Assembly: GCF_014203795.1 (NCBI RefSeq)
Contig: NZ_JACHJU010000001.1
Coordinates: 2,170,001 to 2,234,000, forward strand
Source of the DNA: Streptosporangium album
Lineage (GTDB): Bacteria > Actinomycetota > Actinomycetes > Streptosporangiales > Streptosporangiaceae
DNA: 64,000 bases
Direction of reading: 5' to 3'
The position numbers were made by a program, and so were the translations under genes. Shown here one piece after another: positions 1-64,000 of the stretch; the first letter of the stretch is position 1, and each line of letters opens with the position of its first letter. A model generated the notes under the pieces. That model saw only the letters and a program-made list of their open reading frames with translations, was not told where the DNA came from and made no database searches.

Positions 1-6
1 CCACCC

Positions 7-231
7 TCATGGAGGCGATGCGCCGGCCCCGTTGAGGCGGGTGAGCCCGGTCATGGGGACCTCGCGGCCGTCGAGGGTCGCTGCGATGAGCGCGTCACGC
101 AGCAGGCCGGCGGGAGCGCGGACCACGCCTGAGCCGATGGCCGGGCGGTCGCGAGTGCTGCGGCCGCTCCACCGCATCACCACCACCACCGCCCGCCGGC
201 TGACGCTGTCCGACCTGGACCGGCGCATCAC
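7..231 (-). CDS. Small hypothetical protein (74 aa), doubtful
   Basis: Reading frame that starts three bases after the stop of the upstream Pro-rich membrane protein, with a GAGGGG Shine-Dalgarno-like stretch overlapping that stop, so it could be translationally coupled to it. The protein is basic and has no recognised domain, signal peptide or clear membrane span. It is near the window edge, so the family context is lost. It may be a real small gene or a chance frame in very GC-rich DNA; only position and the ribosome-binding site support it. Confidence 0.25.
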   Translation of the reverse strand: MMRRSRSDSVSRRAVVVVMRWSGRSTRDRPAIGSGVVRAPAGLLRDALIAATLDGREVPMTGLTRLNGAGASPP

Positions 232-234
232 CCC

Positions 235-1179
235 TCAGAACAGCCAGTCGAGCAGGCCGCCACCGCCTCTGCCCGGATTCTGGCTGGGGGCCGGGGCCGG
301 GGCCTCCGTCGGGGCGGGAGCCTCCGTCGGGGCGGGAGCCTCCGTCGGGGCCGGGGCCTCCGTCGGAACGCTGGCCTCGGGCTTGGAAGAGGCGCGCTGC
401 CGGGGGGTCAGGTCGTGGGTGTCGTCCTGGTTGTTCTCGGTGACCCTGGGGCGCGGTTTCACCGGCGGGGTGCTGTGCGTCGGGGCCGGCCGGGAGGTCT
501 GCGTGCGAGGCACCGGAGCCTGGGAGACCTCGGGCTGGGGGGTCTCGCTCTCCTCGGCGGACGGTTCGGCCGTCTCCACGGGTTGGGTGGGTTCGGCGCT
601 CGCCGTCTCCTCGGGAAGATCCGGCAGCTCGATCTTGGCGCATCCGACATCGGCCGAGCATGAGGCGTCGGGCGTCGACTTCATGGTGGAGGAGAGCATC
701 CAGCCTGCCGTGAGCCCCACCACCACGATGCCCCCGACGGCCGTCAGCAGCATCCGGCTCCGGCGCCGGGGCCGGGGCCGGGGCCGGGGCCAGGGCCGGT
801 CCTCGACCTCGGGCTCCTCCCGCCAGCCCGACCCCAGGAAACCGCGCGCCGGCTGCGGATCGTTGTCGGTCTCACGCGCGGAGTGCCAGTCGTCCTCGTC
901 GTCCTCGTCGTAGGAACCCGCGGCTGCCGGGACCTCCGAAGCCCCCGGAGTCTCCCGGGTTCCCATGGTCTCCAGGATTCCCAGGGTCTCCGAGACCTCG
1001 TCCTTTCTGACCGGCTCCCGGGCGTCCTCCGGGCCCCACCCGTCCGACAGCACGTCACCGTCCGGGCGACCGGGTTCACGCTGTGGCACGACGGGCCCCA
1101 TGGGTCCTGTCTGCTCACGGGGATCTTCGTCGTATGACCCATGCATACCGTCTCGCCCCACAATGAACCTCTCTGACAT
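235..1179 (-). CDS. Membrane-anchored Pro/Glu/Thr-rich protein of unknown function
   Basis: 314 residues with a single transmembrane helix at about 142-162, preceded by a very basic Arg/Pro block (RPRPRPRRRSR), which suggests a cytoplasmic N-terminus and an exported C-terminus. The N-terminal ~140 residues are acidic and low in complexity. The exported part holds two Cys (CSADVGC, about 173-179), a Pro/Thr/Glu-rich stalk and four PTEAPA repeats, ending in a Gly-rich LLDWLF tail. No catalytic domain is visible. The first ATG is used here, but a GTG six codons downstream with GAGAGG in front is an equally good start. It could be a cell-wall spacer or a transmembrane anti-sigma-like protein, but no family is recognised. 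Confidence 0.7.
   Translation of the reverse strand: MSERFIVGRDGMHGSYDEDPREQTGPMGPVVPQREPGRPDGDVLSDGWGPEDAREPVRKDEVSETLGILETMGTRETPGASEVPAAAGSYDEDDEDDWHSARETDNDPQPARGFLGSGWREEPEVEDRPWPRPRPRPRRRSRMLLTAVGGIVVVGLTAGWMLSSTMKSTPDASCSADVGCAKIELPDLPEETASAEPTQPVETAEPSAEESETPQPEVSQAPVPRTQTSRPAPTHSTPPVKPRPRVTENNQDDTHDLTPRQRASSKPEASVPTEAPAPTEAPAPTEAPAPTEAPAPAPSQNPGRGGGGLLDWLF
293..364 (-). repeat. Four 18-bp tandem repeats encoding PTEAPA
   Basis: Four consecutive 18-nt units (GGGGCSGGRGCCTCCGTC on the + strand) lie inside the Pro-rich membrane protein and keep its frame, coding for PTEAPA four times. Alternating units differ at two positions. Copy number probably varies between strains by slippage. 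Confidence 0.9.
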
Positions 1180-1240
1180 GAATTTCGGTCGGGCATCTTC
1201 CTAGCAGACCCGACAATGATCTGTCCGAAAAACTCACCCG

Positions 1241-1420
1241 ATGATGGAAATTGTCAAACATTCGTGCCCCCAAGACAGGGCGGTGACGGTCCGGCCGGGC
1301 ATGCACGCCGACGGCGAGACCGTGGCCGACGTGGTGCGGGTGTGCCGGGAGAGGGCGTCCTCCTCCGGAGATCCGGCGCCCGTCCCCGCCTGCGATCGGA
1401 CCGTTCTCGGCGCGCGGTGA
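1241..1420 (+). CDS. Possible small protein (59 aa)
   Basis: Short frame starting at a double ATG and ending at a TGA at 1418-1420. The sequence contains VTVRPGMHADGETVADVVRV, which reads like a folded segment rather than noise, and it has three Cys. No good ribosome-binding site is seen and no family is recognised. It lies between the divergent Pro-rich membrane gene and the next + strand gene. Confidence 0.25.
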   Translation: MMEIVKHSCPQDRAVTVRPGMHADGETVADVVRVCRERASSSGDPAPVPACDRTVLGAR

Positions 1421-1518
1421 CCGCCGGTTCCCCGTCTGCCGCGATCACCGGGCCCGGCGGGTGGATATCTGGTTCTCCGAAGACCATGGCATGGGCATAC
1501 GAGAGGTACGGTCGGCTC

Positions 1519-1941
1519 ATGTCTGAGCGCAGCATGCCGCACGACGCCGCCTCCTGGGCGTGCCCCCACGGGCAGGACGCCCGCCGAGGCTGCGTGGCCT
1601 GCTACCAGGAATCGGTCGATCCGGATCCGGCACTGTCGTGCTGGGAGGTCGCGGCCTGGTTCACCACCGAGCGGCCGGTCCCCATAAGAACCCTTCAGGA
1701 CGTTCATCACCATGGCCGCCGCTTCGCCCTGGACCAGCCGTCCACCCCGCTGGTCTACCTGCTGACCGGCCATGCCCGCGCCCGCGGCAGCGTCCAGGCC
1801 GTCGCGGGCGTGATCGGCTTCCTCCTGCACAACCGTCACGTGGTCGCCAGCTTCACCGTGACCGAGATCCGGTCGACCTCCCAGTCGGCCGCGGGGGCGA
1901 GCACGACCCGCCAGACGGATGTGTGGGTCAGGGGCGCCTGA
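1519..1941 (+). CDS. Hypothetical protein with CX8CX2C cysteine cluster (140 aa)
   Basis: The ATG at 1519 is preferred; GAGAGG lies 12 bases upstream. Near the N-terminus is CPHGQDARRGCVAC, a Cys/His-rich cluster that could bind zinc, followed by a mixed alpha/beta segment (VYLLTGHARARGSVQAVAGVIGF region) that looks like a genuine domain. The frame is open for another 101 codons upstream, but that part is low in complexity and overlaps the small ORF at 1241. Function is unknown. Confidence 0.5.
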   Translation: MSERSMPHDAASWACPHGQDARRGCVACYQESVDPDPALSCWEVAAWFTTERPVPIRTLQDVHHHGRRFALDQPSTPLVYLLTGHARARGSVQAVAGVIGFLLHNRHVVASFTVTEIRSTSQSAAGASTTRQTDVWVRGA

Positions 1942-2014
1942 ACGAAGGGATCGCGGCGGACCAGGTCTTCTCGCCCGGACCGGGGCCGCCGGACGCCGCA
2001 CCCCCCACGACATA

Positions 2015-2043
2015 TGACACCGAATGCCCTGTTTGGGTATACA
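2015..2043 (+). promoter_or_regulatory. Probable promoter of the sugar-binding lipoprotein gene
   Basis: TGACAC (2015-2020) and TATACA (2038-2043) are separated by exactly 17 bp, a close match to the vegetative -35/-10 pattern. The expected transcription start near 2050 leaves a leader of about 18 nt with a GGGGGG ribosome-binding site before GTG 2068. Confidence 0.6.
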
Positions 2044-2067
2044 TGGTGATATTTCGGGGGGTTCATT

Positions 2068-3189
2068 GTGGGGATACGGCTGGCGCGACTGATGGCGTGC
2101 GGGATGGCCCTGGTCATGGGACTCGGAACGGCGGGCTGCGGGGCCTTCGGACACGCCGGGAAGGAGAGCTCCATCCCCGGACGCTCCGCGGCCGAGGGCT
2201 TCAAGATCGGCCTGCTGCTGCCGGAGTCGGAGACGACCCGTTACGAGAAGTTCGACCGTCCTCTCATCACCCAGAGCGTCGCCGCGCTCTGCCCCAAGTG
2301 CCAGGTCGTCTACGACAACTCCGACCATGACGCCTCCCGGCAGCGGCAGCAGTTCGAGGCGATGCTCGCCGAAGGCGTCAAGGTGATCATCGTGGACCCG
2401 GTGGACGCCGGCGCCATCGCGTCGTCGGTGTCCGAGGCCAGGGACCAGGGCGTGCGGGTGGTCGCCTACGACCGTCTGGCCCGCGGCCCGATCGACGCCT
2501 ACACCTCCTTCGACAACATCCAGGTGGGCAAGATGCAGGGCCAGGCCCTGCTCGACGCACTCAGCGCGGGAGGCGATCCGAAGAGGGGCCCGATCGTGAT
2601 GATCAACGGTTCGCCGCTCGATCCGAACGCGAGCGACTTCAAGAAGGGCGCCCACGCGATCCTCGACGGCCGGGTCGTGATCGGCAAGGAGTACGACGTC
2701 CCGGGCTGGAGCCCCGGGCAGGCCGGCGCCGACGCGGCCGAAGCGTTCGCCGCGCTCGGCGCCTCCACCGTCATCGGGGTGTACGCGGCCAATGACAGCA
2801 TGGCCGGTGCTGTCGCCAACGCGATGCGGAGCGCGGGGGTGAGGAAAGGCACGCCGCTGACCGGCCAGGACGCCGAGCTGTCGGCCATCCGGCGCATCCT
2901 GCTGGGCACGCAGACGATGACCATCTACAAGCCGATCAAGCCCGAGGCCGAGAACGCGGCGCGGATGGCCGTCGACCTCGGCCTGGGCAGGAAGGTGAAG
3001 GGCAGCGGCAGCGGCAGCGGCACCGTGGACAACGACACCTCCTCGTCGATCCCCGCCCGGATCATCCAGCCGGTCGTGGTCACCAAGGACAACATCAAGG
3101 ACACCGTGGTCAAGGACGGGTTCTGGAGCGTCCAGGAGATCTGCGTGGCGAGCGTGCGGGCCGCGTGCAAGGCCGCCGGGCTCTCCTGA
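2068..3189 (+). CDS. Xylose-type sugar-binding lipoprotein (periplasmic-binding-protein family)
   Basis: 373 residues starting at GTG with a G-rich ribosome-binding site. A lipoprotein signal peptide ends in LGTAGC, with Cys 24 as the lipidated residue. The rest is a type I periplasmic binding fold of the Peripl_BP_4/XylF kind: IGLLLPESETTRYEKFDRP at the N-lobe, the VIIVDPVDAGAIASSV and VVAYDRLARGPIDAY motifs typical of xylose binders, and GVYAANDSMAGA in the C-lobe. It would present a sugar to an ABC importer, but no permease or ATPase gene is adjacent, so it is an orphan binding protein here or feeds a transporter encoded elsewhere. Confidence 0.85.
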   Translation: MGIRLARLMACGMALVMGLGTAGCGAFGHAGKESSIPGRSAAEGFKIGLLLPESETTRYEKFDRPLITQSVAALCPKCQVVYDNSDHDASRQRQQFEAMLAEGVKVIIVDPVDAGAIASSVSEARDQGVRVVAYDRLARGPIDAYTSFDNIQVGKMQGQALLDALSAGGDPKRGPIVMINGSPLDPNASDFKKGAHAILDGRVVIGKEYDVPGWSPGQAGADAAEAFAALGASTVIGVYAANDSMAGAVANAMRSAGVRKGTPLTGQDAELSAIRRILLGTQTMTIYKPIKPEAENAARMAVDLGLGRKVKGSGSGSGTVDNDTSSSIPARIIQPVVVTKDNIKDTVVKDGFWSVQEICVASVRAACKAAGLS

Positions 3190-3194
3190 CAGGG

Positions 3195-3308
3195 AACGCT
3201 CTCCTGGAGGGCGACTCCGCCGAGCGGATCATCTCCGACAGGGTGGACGACCCCGAGAACCTGCGTGCCGAGCTGATCCGGCTGATCAGCGGCATCCGGG
3301 GGCAGTGA
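3195..3308 (+). pseudogene. C-terminal gene fragment after the binding protein
   Basis: An open stretch ending at TGA 3306-3308 reads LLEGDSAERIISDRVDDP followed by an amphipathic helix and GIRGQ. It looks like the C-terminus of a real protein and has coding-like composition, but it has no room for its own start and overlaps the end of the preceding gene in another frame. A remnant of a deleted gene is the simplest explanation; a tiny coupled ORF from a GTG inside the upstream gene is possible. Confidence 0.35.
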
Positions 3309-3401
3309 CCCGGCCGCCCTCCCGCTCTCCGGTCCCGCGCGGGCTCCTGGAAGGACGCAGGACGATGGTTCGCCGGCCTGCGCTGACGGAAAAGATCGTT
3401 T

Positions 3402-5144
3402 TCACGAGCGCGCTGCGCTGAGCTCACCGGCCCCGGTGACCTGGGCGATCAGGACGCAGGTGTCGTCGGCCGCGTTGATCGGCACCATGGCCTCCATGAC
3501 CGCCGACAGCCGGTCGGGAGACGCCGGGGAGATCGGCCGGAGCGCCTCGGCCACGGCGGCGCTCATGAGGTCGAGGCCCTCGTAGAGGTCACGGCCGCGC
3601 TTCTCGATGAGCCCGTCGGTGAACATCACCAGCAGGTCGTCGGGGCGGAGCCGTACGGTGCCGCAGGTGTAGCTCGCGTCCTCGAAGACACCGAGCAGGA
3701 CGCCCGGGTGCAGCAGCCTCTCCACGTGGGAGCCGCGGGCCAGGAGCATCGGAGGATGGCCGGCGTGGGTCCAGCGCAGGGTGCGGTCGCCCGGGTGGTA
3801 GCGGGCCACGAGCGCGGTGGCCAGCGCGTCGGGCCGTAGCCTGCACAGCAGGCGGTTCAGCGCGGTGAGGATCTCCGCCGGGTCGTGGCGGGCGAAGGCC
3901 AGGCCGGTGATGGTGTGGCGGAGCTTCGCCATGGCGGAGGCGGCGGCCAGGCCGGTCCCGGCCACGTCGCCGACGACGAGCAGGACGTCACCGTCGTCCA
4001 GGCCGATCGCCTGGTACCAGTCGCCTCCCAGGTAGGCCGCCTTCTCGGCGGGCTGGTAACGCCCGGCCACCCGCAGGCCGGGCAGGGTGGAGGGCTCCGT
4101 CTGGACCGGCATGATGATTTTCTGCAGGTGGGCCGTGAGCCGGTTCTCCTCTTCCAGCTGCCGGCTGACGCTGGCCGGCTCGCCGGTCGTCTGGCGCCAG
4201 CTGGTGATGTCCTGCATGACGCCGTGGATCTCCAGGAGCCGGCCCGACGCGTCGTGGGTCGCCTCGGCCGAGATCCGGACGTGGCGGAGGGAGCCGTCGA
4301 CCTCGATCCGGACCTCGAACTCGTGGGGCTCGGTGCTGCGTGTCCACACCTCCGCCGCCCGCTGGAGGATGGGGCGGTCGTCACTGTGGACGAGGGTGGC
4401 GTAGTCCTCGGCGGTGAGCGGGCCGTCGGCCGGATCCCGCCCGTGGATGCGGTAGAGCTGCGGTGACCAGGTGATCTCTCCGGTCAGCAGGTTCCAGCTC
4501 CCCCAGCCGAGGTTGCCGAGATGCTCGATGCGGGCGAGGCTCGCCTCCAGCCGTTGCCCGATGTCCGCGCGCACCCAGCTGACGAGCAGGCCGCCGTCGA
4601 ACCGGGTGATGCGCATGACGTAGGTCGAACGGTGCGGGACGCCGTCGGCGACCTCGATGTGCTCGTAACGGCCGAACCGCTCGGCCACGCCGGTCTCCAT
4701 CACGCGCAGATGGGTCTGCCAGAGCTCCGTGTCCATCACCGAGGGGTAGCTCAGCCGGACGCGCAGGCCGATCAGCTCCTCGCCGCGCCGACCGTGGATG
4801 TCCTCGGCCTCCGGGCTCACGGCCTGGATGCGGAGGTCGACGATCGCGCCCGACACGTCGCGGACCGGCACCGACCAGCTCGCCGAGCCGGGCATCACGT
4901 CGAGCATGGCCCGCGTCGCCGCGGAGGGGACGGACACGCGGTCCGCGGGCAGGAACTCCATGAGCCCCTCGAATGCGAGATCGGCGGCCGAGGCCGCGCG
5001 TGCCCGCGCCGGATCGGCGTCGCGCCTCGTGGGAAGCGGCGTGACCCCGGTGGTCGTCTCCAAAACGTTCGACCCGCTGGAGGGCAACAGTCGACGTTCG
5101 TCTCCTGGGCTCAGGATGGTCTTCCTTCCGGATGGCCCGTACAA
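3402..5144 (-). CDS. PAS-domain SpoIIE/RsbU-type serine phosphatase
   Basis: 580 residues. Two PAS-like sensor modules occupy roughly 65-200 and 210-325; the second ends in the PAC-type segment RLLEIHGVMQDITSW. A short coiled linker leads to a PP2C-like SpoIIE domain at about 365-570 with GGDWYQ, GDVAGTGLAAASAMAKLRH, THAGHPP and FTDGLIE, which carry the metal-binding Asp residues. Such proteins dephosphorylate STAS anti-anti-sigma factors. It lies 44 bp downstream of, and in the same direction as, a MEDS-HATPase protein that would be the antagonistic kinase, so the two form a partner-switch signalling operon. No transmembrane segment is seen, so sensing is cytoplasmic. Confidence 0.88.
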   Translation of the reverse strand: MYGPSGRKTILSPGDERRLLPSSGSNVLETTTGVTPLPTRRDADPARARAASAADLAFEGLMEFLPADRVSVPSAATRAMLDVMPGSASWSVPVRDVSGAIVDLRIQAVSPEAEDIHGRRGEELIGLRVRLSYPSVMDTELWQTHLRVMETGVAERFGRYEHIEVADGVPHRSTYVMRITRFDGGLLVSWVRADIGQRLEASLARIEHLGNLGWGSWNLLTGEITWSPQLYRIHGRDPADGPLTAEDYATLVHSDDRPILQRAAEVWTRSTEPHEFEVRIEVDGSLRHVRISAEATHDASGRLLEIHGVMQDITSWRQTTGEPASVSRQLEEENRLTAHLQKIIMPVQTEPSTLPGLRVAGRYQPAEKAAYLGGDWYQAIGLDDGDVLLVVGDVAGTGLAAASAMAKLRHTITGLAFARHDPAEILTALNRLLCRLRPDALATALVARYHPGDRTLRWTHAGHPPMLLARGSHVERLLHPGVLLGVFEDASYTCGTVRLRPDDLLVMFTDGLIEKRGRDLYEGLDLMSAAVAEALRPISPASPDRLSAVMEAMVPINAADDTCVLIAQVTGAGELSAARS

Positions 5145-5188
5145 GGCTCGGACGAGGCCGGTGACGAGAGCACCGGCACGGGCTTCAA

Positions 5189-6151
5189 TCAGATGGTCGA
5201 GGTGGCTGGGAGGGCGAAGTACACGCGCACGGTGGTCCCGCCCTGGCCGGTGTGGGTGCGGACGAGATCGCTGAGGAGGTTGGTGACGAGCAGGCCGCGG
5301 GAGCCCCGCTGGTGGGGGTCGGCCGGTCTGCGCCCGGCCAGCGGGTCGGCGATGTGACCGGCGTCGCTGATGTCCATGACCACCTGCCCGTCCTCGGGCC
5401 AGATACGGACGACCCCCGAACCGCCCCCGTGGTCGAGGCTGTTGGCCGCCAGCTCGCTGGCGATCAGCCGCAGGTCCTCAAGGCGCTCTCCGGAGAGCCC
5501 CATGCGGGAGGCGTGCCCGACGACGAAGTCGCGCACACCCCCCAGGAGGCCCGGGTCCACCCGGCCGCCGAAATGATGAGTGGCGGCGCGCTCGGGGTCG
5601 GGCAGCGACCGGTTGCCGTCGCGGATGACGCGTCCGGGCGCGTAGTCGCCGCTGATGCGCGTGCCGGAGCCGTCCATGATGACGGGATGGGTCATGCGGG
5701 CGTCCTTGACGACCGAGGGATCGAGCCCGTCGAGGTCGTAGGGGCAGAGGATGGTGACCGCCCGGCCGGAGAACGCGAGGTTGATCAGCGCCTCGTGCTG
5801 GAGACACGCGGGATACTCCGCCGCCGACCGGCTGGGCCAGATCGGTTCGCCGATGATGCGGGCCCGGCGGGCGGGATGGAGGTCGGCGAAGGCGCACAGG
5901 ACGGCGGGGATGATGCGTCCCGGGTTGCGGCCGACCTCCGTCATGTCGGAGAACCGCACCTCGGAGGCCGCCTCGCCGAGCTCGGCTCGGAGCAGCTCCA
6001 TCCTCGGCGTGGGCACGGCCACCGCGACCGGTTCGCCCGCCGCCAGGCCCTCACGGATGAACGGCACGGTGCCGTCGAGATACTCCTCGATCCCCCGGTA
6101 GAAGAGTGCCGGATGGGCGAACGGCTCCACTGGGGTGATCGTGGTGCTCAT
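5189..6151 (-). CDS. MEDS sensory domain-HATPase_c anti-sigma-type kinase
   Basis: 320 residues. Residues about 10-165 form a MEDS (DcmR-like) sensory domain, recognised from HPALFYRGIEEYLDGTVPFI and the conserved TILCPYDLDGLD. Residues about 195-315 are a GHKL ATPase with the N-box LIASELAANSLDHGGG, DISDAGH and the GSRGLLVTNLLSD lid region, as in RsbW/SpoIIAB-like anti-sigma kinases. It would phosphorylate or sequester an anti-anti-sigma or sigma factor. The gene is first in an operon with the SpoIIE phosphatase downstream. No sigma factor is adjacent, so the target is encoded elsewhere. Confidence 0.85.
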   Translation of the reverse strand: MSTTITPVEPFAHPALFYRGIEEYLDGTVPFIREGLAAGEPVAVAVPTPRMELLRAELGEAASEVRFSDMTEVGRNPGRIIPAVLCAFADLHPARRARIIGEPIWPSRSAAEYPACLQHEALINLAFSGRAVTILCPYDLDGLDPSVVKDARMTHPVIMDGSGTRISGDYAPGRVIRDGNRSLPDPERAATHHFGGRVDPGLLGGVRDFVVGHASRMGLSGERLEDLRLIASELAANSLDHGGGSGVVRIWPEDGQVVMDISDAGHIADPLAGRRPADPHQRGSRGLLVTNLLSDLVRTHTGQGGTTVRVYFALPATSTI

Positions 6152-6358
6152 CGCGTCTCCACTTCGATCGGGGGAGGGGTCCGATCCGAGCAGGGCGGGG
6201 ACGGATCTCAGACGGTTAGACAGTAGGGCGCACGGCGAAAGAACACCTTCAAAAGTACCTGTTGTCGCCTTTCACGGTGAAAAGATGGCCGTAACCTCGG
6301 CAGCACGGCCTTCCGGAACGGGGAACGGGGCTTATCCAGTCATCCCTTATGCGGGAAA

Positions 6359-7366
6359 ATGACAGTCATGCACATTCTGATCATTGGTGGCACCCGGTTC
6401 GTCGGGCGGCACATCACCGAAGCGGCGATCGCGGCCGGGCACGAGGTCTCTCTGCTGCACCGGGGGCAGACGGGACCGGAGCTGTTCCCCGAGGCGGAGC
6501 ACCTGCGGGCCGACCGCAACGCGGACCTGTCGATCCTGCGTGACCGGCGGTGGGACGCGACGATCGACGTCAGCGCCTACGTCCCCTCGCAGATCGTCTC
6601 ACTCGCCGGCGCGGTCTCCACCGGCCGGTACGTCTTCATCTCCAGCACATCGGTCTACGCCGTCCCCGAGGCGCCGGGCTTCGCCGAGGACTCTCCGCTG
6701 ACCGAGTTCGACGGCCCGGTCCCGGAGACGGTCACGGGCGCGACCTACGGGGCGCTGAAGGTGGCCTGCGAGCGCACCGCGGTGGACTCCTTCGGGCCGG
6801 GGACGCTGATCGTACGGCCGACCTATGTGATCGGCCCGTACGACTACACCGGCCGCTTCACCTACTGGGTGAACCGGATCGCACGCGGCGGCGAGGTCCT
6901 GGCGCCGGGTGACCCCTCGGACCCGATCCAGGTGATCGACGGACGCGACATGGCCGCCTGGATCATCACCGTGATCGAGAAGGCGGGCTCAGACGAGAAG
7001 GCGGGCGCGGGGACCTTCCACGCGGTCAGCCCGGCCCCGCCGTTCTCCTTCGGCGACATGCTGGAGGCGATCGTGGCCGAGGTAGGGCCCCCTGGGACCA
7101 CGCTGACCTGGGTCGGCACGGACTTCCTGCTCGCCGAGGGCGAGGACGGCCGGTCACTGCCGCTCTGGTCGGAGGGGAACGAGGGGATGGCGGCCAACAC
7201 CGCGGACCCGGCCGCCGCCACCGCGGCCGGGCTCACCCCGCGCCCGCTGGGCCGGTCGGTGCGCGAGATCCACGCGTCCGAGGCGGGTTTCTCGACGGAC
7301 ACCATGCTCAGCCCCGCCAGGGAGGCCGACCTCCTGGCCGGATGGCGTTCCCGCCCGGAGAGCTGA
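6359..7366 (+). CDS. NAD-dependent epimerase/dehydratase family protein
   Basis: 335 residues with an extended SDR Rossmann fold: GGTRFVGRHIT nucleotide-binding motif at the N-terminus, an FISSTSVY strand and TYGALKVACE supplying the Tyr-Lys pair, then RPTYVIGPYDYTGRF substrate-side motifs. The set resembles NAD-dependent reductases/epimerases of the CSP41-like type. Two in-frame ATGs (6359 and 6368) are possible; the first is used. It faces YceI convergently with a 9-bp gap. The substrate cannot be inferred from context. Confidence 0.82.
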   Translation: MTVMHILIIGGTRFVGRHITEAAIAAGHEVSLLHRGQTGPELFPEAEHLRADRNADLSILRDRRWDATIDVSAYVPSQIVSLAGAVSTGRYVFISSTSVYAVPEAPGFAEDSPLTEFDGPVPETVTGATYGALKVACERTAVDSFGPGTLIVRPTYVIGPYDYTGRFTYWVNRIARGGEVLAPGDPSDPIQVIDGRDMAAWIITVIEKAGSDEKAGAGTFHAVSPAPPFSFGDMLEAIVAEVGPPGTTLTWVGTDFLLAEGEDGRSLPLWSEGNEGMAANTADPAAATAAGLTPRPLGRSVREIHASEAGFSTDTMLSPAREADLLAGWRSRPES

Positions 7367-7375
7367 TCCGGCTCG

Positions 7376-7960
7376 CTAAGCGGCGGCACGGTCCTGGAGG
7401 ACCGCCTGGATCTCGATGACGATCTGGACCTTCTCGCTCAGGGCCTTGCCGCCTCCGGGGATGGGTCCGTTGTAGCTGACGCCGAAGTCCATGCGGTTGA
7501 TCTCACCGGTGGCCGTGAACCCGGCACGGGCACCGGCGAAGGGGTCGGCTGCGAACGGGTCGGGACCGAACCCGTTGATCTCAAGCTTCAACGAGACCGG
7601 GCGGGTCACCCCCTTGAGCGTGAGCTCGCCGTCGAGCAGGAAGTCGTCACCGTCGGGGCGGATCCCGCTGGAGGTGTAGGTCATGGTCGGGTACGTGCCG
7701 GCCTCGAAGAAGTCGGCGGCGCGCAGGTGCTCGTCCCGCTGCGCGTTGCCGGTGTCGACCGAGGCCAGCTCGACGGTCGCGGTCACGCTCGACTCCAGCG
7801 GGTTGGCGGCGGTGACGATCCGGCCCTCGAACGAGCTGAAACGCCCGCGCACCTTGGTGATCATGAGGTGCCTGACGACGAAGCTCACTTCTGAGTGGGT
7901 CGGGTCGATGCTCCACGTCCCGGCGACATAGCCGGGAACCTCGACAGCACTGGCCGTCAT
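7376..7960 (-). CDS. YceI-family lipocalin-like isoprenoid-binding protein
   Basis: 194 residues matching YceI: GTWSIDPTHSEVSFVVRHLMITKVRG at the start of the barrel (split by normal variation), ASVDTGNAQRDEHLRAADFF, and a C-terminal NRMDFGVSYN. YceI proteins form a beta-barrel that binds polyisoprenoids; no signal peptide is seen, as is usual for the actinobacterial forms. AAAGGAGA sits just before the ATG. It is transcribed divergently from an HxlR regulator, with a 21-bp inverted repeat between them, so it is probably that regulator's target. Confidence 0.9.
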   Translation of the reverse strand: MTASAVEVPGYVAGTWSIDPTHSEVSFVVRHLMITKVRGRFSSFEGRIVTAANPLESSVTATVELASVDTGNAQRDEHLRAADFFEAGTYPTMTYTSSGIRPDGDDFLLDGELTLKGVTRPVSLKLEINGFGPDPFAADPFAGARAGFTATGEINRMDFGVSYNGPIPGGGKALSEKVQIVIEIQAVLQDRAAA

Positions 7961-8006
7961 CGTGTCTCCTTTGGTTACGTAAGGTAAGTCGGTTCCCCTC
8001 CATCAA

Positions 8007-8027
8007 GTGGTTCTGAAGAGGAACCAC
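8007..8027. promoter_or_regulatory. Inverted repeat, likely HxlR operator
   Basis: Perfect 7-bp arms GTGGTTC and GAACCAC separated by 7 bp, lying in the 140-bp divergent region between YceI and the HxlR regulator. Dyads of this size and position are usual binding sites for dimeric HxlR/MarR-like winged-helix proteins. Confidence 0.6.
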
Positions 8028-8100
8028 CCTTATCCTGGGGATACTTTCCCGAAGAGCACAAGAAGGCACTTTTACCTCATTCGGTTACCTGGAGAGAACC

Positions 8101-8490
8101 ATGGACGTCAGGGCCCCCTTCGAGCACACCCCGGCGAACTGCCGCGCCCGCGAGATCCTGGACCGCATCGGGGACAAGTGGTCGCTGCATGTGATCTCCC
8201 AGCTCAGCGACCGCACCAAACGGTTCACCGAGCTCAGGCGCGACATCGACGGCATCAGCCAGCGCATGCTGACCGTCACCCTGCGCGGGCTGGAACGCGA
8301 CGGCATCATCTCCCGGACCATGTACCCGGTCATGCCTCCCCACGTCGAGTACGCGCTCACCCCCTTGGGGAACACGCTGCTCGACACCGCCAGCACCTTC
8401 ATCTCCTGGGCCGAGAAGCACGTCGACGAGATCGAGACCACCCGCGCCCTCTACGACGCCCGCGTCCAGAGGTTCCACGAGCCCGGCTGA
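8101..8490 (+). CDS. HxlR-family transcriptional regulator
   Basis: 129 residues with the HxlR winged helix: CRAREILDRIGDKWSLHVI at the start, then RFTELRRDIDGISQRMLT as the recognition region and PPHVEYALTPLG as the wing, all hallmark HxlR segments. An ATG follows GGAGAG. It is divergent from yceI-like and likely controls it and itself through the 8007-8027 dyad. HxlR proteins often sense reactive electrophiles or oxidants through Cys; here only one Cys near the N-terminus is available. Confidence 0.9.
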   Translation: MDVRAPFEHTPANCRAREILDRIGDKWSLHVISQLSDRTKRFTELRRDIDGISQRMLTVTLRGLERDGIISRTMYPVMPPHVEYALTPLGNTLLDTASTFISWAEKHVDEIETTRALYDARVQRFHEPG

Positions 8491-8597
8491 GGGACGGCCT
8501 CACACGCCGGCCGCGGGCGGTGATCCCGTCCAGCACGCCCATCCTGACTCCCCCGGCCTCCGGCATGGGCGCCGCCGCCGTAAACGAGGCCGCCGTA

Positions 8598-8624
8598 AAT
8601 GAGTGAGTGAGTCACTCACTCATT
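8598..8624. promoter_or_regulatory. 27-bp palindromic TetR operator
   Basis: Perfect dyad with 13-bp arms around a central G (8611); the half-site is AATGAGTGAGTGA. It covers the -35 region of the promoter whose -10 is TAGGGT (8629-8634), seven bases before GTG 8642. This explains autoregulation of the TetR-ABC operon and argues against the in-frame GTG at 8603 as start, which lies within the operator. Confidence 0.85.
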
Positions 8625-8641
8625 CCTGTAGGGTGGCCCGC

Positions 8642-9280
8642 GTGACCTCCACTTCCCAGCGCGCAGCCCCCCTTCCGCCCGACGAACGGCGGGCCGCCCT
8701 CATCGCCTCAACCCTGTCGCTGGTCCTCGCCCACGGCCCCGACGTGAGCACCCGGCAGATCGCACAGGCGGCAGGCGTGGCAGAGGGGACGATCTTCAGG
8801 GTCTTCGCCACCAAGGACGAGCTCGTGAGCGCGGCCGTGACCAGTGCCTTCGACGCCACCCAGCTCCTGGCTGAGCTGACGGCCATCGACCACGACGCCC
8901 CGCTGGAGGACAGGCTCGTGGCGGTGGTCGAGATCCTGCAGCGCCATACGGCACGCATCTTCCGGCTGATAGACGCGCTGGGGATGAAGGGAACCGTGGA
9001 GACCCGCCATCACCGGAAGACCCGAGCCGACCAGGCCGCCATGATCCGGCAGGCGATCGCCGGACTGCTCCGGCCCGACCGCGACCGGCTGCGGTGCGAG
9101 CCGTACGAGACCGCGCGCCGGCTGCAACTGATGACCATCGCCGGCAGCCACCCCCGGCTCGTCGAGGAGGACCCGCTGCCCCCCAAGGAGATCGTCTCCA
9201 CACTGCTGGACGGAATCCGCCTGCGCCCCGACCACGACGCGCTCCCCCCGGACGCGTCAGAGGGAGAACCCCCATGCTGA
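8642..9280 (+). CDS. TetR/AcrR-family repressor of the ABC exporter operon
   Basis: 212 residues from GTG 8642, probably a leaderless mRNA because a TAGGGT -10 box ends seven bases upstream. An N-terminal TetR HTH is clear: AALIASTLSLVLAHGPDVSTRQIAQAAGVAEGTIFRVFATKDEL (helices 1-4; spans about residues 14-57). The C-terminal ligand domain is divergent. The gene overlaps the first ABC half-transporter by seven bases (ATGCTGA), so the three genes form one operon repressed through the 27-bp palindrome; the inducing ligand is probably a substrate of the pump. Confidence 0.9.
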   Translation: MTSTSQRAAPLPPDERRAALIASTLSLVLAHGPDVSTRQIAQAAGVAEGTIFRVFATKDELVSAAVTSAFDATQLLAELTAIDHDAPLEDRLVAVVEILQRHTARIFRLIDALGMKGTVETRHHRKTRADQAAMIRQAIAGLLRPDRDRLRCEPYETARRLQLMTIAGSHPRLVEEDPLPPKEIVSTLLDGIRLRPDHDALPPDASEGEPPC

Positions 9281-11007
9281 GCCGTCTGCTCCGCACCTAC
9301 CTGCGGCCCTACTCGTCGGCGCTGACCGCTGTGGTGGCGCTGCAACTGGTCGGCACCATGGCCTCGCTGTACCTTCCCAGCCTGAACGCCGACATCATCG
9401 ACCAGGGCGTCGCCACCGGCGACACCGGCTACATCCTGACCACCGGCGGCTGGATGCTGGCCGTCTCCCTCGTGCAGATCGCCTGCTCCATCGCGGCGGT
9501 CTACTACGGCTCCCGCGCCGCGATGGGATTCGGCAGGGATGTCCGCTCCGCCGTCTTCCACCAGGTGGGCGGTTTCTCCGCCCGCGAGGTCGCCCAGTTC
9601 GGGGCGCCCTCGCTGATCACCCGCAGCACCAACGACGTGCAGCAGGTCCAGATGCTCGTCGTGATGACCTGCACGATGCTGGTCGCCGCGCCGATCATGT
9701 GCGTCGGCGGCATCATCATGGCGTTGCGCGAGGACATCGGCCTTTCCTGGCTCATGCTGGTCTGCGTCCCGGCGCTGCTGATCTCCATCGGCCTGATCAT
9801 CTCCCGTATGGTCCCGCAGTTCCGCGCCATGCAGACCCGGATCGACACGGTCAACCAGGTTCTGCGCGAGCAGCTCTCCGGTATCCGCGTCGTGCGCGCC
9901 TTCAGCCGCGAACGCGAGGAGACCGTCCGGTTCGGCGGGGCGAACGACGCGCTGACCTCGACGGCGCTGCGCGTCGGACGGCTGACCTCGCTCATCTTCC
10001 CCGTCGTGATGCTGATCCTCAACGCCTCCAGCGTCGCCGTCCTCTGGTTCGGCGCCGGCCGGGTCGACGGCGGCGACATGCGGATCGGCGCGCTCACCGC
10101 CTTCCTCATGTATCTGATGCAGATCCTCACCTCGATGATGATGGCCACCTTCATCTCGATGATGATCCCCCGCGCCGCGGTCTGCGCCGAGCGCATCGGC
10201 GAGGTGCTGGACACCGAGTCGTCGGTGCGCCCGCCCGACAGTCCCGTGCGGCAGCCGCACGGCCACGCCGAGCTGGAGCTGCGTGACGTCGAGTTCCGCT
10301 ACCCGGGTGCGGCGGCGCCGGTGCTGTCCGGCATCTCCTTCCGTGCCGTCGCGGGGCAGACCACCGCCGTCATCGGCAGCACCGGCTCGGGCAAGACGAC
10401 GCTGGTCTCCCTGGTGCCCCGGCTGTTCGACGCCACCTCCGGCACCGTGTCGGTCGACGGCGTCGACGTCCGCGACCTCGACCCCCAGGCGCTCTGGACC
10501 CGCATCGGCCTGGTGCCGCAGAAGCCGTACCTGTTCACCGGCACCGTCGCCAGCAACCTGCGGTACGGCAACCCGGACGCCACCGACGAGGAGCTGTGGG
10601 AGGCGCTGGACGTCGCCCAGGCCCGCGACTTCGTCGAGGCGATGCCCGAAGGTCTCGACGCGCCCATCACCCAGGGCGGCACGAACGTGTCCGGCGGGCA
10701 GCGGCAGCGGCTCTCGATCGCCCGGGCGCTGGTCAGCAGACCCGAGATCTACCTGTTCGACGACTCCTTCTCGGCCCTCGACCTGGCCACCGACGCCCGG
10801 CTACGCGCCGCCCTGCGCCCCCACACCGCCCAGGCCGCCGTCGTCATCGTCGGCCAGCGGATCTCCACCGTCGCCGACGCCGACCAGATCATCGTCCTGG
10901 ACGACGGCGTGATCGTCGGCAGGGGCACCCATGACGAGCTGCTGGATTCCTGCCCGACCTACATCGAGATCGTCGAGTCCCAGATGACCGTGGAGAGCGC
11001 AGCATGA
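9274..11007 (+). CDS. ABC exporter half-transporter with degenerate ATPase site
   Basis: 577 residues: six-helix type I exporter domain (about 1-310) and nucleotide-binding domain (about 335-570). Walker A is GSTGSGKTT and the signature is [16 protein letters not shown], but Walker B reads [10 protein letters not shown] with Asp in place of the catalytic Glu, and the H-loop is GQRIS with Gln in place of His. That pattern marks the degenerate-site subunit of heterodimeric exporters such as TM287/288, LmrCD and BmrCD. The start is the ATG overlapping the end of tetR; a longer upstream frame merely overlaps that gene. It overlaps the partner gene by ATGA. Confidence 0.93.
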
Positions 11008-12989
11008 GCGAACGGCCCATGACCACCACGCGGCGTCCCCCGGTGGGAGCCGGCGGCTTCGGCCGGGGGCCCTTCGCGGGAGCAGGGATGCCCGCGGAGA
11101 AGTCGATGAACTTCGGACCGTCCACGCGACGGCTGCTACGGCGCCTCAGCCCCGAGCGCATGCGGCTTTTCGCCGTGCTCGGCCTCGCCGTGATCAGCGT
11201 CGTGTTCGCCGTCGTGGGGCCGAAGATCCTCGGCCGGGCGACGGACCTCATCTTCAGCGGCGTGATCGGCAAGCAACTTCCCGCCGGAACGACCACCGAG
11301 CAGGCGGTCGCGGCCGCCCGCGCGTCGGGCAACGACAACTTCGCGGGCCTGCTCGCGCAGATGGACGTCGTCCCCGGCCAGGGGATCGACTTCCCCGCGC
11401 TGGGCACCGTCCTGCTGTGGGTGCTGGGGCTCTACGTCGCGGCATCGGTCTTCAGCTGGCTGCAGGGCTACCTGCTCAACGACGTGGTGCAGCGCACCGT
11501 CTTCCGGCTCCGGTCGGACGTCGAGGACAAGCTGAACCGGCTCCCCCTGCGGTTCTTCGACGGCCAGCCGCGCGGCGAGCTGCTCAGCCGGGTCACCAAC
11601 GACATCGACAACGTCTCGCAGACCCTGCAGCAGACGATGAGCCAGCTCCTGACCTCGCTGCTGACCGTGATCGGCGTGCTGGTGATGATGTTCGTGATCT
11701 CGCCGCTGCTCGCGCTGATCGCCCTGGTGACCATCCCGCTGTCGATGGTCGTCACCGGGCAGGTCGCGAAACGCTCGCAGAAACTGTTCGTCGCGCAGTG
11801 GGCCGGCACCGGCGCCCTGAACGCCCACATCGAGGAGGCCTTCACCGGCCACGAGCTGGTGAAGGTGTTCGGCCGCCGGCCGGAGGTCGAGAAGGTCTTC
11901 CAGGACAGGAACGAGGAGCTGTTCAAGGCCAGCTTCGGCGCCCAGTTCATCTCCGGGATCATCATGCCGACGATGATGTTCATCGGGAACCTCAACTACG
12001 TCGCCATCGCCGTCGTCGGGGGCCTGCGGGTCGCCACCGGGTCGATGAGCCTGGGTGACGTCCAGGCGTTCATCCAGTACTCCCGGCAGTTCACCCAGCC
12101 GCTGACGCAGGTCGCCTCGATGGCCAACCTGCTGCAGTCGGGGGTGGCGTCGGCCGAGCGGGTCTTCGAGCTGCTGGACGCCACCGAGCAGGACCCCGAC
12201 CCCGCCGACCCGGTGCTGCCCACCACCCGGCAGGGCCGCGTCGAGTTCGAGCACGTGTCCTTCAGCTACACCCCCGAGCAGCCCCTCATCGAGGACCTGT
12301 CGCTGGTGGCCGACCCCGGGCACACGATCGCCATCGTCGGCCCGACCGGTGCGGGGAAGACCACCCTGGTCAACCTGATCATGCGCTTCTACGAGCTGGA
12401 CGCCGGCCGGATCACCCTCGACGGCGTCGACATCACCGCGATGCGCCGCGAGGACCTGCGCTCGCACATCGGCATGGTGCTCCAGGACACCTGGCTGTTC
12501 GGCGGCACCATCCGCGAGAACATCGCCTACGGCAACACGCAGGCCACCGAGGAACAGATCCAGACCGCCGCGCGGGCCACCTACGTCGACCGGTTCGTCC
12601 GCACCCTGCCCGACGGCTACGACACCGTCATCGACGAGGAGGGCAGCAACGTCAGCGCCGGTGAGAAGCAGCTGCTGACCATCGCCCGCGCCTTCCTCGC
12701 CAACCCGTCCCTGCTCATCCTCGACGAGGCCACCAGCTCGGTCGACACCCGGACCGAGGTCCTGGTGCAGCACGCGATGGCCGCGCTGCGGACCGACCGC
12801 ACCAGCTTCGTCATCGCCCACCGGCTGTCCACCATCCGCGACGCGGACCTCATCCTGGTGATGGAGGCGGGAAGCATCGTCGAGCACGGCACCCACGACG
12901 AGCTGCTCGCCGCCCGGGGCGCCTACCACCGGCTCTACTCCGCGCAGTTCAGCGGAGCCCTCGTGCCGGAGGACGACGGGGCCCCGTGA
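11004..12989 (+). CDS. ABC exporter half-transporter, catalytic partner
   Basis: 661 residues. The N-terminal ~50 residues are a Gly/Pro-rich extension, then a six-helix exporter domain with a periplasmic-type insert at about 85-130, then the ATPase domain. Walker A is GPTGAGKTT, Walker [13 protein letters not shown] has the catalytic Glu and the H-loop is IAHRLSTI; the signature NVSAGEKQ is the non-canonical form expected in the partner of a degenerate subunit. Together with the preceding protein it would form one heterodimeric multidrug or lipid exporter. Its expression is governed by the upstream TetR, and a strong hairpin follows. Confidence 0.93.
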
Positions 12990-12999
12990 GCTGAACCCC

Positions 13000-13032
13000 G
13001 CATGCCGTACGGCACCGCGCCGTACGGCATGC
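13000..13032 (+). terminator. Strong hairpin terminator of the TetR-ABC operon
   Basis: Perfect 13-bp arms GCATGCCGTACGG and CCGTACGGCATGC around a 7-nt loop, ten bases after the stop of the second ABC gene. There is no T-run, as is common for actinobacterial stem-loop terminators. Confidence 0.8.
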
Positions 13033-13055
13033 GGCCCTGCTGCAACGTCACCACC

Positions 13056-13115
13056 CCGCGTGAGCCGGGGAGGAACCGCCCGGTCATGGTGTGGATCCAC
13101 GGCGACGGGGCGGTC
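13056..13115 (+). pseudogene. Possible carboxylesterase type B fragment
   Basis: About twenty codons read PGRNRPVMVWIHGDGAVGV, very close to the PVMVWIHGGGF oxyanion-hole motif of carboxylesterase type B, with nothing of the family on either side. It looks like a short remnant left by deletion, between an operon terminator and a convergent dehydrogenase gene. Confidence 0.3.
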
Positions 13116-13140
13116 GGCGTGGTGCTGATCCTCACGTCCT

Positions 13141-14022
13141 TCAGCGGACGAGCAGGTCGATCACACCTGTGGTCCCCTCGTCGCCGTGGCCGTCCGCGAG
13201 GCGGCGCTCCATCAGGGCCGTGAACGGGGTCAGCAGCTCGGCGCTGACCCCTTGCTCCTCGGCCGTGCGCAGCAGGGTCGAGTTGCCCTCGACCATCATG
13301 GCGAGATTGGAGACCACGCCCTTGGTGTAGTCGCCGCTCTCCAGGTGGCCGGCGGTCCCGTACGCGTAGGGGGCCATGGCGGTGAGCCAGTTGACGAGCA
13401 GAGGGGCCAAGCCCGCCGGCGCGATGTCCTCCTTGCGGATCAGCGCGAAGGCGTGCGAGATCCCGGCGAACATTCCGGTCATCGCGCTGAGCAGCGCCAC
13501 GTCGTGGAGGGCCGCGAAGCCGGGATCCTCACCGACGTACATGGTGCCGGCCGGTACGGCCAGCGCGCCGTGGTGGGCGTCGAAGAGGGCGCGGGATCCG
13601 CTGTAGAAGACATAGCCGCCGGATTCCGGGGCGCCGATCATCGGCGGGACCGCCATGATCCCGCCGTCCAGGAAGCGGGCGCCGCGCTCCTCGGCCCACT
13701 CGGCACGGGCGCGGGCCTGGGCGGGAGTGCCGGTGGTGAGGTTGACCAGGTCCTTTCCCGTCAGGTCGACGCCGGCGAGGGCCTCGCCGACCGAGGCGTC
13801 GTCGAGCAGGCAGACCACCACCAGCTCGCCGGCGGCCACTGCGTCGGCGGCCGTTCCGGCGATCTTCGCGCCCTCGGCGGCGAGCGGCTCGGCCCGGCTG
13901 GCGGTGCGGTTCCAAACGGTCAGCGGATGCCCGGCGGCGAGCCATGCGCGGGCGAGCGCGGTACCCATGTCGCCGAGCCCGAGAAGGGTGAGCTCAGTCT
14001 TGTTGAAGGTGTCATGTTCCAT
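13141..14022 (-). CDS. NADPH-dependent dehydrogenase of the beta-hydroxyacid dehydrogenase/imine reductase family
   Basis: 293 residues from the ATG at 14022 (an in-frame upstream ATG at 14058 adds a Pro-rich stretch that overlaps the promoter). The N-terminal Rossmann domain has LLGLGDMGTALARAWLAAGH and VWNRTASRAEPL (the Arg after Asn favours NADPH), then VVVCLLDD. The all-helical C-terminal dimerisation domain starts near 165. The DGGIMAVP segment corresponds to the active-site loop of imine reductases. It is divergent from an HxlR regulator, with a dyad between them, so it is probably induced by the regulator's ligand. Confidence 0.85.
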   Translation of the reverse strand: MEHDTFNKTELTLLGLGDMGTALARAWLAAGHPLTVWNRTASRAEPLAAEGAKIAGTAADAVAAGELVVVCLLDDASVGEALAGVDLTGKDLVNLTTGTPAQARARAEWAEERGARFLDGGIMAVPPMIGAPESGGYVFYSGSRALFDAHHGALAVPAGTMYVGEDPGFAALHDVALLSAMTGMFAGISHAFALIRKEDIAPAGLAPLLVNWLTAMAPYAYGTAGHLESGDYTKGVVSNLAMMVEGNSTLLRTAEEQGVSAELLTPFTALMERRLADGHGDEGTTGVIDLLVR

Positions 14023-14060
14023 GCCGATTAGTCTTGGTCCAGGCCCCGGAAGGATCAATT

Positions 14061-14078
14061 ACGCACTTTGAAGTGGGT
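14061..14078. promoter_or_regulatory. Imperfect inverted repeat, likely HxlR operator
   Basis: CACTT and AAGTG arms separated by TG, extended by outer AC/GT pairs, in the divergent promoter between the dehydrogenase and the HxlR gene. Compact dyads with a 2-bp centre are typical of this regulator family. Confidence 0.5.
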
Positions 14079-14118
14079 GATTACTGTGGGGTAAGCGAGC
14101 AGGCGAGAGGGGTGTGCC

Positions 14119-14475
14119 ATGGGGACCGCGCGGAGACCGGGAGCGTATGTCTGCGGGATCGACGCGGCGATGGACGTCATCGGCGGCAAGTGGAAGGTGC
14201 TGATCCTCTGGGCGCTCAACGAACGGGCGTGCCGCTTCGGCGAGTTGCGCAGGCTGGTGCCGGGGGTGACCGAGAAGGTGCTCGCCTCCCATCTGCGGGA
14301 ACTGGAGGTGGACGGAATCGTGCATCGCGAGGTGCACGACGAGATGCCGCCCCACGTCGAATACTCGCTGACCTCGCTCGGCGTCTCGCTCAACGGGGCG
14401 CTGGCGCCGCTCGGCCGATGGGGACGGGAGAACATACTCGGCGGCGCGGAGAACACTCACCACGTCCCGCGCTAG
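14119..14475 (+). CDS. HxlR-family transcriptional regulator
   Basis: 118 residues: CGIDAAMDVIGGKWKVLILWAL, RFGELRRLVPGVTEKVL and PPHVEYSLTSLG are the three conserved HxlR blocks, covering almost the whole protein. The start ATG follows GAGAGGGG. A Cys sits near the N-terminus (residue 12) in the place used as a redox sensor by HypR-like members. It is divergent from the NADPH dehydrogenase, an arrangement seen for many HxlR-oxidoreductase pairs. Confidence 0.9.
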   Translation: MGTARRPGAYVCGIDAAMDVIGGKWKVLILWALNERACRFGELRRLVPGVTEKVLASHLRELEVDGIVHREVHDEMPPHVEYSLTSLGVSLNGALAPLGRWGRENILGGAENTHHVPR

Positions 14476-14563
14476 AGCCGGTCCTGTGGATCCGAGAGCC
14501 GGTTCAGGACCGCGATGAGCAGGACCCGCGCGGTGGACGACGGATTCCTTCAGGCCTGACCGT

Positions 14564-15277
14564 TCACCGCGGATCCGGCACTCCCAGTACGGCCCGCACG
14601 ACGGCGTCGGTGTCGCTGAGGTCCTCCAGCACCAGCTCCGCGCCGGCCTCGCGGAGCGCCTCGGTGTCGCTGAAGCCCGTGGCGACCGCGACCACCCTCG
14701 CCCCGCCCAGGTGACCGGCCAGGACGTCGTTCGGGGTGTCGCCGACCAGCACGGTGCTGCGCGGGGTGAAGGATTCGCCGTACTTGCGGGCGGCCCGTTC
14801 CTGCGCCAGGCCCACCAGGGCGGCCCGGTCCTCGTGGTCCATGCCGTAGGCCGCCACCTCGAAGTCCACGAGGTGGTCCAGCCCGAACGCCTTCAGCTTG
14901 CCGATCGCGAGAGGCTCCATGTTGCCGGTGAGCACCGACTGGACGACATCGTCCCGCTCCGCCAGCGCCTCCAGCGCCGCCAGCGCCCCCGGCAGCGCCC
15001 GGCCGCGCTCCCGGATGGCGGCCTCGTAGCCGGCGAACGCCTCGGCGATGGCGGCGCCGAAGGAGTCGAGGAGTCCGTCCGACACCTCGATGCCGTGCGA
15101 CCGGAGGACCTCGGTGCTGATCGCCCGCTCGGTCCGCCCGGCGAAGTCCGCGATCCGCTCCAGCCGCCGCCCGGTGGCCGCGTGCAACGCGTCGGCGTAG
15201 ATGTTCCTGGTGACCCCGCTGATATTGATCAGCGTGTGGTCGATGTCCCACAGCACGAGCGTTCTCGAAGAGCTCAC
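14564..15277 (-). CDS. HAD-superfamily phosphatase (phosphoglycolate phosphatase-like)
   Basis: 237 residues starting with GTG. Motif I is LWDIDHTLI (nucleophile and acid-base Asp), motif II SVLTGNMEP, the Lys of motif III is in the KYGESF region, and motif IV is LVGDTPNDVLAG. An alpha-helical C1 cap lies between motifs I and II. It would hydrolyse a small phosphate ester in the cytoplasm. The start overlaps the stop of a 38-codon upstream ORF as GTGA, so translation is probably coupled. Confidence 0.88.
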   Translation of the reverse strand: MSSSRTLVLWDIDHTLINISGVTRNIYADALHAATGRRLERIADFAGRTERAISTEVLRSHGIEVSDGLLDSFGAAIAEAFAGYEAAIRERGRALPGALAALEALAERDDVVQSVLTGNMEPLAIGKLKAFGLDHLVDFEVAAYGMDHEDRAALVGLAQERAARKYGESFTPRSTVLVGDTPNDVLAGHLGGARVVAVATGFSDTEALREAGAELVLEDLSDTDAVVRAVLGVPDPR

Positions 15278-15390
15278 CCCCCGACCCTAACCGGGCACCT
15301 GTCTCCTGTCGCCGGTCCCTCAGCGTCCACCTCGCCGAGCAGCCGGGGCGTATCGAGCGGGTACGGCCGGTCGAACGAGAAATCATGCAC
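15274..15390 (-). CDS. 38-aa peptide coupled to the HAD phosphatase
   Basis: Begins at GTG 15390 after an outstanding ribosome-binding site (AGGAGGAAGGAGGT, six bases before the start) and ends at a TGA that overlaps the GTG of the HAD gene. The peptide begins VHDFSFDRPYPLDTPRLLG, with no signal or membrane segment. The strong signal and coupling suggest it is really translated, either as a leader peptide that sets expression of the phosphatase or as a small functional protein. Confidence 0.5.
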   Translation of the reverse strand: MHDFSFDRPYPLDTPRLLGEVDAEGPATGDRCPVRVGG

Positions 15391-15533
15391 CGAACGACCT
15401 CCTTCCTCCTCATGATTCACCGCCGGACGTGCCGGCCTTATCCCTCGAAGCAGGGGCATGAGCCCCCTTATCGAGGGGTCTCGGCATAAGAGCTGACCAC
15501 CCCCTTGTCAACACATCCAATTATCGAGATATC

Positions 15534-15549
15534 ATCGCCATATGGCGAT
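15534..15549. promoter_or_regulatory. 16-bp perfect palindrome over the start of the CmtR-like gene
   Basis: ATCGCCATATGGCGAT is an exact dyad centred on the presumed transcription start; TTGTCA (15505-15510) lies upstream at -35 distance. Its position over the start codon of a SmtB/ArsR-type repressor indicates autorepression released by metal. Confidence 0.7.
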
Positions 15550-15907
15550 TAATCATGAGGGCGGGCGGTGCGTGAGCGCCGACGTCGCCGCGGGCATCCC
15601 CCCGGCGGTGGCGCTGTTCCACTCGCTGGCCGATGAGACCCGGCTGCGCATCGTGCAACGTCTGGCGCGCGGGGAGGCCCGGGTGGTGGACCTGACCGCC
15701 GAGCTCGGGCTGGCCCAGTCCACGGTGTCCAAGCATCTGGCCTGTCTGCGTGATTGCGGGCTGGTCGACTACCGCGCCGAGGGCCGCCAGTCGTTTTACG
15801 CCCTGGTGCGCCCGGAGTTGATGGATCTGCTGGCCGCCACCGAGCAGTTGCTGTCCGCCACTGGGCACGCGGTCGCGCTGTGCCCCGTCCACGGCCCCGG
15901 CCAGTGA
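15542..15907 (+). CDS. CmtR-like ArsR/SmtB metalloregulator (Cd/Pb type)
   Basis: 121 residues; winged-helix ArsR fold with LADETRLRIVQRLARGE and recognition helix LAQSTVSKHLACLRDCGLV. The CLRDC pair matches the Cys-X3-Cys of mycobacterial CmtR (CLRGC), and a C-terminal Cys (ALCPVHG) matches its third ligand, so Cd(II)/Pb(II) sensing is likely; this is inferred by motif, not shown. The ATG lies inside the operator palindrome, implying a leaderless mRNA; GTG 15572 is an alternative. It overlaps the DUF3703 gene by GTGA. No efflux ATPase or cation-diffusion facilitator is adjacent. Confidence 0.85.
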   Translation: MAINHEGGRCVSADVAAGIPPAVALFHSLADETRLRIVQRLARGEARVVDLTAELGLAQSTVSKHLACLRDCGLVDYRAEGRQSFYALVRPELMDLLAATEQLLSATGHAVALCPVHGPGQ

Positions 15908-16254
15908 CCCGCCGGGCGATGCCCTCCCCCGTGCGGGCCGCCTACATCCGCGAGATGACCGCGGCGCGCACCGCGCCCGACCCCGCCGCCCGGTGGCGGC
16001 ACCTGGAGCGGGCGCACATCCTGTCCCAGCCCTGGCCGTGGCCGCACACCCGCAACCACCTGGCGATGTTCGCCCTCGCGATCGCCCAGCGCGACCGGCG
16101 CGAGGCCCTGGGCCAGGTGGTGCGCATCGTCGTGGCCGCGCCCGGTTCAGCGCTGGGCCGCTACCCCGAAGGCAACACCGGTCGCGCCGTCGTCGCCCTC
16201 ACCCGGCCCATGCCGGTGCCCGAGGACCTGGCCGCCCTTCTCCGGGCTGCCTGA
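15904..16254 (+). CDS. DUF3703 family protein
   Basis: 116 residues. HLERAHILSQPWPWPHTRNHLAM and GSALGRYPEGNTGRA are the two conserved blocks of DUF3703, a small helical family often found next to metal-responsive ArsR regulators and cation transporters. Its start overlaps the stop of the CmtR-like gene, so it is co-regulated by metal. Biochemical function is unknown; the conserved His/Trp/Asn residues could take part in metal handling. Confidence 0.8.
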   Translation: MTRRAMPSPVRAAYIREMTAARTAPDPAARWRHLERAHILSQPWPWPHTRNHLAMFALAIAQRDRREALGQVVRIVVAAPGSALGRYPEGNTGRAVVALTRPMPVPEDLAALLRAA

Positions 16255-16334
16255 ACCAGACCATCGCTCTGGCTTGCAGGAGTCGCCTCGGACCGTTGCT
16301 TCGCGTTCGGCTCTTGCTGCCGTGAGTGAGGCTC

Positions 16335-16365
16335 TTGACCCTCACGTGGCGTCAGGCTGCACAGT
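16335..16365 (+). promoter_or_regulatory. MerR-type promoter with 19-bp spacer
   Basis: TTGACC (16335-16340) and CACAGT (16360-16365) are 19 bp apart, the stretched spacing that MerR proteins correct. The spacer holds the dyad CCTCACG-TGG-CGTCAGG (one mismatch). The implied transcription start is 16372-16373, exactly at GTG 16373, so the mRNA is leaderless and autoregulated. Confidence 0.8.
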
Positions 16366-16372
16366 CGGTGCC

Positions 16373-17488
16373 GTGGAGGATCACTGGACCGTGGGACGCG
16401 TGGCCGAGCTGGCCGGCGTGAGCGTCCGCACGCTGCATCACTATGACGAGATCAGGCTCGTTCGGCCGTCGGCGCGGACCGTGGCCGGGTACCGGGCCTA
16501 TTCGGCGGGCGACGTGGAGCGGCTGCGGGAGGTGCTGGCCTATCGGCGGTTGGGCTTCGGGCTGCGGGAGGTTGCAGAACTGGTCGGCGACCCGTCCACC
16601 GACGCGATCGCGCACCTGCGCCGACTGCGCGGCCTGCTGCTGGAGCGGCGTGATCGCGCTGACGCCATGGTGGCGGCCATCGACAGGGAACTTGAGGCAC
16701 GGGCGAAGGGACTGACGGTGACACCGGAGGAGCAACTGGAGATGCTCGGTGCACGGCTGTACGACGCGATCGGCGGCGCCTACACCGCGACACGGCGTAC
16801 CGAGCCGCGGATCGCCGCGCAGATCTGGGACGCGCTCGGGGACGCGCAGACGGTGCTGAACGTCGGGGCCGGCACCGGCTCCTACGAGCCTGCTGATCGC
16901 GACGTGATCGCGGTGGAGCCATCGGCGGTCATGCGGGGGCAGCGGCCTCCCGGCTCGGCGCCGTGCGTGGCCGCCGCCGCGGAGAGCCTGCCGTTCGAGG
17001 ACCACTCCTTCGACGTCGCGATGGCCGTCTCCACCGTCCACCACTGGGGGGACCCGATAGCGGGGCTGCGCGAGATGCGGCGCGTGGCCCACCGCGTGGT
17101 GGTGCTCACGTTCGACACCGACGAGCCCGGATGGCAGGACCGGTTCTGGCTTACCCGCGACTACCTGCCCGAGTTCGCCGCCGTCCTCGCAGAATTTCCC
17201 TCGCTTGCTGGGATGGCCGACGCGATCGGCGCCCGCGCTGAGCCGGTGCCCATCCCGTGGGACTGTGCTGATGGCCTGTTCGAGGCGTACTGGCGCCGAC
17301 CGGCGGCGTATCTGGAGGATCACGTACGCCGTGCGATGTCGGTGTGGACGAGGGTCGGGCCGAAGGCCGAGCAGCGGGCGGTGCGAAGCCTCAGCGACGA
17401 CCTCGACTCCGGCCGGTGGGCCGAGCGCAACAGCGACCTCGCCGACCTCGACGCGGCAGATCTCGGCCTCCGCCTGCTCATAGCTTGA
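16373..17488 (+). CDS. MerR DNA-binding domain fused to a class I SAM methyltransferase
   Basis: 371 residues from GTG 16373, set by the MerR promoter just upstream. Residues about 4-110 are a complete MerR HTH and coiled coil: WTVGRVAELAGVSVRTLHHYDEIRL and VAGYRAYSAGDVERLREVLA. After the TVTPEEQLEML linker typical of TipA-like MerR proteins, the effector domain is replaced by a methyltransferase: motif I VLNVGAGTGSYEP, then VIAVEPS, and an AAAESLPFEDHSFDVAMAV region followed by HHWGDP. The enzyme itself may be the sensor, or SAM or its substrate may control transcription. No frameshift is seen at the junction. Confidence 0.85.
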   Translation: MEDHWTVGRVAELAGVSVRTLHHYDEIRLVRPSARTVAGYRAYSAGDVERLREVLAYRRLGFGLREVAELVGDPSTDAIAHLRRLRGLLLERRDRADAMVAAIDRELEARAKGLTVTPEEQLEMLGARLYDAIGGAYTATRRTEPRIAAQIWDALGDAQTVLNVGAGTGSYEPADRDVIAVEPSAVMRGQRPPGSAPCVAAAAESLPFEDHSFDVAMAVSTVHHWGDPIAGLREMRRVAHRVVVLTFDTDEPGWQDRFWLTRDYLPEFAAVLAEFPSLAGMADAIGARAEPVPIPWDCADGLFEAYWRRPAAYLEDHVRRAMSVWTRVGPKAEQRAVRSLSDDLDSGRWAERNSDLADLDAADLGLRLLIA

Positions 17489-17536
17489 ACCGCGTCGCAG
17501 CGTCAGCGTCATGGCGGCTCCTGGACGGCCCGCCGG

Positions 17537-17818
17537 TCATGTGCGGCGCTGAGCGGGCATGGCGCTGTGGACGGGACCGGCGGCGCGACCCGGCATGCCC
17601 AGGTCGATCGCCCGCGAGCTCCGCTGGTCGATCCGCACAAGCTTGTCTTCCGCTCCGGCGAGGCTGATTCGCAGACCTTCGATCTCGCCGAGCCATCCTT
17701 CGCATTCGGCTTCGGCGATACGGGCGAGCAGGTTGTCCCGGATCTCCTCCAACCGGGCGCGTTGGGCCGGGTCGGGTCGGAGGAGCGAGCGCTGCGATTC
17801 CTCACAGTTCTCAACTGA
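17537..17818 (-). pseudogene. C-terminal remnant of a site-specific recombinase
   Basis: Open frame bounded upstream by TGA, reading CEESQRSLLRPDPAQRARL, then LLARIAEAECEGWLGEIEGL and SLAGAEDKL. This is the helical tail that follows the catalytic domain in a common family of actinobacterial integrases. The catalytic domain is absent, so this is debris from an earlier mobile element beside the MerR fusion gene. Confidence 0.5.
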
Positions 17819-17866
17819 TCATGTCCCGTGCTGGTCAAGAAGGCCGTTCCATACGATGATCTCTGC

Positions 17867-18076
17867 ATGTCGCCCCGTACGTCCGCCGCGCTGGCGGGCT
17901 TAGCCCTGGCCGTCCTGGCCGCCGGATGCGCCGATCCGGCCGCCGACCGGGTGTCGCCCGTCAGCGCGACCCAGCCCCCGGCGTCCCCGCCACTGCCGTC
18001 GCTCACGGTGGTCCCGCCGCCCTCGCCCATGGTGTCCTCGGGTCCCGCAACTCCTGGTCTGGGCGTCATGCGTTGA
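17867..18076 (+). CDS. Small lipoprotein, possibly truncated (69 aa)
   Basis: The ATG opens a short lipoprotein signal with lipobox VLAAGC (Cys 21), followed by a Pro/Ser-rich tail to the stop. The last 11 bases overlap the convergent response-regulator gene. Such a short mature part with no domain suggests either a linker-only lipoprotein or the N-terminal stub of a longer lipoprotein cut off by rearrangement. Confidence 0.5.
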   Translation: MSPRTSAALAGLALAVLAAGCADPAADRVSPVSATQPPASPPLPSLTVVPPPSPMVSSGPATPGLGVMR

Positions 18077-18713
18077 GATAGGCGAGCACCGCGAGCACCC
18101 GCCGGTTGTCATCTTCCGAGGCGGCCAGCCCCAGCTTGGTGAAGATGTTGTGGGTGTGCTTGCTGACGGCCTTCTCGGTCACGAAGAGTATGGTGGCGAT
18201 GCCCGCGTTGGACCGTCCCTCGGCCATCAGGGCGAGCACCTCGCGTTCCCTGGCGGTCAGGGCGTGGATCGGGCCGGTCGCCGTGTCGTGCTTGGTCAGC
18301 AGCTCGGAGACCACCTTGGGATCCATGACTGTGCCGCCTGCCGCCACCTGTCTGACCATGTCGACGAACCGTAGGACGTCGAAGACGCGGTCCTTGAGCA
18401 GATAGCCCACCCCGCCGCGGTCGTCGGAGAGCAGCTCGCGGGCGTAGAGCTGCTCGACGTGCTGGGACAACACCAGTACGGGCAGTCCCGGTACCTCTTG
18501 GCGGGCCTTGATCGCGGCCTGAAGTCCCTCGTCAGTGAAGGTGGGCGGCAGCCGTACATCGACGATGGCGACGTCCGGCCGGTGGGTCAGCAGGGCGCGC
18601 AGCAGCGAGGGGCCGTTGTCGACCGCCTCGATCACGTCGAAACCGTGGACCGTGAGCAGTTGCACCATGCCCTCCCGCAGCAGGGCGAGGTCCTCGGCTA
18701 TCACAACGCGCAC
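18066..18713 (-). CDS. LuxR/NarL-type response regulator
   Basis: 215 residues. The receiver domain has paired acidic residues (AEDLALLREG), the phospho-acceptor Asp in VAIVDVRLPP (about residue 52) and the Lys of YLLKDRV. The C-terminal LuxR HTH is TAREREVLALMAEGRSNAGIA, then KAVSKHTHNIFTKLGL. The gene overlaps the 3-prime end of the histidine-kinase gene by 13 bases, so the pair is co-translated. It probably controls the divergent ABC exporter. Confidence 0.92.
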   Translation of the reverse strand: MRVVIAEDLALLREGMVQLLTVHGFDVIEAVDNGPSLLRALLTHRPDVAIVDVRLPPTFTDEGLQAAIKARQEVPGLPVLVLSQHVEQLYARELLSDDRGGVGYLLKDRVFDVLRFVDMVRQVAAGGTVMDPKVVSELLTKHDTATGPIHALTAREREVLALMAEGRSNAGIATILFVTEKAVSKHTHNIFTKLGLAASEDDNRRVLAVLAYLNA

Positions 18714-20062
18714 GGCAACTCCATGGTCACAAGGGTCGGTCCGCCCACCGGACTGCTGAGTTCCAGCACCCCGTCGAACGCGGCGAGCCTGCGCTGCAGC
18801 CCGCGCAGGCCGCTGCCGCCCTCAGGGTCGGCGCCGCCCCGGCCATTGTCGCCGACCTGCATCCACAGGCTGCCGTCGGCGTACCACATGCGCACCCAGG
18901 TACGGTCGGCGCCGCTGTGCTTGGTGGCGTTGGCCAGTGCCTCGGCGATGGCGAAGTAGGCGGCGGACTCCACCGGCGGCCGCGGCCGGGACGGCAGGGC
19001 GAGGTCCACCTCGGTCGGCAGCGCCATGGACACCGCCAGGGCCCGTACGGCGCCCTCCAGTCCGCGCTCGGCGAGCACCGGCGGGTGGATGCCGCGCACC
19101 AGGTCGCGTAGTTCGGACAGGGCTGCGCTACTGGAGTCCATGGCGTCGGCCAGGAGCCGGCGGACCATGACGGGGTCGCGCTCGACCAGGGTGTCGGCCA
19201 GGCCCAGGCTCATGCCCAGGGACACCAGACGGGCCTGGGCGCCATCATGCAGGTCCCGTTCGATGCGGCGCAGCTCGGCGGCCTGGGCGTCGACGCTCTG
19301 CGAGCGGGTCTCGGTCAGCCGCTCGACGCGCAGCGCGAGCCGGGCGGCGCGGGTGGGCGCCAGCAGCAGGCGGTTGAAACGCGCGTGCAGGGCGAGCACC
19401 GGCGAGGCGACGAGCAGGCCCACGACCACCAGCAGCACACCCTGAGGGATGGCGAGGTAGGCGTCGGTCTGGTTCCTGATGGGCCAGATCAGGCCGAAGC
19501 CCCAGCGCGGGCCCATCTGTTCCCACAGCAGGGGCGTGACGAAGACGCCGTTGAGGCCGTAGGCGACCAAGGAGGCGGGCAGCAGCCCCAGCACGAGTCC
19601 GATGGGCGCATCCAGCAGCATCCACACCAGGTCGCGCCAGGTCGCGGGGTCCGCCAGCAACCGGCGGCAGTGCCGCCAGGAGCCGACGGCCTCGTACGCG
19701 TCGACCTCCCCGGCGCTCCGGTAGGGCACGTCGATGCGCACGCCGGACCACTCCCCGGACACTCGGCGCTGGTAGTTGGCCAGCCCGCGGACCGCGATCA
19801 TCACGACCGGCAGTGCGAACAGGCCTACTCCGACGGTCACGGAGACGATGGCGAGGACGGTGACGATGAACAGGGGGAGGCTGCCGACCTGGGCGAGTAC
19901 CGCGATCAGCAGGCCGCAGCCGCACGAACCCAACCTCCCCGCCCAGGTGATGCCGCTCTTGACGCCCGCGTCGCCGGTGGCGCTCACCCTCGGCCTGCGC
20001 GCGCCGGTCGGCCGCCCGCCGCCGGCGGTCCCCCGCGAACGGCTGGACCTCATGCCGCACAC
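18701..20062 (-). CDS. Membrane sensor histidine kinase (HisKA_3)
   Basis: 453 residues from GTG 20062, chosen because AGGAGG stands eight bases upstream. The N-terminal half contains about four transmembrane helices and a sensor region common in actinobacterial kinases. The phospho-accepting His is in RRIERDLHDGAQARLVSLG, and the ATPase has the N-box EALANATKHSGA and G-boxes DNGRGGADPEGGSGLRGL. It would phosphorylate the overlapping LuxR regulator. An ABC exporter lies divergently, suggesting envelope stress or antibiotic sensing. Confidence 0.9.
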   Translation of the reverse strand: MCGMRSSRSRGTAGGGRPTGARRPRVSATGDAGVKSGITWAGRLGSCGCGLLIAVLAQVGSLPLFIVTVLAIVSVTVGVGLFALPVVMIAVRGLANYQRRVSGEWSGVRIDVPYRSAGEVDAYEAVGSWRHCRRLLADPATWRDLVWMLLDAPIGLVLGLLPASLVAYGLNGVFVTPLLWEQMGPRWGFGLIWPIRNQTDAYLAIPQGVLLVVVGLLVASPVLALHARFNRLLLAPTRAARLALRVERLTETRSQSVDAQAAELRRIERDLHDGAQARLVSLGMSLGLADTLVERDPVMVRRLLADAMDSSSAALSELRDLVRGIHPPVLAERGLEGAVRALAVSMALPTEVDLALPSRPRPPVESAAYFAIAEALANATKHSGADRTWVRMWYADGSLWMQVGDNGRGGADPEGGSGLRGLQRRLAAFDGVLELSSPVGGPTLVTMELPCAL

Positions 20063-20294
20063 TTGCCCTGACCTCCTATGTGACCAAAAATGTGGTTGTC
20101 TCCTCGTGCGCATCCATCATGCAGGACGGACCGGATGCCCCCGCGCCACTGGGTGCGGCGGCACGGTTTCTCAAGGATCGCGGGTGAACCCTGGAAAAGC
20201 AGTAGGGAGTGCCCCCAGGACGAAAGTGGAGTTTTGTCCACCCCTGATGGCGTCGTAACCCCCTCGGCTGGCGTGCCCTCCGCTCCGTAGCGTT

Positions 20295-20321
20295 GATCAT
20301 GTGATCGCGTTCCCAACGCGA
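20295..20321. promoter_or_regulatory. Two overlapping dyads upstream of the ABC exporter
   Basis: GATCA-TG-TGATC (20295-20306) overlaps TCGCGTT-CCC-AACGCGA (20305-20321). Both are perfect and lie 20-45 bases before the ATG of the ABC ATPase, a natural place for the response regulator or another repressor to bind. The second could also form an RNA hairpin in the leader. Confidence 0.5.
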
Positions 20322-20340
20322 CAGTTACGGGGAGCTTTGA

Positions 20341-21123
20341 ATGGATACCACCACCGTCGACACGGTACGGCTGAACGCGGTTCGCAAGGTCTACGGCAAG
20401 GGCGGTACCAGCGTGATGGCCCTTGCCGGAGTCACACTGGGTTTCCAGCGTGGCAGCTTCACGGCGGTGATGGGCCCGTCGGGGTCAGGCAAGAGCACGT
20501 TCTTGCAGTGCGCGGCGGGACTTGACCGGCCGACCTCCGGCACCGTCCTACTGGACGGCGAGGACCTCGCCGGCTATGACGAGACCGCGCTGACCAAGAT
20601 GCGACGCGAGCGCATCGGCTTCATCTTCCAGGCGTTCAACCTGTTGCCCGCCTTGACGGTGATGCAGAACATCACGCTGCCGCTGAAGCTGGCCCGGCGC
20701 AGGCCCAACCCCGCGCGGGTGGCCGAGGTGATCGACCGGGTCGGGCTCAGTGAGCGTACGGGCCACCGTCCGGCCGAGCTGTCGGGAGGTCAGCAGCAGC
20801 GAGTGGCGATCGCCCGTGCTCTGGTCACCGGGCCCGCGGTGGTCTTCGCCGACGAGCCCACCGGTGCACTGGACACCCGCACGGCCCGTGAAGTGCTGCA
20901 CCTGATGCGCGAGTCGGTGCGGACGCTGGGCCAGACGATCGTGATGGTCACCCACGACCCGGTGGCGGCCTCGTATGCGGACCGGGCGGTCTTCCTGGCC
21001 GACGGCCGGTTCGTGGGCGACATGTACAACCCCACCGCCGAGGTGGTCGCCGAGCGGATGACGCGCCTGGGCGCCTGGGCGGGCGAGACGCAGGCGCAGC
21101 CCGCGACTGGAGGCGTGTTCTGA
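20341..21123 (+). CDS. MacB/LolD-type ABC transporter ATPase
   Basis: 260 residues: Walker A GPSGSGKST, Q-loop FQAFNLLPALT, signature LSGGQQQRVAIARAL, Walker B VVFADEPTGALD and H-loop MVTHDP, all canonical. The LPALTVMQNI segment is typical of the MacB/LolD group that powers mechanotransmission through FtsX-type permeases. GGGGAG precedes the ATG. The stop overlaps the ATG of the permease gene (TGATG). Confidence 0.95.
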   Translation: MDTTTVDTVRLNAVRKVYGKGGTSVMALAGVTLGFQRGSFTAVMGPSGSGKSTFLQCAAGLDRPTSGTVLLDGEDLAGYDETALTKMRRERIGFIFQAFNLLPALTVMQNITLPLKLARRRPNPARVAEVIDRVGLSERTGHRPAELSGGQQQRVAIARALVTGPAVVFADEPTGALDTRTAREVLHLMRESVRTLGQTIVMVTHDPVAASYADRAVFLADGRFVGDMYNPTAEVVAERMTRLGAWAGETQAQPATGGVF

Positions 21124-23660
21124 TGCTCTCCCTGGCTCTGCGCACGCTGCGTTTCCGCATGGGCGGATTCGTGGCCACGTTCATCGCCATGTTCTTCGGC
21201 ACGGCCGTGATCATGGCCTGTGGCGGGCTGATGGTGACCGGCGTCGCCAACGCCGTCCCGCCGCAACGGCTGGCCGCCGTCCCTGTCGTGGTCGTCGGCG
21301 ACCAGCACAACGATTCCTCCACGCTGGCCGAGCGGGTGCGCCTGGACGAGGCGAAGGTCGCTGTCATCGCCTCGGTGCCCGGCGTCGCCAAGGCCGTCCC
21401 CGACGTGTCCTTTCCCGCCACCGTCGTGCGTGACGGTCGCCCGGTGACGGAACCGGGCGACGGCGGTACCCGCTCCTTCGGGCACGGCTGGCAGTCCGCG
21501 CAGCTAACCCCCTACTTGCTCACCGCCGGTGGCCGCCCGGATGGCGCCGGGCAGGTGGTCCTCGACGCCGCGCTGGCCCAGCAGGCGAGCGTCTCCATCG
21601 GCGACCGGGTGGACATCGTGGTCAGTGGCCGGCCCCAGCGGTTCACGCTGAGCGGGATCGCGCGGCAGGCGGGAGGCAGGCCCGCCGACCGGCCCGCGGT
21701 GTTCTTCAGTGACGCGCAGGCTCAGTCTCTGGCCGGCCACCCCGGTTCGGTGGACGCCGTCGGTGTGGCGCTCCAGCAGGGCGCCGACCTCGCTGCGGTG
21801 AGCGCCGGGATCCAGCAGGCGGTGGGCGACCAGACGGTCGTCACACTCAGCGGTGACGACCGCGGGCTCGCCGAGTTCCCGCAGGCCGCGAACACCAGGC
21901 AGAACCTGGTCACGCTGTCCGCCATCTTCGGTGGCTGGGCGATCATGGTGGCGATGTTCGGGGCGTCCTCCACGCTCGGTCTGACCGTCGCCCAGCGGCA
22001 CCGCGAGATGGCCCTGATGAAAGCGATCGGTGCCACCCCCGGGCAACTGCGCCTGATGATCCTGGGCGAGACGCTGGTGATCTCGGTGATCGCGTCCGTG
22101 CTCGGCACGCTGCCCGGCGCCGCCCTCAGCGCACTGCTGTACGGCAAGCTCATCGACGCGGGACTGGCCTCCAGCGCCGTGGAGTTGCGGATCGGCTGGA
22201 TACCTGTCGCGGTCGCGGTGGGCGCGTCCCTGCTGGCCGCAGTGGGCGCCGCGTACATCACCGCCCGCAAGGTCGTCAGGACCCGCGTCACCGAGGCGAT
22301 GGCCGCAAGCGTCACGGAAGGTCCGTGGCTGACCCGTACGCGGGTGATCCTGTCGGTGGTCTTCCTGGCCGGCGGCGTGAGCATGGCCGTGATGACCATG
22401 ACGATGATGACCGGCGACCTGACGGCGAGCACCGCGGGACCGGCCTGCATCATGTGGGCGATCGGCCTGGCCCTGCTCTCACCCGGCTTCACCAGGGCGA
22501 TCGTCGCTCTCCTCAAGGGGCCGCTGCACGCCGTCTCAGGAGTCTCCGGCCGGCTCGCGGTGCTCAACGCCAAGGCGTACACGGTCCGGATGGCCGCCAC
22601 GATCACGCCCATCATCCTGCTGACCGGCATCGCCACCGGCACGCTGTACATGCAGCAGATCGAGGACGCCTCCAACCGCGACGCGCACACCGGCATCCTG
22701 CGGGCCGACGCCGTCCTGACCTCCTCCATCGGTGGTCTGGACGCCGGGCTCCTCGGCCGGGTCCGGCAGGTGCCCGGCGTCGCGGCGGCCTCCGGCTACG
22801 TCTCCAGCACCGGCTTCGTCCAAAGCCCGCAGGACCCAGGGCAGACCGGTGACGGCTGGCCGCTCCAGGGCGTCAGCCCCGGGAACCTCTCGGTGCATGT
22901 TGCCTCAGGCAACCTGGCGGCCCTGGACGGCGACACCGTCGCGCTGCCCGTCGAGCGAGCCCGGGCACTGGACCGAGGAGTAGGTGACACCATCACCCTG
23001 CGGCTGGGAGACGGCGCCCCGGCCAAGGTGCGGATCGTGGCCACCTACCAGGCCGGCGGCGAGTCGACCGCGCTGCTGCTGCCGCCCCACCTGCTGGCCC
23101 CCCACACCACCGACGGGGCGGCGAGCCAGATCCTGGTGCGCCTGGCCGGAAGGGCGGACCACGCCCAGGTCACCGCGGAGCTGACCGCGATCGCCGAGGA
23201 CCGGCCCGGCGTCCAGGTCTCCGGCAGCGGAGCACTGACGGCCGCGCGTACGGCCGGGCAGCAGCAACTGGCCACCATCAACTACCTGGTGGTCGGCATG
23301 ATCGTCGGATATACCGCGATCTCCGTGGTGAACACCCTGATCGCGGCCACCGGCCGGCGCCGCAGGGAGTTCGGACTACAACGACTGACCGGATTCACCA
23401 GGCGACAGGTGATGACGATGATGAGCCTGGAGAGTGCGCTGACCGCGATCATCGGCACCGTCCTCGGCTCGGTGGCCTCCACCGTCACCTTGTTCCCTTA
23501 CAGCGTGGCCAAACTGGGCCAGGTGGTGCCCGCCGCGCCGCTGTGGATCTACTTCACAATCGTGACCGCCACGCTGATCATCACCTTCACGGCGACCTTG
23601 CTGCCGACCTGGCGGGCCACCCGGTTCCGCCCCGTGGAAGCCACGACCACAGTGGCCTGA
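21123..23660 (+). CDS. FtsX/MacB-type ABC permease
   Basis: 845 residues with an N-terminal helix, a first extracytoplasmic domain, and two FtsX repeats of about three helices each: near 260-390 (IMVAMFGASSTLGLTVAQRHREMALMKAIGAT begins the first) and near 720-840 (RRREFGLQRLTGFTRRQVM begins the second). This is the ten-helix form found in Gram-positive antibiotic-resistance and peptide exporters. With the ATPase it makes a complete exporter, probably induced through the adjacent two-component system. Confidence 0.92.
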   Translation: MLSLALRTLRFRMGGFVATFIAMFFGTAVIMACGGLMVTGVANAVPPQRLAAVPVVVVGDQHNDSSTLAERVRLDEAKVAVIASVPGVAKAVPDVSFPATVVRDGRPVTEPGDGGTRSFGHGWQSAQLTPYLLTAGGRPDGAGQVVLDAALAQQASVSIGDRVDIVVSGRPQRFTLSGIARQAGGRPADRPAVFFSDAQAQSLAGHPGSVDAVGVALQQGADLAAVSAGIQQAVGDQTVVTLSGDDRGLAEFPQAANTRQNLVTLSAIFGGWAIMVAMFGASSTLGLTVAQRHREMALMKAIGATPGQLRLMILGETLVISVIASVLGTLPGAALSALLYGKLIDAGLASSAVELRIGWIPVAVAVGASLLAAVGAAYITARKVVRTRVTEAMAASVTEGPWLTRTRVILSVVFLAGGVSMAVMTMTMMTGDLTASTAGPACIMWAIGLALLSPGFTRAIVALLKGPLHAVSGVSGRLAVLNAKAYTVRMAATITPIILLTGIATGTLYMQQIEDASNRDAHTGILRADAVLTSSIGGLDAGLLGRVRQVPGVAAASGYVSSTGFVQSPQDPGQTGDGWPLQGVSPGNLSVHVASGNLAALDGDTVALPVERARALDRGVGDTITLRLGDGAPAKVRIVATYQAGGESTALLLPPHLLAPHTTDGAASQILVRLAGRADHAQVTAELTAIAEDRPGVQVSGSGALTAARTAGQQQLATINYLVVGMIVGYTAISVVNTLIAATGRRRREFGLQRLTGFTRRQVMTMMSLESALTAIIGTVLGSVASTVTLFPYSVAKLGQVVPAAPLWIYFTIVTATLIITFTATLLPTWRATRFRPVEATTTVA

Positions 23661-23694
23661 CCGGTCATCCAACCCTTCACGCCCCGGCCAGCGG

Positions 23695-23830
23695 GGGTCC
23701 CGGTAGTACTGGCGAAAAATCCAACGGATATGCAGGTCAGAGCTTCTTTAAGAACCTTCGGGCACAGCCTGGAAGGTGGGCCGCTGACCTGCATCTCCGT
23801 TGTTTCCTGCGTCGTTACTACTGGGATCCC
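23695..23830. mobile_element. 136-bp MITE-like element, copy 1
   Basis: Non-coding element whose ends are imperfect inverted repeats (GGGTCCCGGTAGTAC against GTTACTACTGGGATCCC) and whose core has 18-bp arms at 23723-23740 and 23784-23801 with one mismatch, so the whole RNA or single strand could fold into one hairpin. A second copy of equal length, differing by one base in the part compared, is at 41953-42088 in the same orientation. Short size, terminal inverted repeats and no gene indicate a non-autonomous transposon; the partner transposase is not identified. Confidence 0.85.
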
Positions 23831-24181
23831 AGGTGCGGGCGGCCGACATGATGGTGTGCCCGTGTTCGCCCCCTCGTGGGGCGGGTATGAGGTTGTGCGC
23901 AGCAGCTATGCCGGTTTCACCCGAATCCGACACGCCAGATTCGGGCATGACTGGCAGAGCCGGGGCCGGATCGATTACTCTGGCTCCTAGCTTCTGGTAC
24001 CGGCCCCGGGCAAGCGAAAACCCGCCGGGATCCGGTGGCCTGTAATCGAGGGTCCTTGCGCAAATCTTCCTGGCAGTTGATCAGGCGCGAGGGCCCTCGT
24101 GGCGTTTTATGAAGTTGTTCGCCGTCCCCGGCGTTGACGCTCCTCGTCTAAGCGGTCTCTCAGGTGAGCTGCGCGGCGATG
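23831..24181. other. Gene-poor stretch after MITE copy 1
   Basis: No credible coding region was found. The only clear structure is a hairpin at 23920-23945 with 8-bp arms CCCGAATC and GATTCGGG. The base composition is slightly lower in GC than the neighbours, consistent with an island boundary. Confidence 0.5.
23920..23945. repeat. Hairpin, 8-bp perfect arms
   Basis: CCCGAATC and GATTCGGG around a 10-nt loop. It lies in an otherwise empty stretch inside the left MITE boundary and may be a terminator or a recombination remnant. Confidence 0.45.
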
Positions 24182-24403
24182 CTACGCGGCGACGTCGTCA
24201 GTGAGTAGCAGGGTCTCCTGCTCGGCAGGCACCCTGGAGCGCAGGTGCGGCGGCGGGATCTCAGCGCCGCGGTGAAGGGCAAGCAGATAGTCCGCCGCCT
24301 CATCCGCGCTCTTGAACCCGTACTCGGCCCACCGTCCGTGTGCCAAAGTGAACGTGAAGTCCACATAGTCGCTGAAGCTCTCGAAGCCCAGCTTCTCCCA
24401 CAC
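24182..24403 (-). CDS. Hypothetical protein, probably a C-terminal remnant (73 aa)
   Basis: From GTG 24403 the frame reads VWEKLGFESFSDYVDFTF and then LAHGRWAEYGFKSADEAADY, which looks like authentic folded protein, and ends LLLTDDVAA. An in-frame TGA lies three to six codons upstream, and no ribosome-binding site precedes the GTG, so it may be the end of a truncated gene. No family is recognised. Confidence 0.4.
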   Translation of the reverse strand: MWEKLGFESFSDYVDFTFTLAHGRWAEYGFKSADEAADYLLALHRGAEIPPPHLRSRVPAEQETLLLTDDVAA

Positions 24404-24620
24404 ATCAGTCGCGTGGTTTCAGACCTCTTCGTTCCGGAACCGAATGCTGCGCTTGTGGCCACCCTTGGCAGGGCGTCCAGGCCCTCGACGGCCAGTCTGC
24501 AGTCCACTCATAGCGGCAGGCATTATCGGAACCCGAATCCCTTATGCAGGATCTTTCGGCCGACACGCCGAGTTAATCTCAGGTGTCGCATCGTCCCCAC
24601 CGCCCTCTTCATCCGCGACA

Positions 24621-25505
24621 TCATGGCACTGGCGTCCAGAGCCATGGGCGCGACCCGCGCTCGCCGCGCAGGCACGCCAACCGCAGCACGATCTCGTCAT
24701 GCCGCGCAGGGTTCTCCGCGGCCACCTGCGCGGCCATGCACGTCATCCGGAACTCACGGATGTCCCGCAGGACCTCGAACCCCGCCCACGCCGTCACGTC
24801 GTGCCCGTACGCCCGCACGAACACCTCGTAGTCCGCAGCTGTGATGCCGGCCAGCGTGAACGCCTTCACCGCGGTGGAGGTCAGGTCCCATTCGGGCGGC
24901 CCGACCGAGCAGCGCTCAAGGTCGAGCAGCACCACGTCGTCGTCAGTGCTGACGACGTTGCCAACCCAGGCGTCGCCGTGCACGACGCACTCGGGCAACC
25001 CTGCGGGCAGCTCGGCGTACCGGGCTTCCAGCTCGCCCAGGTGCCGGCGCATCCAACGCCGGTCGGCCTCGGGAAGCATGGCGCGCTCGATGCGGTCGGA
25101 CAGGCGCACGAACGGGTCAAGACGGCCAACAGCGAACAACGGCGGCGGCAGGTCATGCAGGCGGCGCAACGCGGTAGCCACCTGCAACGCCGTCCCGTTC
25201 TTGTGCGGAGGCAACTCCCGCCACCAGGTGACCGCGCGGCCGTCTACCTCCACGGGCTGGTCGACGTCGGGCCACACCTGCACGGCGGACACGTCGCTCG
25301 TTTCCAGCCACCTGGCCACGGCTACCTCGCGCGCCGCCGCAACGATCTGACCAGGCCGAGTGACGCGGGCGATGATCCCGCCGCGGAGTCGGAACAGGGC
25401 ATTCTCGCCGAGCCGGATCAGCTCGGCCTCGTCCGGGTCGAGCCCCGCCCGGAGGCTGGCCACCCCGAGCACCACCCGGGCGGCCGCCTCCGCGTTGCTG
25501 GTCAT
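24621..25505 (-). CDS. Aminoglycoside/choline-kinase-fold phosphotransferase (APH family)
   Basis: 294 residues. The catalytic loop is CVVHGDAWVGNVV (Asp and Asn of the Brenner motif) and the metal-binding segment is VVLLDLERCSVGPPEWDL. The N-lobe has GENALFRLRGG and IIARVTRP. APH-fold enzymes phosphorylate hydroxyls of small molecules with ATP or GTP. Its start overlaps the stop of the XRE regulator (ATGA). At the edge of a presumed nucleoside cluster it could be a self-resistance kinase, a pathway enzyme or a signalling kinase; no choice can be made from sequence. Confidence 0.85.
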   Translation of the reverse strand: MTSNAEAAARVVLGVASLRAGLDPDEAELIRLGENALFRLRGGIIARVTRPGQIVAAAREVAVARWLETSDVSAVQVWPDVDQPVEVDGRAVTWWRELPPHKNGTALQVATALRRLHDLPPPLFAVGRLDPFVRLSDRIERAMLPEADRRWMRRHLGELEARYAELPAGLPECVVHGDAWVGNVVSTDDDVVLLDLERCSVGPPEWDLTSTAVKAFTLAGITAADYEVFVRAYGHDVTAWAGFEVLRDIREFRMTCMAAQVAAENPARHDEIVLRLACLRGERGSRPWLWTPVP

Positions 25506-26866
25506 GCCTGGATCGCCTCGCGGATGCGATGCCGCAACTCGGCCACCGGCGTCCGCCGCTCGTAAGGGCGGGCGAACCGAGCGAGCTCGCGCATGTCATC
25601 CTGGGCGCGGCGTGAACGGACCGTGCCCGCGTCTGTGACCGCGCGTGCGCTGATCTGGACGGCCTCCTCGGGGTCACCGGCCGCCATCGTCAGGGAGGCG
25701 AGCTTGATGCCGCTGATCGCCCGGGACCGGACGTACGCGGCGGTATGCCCGGCCACCGCGCCAGCAAGCCTGCTGGACGCCTCTCCGACGTACGTGGCGT
25801 TGACCGGGTTGGGGATGACCTGCCCGTCGACCATCCTGCTCACGGCGCCGAGGTCGAGCGCCAAGTCGAACAGCGCATGCCCGGTGTCACCCTGATGTTG
25901 GGCTGCGTCGTAGTACCGCATCCACGGCATTTCCTCGGTGGCGTGGATGCGGTTGAACTCCCGGTCGGCGTCATTGACGGCCTGCCAGGTCTCCGCTACT
26001 CGGCCGAGCTTGGCGAACGCCCGCGCCTGGGCCGACCGCAGCATGGCGCGCTCGGCCGGGGTGAGCCGGTCGGACCGCACGAGAGCGAGTTCCACCAGTG
26101 TGAGCCCATTGTCGGCGTCCCCGACCCAGATGGCTTGCCGCGCCATGCTGGACAGCACCTTGGCCCGAAGATGCCAGTCCTTCGCCTCCTCCGCGCAGGC
26201 GAGGGCGAGCCCGAACATCCGGCGAGCGTCGTCGTGGGCGTAGGCGTCGAACGCCATGAACGCGGCCGCATGGGCGAGCCATCCGACTGCGGAGTACAGG
26301 GGGTCGTGCAGCTTGAACGAACAGCGGGACTCCTTCAGGAGCCCTACCGCGAAGCGGAGTTGCGCGGTGACCGCCTCACGGACCAGGCCGCCGCCGTAGG
26401 TGTGATCCCAGGTGGTGAAGGTCTGGGCGATGCTGCGTAGCTCGACGATGTCGGACGGTTGGACGACGGCGGGCAGACTGATGACCTGGCTCGGCATGGC
26501 CAGCTCGGCAATGGGGAGTGCGACCGCAACCCCCATTGCAGTGCGAATGAACTGCTGGCGGTCCACATCTGTAACAGTAGCTGGCGGCTTGCCCCGTTGC
26601 GGGCGGGCAAATCCCAGGTCCCGATCCTCATCTACCCCGCATATGGCACGCAGCGCTGCCCGGTAGGCGGCGTTGGGCCAGCGCACGATCCCGCGCTCCA
26701 GCTTGCCGACGTAGTTGGCCGTCCACGTCCCCACCCGGTTCTTCTCATCTAGCATCCAGGCGTTGACCAGGTCTGCAAGGTCCTGCCGCGACGCGGGTTC
26801 CCCCGGCGCTGACGGTGACGGCACGCGTTCACGCGCCTGCTGCAAGAGCACGTTAAGTTCCGCCAC
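25502..26866 (-). CDS. XRE-type regulator with long helical repeat domain
   Basis: 454 residues from GTG 26866, selected because AGGAGGTG stands four bases upstream. A divergent XRE-like HTH occupies about 20-75 (SRQDLADLVNAWMLDEKN and NYVGKLERGIVRWPNAAYRAAL). The remaining ~350 residues form TPR-like helical repeats, for example ARRMFGLALACAEEAKDWHL and LTPAERAMLRSAQARAFAKL. This HTH-TPR architecture is common among actinobacterial pathway regulators. It is divergent from the long operon starting at 27028 and is its most likely controller. Confidence 0.85.
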   Translation of the reverse strand: MAELNVLLQQARERVPSPSAPGEPASRQDLADLVNAWMLDEKNRVGTWTANYVGKLERGIVRWPNAAYRAALRAICGVDEDRDLGFARPQRGKPPATVTDVDRQQFIRTAMGVAVALPIAELAMPSQVISLPAVVQPSDIVELRSIAQTFTTWDHTYGGGLVREAVTAQLRFAVGLLKESRCSFKLHDPLYSAVGWLAHAAAFMAFDAYAHDDARRMFGLALACAEEAKDWHLRAKVLSSMARQAIWVGDADNGLTLVELALVRSDRLTPAERAMLRSAQARAFAKLGRVAETWQAVNDADREFNRIHATEEMPWMRYYDAAQHQGDTGHALFDLALDLGAVSRMVDGQVIPNPVNATYVGEASSRLAGAVAGHTAAYVRSRAISGIKLASLTMAAGDPEEAVQISARAVTDAGTVRSRRAQDDMRELARFARPYERRTPVAELRHRIREAIQA

Positions 26867-27027
26867 AGCACACCTCCTCGCGGGCATCGTCGCACGGCGA
26901 GGCATCCGGGGGCCCGCGAATCTGCCCTCAATCTGCCCCTTGACCGCCCTACTCGATGGCGTTCCCAAGCGCTCGCCATGACTCCAAGGTGAAGGGGACC
27001 CCTCACGGCACGTAAGGACGGCGCCAG
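26867..27027. promoter_or_regulatory. Divergent promoter region between XRE and the deazapurine operon
   Basis: 160 bp shared by both transcription units. TTGACC at about 26938 resembles a -35 box reading rightwards, and ATGGCG/CGCCAT inverted arms lie near 26956-26982. These are candidate elements only. Confidence 0.4.
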
Positions 27028-27363
27028 ATGCACGCACTCGACGCGGAACCCCATCAGCTCCGTGCTTGCCCGGCCAGACCGCCGGGCCCGTCGACCTGGC
27101 TCACCCTCCTGGTGTCGCTCGACAGGGGCGCGACGTGGGCGACCGCGGGCACGCTGAAGGTGCCCACCGGCCGGCACGACATGGCCGCGCGGCTTTTCCT
27201 TATGACGGCCATGAGCGCGGTGGCCGAGGGGCACGTCGCGAACACCGTGTGGAAGGCGCTCGCTTGGCCCGCCTGTGAGGGGGAGGAGCTCCCCCCACCA
27301 CGTCGGCGGTCGTGTCGCTCCGCAGCGACGGCGAGCCGAATGCTGGAGGCTAAGGATGACTGA
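27028..27363 (+). CDS. Hypothetical protein, first gene of the island operon (111 aa)
   Basis: The ATG follows AAGGA by about eight bases. The middle of the protein reads WLTLLVSLDRGATWATAGTL and HDMAARLFLMTAMSAVAEGH, which suggests a small alpha/beta fold; the C-terminus is basic. No family is recognised. It overlaps the next gene by eight bases. Confidence 0.5.
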   Translation: MHALDAEPHQLRACPARPPGPSTWLTLLVSLDRGATWATAGTLKVPTGRHDMAARLFLMTAMSAVAEGHVANTVWKALAWPACEGEELPPPRRRSCRSAATASRMLEAKDD

Positions 27364-27754
27364 CTCCACCCTGGCGACTGTCTGCTCTCCCGCTGTGGCG
27401 CACAAACCCCTACAGCGTTCGGAACGGATCTTGATGGGCACCGTTGACCTGCCTCCCGCTGTCCAGATGGCGTTGAGCCTCGCCACGGCGCTGGGCCGTG
27501 GCCACGGCATCATCGTTGATGTGCAGCCGTTCCTCTTGCAGGGGGAGACACTGATCTCCGTATGGATCGGGCTGGTCGTCCGCACGGACGGGCGCCGGTA
27601 CCGGTGGGTTGTCCCCGGCTCACAAGCGACACGTGGCCGGCCATTGTGGACATGGGCCAAGAAGCCAGGACGCGCCGCCACTCGGCTGGCCGCCGAGTAC
27701 GAGCAGCTCCGTACCCAACCTGTGGCGGCCACCGTCCTCGGGGCCCGCTGCTGA
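27356..27754 (+). CDS. Hypothetical protein (132 aa)
   Basis: Starts at ATG 27356 inside the end of the preceding gene. A segment LPPAVQMALSLATALGRGHG is followed by strands (IIVDVQPFLLQGETLISVWI, then RYRWVVPG), giving a plausible small domain, and a helical C-terminus (ATRLAAEYEQLR). The function is unknown; the tight overlap makes it a member of the island operon. Confidence 0.55.
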   Translation: MTDSTLATVCSPAVAHKPLQRSERILMGTVDLPPAVQMALSLATALGRGHGIIVDVQPFLLQGETLISVWIGLVVRTDGRRYRWVVPGSQATRGRPLWTWAKKPGRAATRLAAEYEQLRTQPVAATVLGARC

Positions 27755-27979
27755 CCGACGACCTACTCGTCTCGGTTGCCCAGGGGAATCGTGCGGGTGC
27801 AGGCCCCCAGTACCTCCCCGTCTGACAGACCTGTGGCAGGCCCTTCGCCCTTACCCCGGGCCCCGCTCGATACCCAGCCTGCGGGGCCACCAAGGGTCTG
27901 CCACTCCGAGCGGCCCCGGGACGCGTCAGGAGGAACACCTCCCGGGGCCGCACCCCACCAACATGGAAGGAGCCCGGTC

Positions 27980-28312
27980 GTGATCCCCTATCCCGGCACA
28001 CCGGCAGCTAATCGATTGAACGCGATCACGTCTCGGCAGGTCGCGGTCGTTGCGCTCCACCGCCTACAGGAGCTGCTGCACCGCCATGGCGTCTACACCG
28101 CAGTCGCCTACGACGATGAGCAGCCGCAACTGCGCGCCAAGAGCGATCTCACCGTGTGGGGCGACCCGGAGGGGCTGACGTTCTTTTGGTCCACCGGCCC
28201 GGAGCACGGGCGCGCTGAGCGCGGGCCGGTCGCCGAGCTGGAGAACGTCGCGCAGCGCATCGCCTCCCAGGTCGCCGAACCAGTAGAGACGCCAGCGACG
28301 GCGGCGCTGTGA
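27980..28312 (+). CDS. Hypothetical protein, paralogue A of a small family (110 aa)
   Basis: Starts at GTG 27980 after GGAAGGAG. It contains a beta segment DLTVWGDPEGLTFFWSTGP followed by a C-terminal helix ELENVAQRIASQV. The gene at 28409 has the same plan (ALTVWANHIGTVIYWGADP, then LTKAAQKIAEQV), so the two are diverged paralogues. The small alpha/beta form resembles accessory proteins of unknown role in actinobacterial islands. Confidence 0.55.
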   Translation: MIPYPGTPAANRLNAITSRQVAVVALHRLQELLHRHGVYTAVAYDDEQPQLRAKSDLTVWGDPEGLTFFWSTGPEHGRAERGPVAELENVAQRIASQVAEPVETPATAAL

Positions 28313-28408
28313 GACCGGTGCGGCGGCCTGCTGGAGCCGGCCGGCGGGTGGGTACCCACGGGTCGCCGCGCCGCTCCACCCCCTCGGCCCCTTCCCGAAG
28401 GAGACAAC

Positions 28409-28726
28409 GTGAGTCCGTCCTACATCACGCCGGCAGGTGACCGGTTGATCGAGGCCACCAGGCGACCCGCTTCCGGTGTCGTCATCCAGCGCCTGCGCAC
28501 CGATCTCAACAAGAGAGAGATCTACCCGTCCATCGTCTACGAGAAGGGATCGCCTCGCCTGGTGATCAGCGGTGCCCTGACCGTATGGGCCAACCACATC
28601 GGCACCGTCATCTATTGGGGTGCCGACCCCGACAAGAAGCCCGCCGGCCAGGCGCCAGGCAGCGACCTGACCAAGGCCGCGCAGAAGATCGCCGAGCAGG
28701 TCTACACGAACCGGGCGACCTTATGA
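28409..28726 (+). CDS. Hypothetical protein, paralogue B of a small family (105 aa)
   Basis: Starts at GTG 28409 with AAGGAGA upstream. The N-terminus ITPAGDRLIEATRRPASG, the central strand ALTVWANHIGTVIYWGAD and the C-terminal helix match paralogue A at 27980 in order and spacing. Function unknown. Confidence 0.55.
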   Translation: MSPSYITPAGDRLIEATRRPASGVVIQRLRTDLNKREIYPSIVYEKGSPRLVISGALTVWANHIGTVIYWGADPDKKPAGQAPGSDLTKAAQKIAEQVYTNRATL

Positions 28727-28729
28727 ACC

Positions 28730-28814
28730 CGCGACGGCACGGTGATCACTCTCCTGTGCTGTCGCGGCCCCGACTCCCGCGAGCGGTGGCGTGTACCAAA
28801 AGGCCGCTCGCGGG
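28730..28814 (+). promoter_or_regulatory. Two tandem hairpins in the 230-bp leader before the QueD-like gene
   Basis: Hairpin 1 (28730-28766): arms CGCGACGGCAC and GTGCTGTCGCG, one G-T pair. Hairpin 2 (28776-28814): perfect arms CCCGCGAGCGG and CCGCTCGCGGG with a 17-nt loop. They lie between the small-protein genes and the biosynthetic genes, where they may terminate, attenuate or stabilise mRNA. No known riboswitch consensus, including preQ1, was recognised. Confidence 0.6.
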
Positions 28815-28955
28815 GCAGACGTGACCGCACGGCACCTCGCGCCGTCGTAAGCCAACCCCCGCTTGTCGCAGTGATACTCCGCTTTGGCTCATCATCCGGG
28901 TCGGACACCACACCCTCCGGGATCGCCGTAGCAGACCGATAAGGAGGCAACGGCA

Positions 28956-29471
28956 GTGCCAGAAAACGACGCTGACCAGCAGGGCTGGTCGGCCCCCACC
29001 CTCACGCCGCAGCGGAAAGAAGAGCCAGCGGTGAGCGGACATCAGACCCCTGCAGGGGCACCGCACGGCAGCGACGGTCTGAACGGCTTCCACGTCGAGA
29101 TCAGCAAGCACTTCGCCTTCGAGGCCGCCCACCGTCTCGGCGGCCTGCCCGAAGGGCATCAGTGCGGCCGCCACCACGGGCACAGCTACCGCGTTGAGGT
29201 ACGGCTGACCGCAGACGAGTTGTCCGGCCCGGGATTCATCACCGACTTCGGTGAGCTGGAGCCGTTCGCCGCCTACATCAAGCAGAGTTTCGACCACCGC
29301 GACCTCAACGAGGTGCTGAACGTCGAACCGACCTCTGAACTGCTGGCGGTGCACCTGGCGCGATGGTTCATCGAGCACGTGGAACCGGCCATCCCCGGCC
29401 GACTGGTCGCGGTCGTCGTCAGCGAGACCGCGAAAACCTCCGCCACCTGCACAGTGAGCGAGCGAAAATGA
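28956..29471 (+). CDS. QueD-like 6-carboxytetrahydropterin synthase
   Basis: 171 residues from GTG 28956, AAGGAGG upstream. After a ~45-residue variable N-terminus, the PTPS/QueD fold shows FAFEAAHRL (first zinc His), GHQCGRHHGHSY (catalytic Cys and two zinc His), FITDFGEL, and DHRDLNEVLNVEPTSE with the catalytic His and conserved Glu. QueD converts dihydroneopterin triphosphate to 6-carboxytetrahydropterin, the second step to 7-deazaguanine. It overlaps the QueE-like gene as ATGA and lies upstream of FolE, giving the first three steps in one operon. Confidence 0.9.
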   Translation: MPENDADQQGWSAPTLTPQRKEEPAVSGHQTPAGAPHGSDGLNGFHVEISKHFAFEAAHRLGGLPEGHQCGRHHGHSYRVEVRLTADELSGPGFITDFGELEPFAAYIKQSFDHRDLNEVLNVEPTSELLAVHLARWFIEHVEPAIPGRLVAVVVSETAKTSATCTVSERK

Positions 29472-30193
29472 CCGGCCTCCTGACGGTCCAGGATGCGGCC
29501 GGCGAGCAGTTTCTCCTGGTGGCCGAGTGCTTCGGACCCACCCTGCAGGGTGAGGGGCCCAGCAGCGGCTGGCCCGCCAAGTTCGTGCGCCTGTCGCGGT
29601 GCAATCTGTCCTGCACGTTTTGCGACACCCCGTTCACGTGGGACACCTCCCGATTCGATCTGCGGCAACAGACCACGCGCATGTCGGTCGCGGACGTTCT
29701 GGCCTGGGCGCTGAGCAGCCCGGTCGACCTCATCGTCATCACCGGCGGGGAACCGCTGCTGCAGCAACTTCCGCTGGTCACATTGGTGAATGCCTTGCTG
29801 CGGGCAGGGCGGCGGGTGGAGATCGAGACCAACGGCACCGTGCTACCTCATCCTGACCTGCTGGTCGACGGGGTGTGGTTCAACGTCTCACCCAAACTCG
29901 CCAACGCGCACCTGCCCCAGCACAAACGCATCATCGGCGACACGCTGGCCGCGCTGGCCACCAGCGGCCACGCGTTGTTTAAGTTCGTCGCCTGCGACCT
30001 GGCCGACCTGCAGGAGATCAGCCAACTGCAGGAACGCTTCGCTCTGCCGGACGTGTGGGTGATGCCGGAAGGCACCACACCGGAGCAGGTCATCACGCGG
30101 GCACGGCTGCTGGTCGATGCGGTGATCGCGCGCGGCTGGTCGCTGTCGCTGCGGACGCACGTCCTGCTGTGGGGCGACGAACGTGGCCGCTGA
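29468..30193 (+). CDS. QueE-like 7-carboxy-7-deazaguanine synthase (radical SAM)
   Basis: 241 residues. The cluster motif is RCNLSCTFCDTPFTWDT (Cys-X3-Cys-X2-Cys), preceded by ECFGPTLQGEGP, which is typical of QueE. SAM-binding segments VITGGEPLLQQ and EIETNGTV follow, and NVSPKLANA is a family hallmark. It rearranges 6-carboxytetrahydropterin to 7-carboxy-7-deazaguanine (CDG). No QueC gene follows, so CDG rather than preQ0 is the expected end point of this segment. Confidence 0.92.
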   Translation: MTGLLTVQDAAGEQFLLVAECFGPTLQGEGPSSGWPAKFVRLSRCNLSCTFCDTPFTWDTSRFDLRQQTTRMSVADVLAWALSSPVDLIVITGGEPLLQQLPLVTLVNALLRAGRRVEIETNGTVLPHPDLLVDGVWFNVSPKLANAHLPQHKRIIGDTLAALATSGHALFKFVACDLADLQEISQLQERFALPDVWVMPEGTTPEQVITRARLLVDAVIARGWSLSLRTHVLLWGDERGR

Positions 30194-30245
30194 CGAGCCA
30201 CCGCTCCGTGCCTCCTGGCCCAGCCCCTGGAAGCGAGGAAGAAAC

Positions 30246-30899
30246 ATGACCACGAACGCCGTGCGGTTCCCTGATACGGCGCATCCCGGCCGAGCCGTTT
30301 CACAGCCGACCGATGACGTACCGGGCTCAACGGTAGACGCGCCCCGCGTGACCGAGCTCGTCCGCGAACTGCTCATCGCTCTCGGAGAGGACCCCCACCG
30401 CGAGGGGCTGCTCAACACGCCGGCCCGCGTCGCGGCCTGGTGGCGCGACTTCCTGTCGCCGGACCCCTCGGCGATGGCGACGTGCTTCACCGAAACCCAC
30501 GCCAGTGACCAGTTGGTCGTGGTCGGGGGGCTGAACGTGTGGTCCCTATGCGAGCACCACATGCTGCCCATGAAGCTGGACGCGCACGTCGGCTACCTAG
30601 CCGACGGCACCGTCCTGGGGCTGTCGAAGTTCGGCCGGATCGCGCAGCGCCACGCCGGGCGCCTCCAGGTGCAGGAGCGCTTCACCCGCCAGCTCGCCGA
30701 CGAGGTAGTCGCAGCCATCGGCAGCGAGGACGTGGCCGTCACGGTGCACGGCGTGCACCTGTGCATGAGCATGCGCGGCGTCCGGATGGAGGCGGCCCGC
30801 ACTTCCACCGTCCAGGCCGGCGGCCGGTTCAAGACTGATCCGCTGCTCTCCCAGCAGTTCCTCACCCTCACCACCGCCGGCCAGCGGGGGACCGCGTGA
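30246..30899 (+). CDS. folE: GTP cyclohydrolase I
   Basis: 217 residues. Conserved blocks are REGLLNTPARVA, SLCEHHMLPM (zinc Cys and His), GLSKFGRIAQRHAGRLQVQER and LCMSMRGV (second zinc Cys), so this is a type I zinc enzyme. A ~35-residue N-terminal extension is variable. It opens GTP to 7,8-dihydroneopterin triphosphate, the entry to both folate and deazaguanine; as a dedicated copy inside the operon it must serve the QueD and QueE homologues. GAAGCGAGGAAGAAAC lies before the ATG. Confidence 0.93.
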   Translation: MTTNAVRFPDTAHPGRAVSQPTDDVPGSTVDAPRVTELVRELLIALGEDPHREGLLNTPARVAAWWRDFLSPDPSAMATCFTETHASDQLVVVGGLNVWSLCEHHMLPMKLDAHVGYLADGTVLGLSKFGRIAQRHAGRLQVQERFTRQLADEVVAAIGSEDVAVTVHGVHLCMSMRGVRMEAARTSTVQAGGRFKTDPLLSQQFLTLTTAGQRGTA

Positions 30900-31414
30900 T
30901 GGCGACTGGTAGCGACGGGCGGGGGGTCACGCACCTGACGTGGCCTCGAATGGAAGAGCTGGTCAGCCGGATCGCCGAGACGATCAGGGATGACGGTGCT
31001 CCCCAGACTCTGGTAGCGGTCCTGCGCGGTGGTGGCATTCCGGCCGTCTGGCTCTCTCACAAACTCCAGCTGCGGGATGTCCGGGGGGTCGAGGTAACCC
31101 ACACCGCGGACGACAGCACCAACGCCGCGAAGACTCCGCATCCAGTGGCCGTGAACCCGGCCTCGCTGGGCGACCTCACCGGCCGGGACGTCCTGATCGT
31201 GGACGACGTCGCTGGCACCGGGCACACCCTCGCCGCCGCGGCGCGACTGGCCGCCGATGCGGGAGCCGGTCGGGTTCGGACCGCGGTGTGCGTGGTGAAC
31301 GAGGACAACCGGACCGGCCGCCTCCCGGCTGAGGCTGCCGTCACCTACATCGGCACGATCACCCACGGGTGGGTGGTCTTCCCCTGGGAGGGCAACGATG
31401 AGCACGAGCACTGA
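30896..31414 (+). CDS. Phosphoribosyltransferase
   Basis: 172 residues. The type I PRTase fold shows TLVAVLRGGGIPAVWLSH near the N-terminus and the PRPP loop VLIVDDVAGTGHT (acidic pair and Thr), with an AVCVVNED strand after it. The fold is that of xanthine/hypoxanthine PRTases rather than nicotinate ones. The start overlaps the FolE stop (GTGATG). In this context it probably attaches ribose 5-phosphate to the deazapurine base, as the PRTases of toyocamycin and tubercidin pathways do, an inference from context. Confidence 0.85.
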   Translation: MMATGSDGRGVTHLTWPRMEELVSRIAETIRDDGAPQTLVAVLRGGGIPAVWLSHKLQLRDVRGVEVTHTADDSTNAAKTPHPVAVNPASLGDLTGRDVLIVDDVAGTGHTLAAAARLAADAGAGRVRTAVCVVNEDNRTGRLPAEAAVTYIGTITHGWVVFPWEGNDEHEH

Positions 31415-32225
31415 TCAGCTTCCCGAGCAGTTCCGCACCCGGTCCGGGACCCCCATGATGGGGCCCTACAGCACCAACCAGATGGATGACTTCTACGCGG
31501 CGCTGCACCGCGGGGAGGCTAAGGCATCGGGGCTGATGAACCTGATGCAGCACCTCATCGTCGCCGAGCGGTGCGCGCCGGGCGCGAAGGTGCTGGACGT
31601 GTGCTGCGGCCGCGGGCTGGCGCTGCCGCTGCTGCGCCGGTACACGCCGGAGATCGAACGGTACGTCGGGCTGGACATCAGCCCCGGCAACCTGAACGAG
31701 GCCCGAGAACGGATCGCGTTCTTGCGAGAGACCTACGGAGGGCTCTTTTCGGTCGAGCTCGTCGAGTGCGATGTGGCCCAGCCCTGGCCGCAACTGCCCG
31801 CCTTCGACGTGGCGCTGTACACCTCGGCGCTGGAGCACCTGCCCTTCGAACTCGGTGCGCGCAGCCTGCGCAGCGCAGCGCAGGCGCTCGCGCCCGGCGG
31901 GGTGCTGTTCCTGTCCACGCCGGCGGCGGTCGGCCCGCCACCGCGGCCTCTGCAGTACCGCGTCCACGTCTACGAGTGGTCGCGGAAGGAGGTGGAGCAG
32001 GTCGTCGGCGAGGCGGGCCTGGTCGTCGAGGACGTGATGGGCCTGCTGCCGCCCGAACCGGACGTGGTGGCCGACGAGCTCACCGAACGGTACGGGCAGG
32101 GTGCGGCCGACTGGTACCGCGACCTTGCCGCGCGCGTCCCCCGGGCACTGCTGGACACGGTCTCGGCGGTGTCGGTGCCGAAGAGGGCGACCGAGCTGCT
32201 GTACGTCTGCCGGAGGCCCGCATGA
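31398..32225 (+). CDS. SAM-dependent methyltransferase
   Basis: 275 residues of the class I Rossmann type. Motif I is VLDVCCGRGLALPLL, the post-I acidic residue is in YVGLDISPGNLNEA, and motif IV is FDVALYTSALEHLPFE. The frame overlaps both neighbours (17 bases with the PRTase, ATGA with the kinase). The N-terminal ~45 residues include PYSTNQMDDFYAALHRGEAK, possibly a substrate lid. The acceptor (base, sugar or carboxylate) cannot be told. Confidence 0.85.
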   Translation: MSTSTDQLPEQFRTRSGTPMMGPYSTNQMDDFYAALHRGEAKASGLMNLMQHLIVAERCAPGAKVLDVCCGRGLALPLLRRYTPEIERYVGLDISPGNLNEARERIAFLRETYGGLFSVELVECDVAQPWPQLPAFDVALYTSALEHLPFELGARSLRSAAQALAPGGVLFLSTPAAVGPPPRPLQYRVHVYEWSRKEVEQVVGEAGLVVEDVMGLLPPEPDVVADELTERYGQGAADWYRDLAARVPRALLDTVSAVSVPKRATELLYVCRRPA

Positions 32226-32938
32226 GTGCCGCCGCTGTCCCTGCGCCGCGCCGTGAGCCCGCCCCTGCCCGGCCGCTGTGGGTGAGCGTCGAGGGCATCA
32301 ACGGCGTCGGGAAAACCACCGCGGCCCGAGCGCTCGCCGCCTGTCTCGGTGAGCGGTGCCTGCTGCTGGACGAACTCACCGACCGGGGTGGAGACACGCT
32401 GCCCGGACGCGTGATCTCCGCGCTGGCCGCGGAGGACGACGTGTTTCTGCGCACCGGATATCCGGTCGTGGAGACGTTGGCCCTGCTGGCGCTGAAGGTC
32501 CGCGAAGTCGAACGCCTCGCCGTCCTTCCGACCGCGCCGGAGGTGGTGATCGAGGACCGCGGCGTCGACTCCGTGGCCGTCTATCAGGCCGCGATCCTCT
32601 CCGCGCAGGTGCCAGGAGCCGATCCCGCGGACGTCGCACGGCACGTGCTCTCGACCGTGTCGCGGTGGCGGCTCCTGCCCGACGCCACCGTCTTGCTGAC
32701 CGACAACCGGGAGGTGTGTACGCGGCGCTTCGCCGACCGGATCGGACGGACGCTGGCGCTACGGGACCTGCGCGTGATCGAGCAGGCCGACATCCTCTAC
32801 ACCGGGCTGGCCGCCGCCGAGCCCGACCGCTACACCGTGATCGATACCACCGGGCGGCCCGCCGAGGCCGTCGCCGATGAAGTGGGCGCGCTCGTGCAGG
32901 ACCTCGTGAAGCAGCGGGAGGCTGACCATGCCGCGTGA
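32222..32938 (+). CDS. Thymidylate-kinase-like P-loop kinase A
   Basis: 238 residues. The P-loop is VEGINGVGKTTAARAL, close to dTMP kinases (EGIDGAGKTT). IEDRGVDSVAVYQ holds the DR(X) motif that binds the monophosphate, and VLLTDNREVCTRRFADR resembles the lid with its Arg residues. A second paralogue lies at 35160. As one dTMP kinase is enough for a cell, these two are more likely to phosphorylate pathway nucleotides or nucleosides. It overlaps both neighbours by a few bases. Confidence 0.8.
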   Translation: MSAAAVPAPRREPAPARPLWVSVEGINGVGKTTAARALAACLGERCLLLDELTDRGGDTLPGRVISALAAEDDVFLRTGYPVVETLALLALKVREVERLAVLPTAPEVVIEDRGVDSVAVYQAAILSAQVPGADPADVARHVLSTVSRWRLLPDATVLLTDNREVCTRRFADRIGRTLALRDLRVIEQADILYTGLAAAEPDRYTVIDTTGRPAEAVADEVGALVQDLVKQREADHAA

Positions 32939-33965
32939 TGCCACCCTGCTCTGGGCCCTGCGCTCGCCCTGCGCGTTCGCCTGCCCCCACTGTTACTTCG
33001 GCACGATCGAGGAGCACAAACCGGCCCCGCCCAACGAGGTCGGCGTCTTGTCGCACCTGTCCCGCAACGACCTGCCGCCCCGGGCGCTCAAAGCGTTCGC
33101 CCGGACCCTGGCCGGTTCGCCGATCGAGCGGGTGGTCATCGTCGGCGGCGAACCGCTGGACTGGCCCCCCACGCTGGAGGTGATCGAACTCATCAAGGAG
33201 GCAGACTGTCAGGTCGTGATCGCCACCAACGGGATCCCGCTCACTCGCCCGCCGGTGGCCAGGCGGCTCATCGCGCTCGGCGTCGACGGCGTTTCGGTCT
33301 CCCTGGACAGCGCGGACGCGCAGACCAACGACCGGCTGCGCCCCTCCCGTTCTGGGCGCTTCGGCTACGACGATGTCCTGGCCGGTATCCGCGCCCTGTT
33401 GGAGGTCCGGGGCGACCGGCACACGCCGCGGGTGGGGATCTACACCGTGGTGATGCGCCAACGCCCGCAGGAGATCACCGACATGGCCCATCTGGCCGAC
33501 GAGCTCGGCGTGGACTACTACGTCCCCCAGCCGATCTCGCTGACGCCCGACCACAAGCTCTTCAAGGAGCTGACCCACCGCCGCGAAGACGTGCAGGCCG
33601 TGGCCGAACAGCTCGACCGTCTCTACGACGAGCCGGGCAGGCTGGCGCTTCCGGACCCCTCCTACGCACGGCGCTTCATCGCCGCGATCTCTACCCAGGA
33701 GAGCGGGCACGTCCCCGACTGCTTCGGCGGCGCCCGCCTGTTCTTCATCCAGCCTGACGGCTCGGTCTGGGACTGCCCGTCCGACCGCCGGATCGCCGCC
33801 ACCGCGCCCGAGCGGCAGCGCACCATCCGAGACGGCGACGCGCGCACGCTCTTCGCCACGAGGCCCGCGTGCACGGACTGCTCGCTGTTCAGCCGAGACT
33901 GCGTGAACATGTGGCCGCTCGTGCTGGACATGCCGCGGCTGCTGAACCCGGGGGCTTCCCGATGA
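32928..33965 (+). CDS. Radical SAM/SPASM-domain enzyme
   Basis: 345 residues. The SAM cluster motif is PCAFACPHCYFG (Cys-X3-Cys-X2-Cys) at about 14-21; VIVGGEPLDWPP and VVIATNGIPL are SAM-binding strands, and VDGVSVSLDSADAQTND completes the barrel. A C-terminal SPASM-like region holds six Cys (DCFGG, WDCPS, ACTDCSLFSRDCVNMWP) for one or two auxiliary clusters. SPASM enzymes modify peptides, sugars or aminoglycosides. Here the aminotransferase next door suggests oxidation or C-C chemistry on a sugar or base. Confidence 0.88.
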   Translation: MPRDATLLWALRSPCAFACPHCYFGTIEEHKPAPPNEVGVLSHLSRNDLPPRALKAFARTLAGSPIERVVIVGGEPLDWPPTLEVIELIKEADCQVVIATNGIPLTRPPVARRLIALGVDGVSVSLDSADAQTNDRLRPSRSGRFGYDDVLAGIRALLEVRGDRHTPRVGIYTVVMRQRPQEITDMAHLADELGVDYYVPQPISLTPDHKLFKELTHRREDVQAVAEQLDRLYDEPGRLALPDPSYARRFIAAISTQESGHVPDCFGGARLFFIQPDGSVWDCPSDRRIAATAPERQRTIRDGDARTLFATRPACTDCSLFSRDCVNMWPLVLDMPRLLNPGASR

Positions 33966-35071
33966 CGCTCCCTCACGTCCCCGGCGGCGCGCAGCCGATC
34001 ACGGAACAGCTCGCCGCCGTGATCGAGCAGATGCCCGACCCGAGCGGCGGTCCGGTCGCCGGACAACTGGAGCGCGACCTGGCCGAGACGTTCGGCGTCC
34101 CGCACGCCGTCGCGGTCGCCTCCGGCACCGCGGCCCTGCACACCGCGCTGTCGGCCTGCGGCATCGGCCCCGGCAACGAAGTCCTCGTGCCGGCGCTGAC
34201 CGTCGTCATGACCGTGGCGCCCCTGGTCGCCCTCGGGGCAACACCGGTATTCGTCGACAGCGACCCGGCCACCTTGGACCTGGACTACGACGACGCGGCC
34301 CGCAAGGTCACCTCGCGGACCCGGGCGATCATCCCGGTGCACCTGTGGGGCCGGATGGGAGACCCGGCAGCCCTGGCGGCGTTCGCATCCGAGCACGGGC
34401 TCGCCGTCGTCGAGGACGCCGCGCAGGCCGCCGGCACCGCGCGCGACGGGCAGCGGGCCGGCACGGTCGGCACGGTCGGCTGCTTCAGCATGAAGGACGG
34501 CAAGATCCTGTGGAGCGGTGAGGGCGGCTTCCTGCTCACCGCCCGCCGCGACGTGGCAGAGCACGCGACCGCGTTCCGCAGCCACTGGCAGCCGGCGCCT
34601 CCGGGCGAGGCCCCGCTGAGCCGCCTGGCAACCAACTCCCGCCTCGCTGCCCCCCTCGCCGCGATCGCCCTGGCCAACCTCCGCCGGTTTCGGGGCCTGG
34701 TCGAACTGCGCCGCGCACAGACCCGCCACCTGCTGCACGCCCTGGAGCAGGCACCCGGCCTGGTCGCTCTCGCCCCGGCTGCCCGCGAGGAGTGGAACGG
34801 CTTCGCGGCGCTCCTTCACATCGGCCTGCCGAACCCCCGGGCGTTCGCCGAACACCTCGCGCAGCAGGGAGTGCCGAACTCCACCGGCAGCTTCCGGCTC
34901 GTCCCCTGCGACACCCGGCCCATGTTCACCGACCGCGGCCGGCCGTGCCGCGGCGCCGCCCAGATCCTCGACCACATGCTCGCCGTCATCCTCACCGAAC
35001 GCGACACCGAGACCACACTCGACCGCTACGCCGCCGTCACCGCCACAGAGGCCACCGCATGGGCCAGGTGA
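33962..35071 (+). CDS. DegT/DnrJ/EryC1-type PLP aminotransferase
   Basis: 369 residues. VASGTAALHTALSACGIGPGNEV (N-terminal fold), VVEDAAQAAGT (Asp that pairs with the PLP pyridine) and CFSMKDGKILWSGEGG (the Lys near residue 180 forming the Schiff base) are all present. Family members aminate keto-sugars or cyclitol ketones. It overlaps the radical SAM gene (ATGA), implying sequential action: the radical enzyme or another oxidase makes a ketone and this enzyme aminates it. No sugar nucleotidyltransferase or dehydratase is in the window. Confidence 0.9.
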   Translation: MTLPHVPGGAQPITEQLAAVIEQMPDPSGGPVAGQLERDLAETFGVPHAVAVASGTAALHTALSACGIGPGNEVLVPALTVVMTVAPLVALGATPVFVDSDPATLDLDYDDAARKVTSRTRAIIPVHLWGRMGDPAALAAFASEHGLAVVEDAAQAAGTARDGQRAGTVGTVGCFSMKDGKILWSGEGGFLLTARRDVAEHATAFRSHWQPAPPGEAPLSRLATNSRLAAPLAAIALANLRRFRGLVELRRAQTRHLLHALEQAPGLVALAPAAREEWNGFAALLHIGLPNPRAFAEHLAQQGVPNSTGSFRLVPCDTRPMFTDRGRPCRGAAQILDHMLAVILTERDTETTLDRYAAVTATEATAWAR

Positions 35072-35145
35072 CCGACGACCCGGAACCCGCACCGACGAAT
35101 CCCCCCGGAACGACCCTTCCGGTGGGGCCCTGTCCTCGCCCCTGA
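35059..35145 (+). CDS. Possible 28-aa peptide after the aminotransferase
   Basis: An ATG 13 bases before the end of the DegT gene opens MGQVTDDPEPAPTNPPGTTL and ends in CPRP; a GTG at 35068 overlaps the stop as GTGA and is an alternative start. The peptide is Pro-rich with one Cys. It fills almost the only gap in the operon and may be a coupled spacer peptide or a chance frame. A hairpin at 35101-35127 lies within it. Confidence 0.25.
   Translation: MGQVTDDPEPAPTNPPGTTLPVGPCPRP
35101..35127 (+). promoter_or_regulatory. Stem-loop between aminotransferase and kinase B genes
   Basis: Arms CCCCCCGGAA and TTCCGGTGGGG with a 6-nt loop and one bulge. It may act as an intra-operon attenuator or mRNA-processing site. 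Confidence 0.45.
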
Positions 35146-35159
35146 ACGGATCCTGCCGC

Positions 35160-35930
35160 ATGACGATCACACCGGTACGCCATTCCTGCACCCGCGGCCC
35201 GCTGGTCTCCGCCGAGGGCATCAACGGAGTCGGCAAGACGTATCTGACCAACCGCGCCGTCGAAGCCCTCGACGACAAGCCGCTGATGCTTGACGAGTTC
35301 TCCCAGCGGGCGAACGGGCGCCCGGGACTGGGCGAAGCCCTGCTCCGCTTTCTGCGTGAGGCCAGCGCAGGGGACCCGTTCCTGCGCGGGGGCACCCCCA
35401 TGGCCGAGGCTCTGGTCCTGCTGGCCATCAAGCGGCATGACCTGGACACCGTCATTCCCGACCTGTCCAGCGGGCGTGCCGTCGTCGAGGGCCGCAGCGT
35501 CGACACCACGGCGGTGTGCCAGGCTCTGCTGCTGCGCCCCGACGACCCGGACGCTGCCCTTGAGACGGCAACCGCCCTGCTGGAACTCGCGTCCTCCTAC
35601 CGGCCCCTCCCCGACCTCACGATCCTCGTCACCGACGACGCCTCCGAGGCCGTCGTGCGCGCGCAACGGCGCGACCGGCGCGTCTTCACGACCGAGCAGG
35701 CCACGTTCATGCGTGAGGCATGCGCGCTCTACGAGCGGCTCGCCGCCACCGATCCGGCACGCTACCGGGTCGTAGACCGGCGCAGCGTCGGCGAGCACGA
35801 GGCGGCCGAGCAGATCCGGGCGTGGATCCACGACGCCGGGACCGACCTGGGCTGCTTGCGCGAGCCGTGGCAGGGCCCGGGAGCCCGGTGCATGTGCTGC
35901 GGCCACCGCGCGGAATCGGCGCCGGCATGA
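35160..35930 (+). CDS. Thymidylate-kinase-like P-loop kinase B
   Basis: 256 residues, paralogous to kinase A at 32222: P-loop SAEGINGVGKTYLTN, a matching LMLDEFSQRANGRPG segment, VVEGRSVDTTAVCQ in place of the DR motif, and TILVTDD near the lid. The C-terminal tail carries a CMCCGHRAE cluster that could bind metal and is absent from kinase A. The GINGVGKT signature shared by the two points to gene duplication within the cluster. Substrate unknown. Confidence 0.75.
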   Translation: MTITPVRHSCTRGPLVSAEGINGVGKTYLTNRAVEALDDKPLMLDEFSQRANGRPGLGEALLRFLREASAGDPFLRGGTPMAEALVLLAIKRHDLDTVIPDLSSGRAVVEGRSVDTTAVCQALLLRPDDPDAALETATALLELASSYRPLPDLTILVTDDASEAVVRAQRRDRRVFTTEQATFMREACALYERLAATDPARYRVVDRRSVGEHEAAEQIRAWIHDAGTDLGCLREPWQGPGARCMCCGHRAESAPA

Positions 35931-36001
35931 ACGAGGCGGCCGCACCGCACGACGCTGCGCCGAACACCACGCCGCCACGATCAGCAGATTCCGCCAGATG
36001 A
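35927..36001 (+). CDS. Possible 24-aa coupled peptide after kinase B
   Basis: An ATG overlapping the stop of kinase B (ATGA) opens MNEAAAPHDAAPNTTPPRSA and four more residues. Low complexity and Pro/Ala-rich. It resembles the tiny frame at 35059 in position (coupled to the stop of an operon gene) but not in sequence. It may be only a translational bridge to the PurC-like gene. Confidence 0.2.
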   Translation: MNEAAAPHDAAPNTTPPRSADSAR

Positions 36002-36029
36002 CGGCGTGAGGCCATCACACCAAGGGAGC

Positions 36030-36998
36030 ATGATGCCCATCCTCCACTCAACCAAGAACCTAGAGATCATCGAACCTCCCACGACAACGAGGGAGGGTGT
36101 CGGAATCTTCGAATACACCGACAATTACACGGTGTTCCATTACGGCAGAATGCCGGACCAGATCCCCGGGAAAGGCGAGGCGACCTGCCGCATGGCCGTC
36201 TTCAACTTCACAATGTTGGAGGCGGCGGGCGTGCGAACCCATTTCCGCCGGTTCGTCGCCCCGAATCGGATCGAGTTCGATCTCGCGCGTGTCCCGGGCC
36301 CGGACGCCGGGCCGCTCACCCCGGACGCTGGAAACTACCTCATTCCCGTGCAGGTCCTCTTCCGCAACGAGCTCCCTCAAGGAAGCTCCGTTCACCGCCG
36401 GCTCGCAGCCGGCGCGCTGACACCGGCCGAGGTCGGGCTCCGCGGCATTCCCGCGGTCGGCGAGAAGCTGCCCCATCCGCTCATCGAGTACGCGACGACG
36501 CTGGAAGACGTCAACCGGTTCGTCGACGGGCCCGAGGCCCAGCGCCTCGCCGGTCTGAGCGACGAGCAGTTCCAGGCGATGCGCGACACCACCGTCAAGG
36601 TCAACGAGGTGCTGACCGGACACGCACGCGAGCTCGGGCTGAGCCACTGCGACGGCAAGGTCGAGTTCCTGGTGTCGAGCGATGCGCGCATCGTGCTTGC
36701 CGACAGCCCCGGCACACCGGATGAAAGCCGCCTGATGTTCAACGGAGTGCACTGCGGCAAGCAGGTCCTCCGGGACTGGTACGTGAAGAACGGCCTCGAA
36801 GTGCCAGTCAGCAGACTGATCGCCGAGGACGTGCCCAGGAGCCGGTGGCCGCAGCCGGCACCGCTCCCGCCCGCGTTCCTGCCGGTGATGTCGGACCTGT
36901 ACCGGTCCCTGAGCGAGACCTGGACGGGCGAGCGCCCCTGGAACGCGCCGGACCTGCGAGCCGCCACGCAGGCCGTTGCCCGCCTCATCAGACAATGA
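36030..36998 (+). CDS. PurC-like (SAICAR synthetase family) ligase
   Basis: 322 residues from ATG 36030, AAGGGAG upstream. Family hallmarks are FEYTDNYTVFHYGRMPDQIPGKG (N-lobe; split here at about residue 27-48), VLFRNELPQGSS, and the ATP/metal segment DGKVEFLVSSDARIVLADSP followed by GTPDESRL. PurC joins a ring carboxylate (CAIR) to the amino group of aspartate, using ATP. A second PurC is not needed for purine synthesis, so this copy probably amidates another carboxylated ring; 7-carboxy-7-deazaguanine nucleotide, made by the upstream genes, is the obvious candidate. Confidence 0.82.
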   Translation: MMPILHSTKNLEIIEPPTTTREGVGIFEYTDNYTVFHYGRMPDQIPGKGEATCRMAVFNFTMLEAAGVRTHFRRFVAPNRIEFDLARVPGPDAGPLTPDAGNYLIPVQVLFRNELPQGSSVHRRLAAGALTPAEVGLRGIPAVGEKLPHPLIEYATTLEDVNRFVDGPEAQRLAGLSDEQFQAMRDTTVKVNEVLTGHARELGLSHCDGKVEFLVSSDARIVLADSPGTPDESRLMFNGVHCGKQVLRDWYVKNGLEVPVSRLIAEDVPRSRWPQPAPLPPAFLPVMSDLYRSLSETWTGERPWNAPDLRAATQAVARLIRQ

Positions 36999-37089
36999 CG
37001 GCACACCGCGGCTGGGACTCAGGCATGCTCTCCCCGATGGGGCGGGCGTGGGCCTGCAACGCCACGGAACCTGCGAGAACGGTGGATAC

Positions 37090-37752
37090 ATGGGCGGCTT
37101 GACAGCAGACCCCGCCTTCCTGGCGACGACGTTCGTAGTCATCGACTTCGAGGCGACGACCCCCACCGGCTACCCGGCCCAGCCCATCGAGGTCGCCGCT
37201 CTCGCACTCCGCTACGAGGAAGGCGCGTGGACAACGGTCGGCAGGGGCACATCTCTCATCCGGCCGCCCGCGTTCGCCCCAGTGACGCCAGCCGTTACGG
37301 CCCAAACCGGCCTGACCCCCGAGCAGGTCAAGCAGGCCCCTAGCCCGGCCGAAGCGCTGGGCGCACTGGATCGGCGCTTCACGGCCAGCAACCGGTACCT
37401 GCTGGTGGCGCAACACGCCGCCACCGAGGCCAAGCTCATCCACAACCAGCGCGAGCACTGCCCGGCGCTGGCCCGCGTTGACCTTCTTGACACGATCCCG
37501 TTTGCCAAACACCTCGTCCCGGGTCTGCCGAACTACAAACTCGACACGCTGCTGGCGCATTTCTCCATCAAGCAGCCGGCGGATCGCCACAGAGCCGCCG
37601 CCGACGTCGACGTCACCGCGCAGGTGTTCTTCCGGCTCGTCAGCGCCGCGGACGAGGATGCTCAGCTCAGCGATCTCGCGGCTCTGGTGAAAATCGCGGG
37701 GCGCACCGCCAAGTGCAACATGCCCGCCCAAGACGGATTGTTCGACATCTAG
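37090..37752 (+). CDS. DEDDh 3-5 exonuclease (DnaQ-like)
   Basis: 220 residues from ATG 37090. Exo I is VVIDFEATTPTG (Asp, Glu), Exo II lies in LLVAQHAATEAKLIHNQRE, and Exo III is HRAAADVDVTAQ (His and Asp), a complete DEDDh set. A CNMPAQDG segment near the C-terminus is unexplained. It is close behind the PurC-like gene and in the same direction. It may degrade modified or damaged nucleic acid, or be an ordinary proofreading-type nuclease that was carried along. Confidence 0.85.
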   Translation: MGGLTADPAFLATTFVVIDFEATTPTGYPAQPIEVAALALRYEEGAWTTVGRGTSLIRPPAFAPVTPAVTAQTGLTPEQVKQAPSPAEALGALDRRFTASNRYLLVAQHAATEAKLIHNQREHCPALARVDLLDTIPFAKHLVPGLPNYKLDTLLAHFSIKQPADRHRAAADVDVTAQVFFRLVSAADEDAQLSDLAALVKIAGRTAKCNMPAQDGLFDI

Positions 37753-37811
37753 CCTTCCGGCGGGAGAGAGCATAAGCACAACCGGTCTGAGATAGGACGG
37801 TGCTCATTTAG

Positions 37812-38444
37812 ATGATCAAGGAAAAATCCGGCCGCGACGAGGTCCCATTCTGGTTCGATCCGCTGTGCCCCTGGGCGTGGATCACCTCGCGCTGGCTCCT
37901 GGAGGTCGAGCAGGTTCGACCGGTGCGCGCCGATTGGCGGATCATGTCACTGGCCTACCTGAACCTCGTCCAGCGCGAGGGCAAGGGACTCAGCGCCGAC
38001 TACCTGGACCTGATGGAGAAGGCATGGGGTCCAGTGCGGGTCTGCGCGGCAGCCGCTGAGCACAGTGGCCGCGGCGTCCTCGGACCGCTGTACACCGCCA
38101 TCGGCGCCCGGCTTCACAACCAAAGACGTCGCGACGATCCCACCGTCATCACCGAAGCTCTCACGGAGGCGGGCCTGCCCGATTCGCTGGCCGCAGCCGC
38201 CACGAGCACGGAGTTCGATCAGCTCATCAGAGACTCGCACGACGAGGCGTTCAACGATGTCGGCCTCGATGTCGGGACGCCCGTTCTCCGCATCGGCGGC
38301 ACGGCCCTGTTCGGCCCCGTGATCACGCCGGCCCCTCGCGGTGAAGCTGCCGGGCGACTCTGGGACGGCCTGGTCATGGTCGCCGGGACGGACGGCTTCT
38401 TCGAGCTCAAGCGGAGCCGGGACCGCAAACCGTCCTTCGACTGA
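37812..38444 (+). CDS. Mycothiol-dependent nitroreductase-type DsbA-fold protein (Rv2466c family)
   Basis: 210 residues. FWFDPLCPWAWITSRWL is the family motif, with a single active Cys (CPWAW) rather than the CPWC of Rv2466c; WRIMSLAYLN and DVGTPVLRIGG (cis-Pro loop) follow. Members use mycothiol to reduce nitro or quinone compounds or act as thiol reductases in the cytoplasm. It closes the run of + strand genes after the exonuclease; a link to the nucleoside pathway is uncertain. Confidence 0.85.
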   Translation: MIKEKSGRDEVPFWFDPLCPWAWITSRWLLEVEQVRPVRADWRIMSLAYLNLVQREGKGLSADYLDLMEKAWGPVRVCAAAAEHSGRGVLGPLYTAIGARLHNQRRRDDPTVITEALTEAGLPDSLAAAATSTEFDQLIRDSHDEAFNDVGLDVGTPVLRIGGTALFGPVITPAPRGEAAGRLWDGLVMVAGTDGFFELKRSRDRKPSFD

Positions 38445-38598
38445 GTGAACACCACAGCTCGGCCGACATCGGCTGAGGCTACGACCGTCGAGGCTCCCGC
38501 GTTCGGTTCGACAAGGAGGCGAACGACAACCGCGGAGCCTCGACAGGTGCGCACCGTGATCCGGTGCCGCTGCCGACCGGAGTGTTCGACGGGTCCGA

Positions 38599-39159
38599 TC
38601 AACCGATCCGGACCGGTGCGCTGACCGCTCGCGCGATGCGGTGCCCGACAAGGCGCTCGGCCGCGTCGAGCGAGTACCAGGCGGCGCCCCTCACCTCGGA
38701 CTCCTGGATGCGCCCCACGTCGGCATCCGGTGTCACGAAGGAGTACCCGATGTCGAGGTGGTAGTGATCCGGTTCGTCCTTCTCCGGCCGTGCCGGAACC
38801 CTGCCGTACTCGATGTAAACGGGGGCCTGCGACGCTGGGAAGACCTTGCCGGGATCAACCCCGGTCTCCTCCGCCAACTCGCGCACTGCCGCGTCGATCA
38901 GTGTGGTATCGGTCGGCTCAAGGTGACCTCCGGGCTGCAACGTGATCCCGTACGCGCGATGCTCGACAAGCAGGATCTCGTCGTCACCGCGGACCAGCAG
39001 CGCACCGACAGTCACGTGCATCGGAAAATTCCGCCGCGAGGCGAAATCCCCTCCCTGCGACAGCAGCTGCACCGGCTCAGCCAGCAGCGCGGCCTCGTCC
39101 GGATAGCGCTTGATGTAGGCCGAAAGCGCACCCGAGATGTCCGAGTCACTGATCGCCAC
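38599..39159 (-). CDS. NUDIX hydrolase
   Basis: 186 residues from GTG 39159 with GGGGGTG upstream; longer starts add a Cys-rich stretch without similarity. The NUDIX box is GGHLEPTDTTLIDAAVRELAEETGV, close to GX5EX7REUXEEXGU (residues about 98-122). It hydrolyses a nucleoside diphosphate linked to another moiety. Beside a cluster that makes a nucleotide analogue, sanitising the nucleotide pool is a reasonable role, but many NUDIX genes are scattered in such genomes. Confidence 0.85.
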   Translation of the reverse strand: MAISDSDISGALSAYIKRYPDEAALLAEPVQLLSQGGDFASRRNFPMHVTVGALLVRGDDEILLVEHRAYGITLQPGGHLEPTDTTLIDAAVRELAEETGVDPGKVFPASQAPVYIEYGRVPARPEKDEPDHYHLDIGYSFVTPDADVGRIQESEVRGAAWYSLDAAERLVGHRIARAVSAPVRIG

Positions 39160-39494
39160 GGGGCACCCCCACACCAGCCGGAGAGCAAAGCTCTCCGTGA
39201 CCGACTGCTCGGATGTGAGCGACGAGCACTGACACCAGCTCCTTAGAAAGCGCGTGGCGTACGAAGGGGTTCGCACCTTACAAGTTGGGCCCGACCGGTG
39301 CGCGCATGCCACGCCGAACAGACACAGCAGGTGCCCACACTCCGTTCCGCCGGGAGATGGCGCCCCAGCCTCCCAGCTGTTTCGCGTTCACGGCTCGACG
39401 GCGGCCGACTCCCATGAGGGGCTGGCAGCGTCCACGTCGTCGTACGGGTGCCACCGGAATACGGAAGAAACGGGCCGTGGGGCTGCCAGGGCAG
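39160..39494. other. Intergenic stretch upstream of the NUDIX gene
   Basis: 335 bp without a convincing gene. It contains the NUDIX promoter region near 39160-39260. Open frames reading rightwards here lack ribosome-binding sites and protein-like composition. Confidence 0.5.
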
Positions 39495-39968
39495 TCACAG
39501 CCACTCCTCGCGGTGGCCGGGCGAGCCGAACCTGTACGGCGCGGCGACCATACGCAGCGTCCGACACGGGTAGCTGGCCGACTTACACTCCCGGCACCTC
39601 AAGACTCGTTCGGGAGCGCCGCCGCGCCCGTCCATGACGATGAGTTCGGTAGGCCCGTGCCACCCCATCAGGGCGACGTCGGCATCGGCACGGTGGCCGA
39701 CGAAAGCCGGATCCTCGCGGCGTGAAGCGCGATCGCTGATCGCCTCACGCAGCCACCGAGCGAACGCGGCCGCCTGCTCCCGGACGTCGACGGCCAACGG
39801 TGGCACCTCGTAGACGGCGCCGCGTTCGTGGCAGGCCCGGCACTCGCCGAGGTGCGGCCACCCGGACTCCTGGGGTGGCCCCCACCAGTCCGGGGTGACG
39901 GGGATCTGGTCGGCCGGGTCGCTGGTGTACCAGGAACAGAAGCGGTCCCCGTGCTGCACGAACGGCAT
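39495..39968 (-). CDS. Hypothetical protein with two CX2C zinc-like pairs (157 aa)
   Basis: ECRACHERG near residue 43 and [12 protein letters not shown] near 124 are the kind of Cys pairs that form a zinc ribbon. The central helix has [20 protein letters not shown]. The start overlaps the stop of the preceding small gene (ATGA), so they are one transcription unit. No known family. Confidence 0.6.
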
Positions 39969-40240
39969 CAGCGGTGCCTCGCCATCTGCTCGTCGGTCGC
40001 CTCACGCACAACCGTCACGATCCGGCCGTCGACCAGGATCGCCTCCAGGGTCAGGCGCGGCCGAACCTGCCGTACCAATGTCGGCGGCACGAACTCGACA
40101 ACCTCGGCAGGGGGATCGATGCTGGCGCGCGCGTCGCGGACTTGGGCCGGGGCAGGCCCGGATGGGGTGCCGTACGCCAGGCGGTCGGCGACCTGCTCCA
40201 GCCAGGCCCGCGCGGCGGCCGCGGCTTCGGGAACGGTCAC
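39968..40240 (-). CDS. Hypothetical protein (90 aa)
   Basis: Starts at GTG 40240, coupled to the downstream Cys-rich protein by ATGA. It has a helix [20 protein letters not shown], a Pro-rich loop, then strands [20 protein letters not shown]. It is divergent from the dCTP deaminase gene with only 21 bp between starts. Function unknown. Confidence 0.5.
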
Positions 40241-40261
40241 CGGGCCTGTAGGTTGCCCCCC

Positions 40262-40837
40262 GTGCTGCTTTCCGACCGAGACATCCTCACCGCAATCGAC
40301 GCCGGACGCGTCCGGCTGGACCCCTTCGACCAGGCGATGATTCAGCCGTCCAGCGTCGACGTCCGGCTCGACCGGTTCTTCCGGGTGTTCGAGAACCACC
40401 GGTACCCGCACATCGACCCAGCAATCGAGCAGCCCGACCTCACCCGGTTGGTGGAGCCCGAGGGCGATGAGCCGTTCATCCTCCACCCGGGGGAGTTCGT
40501 CCTGGGGAGCACGTACGAGGTGATCAGCCTGCCCGACGACATCGCGGCCCGGTTGGAAGGCAAGTCCAGCCTCGGGCGCCTCGGCCTGCTCACGCATTCG
40601 ACGGCCGGGTTCATCGACCCTGGGTTCAGCGGGCACGTGACGTTGGAGCTGTCCAACGTCGCCACGCTCCCGATCAAGCTGTGGCCGGGCATGAAGATCG
40701 GGCAGATCGGCCTGTTCCGCATGAGTTCGCCGGCGGAAAGCCCGTACGGATCGGCGAAGTACGGCTCCCGCTACCAGGGCCAACGTGGTCCGACGCCATC
40801 GCGGTCGTTCCTCAACTTCCACCGAACCAAGATCTGA
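40262..40837 (+). CDS. dcd: dCTP deaminase
   Basis: 191 residues from GTG 40262; TAGGTT ends seven bases upstream, so the mRNA is probably leaderless. Family motifs are [49 protein letters not shown] (catalytic Glu within the last part) and [21 protein letters not shown]. The protein belongs to the mono- or bifunctional trimeric Dcd/DUT group and makes dUTP or dUMP from dCTP. Since the host needs only one, its placement beside a nucleoside cluster may be pathway-related or for defence against analogue incorporation. Confidence 0.93.
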
Positions 40838-40842
40838 CGACG

Positions 40843-41091
40843 TCACCGCGCCTGCCCTCCCTCGGCTGGAAGGGCGGCCTCAAGAACGGACGGCGCGTCA
40901 AGGGGAGCCTCGTCCCAGTGAAAGCCGCACGACTGGCAGTGCCGGGCCAGCCGTTCCGGCCGGGCGACGTCAACGACGTAGGCGGTGTTCCAGGGGAGGG
41001 CGATCGGGCCGCGCGCCTCCCGGTATTGCAGGGACGCGCCGATCCAACCGCACTTCGGGCAGGTCGGCTCAAGACCGCTGTACGGCGGCAA
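40843..41091 (-). CDS. Small zinc-ribbon protein (82 aa)
   Basis: CPKCGW near residue 11 and CQSCGFHWDE near 52 form a clear CX2C-CX2C zinc ribbon, and the segment between reads LPWNTAYVVDVARPERLARH. It is convergent with dcd (5-bp gap). Function unknown; a nucleic-acid-binding role is possible. Confidence 0.65.
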   Translation of the reverse strand: MPPYSGLEPTCPKCGWIGASLQYREARGPIALPWNTAYVVDVARPERLARHCQSCGFHWDEAPLDAPSVLEAALPAEGGQAR

Positions 41092-41126
41092 CGCCGCGGC
41101 GTCGGGGGCTGTTCCATAGGGGTTGT

Positions 41127-41156
41127 GCTTCCTCTCGCTGTGGGGCGAGAGGAAGC
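41127..41156 (-). terminator. Strong hairpin, 12-bp perfect stem
   Basis: GCTTCCTCTCGC and GCGAGAGGAAGC around a 6-nt loop. It lies downstream of the 41191 gene and upstream of the zinc-ribbon gene, both on the minus strand, so it probably terminates the former. Confidence 0.7.
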
Positions 41157-41190
41157 TAGACCATCAGATCGTTAACGTCTTATCCGCAGG

Positions 41191-41430
41191 TCACGGCATC
41201 GGGACGGGCACGCAGGGCTCGTCCTTGGCGTCCTCGAACAGGCGCATGCACTTCCCGCAGGACACGGTGATGACGTCGATCTCGGTGTCGGCGGGCAGCT
41301 CGAACCCGGGGGTTTCGCCACGGGCGGCGGACACGAGCATGTCCTGAATCTGCTCGTTGTTCACAGGGAGCGTGGTGGCGGCCTGCCACTGGTGCGCGGT
41401 GGTCATAGTCATGGGGGCAATCTTGGCCAC
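41191..41430 (-). CDS. Hypothetical small Cys protein (79 aa)
   Basis: The protein has an acidic strand FELPADTEIDVITVSCGKCM with a CGKC pair and a third Cys near the C-terminus. The GTG at 41430 or the ATG at 41412 may be the start. It lies between a truncated recombinase and a strong terminator. No family is recognised. Confidence 0.5.
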   Translation of the reverse strand: MAKIAPMTMTTAHQWQAATTLPVNNEQIQDMLVSAARGETPGFELPADTEIDVITVSCGKCMRLFEDAKDEPCVPVPMP

Positions 41431-41465
41431 CGGCAGGGCTTAGTGTCTCCTTCTGGTGGCCAAGA

Positions 41466-41955
41466 TCACGCGCCCGGGGTCCGGCGGCGCGGGGCGGCAC
41501 CCGGCAGGGGCACCGCGTCGGGGGTAGCCAGCTTGTCGACGGCTGTGCGGCGCACCCGCTCCGGCCGCCGGTCGTACCGCGCCGTCGTGGCCGGGGAAGC
41601 GTGCCCGACGAGGGCCTGCGCGGTGGCCAGGTCCACCCCAGCATCGAGCAGTTCACCGATGAACGTGCGCCGGAAGTCGTGCGCTTTCGGGACCTCGTCC
41701 AGCCCGGCCTGCTCGGCGCGGGCGGCGAGCACGTTACTGACCGTCCGCGCGTCGATGAACCCGATCCGGCCGTGCTCGTCGCGGCGGATGTGTCGGCCGC
41801 GCGGGGTGAATGGCGGGAACAGGCCGCCCGCATCGCGGCGGCGCACGGTCAGCCACGCCTCGATCCGGCCGACCGCACTGGCCGTGAGGTAGACCATCCG
41901 CTCCTTGCTCCGCTTGCCCTTGATGCGCAGGGAGCGGGTTCCCGGGTCGTAGGGG
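41466..41955 (-). pseudogene. Tyrosine recombinase, N-terminus cut off by MITE copy 2
   Basis: About 160 residues of the catalytic domain remain. RSLRIKGKRSKERMVYLT is the beta-hairpin, HDFRRTFIGELLDAG is the HxxR box, and GHASPATTARYDRRP carries the second His and nucleophile Tyr. The frame runs into the MITE at 41953, and the SAM-like domain and first catalytic Arg are missing. It was probably the integrase of the island or of an earlier element, and is now inactive. Confidence 0.75.
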
Positions 41956-42088
41956 TCCCGGTAGTACTGGCGAAAAATCCAACGGATATGCAGGTCAGAG
42001 CTTCTTTAAGAACCTTCGGGCACAGCCTGGAAGGTGGGCCGCTGACCTGCATATCCGTTGTTTCCTGCGTCGTTACTACTGGGATCCC
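41953..42088. mobile_element. 136-bp MITE-like element, copy 2
   Basis: Same length and orientation as the copy at 23695-23830. Here the core 18-bp arms (41981-41998 and 42042-42059) are perfectly complementary. It truncates a tyrosine recombinase gene on its left. The TetR gene begins 37 bp to its right. Target-site duplication is not obvious at either copy. Confidence 0.85.
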
Positions 42089-42124
42089 TGATGGCGCGAG
42101 TGTGTCGAACCGGGTGGCGACGCG

Positions 42125-42793
42125 CTATGGCGTGCCGGTGAGCCTGCCCAACACCTCGAAGACCTGTTGCGGTGCCAGGGCGCCGACGGGGAGCGGGTGG
42201 TGGGCGGCCTCGGCGCGCAGTCCGTCGAGCAGGAACGTGACGCTGCGACGCCAGGCATCGGGGGCGGCGTCCGCACCGGCGCGGGCGAGCAGGGCGATGG
42301 CGCCGAACGTGAGCGCGAGGTCCTCGCCAGTGAAATCCGGACGCAGAGTTCCGGCCTGCCGGGCTCGCTCGATGATCCGCGTGGCGGCGTCGCTCGCCCG
42401 GGCGCACAGGGCCATGAGGCGTTCGGCGCCCGGATAGCGGCCGCTCAGCACGTCGGCGAGCGCGGGATCGGTGGCCTGCAGCTCGCAGACCTTCTCGATG
42501 TAATAGACGAAACCCTCCCAGGCGTCCGCGCAGGCCAGGGCATGCTCGGCGACCTCGTTCAGCCGGTCCGCCGCCAGGTCGGCCACCACCTCATCGATCA
42601 GCGCCTCACGGCTGCCGAAGAGGTTGTAGAGGGTGCCGTGGCTCACGCCTGCCCGGCGGGCGATCTCCTTCAGCGGCACCTGAAGGCCGCGCTCCTGAAA
42701 GAGCTCGGCCGCGGCTGCTCGCAGCTTGCCCGCGTTTCGTTCCGCGTCGGCCCGCATCCGCTGTTCCTCCTGGTACTGGCTGGCGGATTCCAT
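42125..42793 (-). CDS. TetR/AcrR-family repressor
   Basis: 222 residues from ATG 42793 (GAGGG upstream); an in-frame ATG at 42838 lies within operator-like repeats. The HTH is KLRAAAAELFQERGLQVPLK followed by EIARRAGVSHGTLYNLFGSREAL. The C-terminal domain resembles TetR_C_33 (SBP-like) regulators (DVLSGRYPGAERLMALCARA). It is divergent from an SDR gene with a dyad between, so it likely represses that gene and itself. Confidence 0.9.
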   Translation of the reverse strand: MESASQYQEEQRMRADAERNAGKLRAAAAELFQERGLQVPLKEIARRAGVSHGTLYNLFGSREALIDEVVADLAADRLNEVAEHALACADAWEGFVYYIEKVCELQATDPALADVLSGRYPGAERLMALCARASDAATRIIERARQAGTLRPDFTGEDLALTFGAIALLARAGADAAPDAWRRSVTFLLDGLRAEAAHHPLPVGALAPQQVFEVLGRLTGTP

Positions 42794-42855
42794 GATCGCA
42801 TCCCTCAGGCTCAACTTGGCCCAGGGGTCAACTTTCATGCTACCGTCGACGAGTC

Positions 42856-42877
42856 AAGTTGACCCATAGGTCAACTT
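42856..42877. promoter_or_regulatory. TetR operator between TetR and SDR genes
   Basis: Perfect 9-bp arms AAGTTGACC and GGTCAACTT around CATA. Further half-sites GGGTCAACTT (about 42825-42834) and GCTCAACTT (about 42809-42817) lie toward the TetR start. Confidence 0.8.
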
Positions 42878-42903
42878 ATCGCCTGCAGTGAGGAGCAACC
42901 CCT

Positions 42904-43638
42904 ATGTCCAAAGTGATCGCCGTCTTCGGAGCCGGTACCGGGCTCGGCGTCTCGGTGGCCCGCCGTTTCGGGCGCGAAGGCTTCCGCGTGGCCCTGGTGG
43001 CCCGCCGCGAGGGCCGGCTGGACGCACTCGCCGCGCAGCTCGCCGACGAGGACATCGAGGCCGCCGCCTTCGCCGCCGATCTGGCCGAGCCCGCTCAGGT
43101 CCCCGCGCTGGTCGCCGCCATTCGCGACCGGTTCGGCAGGATCGACGTGGTCGAGTACGGACCGGTCCCCGCTGGTCAGGGCTTCACCTCGGCCACCCGG
43201 CTGGACGCGGCCACCCTCGAGGCACTGATCCCGCTGTTCCTGCTCACTCCGGTCGAGGTGGTCCAGGCCGTGCTGCCGGAGATGACCGAGCGCGGAGATG
43301 GCGCGTTCCTGCTGACGCAGGGCTTCTCCGCGGTGCTGCCCAGCCCCCACTTCAGCGGCCCGGGCCCGGTGATGGCCGCAGCCCGCAACTACCTGTACTC
43401 GCTCAACGGCGAACTGGCGGGCACCGGCGTCTACGCCGGAACGCTCGCCATCGCGGCGGCCGTCGCCCGCAGCGAGAACGCCCCTGCCAAGCCTGACGCC
43501 GCGGCGTTCGAGGGTATCGAGTTCCCGGTCGTCGACCCGGACGACATCGCCGAGTGCTACTGGGACATGTACACCCGGCGCGACCACGTCGAGCAGGTCT
43601 ACCCCGAGTTCATGACCCCACAGGCCGAAACCGCCTGA
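42904..43638 (+). CDS. SDR-family protein with altered catalytic residues
   Basis: 244 residues with an SDR Rossmann fold (VFGAGTGLGVSVARRFGREG, AADLAEPAQV, FGRIDVVEYGP). The catalytic region is unusual: Ser of GFSAVLP remains, but the YxxxK motif is absent, with MAAARNYLYSL in its place. It may be inactive as an oxidoreductase or have another role. GAGGAG precedes the ATG. It is controlled by the divergent TetR, a pairing common in actinobacteria. Confidence 0.8.
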   Translation: MSKVIAVFGAGTGLGVSVARRFGREGFRVALVARREGRLDALAAQLADEDIEAAAFAADLAEPAQVPALVAAIRDRFGRIDVVEYGPVPAGQGFTSATRLDAATLEALIPLFLLTPVEVVQAVLPEMTERGDGAFLLTQGFSAVLPSPHFSGPGPVMAAARNYLYSLNGELAGTGVYAGTLAIAAAVARSENAPAKPDAAAFEGIEFPVVDPDDIAECYWDMYTRRDHVEQVYPEFMTPQAETA

Positions 43639-43858
43639 TGCGTGTGCCGTGCTTCGAAGCCGGCCCGGTTATAGGCAATCCCCGACCCCACCCCGACCGC
43701 CGAACGGAGCGCTTCGGCCCAGAACCGTGGACGGGTGGCGGTCCGGCTTCCGGCGGCCCCGAGCACCTGCCCGACGACCATGCCCGCGATTCCCATGCCG
43801 ATACGGCCGAAGACACCGACGACCGCGCCGATGGTGCTTTCCAGCCGCCTCTTGCCCC
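43599..43858 (-). pseudogene. Gene fragment interrupted by the IS4-family element
   Basis: Reading leftwards from the IS end, the frame GKRRLESTIGAVVGVFGRIG continues MGIAGMVVGQVLGAA, Gly-rich and hydrophobic like a membrane or glycine-zipper segment. If the IS and one 12-bp target copy are removed, the frame continues upstream into SYNEWRGKR, so an open frame was split by the insertion. Its 3-prime end overlaps the SDR gene antisense. Family unknown. Confidence 0.35.
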
Positions 43859-45391
43859 AATGCCGCTAAGTTAAGCCACCGTCGGGAGTCCTTCGAGCTT
43901 GATCGTTGGTGGGCTGGTGTGGGTGATGCCGACGTCGCCGGGACGTTTGACTCGGTAGGAGTTGTGGCGGGCGCGTTTGACGACGCGGGGACAGGTCCGC
44001 ATCCGGCGTTGCGGGTTGAGTCGCCCCAGGATCTCGGCGAAGACGGCAGCAGTGATCGCGGATAGGCGGTCAGGGGGAAAAGGCCGCCGGATCGTCGATC
44101 CGGCGGCGGACGACCCGGACGGTCCGGATGAAGCTGACCCGGTCAGGGTCGTGCTCGGCCTCATCAGCGGCCCGGCACATCAACTCCCGGATCGCGTAGT
44201 GGGCCAGCAAGATGCCCCACATTTCCTGCTCCACCAGGTCAGGGCTTTGGGACCGGAGGATGGAGCCGCCGCCTCGCAGGTGGGTTTTGATCTCATCCAG
44301 CCCGGACTCGTGTTCCCATCGCTGGTGGTAGGCGAAGGCGATCTCGGCGGCGGTCAGTTCGGCCGGGTCCAGGACGGTGGTGATCACACAGATCAGCTCA
44401 CCGTCGGCGTTGCGGTCAGGCACGGTGTACTCCACCGCCCGCACGAGTCGGGCCAGGTCCTCATCGAGCCCCTCCCCGGCACGGGCGGCGGCCAGCAGAG
44501 CGGCTTTGCGCTTGGCCGTGGTGTTCGGCGCGAAGATCAGCGCGAGGTAGGAGCCGTCGGGCAAGCGCCGCACGAGCGGCAACCTCACGGCCGCGCCGAC
44601 CCGCCGGCACAGGGCGGCACCGGTCGCGGCGTAGCGGTCCCACAGCCGCCAGGAGTAAAAGCCCGAGTCCGCGGTGATGAGCATGTCGGCGGTCAGATGG
44701 CCGGCCAGCTCGATCGCAAGCTCGCGCTCCCCGGTGCGGCACGACCCCATCGCGGCGGCGATGTGGGCGTGGGTCCCGCACTCCGACAAGGACACGATCT
44801 GCAGCTTCGGGAACGCCGACTCCTTGGGGCCGCTGCCCATCTTGCCGAATGCCCCGACGTTGTCAGCGGTGTCGGGCACATCGAAACTCGTCCCGTCGAT
44901 CGCCATCAGCCTGCGTCCGCGCAGCCATGCGCCCTTGGTGCCCATGCCCGCGACCGGTACCGCCGCCCGGTGGAACAGCTCTTTGAGCGGTGCCGATCCC
45001 AGCCGCTGCCGCGCCTGGGTGATCGCCGAGGTGGACGGCACCTTCCAGTCCCGCTCCCAAGAGCCCAGGCGCTGCAGGGTGCCGGTCATCTGCCGCATGA
45101 CCTCCTCGTACGGCTGGCCGAAGAACAACCCCAGGCCGATCACGTACCGGACCATCACATGAGCGGGCAGCAGCCGCGACCGCTTCTCCCGCTTCCCGGT
45201 CGCATCGATGACCTCCTCGATCAGATCCCGGGGAAAGGCCGCGGCCAGCACGCCCAGCGAGATGTGATCAGTCAAACGGCCGTCCGGTGACGACTCCTGT
45301 GCTCCAGCCACCGCCGCAACCTACCGGCCACAGCCGCTCACGCCCAAGACACCCGCCCCAACCTGCTGAAAACCACTAACTTAGCGGCATT
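43859..45391 (-). mobile_element. IS4-family insertion sequence, 1533 bp
   Basis: Terminal inverted repeats of 15 bp are perfect (AATGCCGCTAAGTTA at 43859-43873; complement at 45377-45391). A 12-bp target duplication GCCTCTTGCCCC flanks it at 43847-43858 and 45392-45403. Long duplications of 10-13 bp are usual for IS4. It codes for one transposase; both ends are intact, and insertion is recent as the duplications are identical. Confidence 0.93.
44070..45311 (-). CDS. IS4-family transposase, C-terminal part in a shifted frame
   Basis: 413 residues before the first stop. DDE residues lie in MAIDGTSFDVPD, ITADSGFYSWRL and the YHQRWEHESGLDEIKTHLRG box (YREK type). The frame stops at CCC-TGA (about 44070-44075) and the family C-terminus continues in the +1 frame: FPPDRLSAITAAVFAEIL, then RTCPRVVKRARHNSYRVK, to a TAA at 43871-43873 within the inverted repeat. 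CCC-UGA is a known +1 slippage site, so either programmed frameshifting or a one-base mutation (C or T run) explains it. Confidence 0.88.
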   Translation of the reverse strand: MAGAQESSPDGRLTDHISLGVLAAAFPRDLIEEVIDATGKREKRSRLLPAHVMVRYVIGLGLFFGQPYEEVMRQMTGTLQRLGSWERDWKVPSTSAITQARQRLGSAPLKELFHRAAVPVAGMGTKGAWLRGRRLMAIDGTSFDVPDTADNVGAFGKMGSGPKESAFPKLQIVSLSECGTHAHIAAAMGSCRTGERELAIELAGHLTADMLITADSGFYSWRLWDRYAATGAALCRRVGAAVRLPLVRRLPDGSYLALIFAPNTTAKRKAALLAAARAGEGLDEDLARLVRAVEYTVPDRNADGELICVITTVLDPAELTAAEIAFAYHQRWEHESGLDEIKTHLRGGGSILRSQSPDLVEQEMWGILLAHYAIRELMCRAADEAEHDPDRVSFIRTVRVVRRRIDDPAAFSP

Positions 45392-45469
45392 GCCTCTTGC
45401 CCCGCCACTCGTTGTAAGAAGTCCTAACAGAATGAATTGGGTGTAGCTCTTTCTCAGGGACTGGGCTGA

Positions 45470-46606
45470 TCAAGCAGTGAGGTTGAGTTCGTCCTGGTAG
45501 CGGGTCTGGTGAACCCGGCGGTGCTCTTGAGCGAGATGGAAACGCCAGTAGGCATCGAAGTCGCCGTTCGCGACCACAGCTCGGAGCGTGAGGACGGCCT
45601 CGGCCCCGGGCAGGCCCCACCGGGCACCGGTGATATCGAGGCGATCTCCGATCAGATGGCGGCAGGCTCCCTCGATGACGCCGGTGGCGATCGGCCAACC
45701 GGATGCCAACGCCTCGTCGTAGCGTAAGATCGATGACGATGTTGATCCGCACACCGCGGCGCTCGGCCTCGGCATGAACGAGGTCGAGCTGATGGCGGGC
45801 GCCGTCGACCAGCACCACCCAGGTCCGCACATGGACCGGGTCGCGGGCCTCGGCCTGGTCGAACACCGATCCGATCACCTCGTCGGGGTCGGCGGACACC
45901 GACCCGCACAGCCACTTACCGCGGGCCTTGGGTCCGGGTCGCAGCGGCCGATGGCCGTGCCGTCCACGCCCTTGCCGTCCACCGACACCACCACCAGCAC
46001 CTCTTCGGCGGTGCGCGGCAGCGGAATCCGCTGCCGATAAAAGACGTCGATATCGGCTGCAGCGGCCACCACCGCCTCCTCGAGCTGCCGTTTGCCGATC
46101 ACCGGCCCGCACCGGGACACGATCGCCGCCTTGGCCGCGTCGAACGACCCGCGCACCGCCTCGGCCACCGCCAGCCGGGCCAGCCCATGGCCATGCCGCC
46201 CCACCGGCAACGACAGCTCGGCATCGGCCGGATACACATTCGGCGCGCCCGGGGCACGCCAGGCGCACCGCGTGACGGTCACCGTCCCCATGATCGTGGC
46301 CAGCTGCCGGTGATGACCCGCCTCCAGGCGGCGCCGCACCACCTCATCGGCGCCGGTCACCTCGAGGGCCTCGCCCACCTCACGGGCCTTGATCGCCGTC
46401 TGGTGCTCGCGCTCGGCCCGCAGGTCCAGGTGGGCCTGCAGCAGCCGGCGCAGCAGCTCACGGCCCCGCTCGGCGAGCATCTCCTCCAGCAGGTCATGGG
46501 TGAACGCCGCGGTCGCGGGGTCGGCGAACTGTCCGATCAGACAGTTGAAGGTGTTCTGCGCCGACGCAAAGCAGTCAGCCGGCACGGCGATGTCGTACGG
46601 TTCCAT
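45470..46606 (-). pseudogene. ISKra4-family transposase, frameshifted
   Basis: The N-terminal part in one frame starts MEPYDIAVPADCFASAQNTF and continues through VLVVVSVDGKGVDGTAIG. The middle continues in another frame ([19 protein letters not shown], then [20 protein letters not shown]), and the C-terminal end in a third ([51 protein letters not shown]). The middle is also shorter than in full-length relatives. It therefore needs two frame corrections and is inactive. Confidence 0.75.
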
Positions 46607-46718
46607 CACGGGCTCTTCCTCCGGCCGGTTCGGGCAGGGTCGCACCCTCGAACCTGACGGCGGAAGAGCCCCGCCGGCAATCACCCCGCCGGTAACGACG
46701 CGGTGATGTCACCCCCAT

Positions 46719-47294
46719 CTATCGGGTGAGCTGGGCGGCCACCTGCTCGGTCACCGAAAACAGCCCCGGGGCATCCTCACTCAGCCGGCCCCGCTCGACC
46801 ATCCGCTTCAGCTTCGAACGCAGGCCCTCGACCTTGGCCGCCTGGACCGGCAGCCCCACCGCCGCCACGATCTTTTTGGCCCGCATCGCGCCACCGGCAT
46901 CGACCAGCACCTCCAGCACATCCTGATACGCCCGCGGCAACACCGATACGCCCATGCCCACCCGCCACCGCGGCACCGTCAACACCCCGATCGGCGAGGT
47001 TCCCGAACTCGAGACCACCACCTCCACCACCTCCACCGCCTCCACCGCCTCCACGCGGTCCGGACCGTCCACAACGACGGTGCCGGGCGGCTGCTCTACC
47101 GGGCCGGCCGCTTGGCCCAGGATCTCCACCACCGTCTCCCGCGTGATCACCAGCCGGGACAGCAGTTCCTCCTCGGCCGCCGGCCGCTGGCCCAAGTGCT
47201 CGATCTGCTCCCGGATCGCCTCGGCCCGTTCCCTGGCCGCCGCCTCCCGCCGAACCAGTTCCTCCAGCAACGAGCCCATCGCGATCGCCTCCAC
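46719..47294 (-). CDS. ISKra4-associated accessory protein
   Basis: 191 residues; ATG 47279 (MGSLLEELVRRE) is an equally good start. An N-terminal coiled coil (REAAARERAEAIREQIEHL) and SRLVITRETVVEILG are followed by an acidic linker and a winged-helix-like C-terminal domain (YQDVLEVLVDAGGAMRAKKI, then LRSKLKRMVERGRL). The same small protein precedes ISKra4 transposases in other actinomycetes; it is probably a DNA-binding helper or regulator of the element. Confidence 0.65.
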   Translation of the reverse strand: MEAIAMGSLLEELVRREAAARERAEAIREQIEHLGQRPAAEEELLSRLVITRETVVEILGQAAGPVEQPPGTVVVDGPDRVEAVEAVEVVEVVVSSSGTSPIGVLTVPRWRVGMGVSVLPRAYQDVLEVLVDAGGAMRAKKIVAAVGLPVQAAKVEGLRSKLKRMVERGRLSEDAPGLFSVTEQVAAQLTR

Positions 47295-47472
47295 CTCGCA
47301 CGGTAGAAGACGATCCCGCCCACGGCGAGCAGACCTTCAACCTCCCAGGTCAACAGGTCCCTGAAAACGAGCTACACCCAAAAGAAATAGCCCTGGCCGA
47401 CCGCTCTTGAGACGATCGGGTGGGCCCACGACGGTCCGGTCCGGATCGAGCTCGCGTCGATTTGCGCCAGTC

Positions 47473-47512
47473 AACCTATCTAACTTAGGCTAAAACCTAG
47501 TTAGATTAGGTT
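47473..47512. promoter_or_regulatory. AT-rich inverted repeat with iron-box-like core
   Basis: CCTATCTAACTTAGG and CCTAGTTAGATTAGG are imperfect inverted copies separated by CTAAAA. The centre TTAGGCTAA (47485-47493) equals the core of the DtxR/IdeR iron box. It lies about 130 bp before the FBP-domain gene and next to the ISKra4 end. Confidence 0.4.
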
Positions 47513-47639
47513 TTGTTCCAGCGGGGTCGCCCATGGCCATGCGGGCCGGACAGCGGATCGCATGGCGGACACAGCCGCGGGCCTGGCGTACGCCGGGCCG
47601 GAGAACATCACGGCGTACGCGTCGGAACGGAGTTGGATC

Positions 47640-48158
47640 ATGAACCCGGTCGGTGAGAAAGAGATACGCGGATCTTTCGTCAACTGCTCCAAGGGCGAAG
47701 CCCGCAGGATCAACCTGCCCAGGGATCTGCCCGAGTTCCCCTGGGCCGATCTCGACTTCCTGGGCTGGCGCGACCCGGGCGCACTCGACCGCGGCTACCT
47801 GGTCGCCGAGCGGGGCGGCGAGCTCGTCGGCGTCACGCTGCGGCTCTCTCCGGAGGTGCGCAGGAGCTTCACCAAGAGCACCGTCTGCTCCATCTGCGTG
47901 ACGGCTCACTCCGGCACCGGGGTCGCCCTGTTCACCGCGCCCAGAGTCGGCGCCTCGGGCCGCCAGGGCAACACGGTCGGCACCTACATCTGCGCCGACC
48001 TGGCCTGCTCGCTCTACGTGCGGGGCAAGAAGAAGACCGACCTCGGCATGCAGTTCGAGACGCTCACCGCGGAGGAGCGGATCGTCCGCACCGTCGCGAA
48101 CCTGGAGGCCTTCCTGGACAAGGTCGCCGAGGACACCCTGAGCTCCACGATGGCCTGA
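47640..48158 (+). CDS. FBP-domain (FusB-like EF-G-binding) protein
   Basis: 172 residues from ATG 47640 (GGAG seven bases upstream); a longer GTG/ATG start upstream adds 26 residues without similarity. The N-terminus reads IRGSFVNCSKGEARRINLP and the C-terminal zinc-finger part holds STVCSICVTAHS and TYICADLACSLYVRGKKK, a four-Cys treble clef as in FusB/FusC. FusB frees EF-G from the ribosome and gives fusidic-acid resistance in staphylococci; in actinomycetes the FBP protein is presumed to bind EF-G. Confidence 0.85.
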   Translation: MNPVGEKEIRGSFVNCSKGEARRINLPRDLPEFPWADLDFLGWRDPGALDRGYLVAERGGELVGVTLRLSPEVRRSFTKSTVCSICVTAHSGTGVALFTAPRVGASGRQGNTVGTYICADLACSLYVRGKKKTDLGMQFETLTAEERIVRTVANLEAFLDKVAEDTLSSTMA

Positions 48159-48193
48159 GCCCGCCGTGCTCATGCTCGGGACTGTCGTTCACC

Positions 48194-48242
48194 CCCTTGA
48201 GCCCCTGGCCGCCGGAAAACACCTCGGCCAGGAGCTCAAGGG
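48194..48242. terminator. Long hairpin, 18-bp stem
   Basis: Arms CCCTTGAGCCCCTGGCCG (48194-48211) and CGGCCAGGAGCTCAAGGG (48225-48242) with one mismatch and a 13-nt loop. It follows the FBP gene and probably terminates it; it ends 16 bases before the GNAT start, which therefore uses a promoter or an AAATAC -10 box within the following bases. Confidence 0.75.
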
Positions 48243-48258
48243 CTGAAATACTCCCAGA

Positions 48259-48711
48259 ATGAGCATTACCGACATAAATCCTGACAACGGAGCCCTGGGC
48301 CGGGACCTGCTCGCCATCCAGCACGCGGCCTACGCCGTCGAGGCGAAGATCATCGGAGACGACCGCATCCCTCCGCTGCACGAGACCCTTGAGGAACTGT
48401 GCGCGGAGCGGCTGACATGGCTGGGCGCCTTTGACGGCGACCGGTTGGTCGGGGCCGTGGCCTGGTCGGAGACGGCACAGGCGGTCGACATCGACCGGCT
48501 CGTCGTGGATCCGGGCGCGCACCGGCGAGGGATCGGGGGCGCGCTGGTGAGGGAGGTCATGGCGCGGGCGGGTGACCGTCAGATCATCGTGGCCACCGGC
48601 AAGGCCAACGTGCCCGCCCGCACGCTCTACGAGCGGCTCGGTTTCGGTGAGGTCGAGGACGTCGAGGTGATCCCCGGCCTCTGGATCACGAGGTACGCCC
48701 GCCCCGCCTGA
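48259..48711 (+). CDS. GNAT-family N-acetyltransferase
   Basis: 150 residues. The acetyl-CoA motif A is VDIDRLVVDPGAHRRGIGGALVREVM (R/Q-x-x-G-x-G/A), followed by IIVATGKANVPARTLYERLGF, the strand and helix of motif B. The short leader may be missing (AAATAC about 8 bases before ATG). Substrate unknown. Confidence 0.85.
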   Translation: MSITDINPDNGALGRDLLAIQHAAYAVEAKIIGDDRIPPLHETLEELCAERLTWLGAFDGDRLVGAVAWSETAQAVDIDRLVVDPGAHRRGIGGALVREVMARAGDRQIIVATGKANVPARTLYERLGFGEVEDVEVIPGLWITRYARPA

Positions 48712-48765
48712 GGCCAGCGCGTCCGGCCTCGCGAGACGGACGATGATCCCCCAAGAGGAGCGACC

Positions 48766-49263
48766 ATGGAGACCGCGGAGACGAACACCCTGAAGGCGCC
48801 CGGCGCGACCCTGTACTACGAGGTCCGCGGCTCCGGTCCCGTCCTGCTGCCGATCTGCGGCGGGATCTACGACGCCGCCGGATACGGGGGCCTGGAACTG
48901 GCCGCTCGCCACCCCTGGCAGGTGCGCACTCTGGTCGCCCACGAGCCCCCCGTCCTGGATCTGCTGCCCGACCGCGACCACTGGCACGCCGTCATCCGGG
49001 ACGTGGAGGAGGCGTTCCTCAAGGAGGGCGCCGGACAGGCGATGCAGGTCTTCGCCGCCGGATCGGGGATGGACGGCGGCGAGCAGGAGGACGGCGGGGA
49101 GCAGGCCCCGCAGGGGCAGGGGGAGCCGGACCCCGAGATGACGGCGATGACGGCGCGTATGGGGAAGAACATGGAGTTCTTCATCGGCTACGAGGTGCCG
49201 CCGTTCACCAGGCACACCCCGGACATCGCCGCCAGGCTCCACGAGGTGATGTCGGGCTCCTGA
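48766..49263 (+). pseudogene. Alpha/beta hydrolase with an in-frame internal deletion
   Basis: 165 residues. The start (LYYEVRGSGPVLLPICGGIYDAAGY) and the end (LELAARHPWQVRTLVAHEPPVLDLLP, PPFTRHTPDIAARL) match a family of alpha/beta hydrolases, but the 60 or so residues between, including the catalytic Gly-x-Ser-x-Gly elbow, are gone without loss of frame. The product would have no nucleophile and should be inactive. The upstream AAGAGGAG and ATG are intact. Confidence 0.65.
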
Positions 49264-49326
49264 GAGACGCGGCGGCCGCCGTACCGGCACCCCTTGTGCG
49301 CGGCGTCGGTACGGCGGGCCCGGGGA

Positions 49327-49401
49327 TCAGCTCTTGGGCATCAGGACGGTGTCGATGATGTAGACGGTGGCGTCCTCGGCGGAGTCGAGCGTGTCGCCCA
49401 G
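49327..49401 (-). pseudogene. C-terminal remnant of a fasciclin-domain protein
   Basis: The codons to TGA 49327 read LGDTLDSAEDATVYIIDTVL, then MPKS, matching the end of a fasciclin (FAS1) domain (TVYVIDxVLxP). The rest of the gene is missing; unrelated sequence follows at 49402. Confidence 0.5.
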
Positions 49402-49664
49402 CCCTGCCTTCTGCGCATCCGGGTCTTCACCGTCGGCAACGGGACTTTCAGCAACTCGGTGACCGTCGTGATGGTCACCGACCGGGCGCGATCCGTGTTC
49501 CGGTCTCAGGCACCTTCCTCCGCCCTCGGACCCGACGCATACACCCCTACTTCGGAGCAGGGTCCGTCGCGGATTGCCGAGAAGCGACGCTCAATATCCG
49601 CAGATCGGCGGGAAAATGGACATGAGGGGCCGAGATCATTCCAGACAGCTTCTTTGCGGCTAAT

Positions 49665-49725
49665 TCATGCTGCGAGCTGTCGATCCAGATACTCGTTGTA
49701 GACCTCTAGCGGGGTCCTATAGCCG
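49665..49725 (-). pseudogene. Transposase C-terminal remnant (IS3-like)
   Basis: The last codons GYGYRTPLEVYNEYLDRQLA resemble the C-terminus of IS3-group transposases (YRTPxEVxNEY). Only about 20 codons remain, joined directly to an IS66 end at 49723. Confidence 0.45.
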
Positions 49726-49810
49726 TATCCATTCAGGCCCGTGATTGATCAGGCGGTTTGTGGTGGCATCCAGGGGTTGCCGGCGAGGGCGTTCAAGGGG
49801 TGGATGTCTT
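49723..49810 (-). mobile_element. IS66 end remnant
   Basis: The first ~58 bp repeat the sequence at 51955-52011 almost exactly, and the frame ends LNALAGNPWMPPQTA as at the IS66 transposase terminus there. It is in the same orientation as the larger copy, so the pair forms direct repeats around the AraC and hydrolase genes. Confidence 0.7.
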
Positions 49811-49969
49811 GGCTGCGGGCGGTGGTGTTCATGCTGGGGGTGGTCTCGCATGATGAGAGCCGCTATTGCGGCGGCGAATGTCGACCCCGACCTTGCGGAG
49901 GGAGGGCGCGAGTTCGCTGATGCGCTGCCCGGCCGCTTTGACGCTGTCGGGCAGGTCGGTGGCAGGCGA

Positions 49970-50836
49970 CTAGAGGCGTGGGTCTTGGGCGGGTGTTCCG
50001 TGGCTGCTCCATGCGATGTCGTCAACCGCCAGCCATGGTTCGCTGGCCACGGTCGCCGGGGTCACTCCGGTGAACGCCACGACGTCCCGATGCAGGTGGG
50101 ACTGGTCGGCGTAGCCGCCCTCCACCGCGACTCGGGCTGCGCCTTCACCCGCGGCCAGGCGGTGGGCGGCATGGTCGAAGCGGACCAGCTTCGCAGCGCG
50201 TTTGGGCGGCAGGCCGATCTGCGACCGGAACCGGGACCACAGGCGTTTGCGGCTCCATCCGACCTCGGCCGCCAGTCTGTCGACCCGGACCAGGCCACGG
50301 CCGGCGACGATTCGGTCCCAGGCCCAGGCCACCTCCGGGTCGACGGACGACCCCGTCTCACATCGGCGGGCGAGTAACGCGTCCGTCAACGCGAAGCGTT
50401 CCTCCCACGAGGAGACGTCGCCCAGTTGTTCACGGATCCGTGACGCCTCCCGGCCCCACAGGTCGTCGAGGGCCACCACGGTGCCGTCCAGGTCGGCCGG
50501 GGAGGCGCCCAGAACCGCGCGTGCGATCACCGGGGACAGGCGCACCTGCACGCACTCGAAGTTCTCCGCCCGCCGCACCCGGACTGTTCCGAACCCGAGC
50601 CCGGCGACGAGACTTCCTCGCTGCTGCCGCCCGGTGGCATCGTCCACGGCGACCGGGCCGGCGCCGAACACCAGAGCCAGCGTCACGGCCGGGTGCGGGA
50701 TCAGCCGGAGGCCAACCGGGGTCATGCCACGGTCACGAAACCCGGCCATGGTGACACCGGCCACCCGGCTGGGCCGCGCTGGGCGTGCGACATCCCACAC
50801 AGCCGCATCGTCACGTTCGTGCATGGCGGACCGCAT
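49970..50836 (-). CDS. AraC-family transcriptional regulator
   Basis: 288 residues. The C-terminal AraC domain has two HTHs: VDRLAAEVGWSRKRLWSRFRSQIGLPPKRAAKLVRF and VAVEGGYADQSHLHRDVVAF with FTGVTPATVAS (residues about 185-270). The N-terminal sensor domain is of the AraC_E_bind/DUF6597-like type (HPAVTLALVFGAGPVAVDD). It is divergent from the signal-anchored hydrolase and may control it. Both are flanked by IS66 ends. Confidence 0.85.
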   Translation of the reverse strand: MRSAMHERDDAAVWDVARPARPSRVAGVTMAGFRDRGMTPVGLRLIPHPAVTLALVFGAGPVAVDDATGRQQRGSLVAGLGFGTVRVRRAENFECVQVRLSPVIARAVLGASPADLDGTVVALDDLWGREASRIREQLGDVSSWEERFALTDALLARRCETGSSVDPEVAWAWDRIVAGRGLVRVDRLAAEVGWSRKRLWSRFRSQIGLPPKRAAKLVRFDHAAHRLAAGEGAARVAVEGGYADQSHLHRDVVAFTGVTPATVASEPWLAVDDIAWSSHGTPAQDPRL

Positions 50837-50990
50837 CGTCCCATGCTACGCGAGCCGACTGAGGGGAACATTTGTCCAAGCCACCGGCGCGCACCGGCGG
50901 CGACAGTGGGCTCATGATTATTCCCCCGGGGCTCGATAACCCCGCCAGTTCGACGACACCGATCCGCGGTCTCCCGACCGGGAAACGCAC

Positions 50991-51941
50991 GTGAGCCGCG
51001 CGGGAAGCCGCCGACGGCGCCGCCTGATAGCCTCGGCCGTCCTACTCACCGTCGCCGGACTGCTCGTCGTGAACACGGTGGCGGTAGCGCGGCAGGGCGC
51101 CGAGGCCACTGGGGACTCGACCCTGCCTCTCGACGGCGGGAACATCTACGTGCACCAGGACGGCCCCCGCGATGCCCCGGCACTGGTACTGATCCACGGG
51201 CTCGCCGCGTCGACCCGCTGGTGGGACCCGCTGGTTCCGATGCTGGCGAGGTCCTACCGCGTCATCCGGGTCGACCTGCTCGGGCACGGCCGGTCAGCTA
51301 AACCGGCCGGCGGGGGCTATGCGATCCCAGAGCAGGGACGCCGGGTCGGCGAGGCACTGGACCGGCTCGGCGTCAAGCACGCCATCGTGGTCGGCCATTC
51401 CACCGGCGGCTCGGTCGCCACCGCTCTCACCGAGCAACGACGCGACATGGTGACCGCGCTCGCGCTCATCGACTCCGGGCCCCGTATGGACGCCTTCATC
51501 TCAGACGGGCCCGTCGGCCAGCTCTTGTTCATCCCCGTCGTCGGGCAACTGCTGTGGCGGTTGCGGACCGACACGATTGTTCGCCAGGGTTTGGACACCG
51601 CGTTCAGCCGCCGCGGCTACCAGATCCCACAACAGCTCGTGGACGATGTGCGCGGTATGACCTACCACGCGCTCACCACGACATCGCGGGCAGTCGACGA
51701 CTACCTGAAGCAGCGCGCGCTCCCCGATCGGCTGACGGTCCTCGGCAAGCCGCTGCTGGTGATCTTCGGTGAGGAAGACCGGAGATGGCGATCCTCCTCC
51801 GCCGCCGGCTACCGCGCCGTTCCGGGTGCGAGAGTCGAGTTGCTGCCCGATGTTGGACACTCACCCATGCTCGAGGATCCGCCGAGGACCGCCGCACCTC
51901 TCCTAGCCTTCACCGCGATCCACGCCGCGCAGGCGGACTGA
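50991..51941 (+). CDS. Membrane-anchored or secreted alpha/beta hydrolase
   Basis: 316 residues from GTG 50991. A basic start and one hydrophobic segment (LIASAVLLTVAGLLVVNTVA, about 12-31) act as signal or anchor. The catalytic core is complete: oxyanion HG in VLIHGLAASTRWWD, the nucleophile in VVGHSTGGSVA, Asp in VIFGEEDRRW and His in LPDVGHSPMLE. Substrate unknown. The gene is divergent from the AraC regulator. Confidence 0.85.
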   Translation: MSRAGSRRRRRLIASAVLLTVAGLLVVNTVAVARQGAEATGDSTLPLDGGNIYVHQDGPRDAPALVLIHGLAASTRWWDPLVPMLARSYRVIRVDLLGHGRSAKPAGGGYAIPEQGRRVGEALDRLGVKHAIVVGHSTGGSVATALTEQRRDMVTALALIDSGPRMDAFISDGPVGQLLFIPVVGQLLWRLRTDTIVRQGLDTAFSRRGYQIPQQLVDDVRGMTYHALTTTSRAVDDYLKQRALPDRLTVLGKPLLVIFGEEDRRWRSSSAAGYRAVPGARVELLPDVGHSPMLEDPPRTAAPLLAFTAIHAAQAD

Positions 51942-51954
51942 ACGAGACGATGAA

Positions 51955-52011
51955 CCGTATCCATTCTGGCCCGTGATTGATCAGGCGGTTTGTGGTGGCA
52001 TCCAGGGGGTT
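51955..52011. repeat. Direct repeat of the IS66 end at 49723
   Basis: CCGTATCCATTCTGGCCCGT and the following ~38 bases match 49723-49780 with one or two differences. The two copies, same orientation and 2.2 kb apart, bracket the AraC and hydrolase genes. Confidence 0.8.
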
Positions 52012-52874
52012 CCTGCGAGGGCGGCGCGGAGGGCGTCCAGGGGATGGACGCCGTGATTGCGGGCGCTGCCCAGGTAGGAGCGGATGAGGCAGTAGCGGGC
52101 GGCGGTGCGCACGCTGCGCCAGCAGCCGCCGATCTTCATCTGGAGTTTGACCATCCGCTGCGGCTGCTCGGCGGGGTTGTTGGTGAACGGCACAGTGAAG
52201 TCGACCGCAAAACGCCAGACCTGGGGGGCGCGGGTCTGCAGGCGTTTGGCCAGGGTGTAGCCGGGATGTCGCCCACTCGGCCAGTCCCGGTGGGCGTTGG
52301 TGGCCATGCCCCAGGCCACCGCGGTGTCGTAGCGGGCGCGCAACGCGTTCAAGACGTCGCCATCCAGCGCGGTGGCGCCGTCGGCGCGGGCCTTGGCGAC
52401 AGCTGCTTTGGCGTCGGTCAGGGCTTGGGCGGCAGGCTGGGTCCAGCAGCGTTGTACCCGGCTGTCATCGGCGTCCAGGTCACCGATGCCACGCAGGGAG
52501 CGCAGCAGGTGAGCACAGCACAGCTGCACCGCGGTCAGGTCCCGGTCGTACTTGGCATAGGCGGCGTAGTCGTCGCGGACCAGGGTGCCGCGGTAGCCGG
52601 GCAGAATCTTGAAGGCGTCCAGTTCGGCGTGGCCGCGACCCGCCGCGGCGCCGAACCACACCAGCTTGCCGGCGCGAGCGGTGTAGACATACAGCAGCCG
52701 ATCGTCGTCATCTCCGGCCACCCTCGCGGGGGTCTCGTCGTGGTGCAGGACCGGCGCCGCCCGTAGCCGCTCCTTCAACACTGTCTCGAACCCGCCCAGC
52801 CGGGAGGCGATCCGGGGCAGCAGGCCGCCGGTGAACCCGGCCGAGACCGGCGCGTCCAGCAACACGCTCATCAA
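51981..52874 (-). pseudogene. IS66-family transposase, N-terminal third missing
   Basis: 297 residues covering the IS66 DDE core: VLHHDETPARVAG (first Asp), TLVRDDYAAYAKYDRDLTAV with the next Asp, CCAHLLRSLRGI, the final Glu region FTNNPAEQPQRMVKLQMKI, and the C-terminal IRSYLGSARNHGVHPLDALR segment followed by WMPPQTA. The upstream frame is blocked by TGA a few codons before this part, so the zinc-finger and leader region has been deleted. Inactive. Confidence 0.8.
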
Positions 52875-52966
52875 GCTGTCTTCTTGAGGGCTTCCTGATC
52901 ACCTTAAAGCGCAAGTCAGAGACATCTGAGGAATATCGAACATTCTTTCGGTTACAATGCAGGGCT

Positions 52967-54202
52967 ATGTCATCCCCCCTGGTCCTTGGCGTGGAGTCCG
53001 CGCGACGTCTTGCCGTGAGCTGCCAGCATCTGGCCGGGCCGCGGCCCGGCGGCGATCTGGAGGGGCTGCGGCATGTGCTGCGTAGGCTGCGGTGCCTGCA
53101 GCTCGACCCGGTCAACGTGGTGGCGCGCAGTCACCTGCTGGTGCTGTGGAGCAGGGTCGGCGGCTACGATCCGGCCGACCTGGACCTGCTGCTGTGGCGG
53201 GAGCGGTGGCTGTTCGAATACTGGGCGCACGCCGCGTCGATCGTGCTGGCGGAGGACTATCCGATCCACCATGCCATGATGCGCGGCTACCCGGCGGGCC
53301 GGTCGCGCTTCGGGCGGCGGGTCCGTGACTGGTTGGAGGCGAACGACGGGTTGCGGCAGCACGTGCTGGACCGGTTGCGGGAGGCGGGGCCGCTGCCCGC
53401 CCAGGCGTTCGACGACTGCGCGACGGTGGCGTGGGAGTCGAGCGGCTGGACCAACGGCCGCAGCGTCGAGCGGATGCTGGACTTCCTGTGGATCCAGGGG
53501 CAGATCTTGGTGGCCGGGCGAGAGGGGCGACGGCGCCGTTGGGACCTGGCCGAGCACTGGCTGCCGGAGTGGGTCGGGGGCGAGCCGCTACCGCAGGAGG
53601 AGGCGGTGTCGCGCGCGGCCGAGCACGCGCTGCGCGCGCTCGGCGTGGCCCGCGCGACCGACGTCGAGCGGCACTTCACCCGTGACCGCTATCCCGGCCT
53701 CGCCGAGGTGCTGGACCGGCTGGAGCGGTCGGGTCGCATCCTGCCCGCCCAGGTCGCGGGCGGTGCCGAGCGGTGGTACGTGCATCGCGACGTCGTCGGC
53801 CTGCTGGAGCGGGACTGGGAGCCGCGCACCACTCTGCTGTCGCCGTTCGACAACCTCATCTGCGACCGTGAGCGGACCGAACGCCTGTGGGGGTTCACGT
53901 TCCGCACGGAGATGTACGTCCCCAAGGACAAGCGGCAGTACGGGCACTACATCCTGCCGATCCTGCACGGCGAGCGGCTGATCGGCAGGCTCGTGCCACG
54001 CCTGGACCGCCGCCGGGGACTGCTGGAGATCGAAGGGGTGTTCCCCGAGGCGGAAACACCCGCGGACGAGGTGACCGCCCAGGCCGTAGGCCGGGCGATC
54101 GCCGGACTGGGCGCGTTCGTCGGCGCCCGCGAGATCTCCTACGGGGACAAGGTGGCCGAGCCGTGGCGGACGGCGCTTCAGGCGGTCGGCGTGACCGGCT
54201 GA
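52967..54202 (+). CDS. YcaQ/AlkX-like winged-helix DNA glycosylase (HTH_42 family)
   Basis: 411 residues. LRRLRCLQLDPVNVVARSH near residue 35-55 is the family signature (Q-L-D), followed by RERWLFEYWAHAASIV, the region with conserved Tyr/Trp-His. Winged-helix repeats occur at about 130-215 and 215-290, and the C-terminal beta barrel has LLSPFDNLICDRERTERLWGF and MYVPKDKRQYGHYILPIL. E. coli YcaQ removes interstrand crosslinks and alkylated bases, and the Streptomyces relative AlkX/AlkZ protects against azinomycin. A role in crosslink repair is therefore likely. Confidence 0.85.
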   Translation: MSSPLVLGVESARRLAVSCQHLAGPRPGGDLEGLRHVLRRLRCLQLDPVNVVARSHLLVLWSRVGGYDPADLDLLLWRERWLFEYWAHAASIVLAEDYPIHHAMMRGYPAGRSRFGRRVRDWLEANDGLRQHVLDRLREAGPLPAQAFDDCATVAWESSGWTNGRSVERMLDFLWIQGQILVAGREGRRRRWDLAEHWLPEWVGGEPLPQEEAVSRAAEHALRALGVARATDVERHFTRDRYPGLAEVLDRLERSGRILPAQVAGGAERWYVHRDVVGLLERDWEPRTTLLSPFDNLICDRERTERLWGFTFRTEMYVPKDKRQYGHYILPILHGERLIGRLVPRLDRRRGLLEIEGVFPEAETPADEVTAQAVGRAIAGLGAFVGAREISYGDKVAEPWRTALQAVGVTG

Positions 54203-54323
54203 CCCGCCTGGACGGAGACGGCCGCCCGCGTACCGTCGCCGGCCCCGCTGAAACCATCGCCGCACACGCCTTCAGGGGTGTAGGGGTTCCCCGGGACGGT
54301 GGCGGCTTGGGCGGGGATGGCCC

Positions 54324-56330
54324 CTATCCGGCCCGGAGCTGGTTGAGGGTATGGCCGGTGGCCTGCTTGAACAGATACTCGGCCCGTTCGTAGGAGAGCC
54401 TGCGGCGGCCGGTCTCGGGGCACAGGTCGCCGGGGGCGGGGGGACGGCCGGGGCCGGGCCTGCGGTCGGACAGGAACAGGGGGCCGCGGCGGCGGCCCGC
54501 GATGAGGTGCGGGAGAAGCTCGGCGGTGCCGGACCGCCAGTGGACCCAGCGGGGCCCGGCGGCCACCCTTCCGCGCATCCCGGCCAGGTCGAGGTCCTCG
54601 ACGTTGAGCGCGAGCACCGATCCGGCGCCGGCCGCGCTCTCGTGGAGCAGCAGCCACAGGGTGCGCTCGCGCAGGGCGAGGTCCGGCCGCTCCCACAGCG
54701 CCTCGACGCGCGGCCGGTCCATGGGGCGGGTGCGCCCGCGGGGTTCGGGCCGGCGACCGAGCCCGGCGGCCAGGTCACGGGCCAGGTCGCCGGCAGGCAG
54801 GCCCTGGGCGGCGGCCCAGGCGGAGAAGGAGCGTACGGCGCCGCGATGCCGGTTCCACGTCGCGGAGGCGGCGCTCCCCCACGCGGCGGTGAAAACCTCG
54901 GCGACCTGCCCGGCGCTCACGCCGCGCAGCGGGGCGTCGTCGCCGAGGTCACGGCGGAGCCGGCTCATGGTCTGGCCGTAGGAGCGGACGGTCGCCGCGT
55001 CCAGGTCGTCACGGGAGAGGAAGGCGCCCGCGGCATCGGCCAGGGTGACGCCCGTCTCCCGCGTGGCCGCGCCGGCGCAGGCCGCGGCGCGTGCCAGGAG
55101 GACCGCGCGTTCGGGCATGTTGAGGGTGAGAGCCGCGGCGCGTTCGAACTCCCGCCTGGCCTCCTCATGGCGGCCGAGCCTGACCAGGAGGTCGCCGCGC
55201 ACGCTGGGGAGACGGTGGTAACCCTGGAGCGCCGGTTCGGCGACCAGCGTGTCGGCGAGCGCCAGGCCCGCCTCGGGCCCGTACGCCATGGCCAGCGCGA
55301 CCGCGCGGTTGAGCTGCACGACCGGTGTGGGCAGCACCCGGGCGAGCGCCTCGTAGAGGGCGGTGATCTGCGTCCAGTCGGTCTCCTCCGCCGTCCGGGC
55401 CCGCGCGTGGCACGCGGCGACGGCGGCCTGCAGCGCGTAGGGACCGAGGGATCCGCCGGGCTGCCTGGCGCGCAGCAGGGCCGCGAAGCCGCGACGGATG
55501 AGGAGCTGGTCCCAGCGTCCGCGGTTCTGCTCGTGCAGCGCGACGGGTTGCCCCGCCGGACCTGTCCGGGCGGCCGACCTCGACGCCTGGAGCTCCATCA
55601 GCGCGACCAGGCCGTGCACCTCGGCCTCGCCGGGCGCGAGCCCGGCCAGCAGGCGGCCCAGGCGCAGCGCCTCCTGGCAGAGGTCCTGACGCATCCAGCC
55701 GTCGCCGGCGGTCGCCGTGTATCCCTCGTTGAACACCAGGTAGATGACCTCGAGGACCGACGACAGGCGCGCCGCCAGCTCCGGCCCCGCCGGGACCTCG
55801 AAGGGGACCTGGAGGGCGGCGAGGGTGCGTTTGGCCCGGACGACGCGCTGCGCGACGGTCGGCTCGGAGACGAGGAACGCTCGTGCGATCTCCTCGGTGC
55901 GCAGGCCGCCGAGCAACCGCAACGTCAGGGCCGTCCGGGATTCGGTGGACAGCGCGGGGTGGCAGGAGACGAACATCAGGCGCAGGACGTCGTCACCCAC
56001 CTCCTCGTCGAGTGCCGCGTCGAGGTCGGCCTCGGCGGTGTCCGGCCGGGTGGACAGCTCGTGGGCGAGCTGCCCGTGCCTCTGGTCGAGCCGCTCGTCA
56101 CGCCGCAGGTGGTCGACGGCGCGGCGCTTGGCGACGGCCATGAGCCAGGCGCCCGGGTTGTCCGGCACATCCGCCTGTGGCCACTGTTCGAGGGCGGCGA
56201 GGAGCGCGTCCTGCGCGAACTCCTCGGCCAGCCCCACGTCGCCCACCATCCGGACGAGCCCGGCGATGATCCTCGCCGACTCCATCTTCCAGACCGCGTC
56301 GACCGCGCGGTGGGCGTCTTGGGACGTCAC
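54324..56330 (-). CDS. ECF42-type sigma factor fused to a truncated tyrosine recombinase
   Basis: 668 residues. Residues about 10-180 are sigma regions 2 and 4 (AEEFAQDALLAALEQWP; EIARAFLVSEPTVAQRVVRAKR), and about 185-415 the TPR-like ECF42 extension (VIYLVFNEGYTATAG, VVQLNRAVALAMAYG). From about 430 a tyrosine recombinase begins: TVRSYGQTMSRLRRDLG (SAM-like), then LWLLLHESAAGAGSVLALNV, ELLPHLIAGRRRGPLFLSDR, and stops at TLNQLRAG, just where HxLRH should begin. Catalytic Arg, His and Tyr are missing. Usual ECF42 proteins end near residue 420, so this is a chimera. Confidence 0.85.
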   Translation of the reverse strand: MTSQDAHRAVDAVWKMESARIIAGLVRMVGDVGLAEEFAQDALLAALEQWPQADVPDNPGAWLMAVAKRRAVDHLRRDERLDQRHGQLAHELSTRPDTAEADLDAALDEEVGDDVLRLMFVSCHPALSTESRTALTLRLLGGLRTEEIARAFLVSEPTVAQRVVRAKRTLAALQVPFEVPAGPELAARLSSVLEVIYLVFNEGYTATAGDGWMRQDLCQEALRLGRLLAGLAPGEAEVHGLVALMELQASRSAARTGPAGQPVALHEQNRGRWDQLLIRRGFAALLRARQPGGSLGPYALQAAVAACHARARTAEETDWTQITALYEALARVLPTPVVQLNRAVALAMAYGPEAGLALADTLVAEPALQGYHRLPSVRGDLLVRLGRHEEARREFERAAALTLNMPERAVLLARAAACAGAATRETGVTLADAAGAFLSRDDLDAATVRSYGQTMSRLRRDLGDDAPLRGVSAGQVAEVFTAAWGSAASATWNRHRGAVRSFSAWAAAQGLPAGDLARDLAAGLGRRPEPRGRTRPMDRPRVEALWERPDLALRERTLWLLLHESAAGAGSVLALNVEDLDLAGMRGRVAAGPRWVHWRSGTAELLPHLIAGRRRGPLFLSDRRPGPGRPPAPGDLCPETGRRRLSYERAEYLFKQATGHTLNQLRAG

Positions 56331-56485
56331 ACGCTCGATCAGAGCACCAACCCGGCCCGCCGCGCAAACCCGGGATCAGAGCATCCGCCGGCCGGGGACG
56401 CAGAGCCCCGATCAGCGCTCCGGGCCGGCTGGAGGCGCAAGCACCCGCTCAGCAATCCAGACCGGCCGGGCGCACGGGCATCCGA

Positions 56486-56818
56486 TCAGTTCTCCGGGCC
56501 GAAGACCTGCTGGATGTCACCCTCGCCATCACCGATGATCTTCCAGAAGCGCCGGGAGAGCTCGATGGCCTCCTCCTTCGAGCGCGCCTCGATGAGCGCG
56601 AAGCTGACGATCGCCTCCTTCGCCTCGGTGAACGGCCCGTCGGTGATCGTGATCTTGCCTCCGGAGGCCGACATGTGGGTGCCGGCCGGGTCCAGGCCGC
56701 CGGTCGCCAGCAGCACCCCCGCCTGGGTCATCTCCTCGATGAACGCGGCCATCTCGGCGTAGACGGCCTCGTCCGGGGTCGCCGCGTCGCCGGCCTTGGT
56801 CGTCAACAGGAATCGCAT
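56486..56818 (-). CDS. YCII/DGPF-domain protein (ECF42 partner)
   Basis: 110 residues from ATG 56818 (AAGGAG eight bases upstream; the ATG two codons earlier is too near that site). The domain has MRFLLTTKAGDAATPDEAVY, LLATGGLDPAGTHM and ITDGPFTEAKEAIVSFALIE, the DGPF signature. Such proteins are the standard genetic partners of ECF42 sigma factors; the sigma gene lies 155 bp downstream in the same direction. Confidence 0.9.
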   Translation of the reverse strand: MRFLLTTKAGDAATPDEAVYAEMAAFIEEMTQAGVLLATGGLDPAGTHMSASGGKITITDGPFTEAKEAIVSFALIEARSKEEAIELSRRFWKIIGDGEGDIQQVFGPEN

Positions 56819-57112
56819 CGCCATATCTCCTTCTGGTGGTCGGACGGCCGATTTTCGCCGGTCTCCGGCTACGCGTCGACCGGACCCGGCGGAAATCGAC
56901 ACGCGTCTCCCGACCAGGGCGGCAGCCGGATGTGACAGGGAATGCGATGTGACAGGGAATGCCCGAAATGCAAAATATTCGCAGGTCAGAGAGGCGAGAC
57001 CAGGGCGACGTCGAATCCCGGCCTCCCCGTTCGACGCGTCAGCGAGGCCGGACAAAACACCGGCGGACCGACGACAGCGACGGACCTCCGTCGCACCAGA
57101 GAGGAACCAGCC

Positions 57113-57790
57113 ATGACCGCCATCCAGTCCGGCATCGCCACCCCCGTCACCCCCGCCGGCGCCCCCGCGACGCGCACCCTGCTCGCCTGTTCCGTCGCCG
57201 CCGCGCCCCTCTTCGCGGTCGTGTCGCTGACGCAGGCCTTCACCCGTGAGGGCTTCGACCTGACGCGCCACCCCCTGAGCATGCTGAGCACCGGCGACCT
57301 CGGCTGGCTCCAGATCGCCAACTTCCTGATCAGCGGCGTCCTGACGATCGCCGGGGCGGTCGGCCTGCGCCGCGTCCTGCGCGGCGCGTCCGGCGGCACC
57401 TGGGCGCCCCGGCTGATCCTGGTCAACGGCATCGGGATGATCGCCGCCGGAGTCTTCGTCATGGACCCGGGCGACGGCTTCCCCGCGGGCACCCCGCTGG
57501 GCCAGCCGACCGGGATGAGCTGGCACGGCCTCATGCACATGGTCGCCGGGTCCATCGCGTTCACCGCGCTCATCGCCGCCTGCTTCGTCCTGGGCCGCCA
57601 CTTCTCCCGCGCCGGCCGCCCCGGTGCCGCCGTGGCCTCACGGCTCAGCGGCCTGATCTTCGCCCTCGGCGACGGCTGGGCGATGTCGGGCGGGCACGCC
57701 GGTTCCCTGACCCTGTGCATCGGCGCGATCACCGGGATGGCGTGGGTCTCCGTGGTGGCGGCGGACAGGCTGGCCGCACTCCGCGGGTGA
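57113..57790 (+). CDS. DUF998 membrane protein
   Basis: 225 residues with about six transmembrane helices, the first near 25-42. LTRHPLSMLSTGDLGWLQI and MDPGDGFPAGTPLG, then MSWHGLMHMVAGSIAF are characteristic DUF998 segments. It faces away from the YCII gene. DUF998 proteins are uncharacterised inner-membrane proteins; actinobacterial ones often lie beside stress regulators. Confidence 0.85.
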   Translation: MTAIQSGIATPVTPAGAPATRTLLACSVAAAPLFAVVSLTQAFTREGFDLTRHPLSMLSTGDLGWLQIANFLISGVLTIAGAVGLRRVLRGASGGTWAPRLILVNGIGMIAAGVFVMDPGDGFPAGTPLGQPTGMSWHGLMHMVAGSIAFTALIAACFVLGRHFSRAGRPGAAVASRLSGLIFALGDGWAMSGGHAGSLTLCIGAITGMAWVSVVAADRLAALRG

Positions 57791-57844
57791 CCGAGGTCGG
57801 AGCGGCCCGGCTCGACGGGGGCCTGAGGCCGTACCGCGCATCCG

Positions 57845-58702
57845 GTGGGGCAGCATGTAACGGTGAGCGAGGGTGCGAGCGTGCTGGCGGAACTGTTGAC
57901 CGCGGGCGATGTCGTGGTGCTGAGCGGGGCCGGGATATCGACGGAGTCGGGGATCCCCGACTATCGAGGGCCGAGTGGGACCCTGAGCCGGCACAGCCCG
58001 ATGACCTACCAGACGTTCGTCGGCGACCCGGCGGCCAGGCGGCGCTACTGGGCCCGTAGCTACGTCGGGTGGCGGGCGATAGGCCGGGCGCTGCCGAACA
58101 GCGGCCACCATGCGGTCGCGCGCCTCCAGCAGCGGGGCCTGGTGGCCGGCATCGTGACGCAGAACGTCGACGGCCTGCACCAGCTGGGCGGTGCCCGGGC
58201 GGTCGTCGAACTGCACGGCAGCCTGCACCACGTGGTCTGCCTGGACTGCGGCGATTCGACCTCGCGGGAGGAACTGGACCGTCGCCTGACAGAGGTGAAT
58301 CTGCGGTTCGGCGCCCGGGCCACCGCGGTCAACCCGGACGGTGACGTCGACCTGCGGGATGAGGAGATCGACGCGTTCCAGATCGTCGGATGCCGGGCAT
58401 GCGACGGAGGAGTGCTCAAGCCCGACGTCGTCTTCTTCGGGGAGACCGTCCCGGCGACGCGGGTGCGTGAGTGCTTCGCCCTCGTGGAAAGAGCACGCCT
58501 GCTCCTGGTCCTCGGATCGTCGTTGACGGTGATGTCGGGCCGCCGGTTCGTGCTGCACGCCGCGAAGCTCGGCATCCCCGTGGCGATCGTCAACCAGGGC
58601 CCCACCCGCGGTGACCTCTACGCGTCGCTCGCCATCGACGCTCCCCTGGGCACGGTCCTTCCGGAACTGGTCCGCCTCGTCGCCACCCATGCCGGAGCCT
58701 GA
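57845..58702 (+). CDS. Sir2-family NAD-dependent protein deacylase
   Basis: 285 residues from GTG 57845; GTG 57863 is a close alternative. VVLSGAGISTESGIPDYRG is the NAD motif, GIVTQNVDGLHQLGG is the GxTQNxD loop, VELHGSLHHVVCLDC holds the catalytic His and first zinc Cys, and VGCRACDGGVLKPDVVFFGE the second pair, followed by LLLVLGSSLTV. The His-adjacent sequence and size put it in the SIRT4-like class II group. It removes acyl groups from lysines with NAD. Confidence 0.92.
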   Translation: MGQHVTVSEGASVLAELLTAGDVVVLSGAGISTESGIPDYRGPSGTLSRHSPMTYQTFVGDPAARRRYWARSYVGWRAIGRALPNSGHHAVARLQQRGLVAGIVTQNVDGLHQLGGARAVVELHGSLHHVVCLDCGDSTSREELDRRLTEVNLRFGARATAVNPDGDVDLRDEEIDAFQIVGCRACDGGVLKPDVVFFGETVPATRVRECFALVERARLLLVLGSSLTVMSGRRFVLHAAKLGIPVAIVNQGPTRGDLYASLAIDAPLGTVLPELVRLVATHAGA

Positions 58703-58772
58703 CACCCGCGTAGGAGCCCGCGTTCCCGATCCGTTCCCCGCGTACGGCCCGCGCGGCAGTACCGCCATCGAC

Positions 58773-58808
58773 ATCGGCATCGGCATCGGCATCGGCATCG
58801 GCATCGGT
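58773..58808. repeat. Hexanucleotide tandem repeat (ATCGGC)
   Basis: Five exact copies of ATCGGC and a sixth with T at the end. It lies in the 470-bp gap before the P450 gene. No gene reads convincingly across it, so it is probably a slippage-prone spacer. Confidence 0.85.
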
Positions 58809-59172
58809 GAGATCTTCCGGCACCCAGGGTGACCATGCGGATCCTGAAGATCGGTTCACTAGCCTGGACACGCCCGTCCAGGTTGAACCGCTCCGGCAGA
58901 TCCGCCGCACCCCGAAAGCCTCGGACAATCAGCGACACCGTGAACAGCGGCGAACAGAACTAAAGGCTATAAACCGCCCCAAAGTCATCTCGGTCGCCCA
59001 GCGCGATCGCGGCCGGAGTCGTCGAGGACGGCTCCGTAGCCGAAGACCGCGCCGCGGAAGCGGGGCGAGGATGCGGTCCGCTCCTACCGTCAATTTAATG
59101 CTGCAAATAACCCAATTCGGGCACCCCCATTCGTTAAGGTAACGGCGTCTATGCACTATTCGAAGGAGCTTC
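58809..59172. other. Intergenic region before the P450 gene
   Basis: No gene was recognised. Bases 59090-59172 are clearly richer in AT than the surroundings, typical of a promoter and 5-prime leader; GAAGGAG lies just before GTG 59173. Confidence 0.5.
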
Positions 59173-60393
59173 GTGGCCAACACTCCGTTCTCGTTTCCTG
59201 TCCCCGGGGAGCCCGTCCCCCAGACCCTTGCCCATCTCCGAAAGCTCGGCCCGGTCGTTCCCATCGAGCTTCCCGGCGGCGTCAGCGTGTGGGCGGTGAC
59301 AAGCCAGGACGCGATCTTCGAGCTCCTCTCCAATGACAACAAACTGTTCAGCCGGAACCCCAGGCACTGGTCGGCCCTGCAGGACGGGGCCGTCCCAGCG
59401 GACTGGCCGATGCGCCCGGTGGTCGAAGGGGAGCACCTGCAGGTGCTGGACGGCGCGGATCACCGTCGGCTGAGGGGCCTGATCTCCCGGGCCTTCACCC
59501 CGTCGCGGGTCGAAGCGCTGACACCTCGCATCGAGAAGATCACGAACGAGCTTCTCGACGGTGTGGTGGCGGCCGGCGACGGAGTGGACCTGGTGTCCGC
59601 CTTCACCGAGCCGCTGCCGATATCGGTGATAAGCGAGCTGTTCGGCGTCCCCGTGCCAGATCGTCCCCGGCTCCGGAAGTGGACCCAGGTGCTGATCTCG
59701 CACACCAGCACCGGCGAGGAGACTGCGGCGGCGAACCGCGACCTGCTCGCCTACCTGGGCGAGCTTGTCGAACAGAAGCGTCGCGTCCCGGGTGACGACC
59801 TCACCTCCGGGCTGGTCCGCGTCCACGACGAGGACGATCGGCTGACCGGCTCCGAACTGGTGGCCATCCTCTGGCTGATGGTCATCGCCGGGCACGAGAC
59901 CACCGTGCACCTGCTCGGGAACGCCATTGTGGCGCTGTGCGCCCATCCGGAGCAGCGCGCCCTCGCGATAGCGGGCGATCGGTGGTCACAGGTGGTGGAG
60001 GAGGCCCTCCGGAGCGGCGCGTCCGTCGCCACGTCCCCGTTCCGGTACGCGGTGACGGACGTGACGCTCGCCGGGGTGCGTATCCTCGCCGGCGAACCGC
60101 TGCTTGTGTGCTACGGGGGGGCGGGGACGGACACCGACCGACACGGTGAGGGGGCGGACCGTTTCGACATCACACGCGAACAGACAGGGCATCTGGCCTT
60201 CGGGCATGGCCCGCACTTCTGCATCGGCGCGCCACTTGCCCGGCTTGAGGGCGCCATCGCCCTCTCCGCGCTGTTCAGCCGGCTACCCGACCTGAACCTG
60301 GCCGTCGCCCCCGCCGAGCTTCTCTACTCGCCGTCCTTCATGACCTACGGCCCGCTGGCCCTGCCGGTGAGCCTCGGCGTTCCTGGGAGCTGA
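59173..60393 (+). CDS. Cytochrome P450 (CYP105/107-like bacterial class)
   Basis: 406 residues from GTG. The I-helix oxygen groove is VIAGHETTVHLLGNAI, the K-helix ExxR is in VVEEALRSGASV, and the haem loop is LAFGHGPHFCIGAPLARLEG with Cys near residue 350. It is a soluble bacterial P450 that needs separate ferredoxin and reductase partners, none adjacent. LADHRRLRGLISRAFTP-like C-helix sequence DHRRLRGLISRAFTP is present. The substrate is unknown. Confidence 0.92.
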   Translation: MANTPFSFPVPGEPVPQTLAHLRKLGPVVPIELPGGVSVWAVTSQDAIFELLSNDNKLFSRNPRHWSALQDGAVPADWPMRPVVEGEHLQVLDGADHRRLRGLISRAFTPSRVEALTPRIEKITNELLDGVVAAGDGVDLVSAFTEPLPISVISELFGVPVPDRPRLRKWTQVLISHTSTGEETAAANRDLLAYLGELVEQKRRVPGDDLTSGLVRVHDEDDRLTGSELVAILWLMVIAGHETTVHLLGNAIVALCAHPEQRALAIAGDRWSQVVEEALRSGASVATSPFRYAVTDVTLAGVRILAGEPLLVCYGGAGTDTDRHGEGADRFDITREQTGHLAFGHGPHFCIGAPLARLEGAIALSALFSRLPDLNLAVAPAELLYSPSFMTYGPLALPVSLGVPGS

Positions 60394-60406
60394 CGGCGGA
60401 TCAGAG

Positions 60407-60434
60407 CGTTCCGGAATCGGCCTCCTCCGGAACG
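60407..60434. terminator. Hairpin terminator after the P450 gene
   Basis: Perfect 9-bp arms CGTTCCGGA and TCCGGAACG with a 10-nt loop, starting 14 bases after the P450 stop, between convergent genes. Confidence 0.8.
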
Positions 60435-60456
60435 ACCGCGAGGATGCCACGCTTGT

Positions 60457-60526
60457 GCTGTGAGCCCGGCACCCCGGTCACCGCGTAACCGACCACCCGG
60501 TCGGCGATGCCCACCGGGCTCACAGC
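60457..60526. repeat. Long-range inverted repeat, 13-bp perfect arms
   Basis: GCTGTGAGCCCGG (60457-60469) and CCGGGCTCACAGC (60514-60526) are perfectly complementary with 44 nt between, which themselves contain CCGACC/GGTCGG arms. It sits between convergent genes and could be a terminator, a structured RNA or a short mobile remnant. Confidence 0.7.
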
Positions 60527-60550
60527 TCGGCGCAAGGCTCATGTGGCCCG

Positions 60551-61288
60551 CTAAGCGTCCCCGAAAACCTCCCAGACCTGGAGCAGCTGGCCGGTGCGCG
60601 GGTTGTAGTCCACCTTGGCCAGGACGGGATGCCTGACCCCCTTCATGACCTTGGTGAAGGCCGGTGTGGTGCACACCTTGGTGCCAAGACCGTCGCGCCT
60701 GGCGTTCACGTGGCCGGACAGCCAGGCATCGCCGCATTTCCCGGTCACGCGGTTGAAGACCAGATCGGTGTAGCCCAGCTTGACCGACCTGCCGCCCTTC
60801 GTGAAGACGACCGTCGTGTCGTTCTGGCGCTTGATCGTGCCGTAGGCGGTCTTCGAGTCACTCGGCGTCGCGAGGATCTCATGAATCCGCTTGGTCGTGC
60901 CCAGCGAAACCCTGATCGGCACGGGATCGAGCCTGAGCGCGAAGGTCAGGTCACGGTCCTGGCAGCGAGTCCTGCCCAGGCCCTTTCCGTCGAGCTTGAC
61001 GACCCCCTCGGTCTCCTTCAGTCCGCACTCGGCGGTGATCCTGCGGAAGTCGACGCCGGAGTAGTTCAGCCGCCGTTCCTTGGCGCCGGGAACGGGGGTC
61101 AGCTTGTAGCGCAGGACACCACCCCCCTTGACGAGGGTCGCCTCCGCCGGCGTGATGCGCAGGGTGTCGGCTCCGTCGGCCCAGGCGAAGCCGTAGAACA
61201 CCTCCGAGGTGGACGCGACGGCGGGCGTGGTGGCCAGGCCGGTGACACCGACGGCGAGCGCGGCGGTGGCGGCGAGCGAGCGCAGCAT
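60551..61288 (-). CDS. Secreted protein of unknown function
   Basis: 245 residues from ATG 61288. A Sec signal peptide (MLRSLAATAALAVGVTGLAT, cleavage after AVAS near 26) precedes an exported domain. There are four to five Cys, two of which sit in ECGLKETEGVV and GKCGDAWLSGHVNARR, suggesting disulfides. No family is recognised, but the strand-rich pattern suggests a beta-structured secreted protein. The preceding bases include GGGGAGGA. Confidence 0.65.
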   Translation of the reverse strand: MLRSLAATAALAVGVTGLATTPAVASTSEVFYGFAWADGADTLRITPAEATLVKGGGVLRYKLTPVPGAKERRLNYSGVDFRRITAECGLKETEGVVKLDGKGLGRTRCQDRDLTFALRLDPVPIRVSLGTTKRIHEILATPSDSKTAYGTIKRQNDTTVVFTKGGRSVKLGYTDLVFNRVTGKCGDAWLSGHVNARRDGLGTKVCTTPAFTKVMKGVRHPVLAKVDYNPRTGQLLQVWEVFGDA

Positions 61289-61411
61289 TGGATTGTCCTC
61301 CCCGAGTTGCGATCCCTTACCTGGGTGAGACTCTCCAGAGCTCTCGAAAGTTCGCATCGGCCTCCGAGGTGTACCCGGCCGGGTGCCCGCGCCGGCCGGG
61401 AGGGCGCGAGG

Positions 61412-64000
61412 TCAGGCGAAGACGTCCTGCTGGTAGCGGCCCTCGGCTTCCAGGGTGCGCAGCCATTCCTCGCCGTCGCCTCCGGTCCTGTCCCGGTAGA
61501 TCGCCGCGAGGGCCTGCCGTACGGCGGGCGCCATGCGGAGCCCGTCGCCGCAGACGTAGACGTGGGCGCCCCGCTCCAGCAGCGTCCAGAGCGTGTCGGC
61601 CTCGGCGGCGACCGCCTCCTGGACGAAGCGGAAGGGGTGGTCGTCGACCGCGGAGAACGCGGCGTGCGCGCGGGCGACCCCGGCCGCCTCCCAGTCCTGG
61701 AGTTCCGAGCGGTACAGCCAGTCGTGCGAGGGGTGGCGGCAGCCGTAGAAGACCTCGGCGGGACCGGTGGCACCGGTCAGAGCCCGCTCCTCCAGAAAGC
61801 CGCGCAGCGGGGCGAAACCGGTGCCCGGGCCGACGAGGATCACCGGGGTCGCCGGATCGTCGGGGAGGCGGAACGGAGGGGCCGGAACCCGCACGTATCC
61901 ATAGAAGACATCGCCGGGCTCCAGGCCCGCCAGGTAGGCCGAGCACATGCCCCGATACTCGCCGCTGCCCGACCAGGAGGGCCCTTCCACCAGGCCGACG
62001 GTGATCCGGACCCGGCCGGGGGAGGCCAGCGGCGAGGAGGAGATCGAGTAGTAGCGCGGCCGGATCGGTCCGGCCAGCTCCAGGAAGACCGGCAGGGGCA
62101 GGGTGATCGCGGGGAACCGCTCCAGCAGCGTGAGCACCGAGACGCGCTTGGCGAGGATCTCGTCGGCGTAGGCGGCCTCCAGCTCGGCGAGCCGCCCCCG
62201 GGTGTGAGGGCACTCCGTCTGCCCGGCCAGCGCCGAGAGGTCGGAGCGCGTGGCCACCTCCTGGAGCTCGGCGAACTCGGTCAGCAGCAGCCCGGCGGTC
62301 ACCGGGGTGTCCACGGGCAGATGGGTCGTCCCCCGGGAGCGGAGCCGTACGACCTGGTCGCGGGGGACGCGCAGGCAGCGCAGCGCCCACTCGACCAGCT
62401 CGGGGGCGTTCTTGGCGAAGACGGCCAGGTGGTCACCGGCCGTGTAGGTCGTTCCCGGGGGCAGCTCGGCCACGATCGAACGCACCCCGGGGCGCGGAGC
62501 CTCCAGCGCGAAGTCCCACAGCCCGGCCGGGTCGCCGGTCAGCTCCTCGTTCGAGAGCACGGTCAGCGGGACCGCCTGCGGGGACACGACCGCGGGGCGC
62601 ACGTCGGCCTCGGTGAGGACGTCCATCTCGTAGCGGGGCCCGCTCTCGGCGGCGGCCGTGCCGTACTCCTCCGCCAGCGCCGCCCAGAGCGCGCCGGTCC
62701 ACGCCGAGACGTCGCCGTCGAAGTCGCCGTCCGCGTCGGCTTCGCCGCGGTCGATCAGCGGTACGGCTCCCGCCCGGGTGAGCTTGTCGAAGGCCCGCCG
62801 GGGGAAGTCCTGGTAGGTGGGCCACTGGGTGTTGCCGCAGCCGAGCAGTGCGAGCCGTACCCCGTCCATGGCGGGAAGCTCCGTCAGGGCGTCGAAGCGC
62901 TGGGCGTTGTCGGGCGCCTTGCCGTTGTAGGTGGAGGTGATCACCACGAGGAGCCCGTCCCGGGGCGGGTCGAGCTCGTCCAGGGTCGTCAGCGTGGTCG
63001 CGAACCCGGAGCGCCCGGCGCGCTCGGCCAGCCTCTCGGCGACGTCGGCGGAGGTGCCGAGGTTGGAACCGTAGGCGACGGTGAGGCCGACTCCGGTGAC
63101 GGCCACCTCCACCGGCTGTTCCGCCACGACCTCGACCGTCTCGGCGACGCCTCGTTCGTACGGCTTGCGTTCCCTGACCCGGACCGTGAAGCCGTCGGGC
63201 TTGACGGTGAGCGTCTGCTTGATCTCCATCCGGTAGGCGTCCGGGTCGGAGATCGCGAACCGCTGCAGGATGACGGCGAGGGCCAGCCGCGCCTCGGTCA
63301 GCGCGAACTGGCGCCCGATGCAGGCCCGCTCGCCGTTGCCGAACGGCTTGTAGGCGGCGGGGTGGTGGCCGGCCCTGTTCTCCGGGAGCCAGCGGTCGAT
63401 GTCGAACTCCTCCGGCCGGTCCCACGCCTTCGGGTGCCGGTGCAGCGGCGGCAGGAGGACGACGGCCGGCTGGCCCTCGCGCACCGGGTAGCCGCCGACC
63501 GTGGTGTCCTCGAAGGACTTGACGGCGAACGCCGGGATCGGGGACCAGATCCGCAGCGTCTCCTCCAGGATCCGCGGGATCACGTCCAGCTTCATGACCG
63601 TGTCGTAGGTGGGGACGGTGTCACCCGGCAGCAGCCGGTCCACCTCGGCGTAGGCCCGGGCGAGCACGTGCGGGTTGCGCAGCAGGTTGTAGAGGGCGAA
63701 GGAGAGCAGCCCGCTGGTGGTCTCGTGCCCGGCGATGAGGAAGGTCAGGACCTGGTCGCGGATGTTCTCGTCGGAGAGCCGCTCGCCGCTCCGCGGGTCG
63801 GCGGCCTCCAGCATCAGGCCGAGCAGGTCCTTGGTGCCGCTCCGGCCCGCGGCCCGGCGCTGCCTGATGACGTCGTCCACCAGCTCCTGCATGGTGAGGA
63901 TGTCGGCGCGGTAGGCCTCCTCCCGCCTCTTCTTGAGCTTGGTGACCAGGGGGAGCTGCCGGTTGCGGAGCATCGCCTCGGTCAGCGCGCGGCCCATCGC
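61412..64000 (-). CDS. CYP102-type P450-reductase fusion, N-terminus beyond the window
   Basis: Continues past the right edge; the first Met here is internal. The P450 part retains the I-helix LIAGHETTSGLLSFALYNLL, ExxR in ILEETLRIWSPIP and the haem loop FGNGERACIGRQFALTEA. The reductase follows: flavodoxin FMN motif VAYGSNLGTSADVAERLA, FAD-binding RPRYYSISSSPLASPG, NADPH-binding GPGTGFAPLRGFLEER and a C-terminal VYVCGDGLRMAPAVRQAL. Self-sufficient fatty-acid hydroxylases of the BM3 kind have this order and about 1050 residues. The start and substrate-channel residues cannot be judged. Confidence 0.93.
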   Translation of the reverse strand, partial: AMGRALTEAMLRNRQLPLVTKLKKRREEAYRADILTMQELVDDVIRQRRAAGRSGTKDLLGLMLEAADPRSGERLSDENIRDQVLTFLIAGHETTSGLLSFALYNLLRNPHVLARAYAEVDRLLPGDTVPTYDTVMKLDVIPRILEETLRIWSPIPAFAVKSFEDTTVGGYPVREGQPAVVLLPPLHRHPKAWDRPEEFDIDRWLPENRAGHHPAAYKPFGNGERACIGRQFALTEARLALAVILQRFAISDPDAYRMEIKQTLTVKPDGFTVRVRERKPYERGVAETVEVVAEQPVEVAVTGVGLTVAYGSNLGTSADVAERLAERAGRSGFATTLTTLDELDPPRDGLLVVITSTYNGKAPDNAQRFDALTELPAMDGVRLALLGCGNTQWPTYQDFPRRAFDKLTRAGAVPLIDRGEADADGDFDGDVSAWTGALWAALAEEYGTAAAESGPRYEMDVLTEADVRPAVVSPQAVPLTVLSNEELTGDPAGLWDFALEAPRPGVRSIVAELPPGTTYTAGDHLAVFAKNAPELVEWALRCLRVPRDQVVRLRSRGTTHLPVDTPVTAGLLLTEFAELQEVATRSDLSALAGQTECPHTRGRLAELEAAYADEILAKRVSVLTLLERFPAITLPLPVFLELAGPIRPRYYSISSSPLASPGRVRITVGLVEGPSWSGSGEYRGMCSAYLAGLEPGDVFYGYVRVPAPPFRLPDDPATPVILVGPGTGFAPLRGFLEERALTGATGPAEVFYGCRHPSHDWLYRSELQDWEAAGVARAHAAFSAVDDHPFRFVQEAVAAEADTLWTLLERGAHVYVCGDGLRMAPAVRQALAAIYRDRTGGDGEEWLRTLEAEGRYQQDVFA

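Follow-up and report, generated by a model that had tools for sequence, protein, structure and literature searches.

Few 7-deazapurine nucleosides have known genes, and those with readable accounts are made via preQ0 or via decarboxylated 7-carboxy-7-deazaguanine (CDG). Toyocamycin/sangivamycin and huimycin reach preQ0 via QueC (ToyM/HuiB; available parts of PMC6112128 and PMC7439116), whereas the genome described here has no QueC. A sequence-only reading of the present locus had ascribed preQ0-type chemistry to toyocamycin, sangivamycin and tubercidin alike; this holds for the first two but not for tubercidin, whose TubE is a CDG-specific phosphoribosyltransferase, CDG ribosylation without QueC being thus already known; after dephosphorylation the TubE product was seen as CDG riboside at [M+H]+ 327.09 (PMC6112128, available part). 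In pyrazofurin biosynthesis, the PurC homologue PrfC, with PrfB, amidates the carboxylate of an azole ribonucleotide (PMC8724604, available part). QueD, QueE and FolE are common to dpd islands and queuosine synthesis (PMC11888242, available part).

The window, a 64,000-nucleotide stretch of the Streptosporangium album genome, contains a cassette of about fourteen genes that probably makes an undescribed guanine-like nucleoside altered in both sugar and base. The core, from QueD to PurC, covers 28956-36998; with an exonuclease, a DsbA-like protein and a NUDIX gene the cassette extends to 39312. The operon starts with a GTG codon at 28956, just behind AAGGAGG at 28942, and not at 27028 as first proposed; that proposal, ending at 36998, also missed the three conserved genes beyond. 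On the forward strand, a QueD-like CPH4 synthase (28956..29471; PF01242, 5.3e-25; Cys and HGH motif conserved) is followed by a QueE-like, QueE-type radical SAM protein (29468..30193; TIGR03365, 4.1e-26; family alignment with conserved CxxxCxxC and QGEG motifs), the GTP cyclohydrolase I FolE (30246..30899; PF01227, 1.3e-51), a phosphoribosyltransferase (PRTase) predicted to be CDG-specific (30896..31414; PF00156, 2.6e-20; PRPP motif VDDxxGxGxT conserved) and a class I methyltransferase, form A (31398..32225; PF13489, 4.8e-14). Next come a thymidylate-kinase-like P-loop kinase (TMK1, 32222..32938; PF02223, 5.8e-12), a radical SAM (rSAM) enzyme, predicted to be of the twitch type with one auxiliary four-Cys site (32928..33965; Radical_SAM, 1e-19), a DegT-family PLP aminotransferase (33962..35071; PF01041, 3.3e-71; KDGK segment conserved), for which the Pfam scan began at 33956, two residues before the ATG, and a second such kinase (TMK2, 35160..35930; PF02223, 5.8e-10). 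A HAD phosphatase gene is cut down to its first codons (35927..35941), which match those of locus L003 and diverge afterwards. The PurC (SAICAR synthetase) homologue, predicted to be a C7-carboxylate amide ligase (36006..36998; PF01259, 1.8e-23), is given as the longest frame, the conserved start lying closer to 36030.

Downstream of PurC, a gap of 91 nt precedes the DEDDh-type 3'-5' exonuclease (37090..37752; PF00929, 4.5e-18; start set by conservation), and a further 59 nt the Rv2466c/DsbA-like mycothiol-dependent oxidoreductase (37812..38444; PF22234, 6.2e-83). The NUDIX hydrolase gene (38599..39312, reverse strand, longest frame; PF00293, 8e-16) is convergent with the operon and also conserved. 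From QueD to PurC, neighbours overlap by 4-17 nt apart from three gaps: 52 nt before FolE, 88 nt before TMK2 and 75 nt before PurC. A large divergent protein on the reverse strand (25502..27037; no Pfam match), a possible regulator, is of uncertain membership: relatives of 24-43% identity lie near 8 of the 30 other cassettes described below, and one of 46% adjoins the minimal cluster L083.

Pfam and NCBIfam profile scans confirmed every family that had been named (QueD, QueE, FolE, PRTase, methyltransferase, two TMP-kinase-like proteins, rSAM, DegT and PurC), with rounded Pfam values of 2e-23 for SAICAR_synt and, for Thymidylate_kin twice, 6e-12 and 6e-10. Because most scores fall below the NCBIfam equivalog cut-offs, the cassette proteins are divergent paralogues: QueD reaches 82.4 against 89.25, QueE 92 against 206, the PurC homologue 133.3 against 189.9 (TIGR00081) and 181.2 against 546 (NF010566), and the two TMP-kinase-like proteins 37.2 and 32.5 against the 83.25 of dTMP kinase (TIGR00041). 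FolE exceeds its subfamily cut-off (NF006826, 180.5 vs. 162). Another PurC, with a stronger match, is encoded elsewhere in the same genome. The FolE, QueD and QueE families and motifs for making CDG are present, QueD and QueE under their cut-offs, and the PRTase family and PRPP motif would fit a PRPP-dependent ribosylation of the deazapurine.

QueC and TGT had been supposed absent, and profile searches found no match to QueC or to TGT (PF01702, hence no TGT-like DpdA) in the 99.98%-complete S. album genome; the controls of the TGT and QueC searches matched in 14 and 12 of 14, respectively. Among 26 carrier genomes, TGT occurs in two and a strong, full-length QueC (E < 1e-50) in two others. QueC matches above the cut-off were obtained in 14 carriers, and the 12 partial or weak ones may be asparagine-synthetase-like; the match in G028 (1e-9, positions 81-206) is ambiguous.

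The genes, first read as an accessory island, are not private to one genome but a recurrent cassette of chromosomes and plasmids. The proposed search for homologous operons yielded 30 further actinobacterial loci, complete or nearly so, four of them plasmid-borne; a fifth type I plasmid copy, L072, lies outside this set. The 31 loci (window included) were collected via the rSAM or PurC gene, and the presence of rSAM in all of them is by construction; L009, L014 and L021 are interrupted by contig ends. Close copies are found in 11 of the 341 genomes of the family (16 with related types added), and in a phylum sample 1 of 396 genomes was positive, S. album's own. Eight Streptomyces matches include five prior carriers (G029, G032, G033, G034 and G037), one of which is the search centre. 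The cassette is sporadic and partly horizontally transferred, its carriers being plasmids and scattered soil actinobacteria.

The PRTase, both TMP-kinase-like genes and the exonuclease are each present in 31/31 loci, PurC in 28 (missing from three), NUDIX in 29 (one of the two misses, L009, is at a contig end), the DsbA-like protein in 27 (the L016 match is short) and the HAD phosphatase, by tblastn, in 29, the exceptions being the window and L004. In the family count per locus, where one ORF is credited to one family only, the tblastn-positive HAD of L021 was missed and the S. album remnant counted. Purifying selection acts on every gene tested (Ka/Ks 0.17-0.57, in a set without HAD and with two relatives only for NUDIX), including PurC (0.25-0.33 against three relatives). 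Since the gene set recurs at 30 other loci with such Ka/Ks values, it is not a chance grouping. Form A of the methyltransferase is found in 21 loci and a dissimilar form B in 10, never both and never neither, and the forms were exchanged at least four times on the rSAM tree; because two dissimilar enzymes replaced each other repeatedly, methylation is probably a required step. No constant exporter or transporter was found in the core of the 31 loci.

DegT, whose solved relatives include sugar aminotransferases, comes after rSAM in each of the 31 loci and in every uninterrupted sister locus read. Seven Cys of the rSAM enzyme are invariant across 31 aligned rows, and four Cys, in a BtrN-type pattern, are predicted to hold one auxiliary cluster. 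BtrN is a radical dehydrogenase of an aminocyclitol. The closest fold match of the predicted structure, which has low confidence at residues 13-29, the site of the cluster loop, is BlsE; viperin is not the top match and BtrN is not among the 50 fold matches listed. Both family cut-offs are missed: 45.3 vs. 180 bits for prokaryotic viperin (NF038283) and 27.4 vs. 400 bits for the BlsE family of cytosylglucuronate decarboxylases (TIGR04466). BlsE, whose target is the sugar moiety of a cytosine nucleoside, decarboxylates cytosylglucuronic acid (PMC3715490, available part); sequence identity with the cassette enzyme is about 19-21%.

The cassette seems to be one member of a wider family of gene sets. 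Its QueD-QueE-PRTase-TMK-rSAM-DegT core recurs in at least three sister cluster types, with PurC replaced by a QueC-like protein and an NRPS, or by WbqC/PPDK; PurC is also absent from the minimal form L083. The PRTase of the L031 cassette is 62% identical to that of a type II sister cluster. A sister cluster that has a QueC-like protein, and where PurC was not found, shares the PRTase (up to 62% identity), so ribosylation probably precedes C7 processing. Relatives of the exonuclease occur in minimal and type III clusters; in the single type II cluster examined, the relative no longer has its His/Asp motif.

On balance, we lean towards the cassette being a mobile actinobacterial pathway to a C7-amidated, methylated amino-sugar 7-deazaguanosine derivative, built as a nucleotide; which substrates are used, in what order the steps run and what the exonuclease does are all inferred. 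FolE, QueD and QueE would produce CDG, from which, with PRPP, the PRTase would form the CDG ribonucleotide, as TubE does. Using ATP, the PurC-like ligase would, like PrfC, form an amide between the C7 carboxylate and an amine, by analogy that of aspartate; a PrfB-type lyase was not seen in the cassette, and the housekeeping PurB could next leave a carboxamide at C7. The rSAM enzyme would oxidise a hydroxyl of the ribose, DegT would aminate the resulting ketone, and the methyltransferase would cap the product. During assembly, phosphates would be added and removed by the two kinases, HAD and NUDIX, and the exonuclease may protect the producer by clearing the nucleotide from the 3' ends of nucleic acids. 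The gene families, the lack of QueC and TGT and the TubE and PrfC/PrfB precedents support this nucleotide pathway, as do the rSAM-DegT pairing, the BlsE-like model, the BtrN-like four Cys and the sugar aminotransferase relatives, and also methyltransferase exchange with purifying selection.

A broader proposal seems doubtful: an undescribed mobile actinobacterial family making amino-sugar 7-deazaguanine nucleotides that would terminate nucleic-acid chains, with a dedicated 3'-5' exonuclease in most members to trim the poison from the producer's own DNA or RNA, and with the C7 group varied by PurC (amide), a QueC-like enzyme with NRPS, or WbqC/PPDK. A little less likely still is an intracellular terminator, in which a 3'-sugar-modified 7-deazaguanine nucleoside triphosphate would poison a phage's or competitor's polymerase and the exonuclease would be the host's antidote. 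The missing constant exporter, the plasmid copies and the exonuclease of all 31 loci and of minimal and type III clusters agree with it, but the type II relative without the His/Asp motif does not. Two TMP-kinase-like enzymes would suit a triphosphate, with viperin and its partner kinase as a parallel, yet NUDIX and HAD would take phosphates off; the rSAM enzyme matches pVip weakly (7e-16) but falls short of viperin in profile score and fold. The phage collection gave 0 matches, and viral contigs one weak match.

Improbable, too, is a secreted nucleoside ending as a free CDG-type acid, with amidation as a side branch. The sequence-only reading had the base stay as CDG and be ribosylated, as in cadeguomycin; the CDG branch and the PRPP ribosylation, known elsewhere (PMC6112128, available part), are supported as predictions, and the three loci and the minimal form without PurC would fit, but the free acid is opposed by the PrfC/PrfB precedent (PMC8724604, available part), by retention of PurC under selection in 28 loci, and by rSAM (by construction), DegT and a methyltransferase in all 31. 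About as improbable is an internal role, in which the producer would itself use the product as a signalling nucleotide or cofactor: the lack of a constant transporter and the large divergent gene immediately upstream of QueD in several copies, annotated as an XRE regulator in one type II cluster, would suit it, but the sporadic spread (1/396; 16/341) and exchanged tailoring genes suit a specialised metabolite better. A DNA or tRNA modification system inserting a deazaguanine base is very improbable, since, although its QueD, QueE and FolE are shared with such systems (PMC11888242, available part), TGT is missing from S. album and 24 of 26 carriers, and a PRTase with kinases means nucleotide making rather than base exchange.

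As the sequence-only reading held, no named pathway matched the same gene combination, and no description of the cassette was found in the open-access texts searched. The tubercidin cluster (tubA-I) likewise has FolE, QueD and QueE without QueC, a CDG-specific PRTase and a NUDIX protein; unlike the cassette, it has a UbiD decarboxylase, GMP reductase, carbohydrate kinase and MFS transporter, and its gene table is without the PurC, second rSAM enzyme, DegT and methyltransferase of the cassette (PMC6112128, available part). The toyocamycin/sangivamycin and huimycin clusters share the CDG trio, and huimycin a methyltransferase; huimycin uses a glycosyltransferase, and "aminotransferase" and "radical SAM" do not occur in the available part of its text (PMC7439116). 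Pyrazofurin (PrfC) and pentostatin (PenC) also have a SAICAR-synthetase homologue in a nucleoside pathway, but with C-nucleoside or coformycin-type chemistry and no deazaguanine (available parts of PMC8724604 and PMC12648386). BlsE (blasticidin S) and BtrN (butirosin) are rSAM enzymes working on antibiotic sugar or cyclitol rings, and the cassette enzyme would be of this kind. In puromycin biosynthesis (Pur10/Pur4/Pur7/Pur3), a nucleotide sugar is oxidised, aminated and then treated by NUDIX and phosphatase, as is predicted for the cassette, but with a different dehydrogenase class, an adenine base and no deazaguanine. Because at least three sister types have the same core, characterising a single member would allow annotation of a family that extends over numerous genera of actinobacteria and over plasmids. 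The exonuclease partner of all 31 cassettes, if confirmed, would represent an uncommon form of self-protection. Beside the preQ0 and decarboxylated-CDG routes, the cassette predicts a third branch, in which a PurC paralogue would amidate a CDG nucleotide whose sugar would be aminated by radical-based chemistry.

The genome measures 9.0 Mb in 14 contigs, and the window spans 2.17-2.23 Mb of contig C1. Every gene named in an earlier sequence-only reading was recovered in profile scans as an open frame matching its family. The operon starts with QueD (GTG at 28956, with AAGGAGG ahead) and continues to 38444 with QueE, FolE, a phosphoribosyltransferase (PRTase), a methyltransferase, the thymidylate-kinase-like TMK1, a radical SAM enzyme (rSAM), a DegT aminotransferase, TMK2, PurC, an exonuclease and a DsbA-like protein; a NUDIX gene (38599-39312) is convergent to it. 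The absence of QueC and TGT, claimed by the same reading, extends to the genome, where neither found a match. A second PurC, separate and a stronger match than the cassette one, is located elsewhere in the genome. Between a putative regulator and QueD, two small ORFs (27776-28312 and 28409-28726) have translations that look alike by eye; the latter is without a Pfam match.

The suggested search for homologous operons succeeded: following the PurC homologue turned up this operon on Streptosporangium, Micromonospora and Streptomyces plasmids. Scanning a genome collection (described as covering 84,980 species) with an rSAM alignment added 26 loci, whose record titles place all of them in actinomycetes: Nonomuraea, Kibdelosporangium, Nocardiopsis, Frankia, Kineosporia, Nocardia, Microlunatus, Streptomyces, Actinomadura, Amycolatopsis, Streptacidiphilus, Kitasatospora, Actinocrinis and a Streptomycetaceae MAG. 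In the resulting set of 31 loci (the window, four plasmids and 26 genome loci), gene order is near-constant. By profile searches, PRTase, TMK1, rSAM, DegT, TMK2 and the exonuclease occur in all 31, QueE in 30, QueD and NUDIX in 29, PurC in 28 and DsbA in 27; FolE was found in 27 and not in the counted stretch of the other four. The HAD count of 29 includes a remnant in the window and leaves out one locus found by tblastn. One Kitasatospora plasmid (sp. NBC_01519, NZ_CP109408.1, 1.7 Mb) has three rSAM and three PurC places, which suggests that this replicon carries several of the family's clusters.

The methyltransferase slot is filled by two dissimilar enzymes, whose best match is 33% over 64 residues (6.6e-4). 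Of the 31 loci, 21 have form A, located between PRTase and TMK1, and the remaining 10 have form B, after DsbA or NUDIX; no locus has both or neither. As the rSAM tree requires at least four changes of form, and different enzymes thus repeatedly fill this step, methylation is likely needed.

Close rSAM genes (E<=1e-190) occur in 2/16 genomes of the genus and 11/341 of the family; including related cluster types and an interrupted copy raises the latter figure to 16/341 genomes, in 6/68 genera. Among 392 Streptomyces genomes, eight have an rSAM match, seven of these matches being close, and in the phylum sample the only match (1/396) is the window's own. Since the S. alboflavus plasmid copy is nested in a clade whose other members are from Streptosporangiaceae (100/99), the cassette was probably transferred between families. 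Across 13 genes compared with three relatives (two for NUDIX), Ka/Ks ranges from 0.17 to 0.57. Silent-site divergence of QueD and QueE far exceeds that of the other genes, indicating that cassettes are mosaics. L021 is a mosaic copy: its PRTase, methyltransferase and TMK2 are 89-91% like those of the window, its rSAM, DegT and TMK1 only 62-73%.

Two copies (23683-23835 and 41941-42093, 95% identical) of a palindromic element of ~137 bp bracket an 18-kb stretch containing the operon. The genome gives 60 matches to this element, many of them partial, and it is like a miniature mobile element. The right-hand copy adjoins the C-terminal part of a tyrosine recombinase (41466-41897, -), its N-terminal part apparently missing; an intact-reading transposase-like ORF (44070-45311, -) lies outside the island, both being named from translation alone. 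Downstream of the NUDIX gene is a dCTP deaminase-like gene (39974-40837; PF22769, 5.5e-45), for which tblastn listed no relative in the loci then collected.

Sister clusters share part of the gene set. Type II, on Streptomyces linear plasmids, contains QueD, QueE, FolE, an NRPS, a PRTase (62% identity with one from a cassette), two TMK-like proteins, an APH-type kinase and a QueC-like protein (PF06508, 4e-15, covering part of the profile), as well as rSAM (50%), DegT (51%) and HAD (49%); its methyltransferase resembles neither form. Three of five plasmids were covered, one protein by protein (L069/L073) and L070 and L071 via annotation tables, one of which lists no PRTase. In L105 (G912), a type II-like rSAM gene is broken by a stop codon, and an APH-type kinase gene adjoins it. 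Type III (L084, L100-L103) contains QueD, QueE, PRTase, a WbqC-like protein, TMK, rSAM, DegT, the exonuclease and either a PPDK-like protein or TMK2; FolE is found in four of the five loci, and L103 ends at a contig end. The minimal type (L083, L034) is without PurC, DsbA and NUDIX. The seven cysteines of rSAM are kept in all nine proteins compared. Mesorhizobium and Aminobacter plasmids (L007, L008; ~14001-14978) encode a 44% PurC relative beside purH, phosphoribosylanthranilate isomerase and a beta-RFAP-synthase-like gene, possibly another nucleoside pathway.

The sporadic distribution, the plasmid copies and the swapped tailoring enzymes make a specialised nucleoside the likeliest product. 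An intracellular chain terminator is a less likely product; the exonuclease, never missing from the 31 loci, and the lack of a constant exporter among the cassette loci compared speak for it. Exonuclease relatives are present in all cluster types; in the type II cluster examined, the His/Asp motif of this protein is gone, which speaks against a uniform role in self-protection. Full-text searches of an open-access library, with subscription journals mostly outside its scope, listed no cluster or product with this gene set.

FolE, QueD and QueE lead to 7-carboxy-7-deazaguanine (CDG) by established enzymology and would supply it here; their motifs are conserved in the family alignment. Ribosylation probably precedes C7 processing, since related PRTases serve clusters with PurC, with a QueC-like protein or with neither. 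In its usual reaction, PurC activates an imidazole ribonucleotide at its carboxylate; the CDG ribonucleotide carries a similar carboxylate, on a pyrrole. Cassette and housekeeping PurC have the R...GS and DxKxE motifs in common, whereas the acidic DE pair of the latter is DS in the former; hence, the amine coupled may not be aspartate. No lyase was seen among the cassette genes, and the housekeeping PurB might supply this step. The PurC homologue would activate the CDG-ribonucleotide carboxylate in the manner of PrfC/PrfB, which perform a PurC-type carboxylate step in pyrazofurin (PMC8724604). The tubercidin report describes TubE as a PRTase using CDG directly, with QueC dispensable, and proposes housekeeping enzymes for the missing purine steps (PMC6112128).
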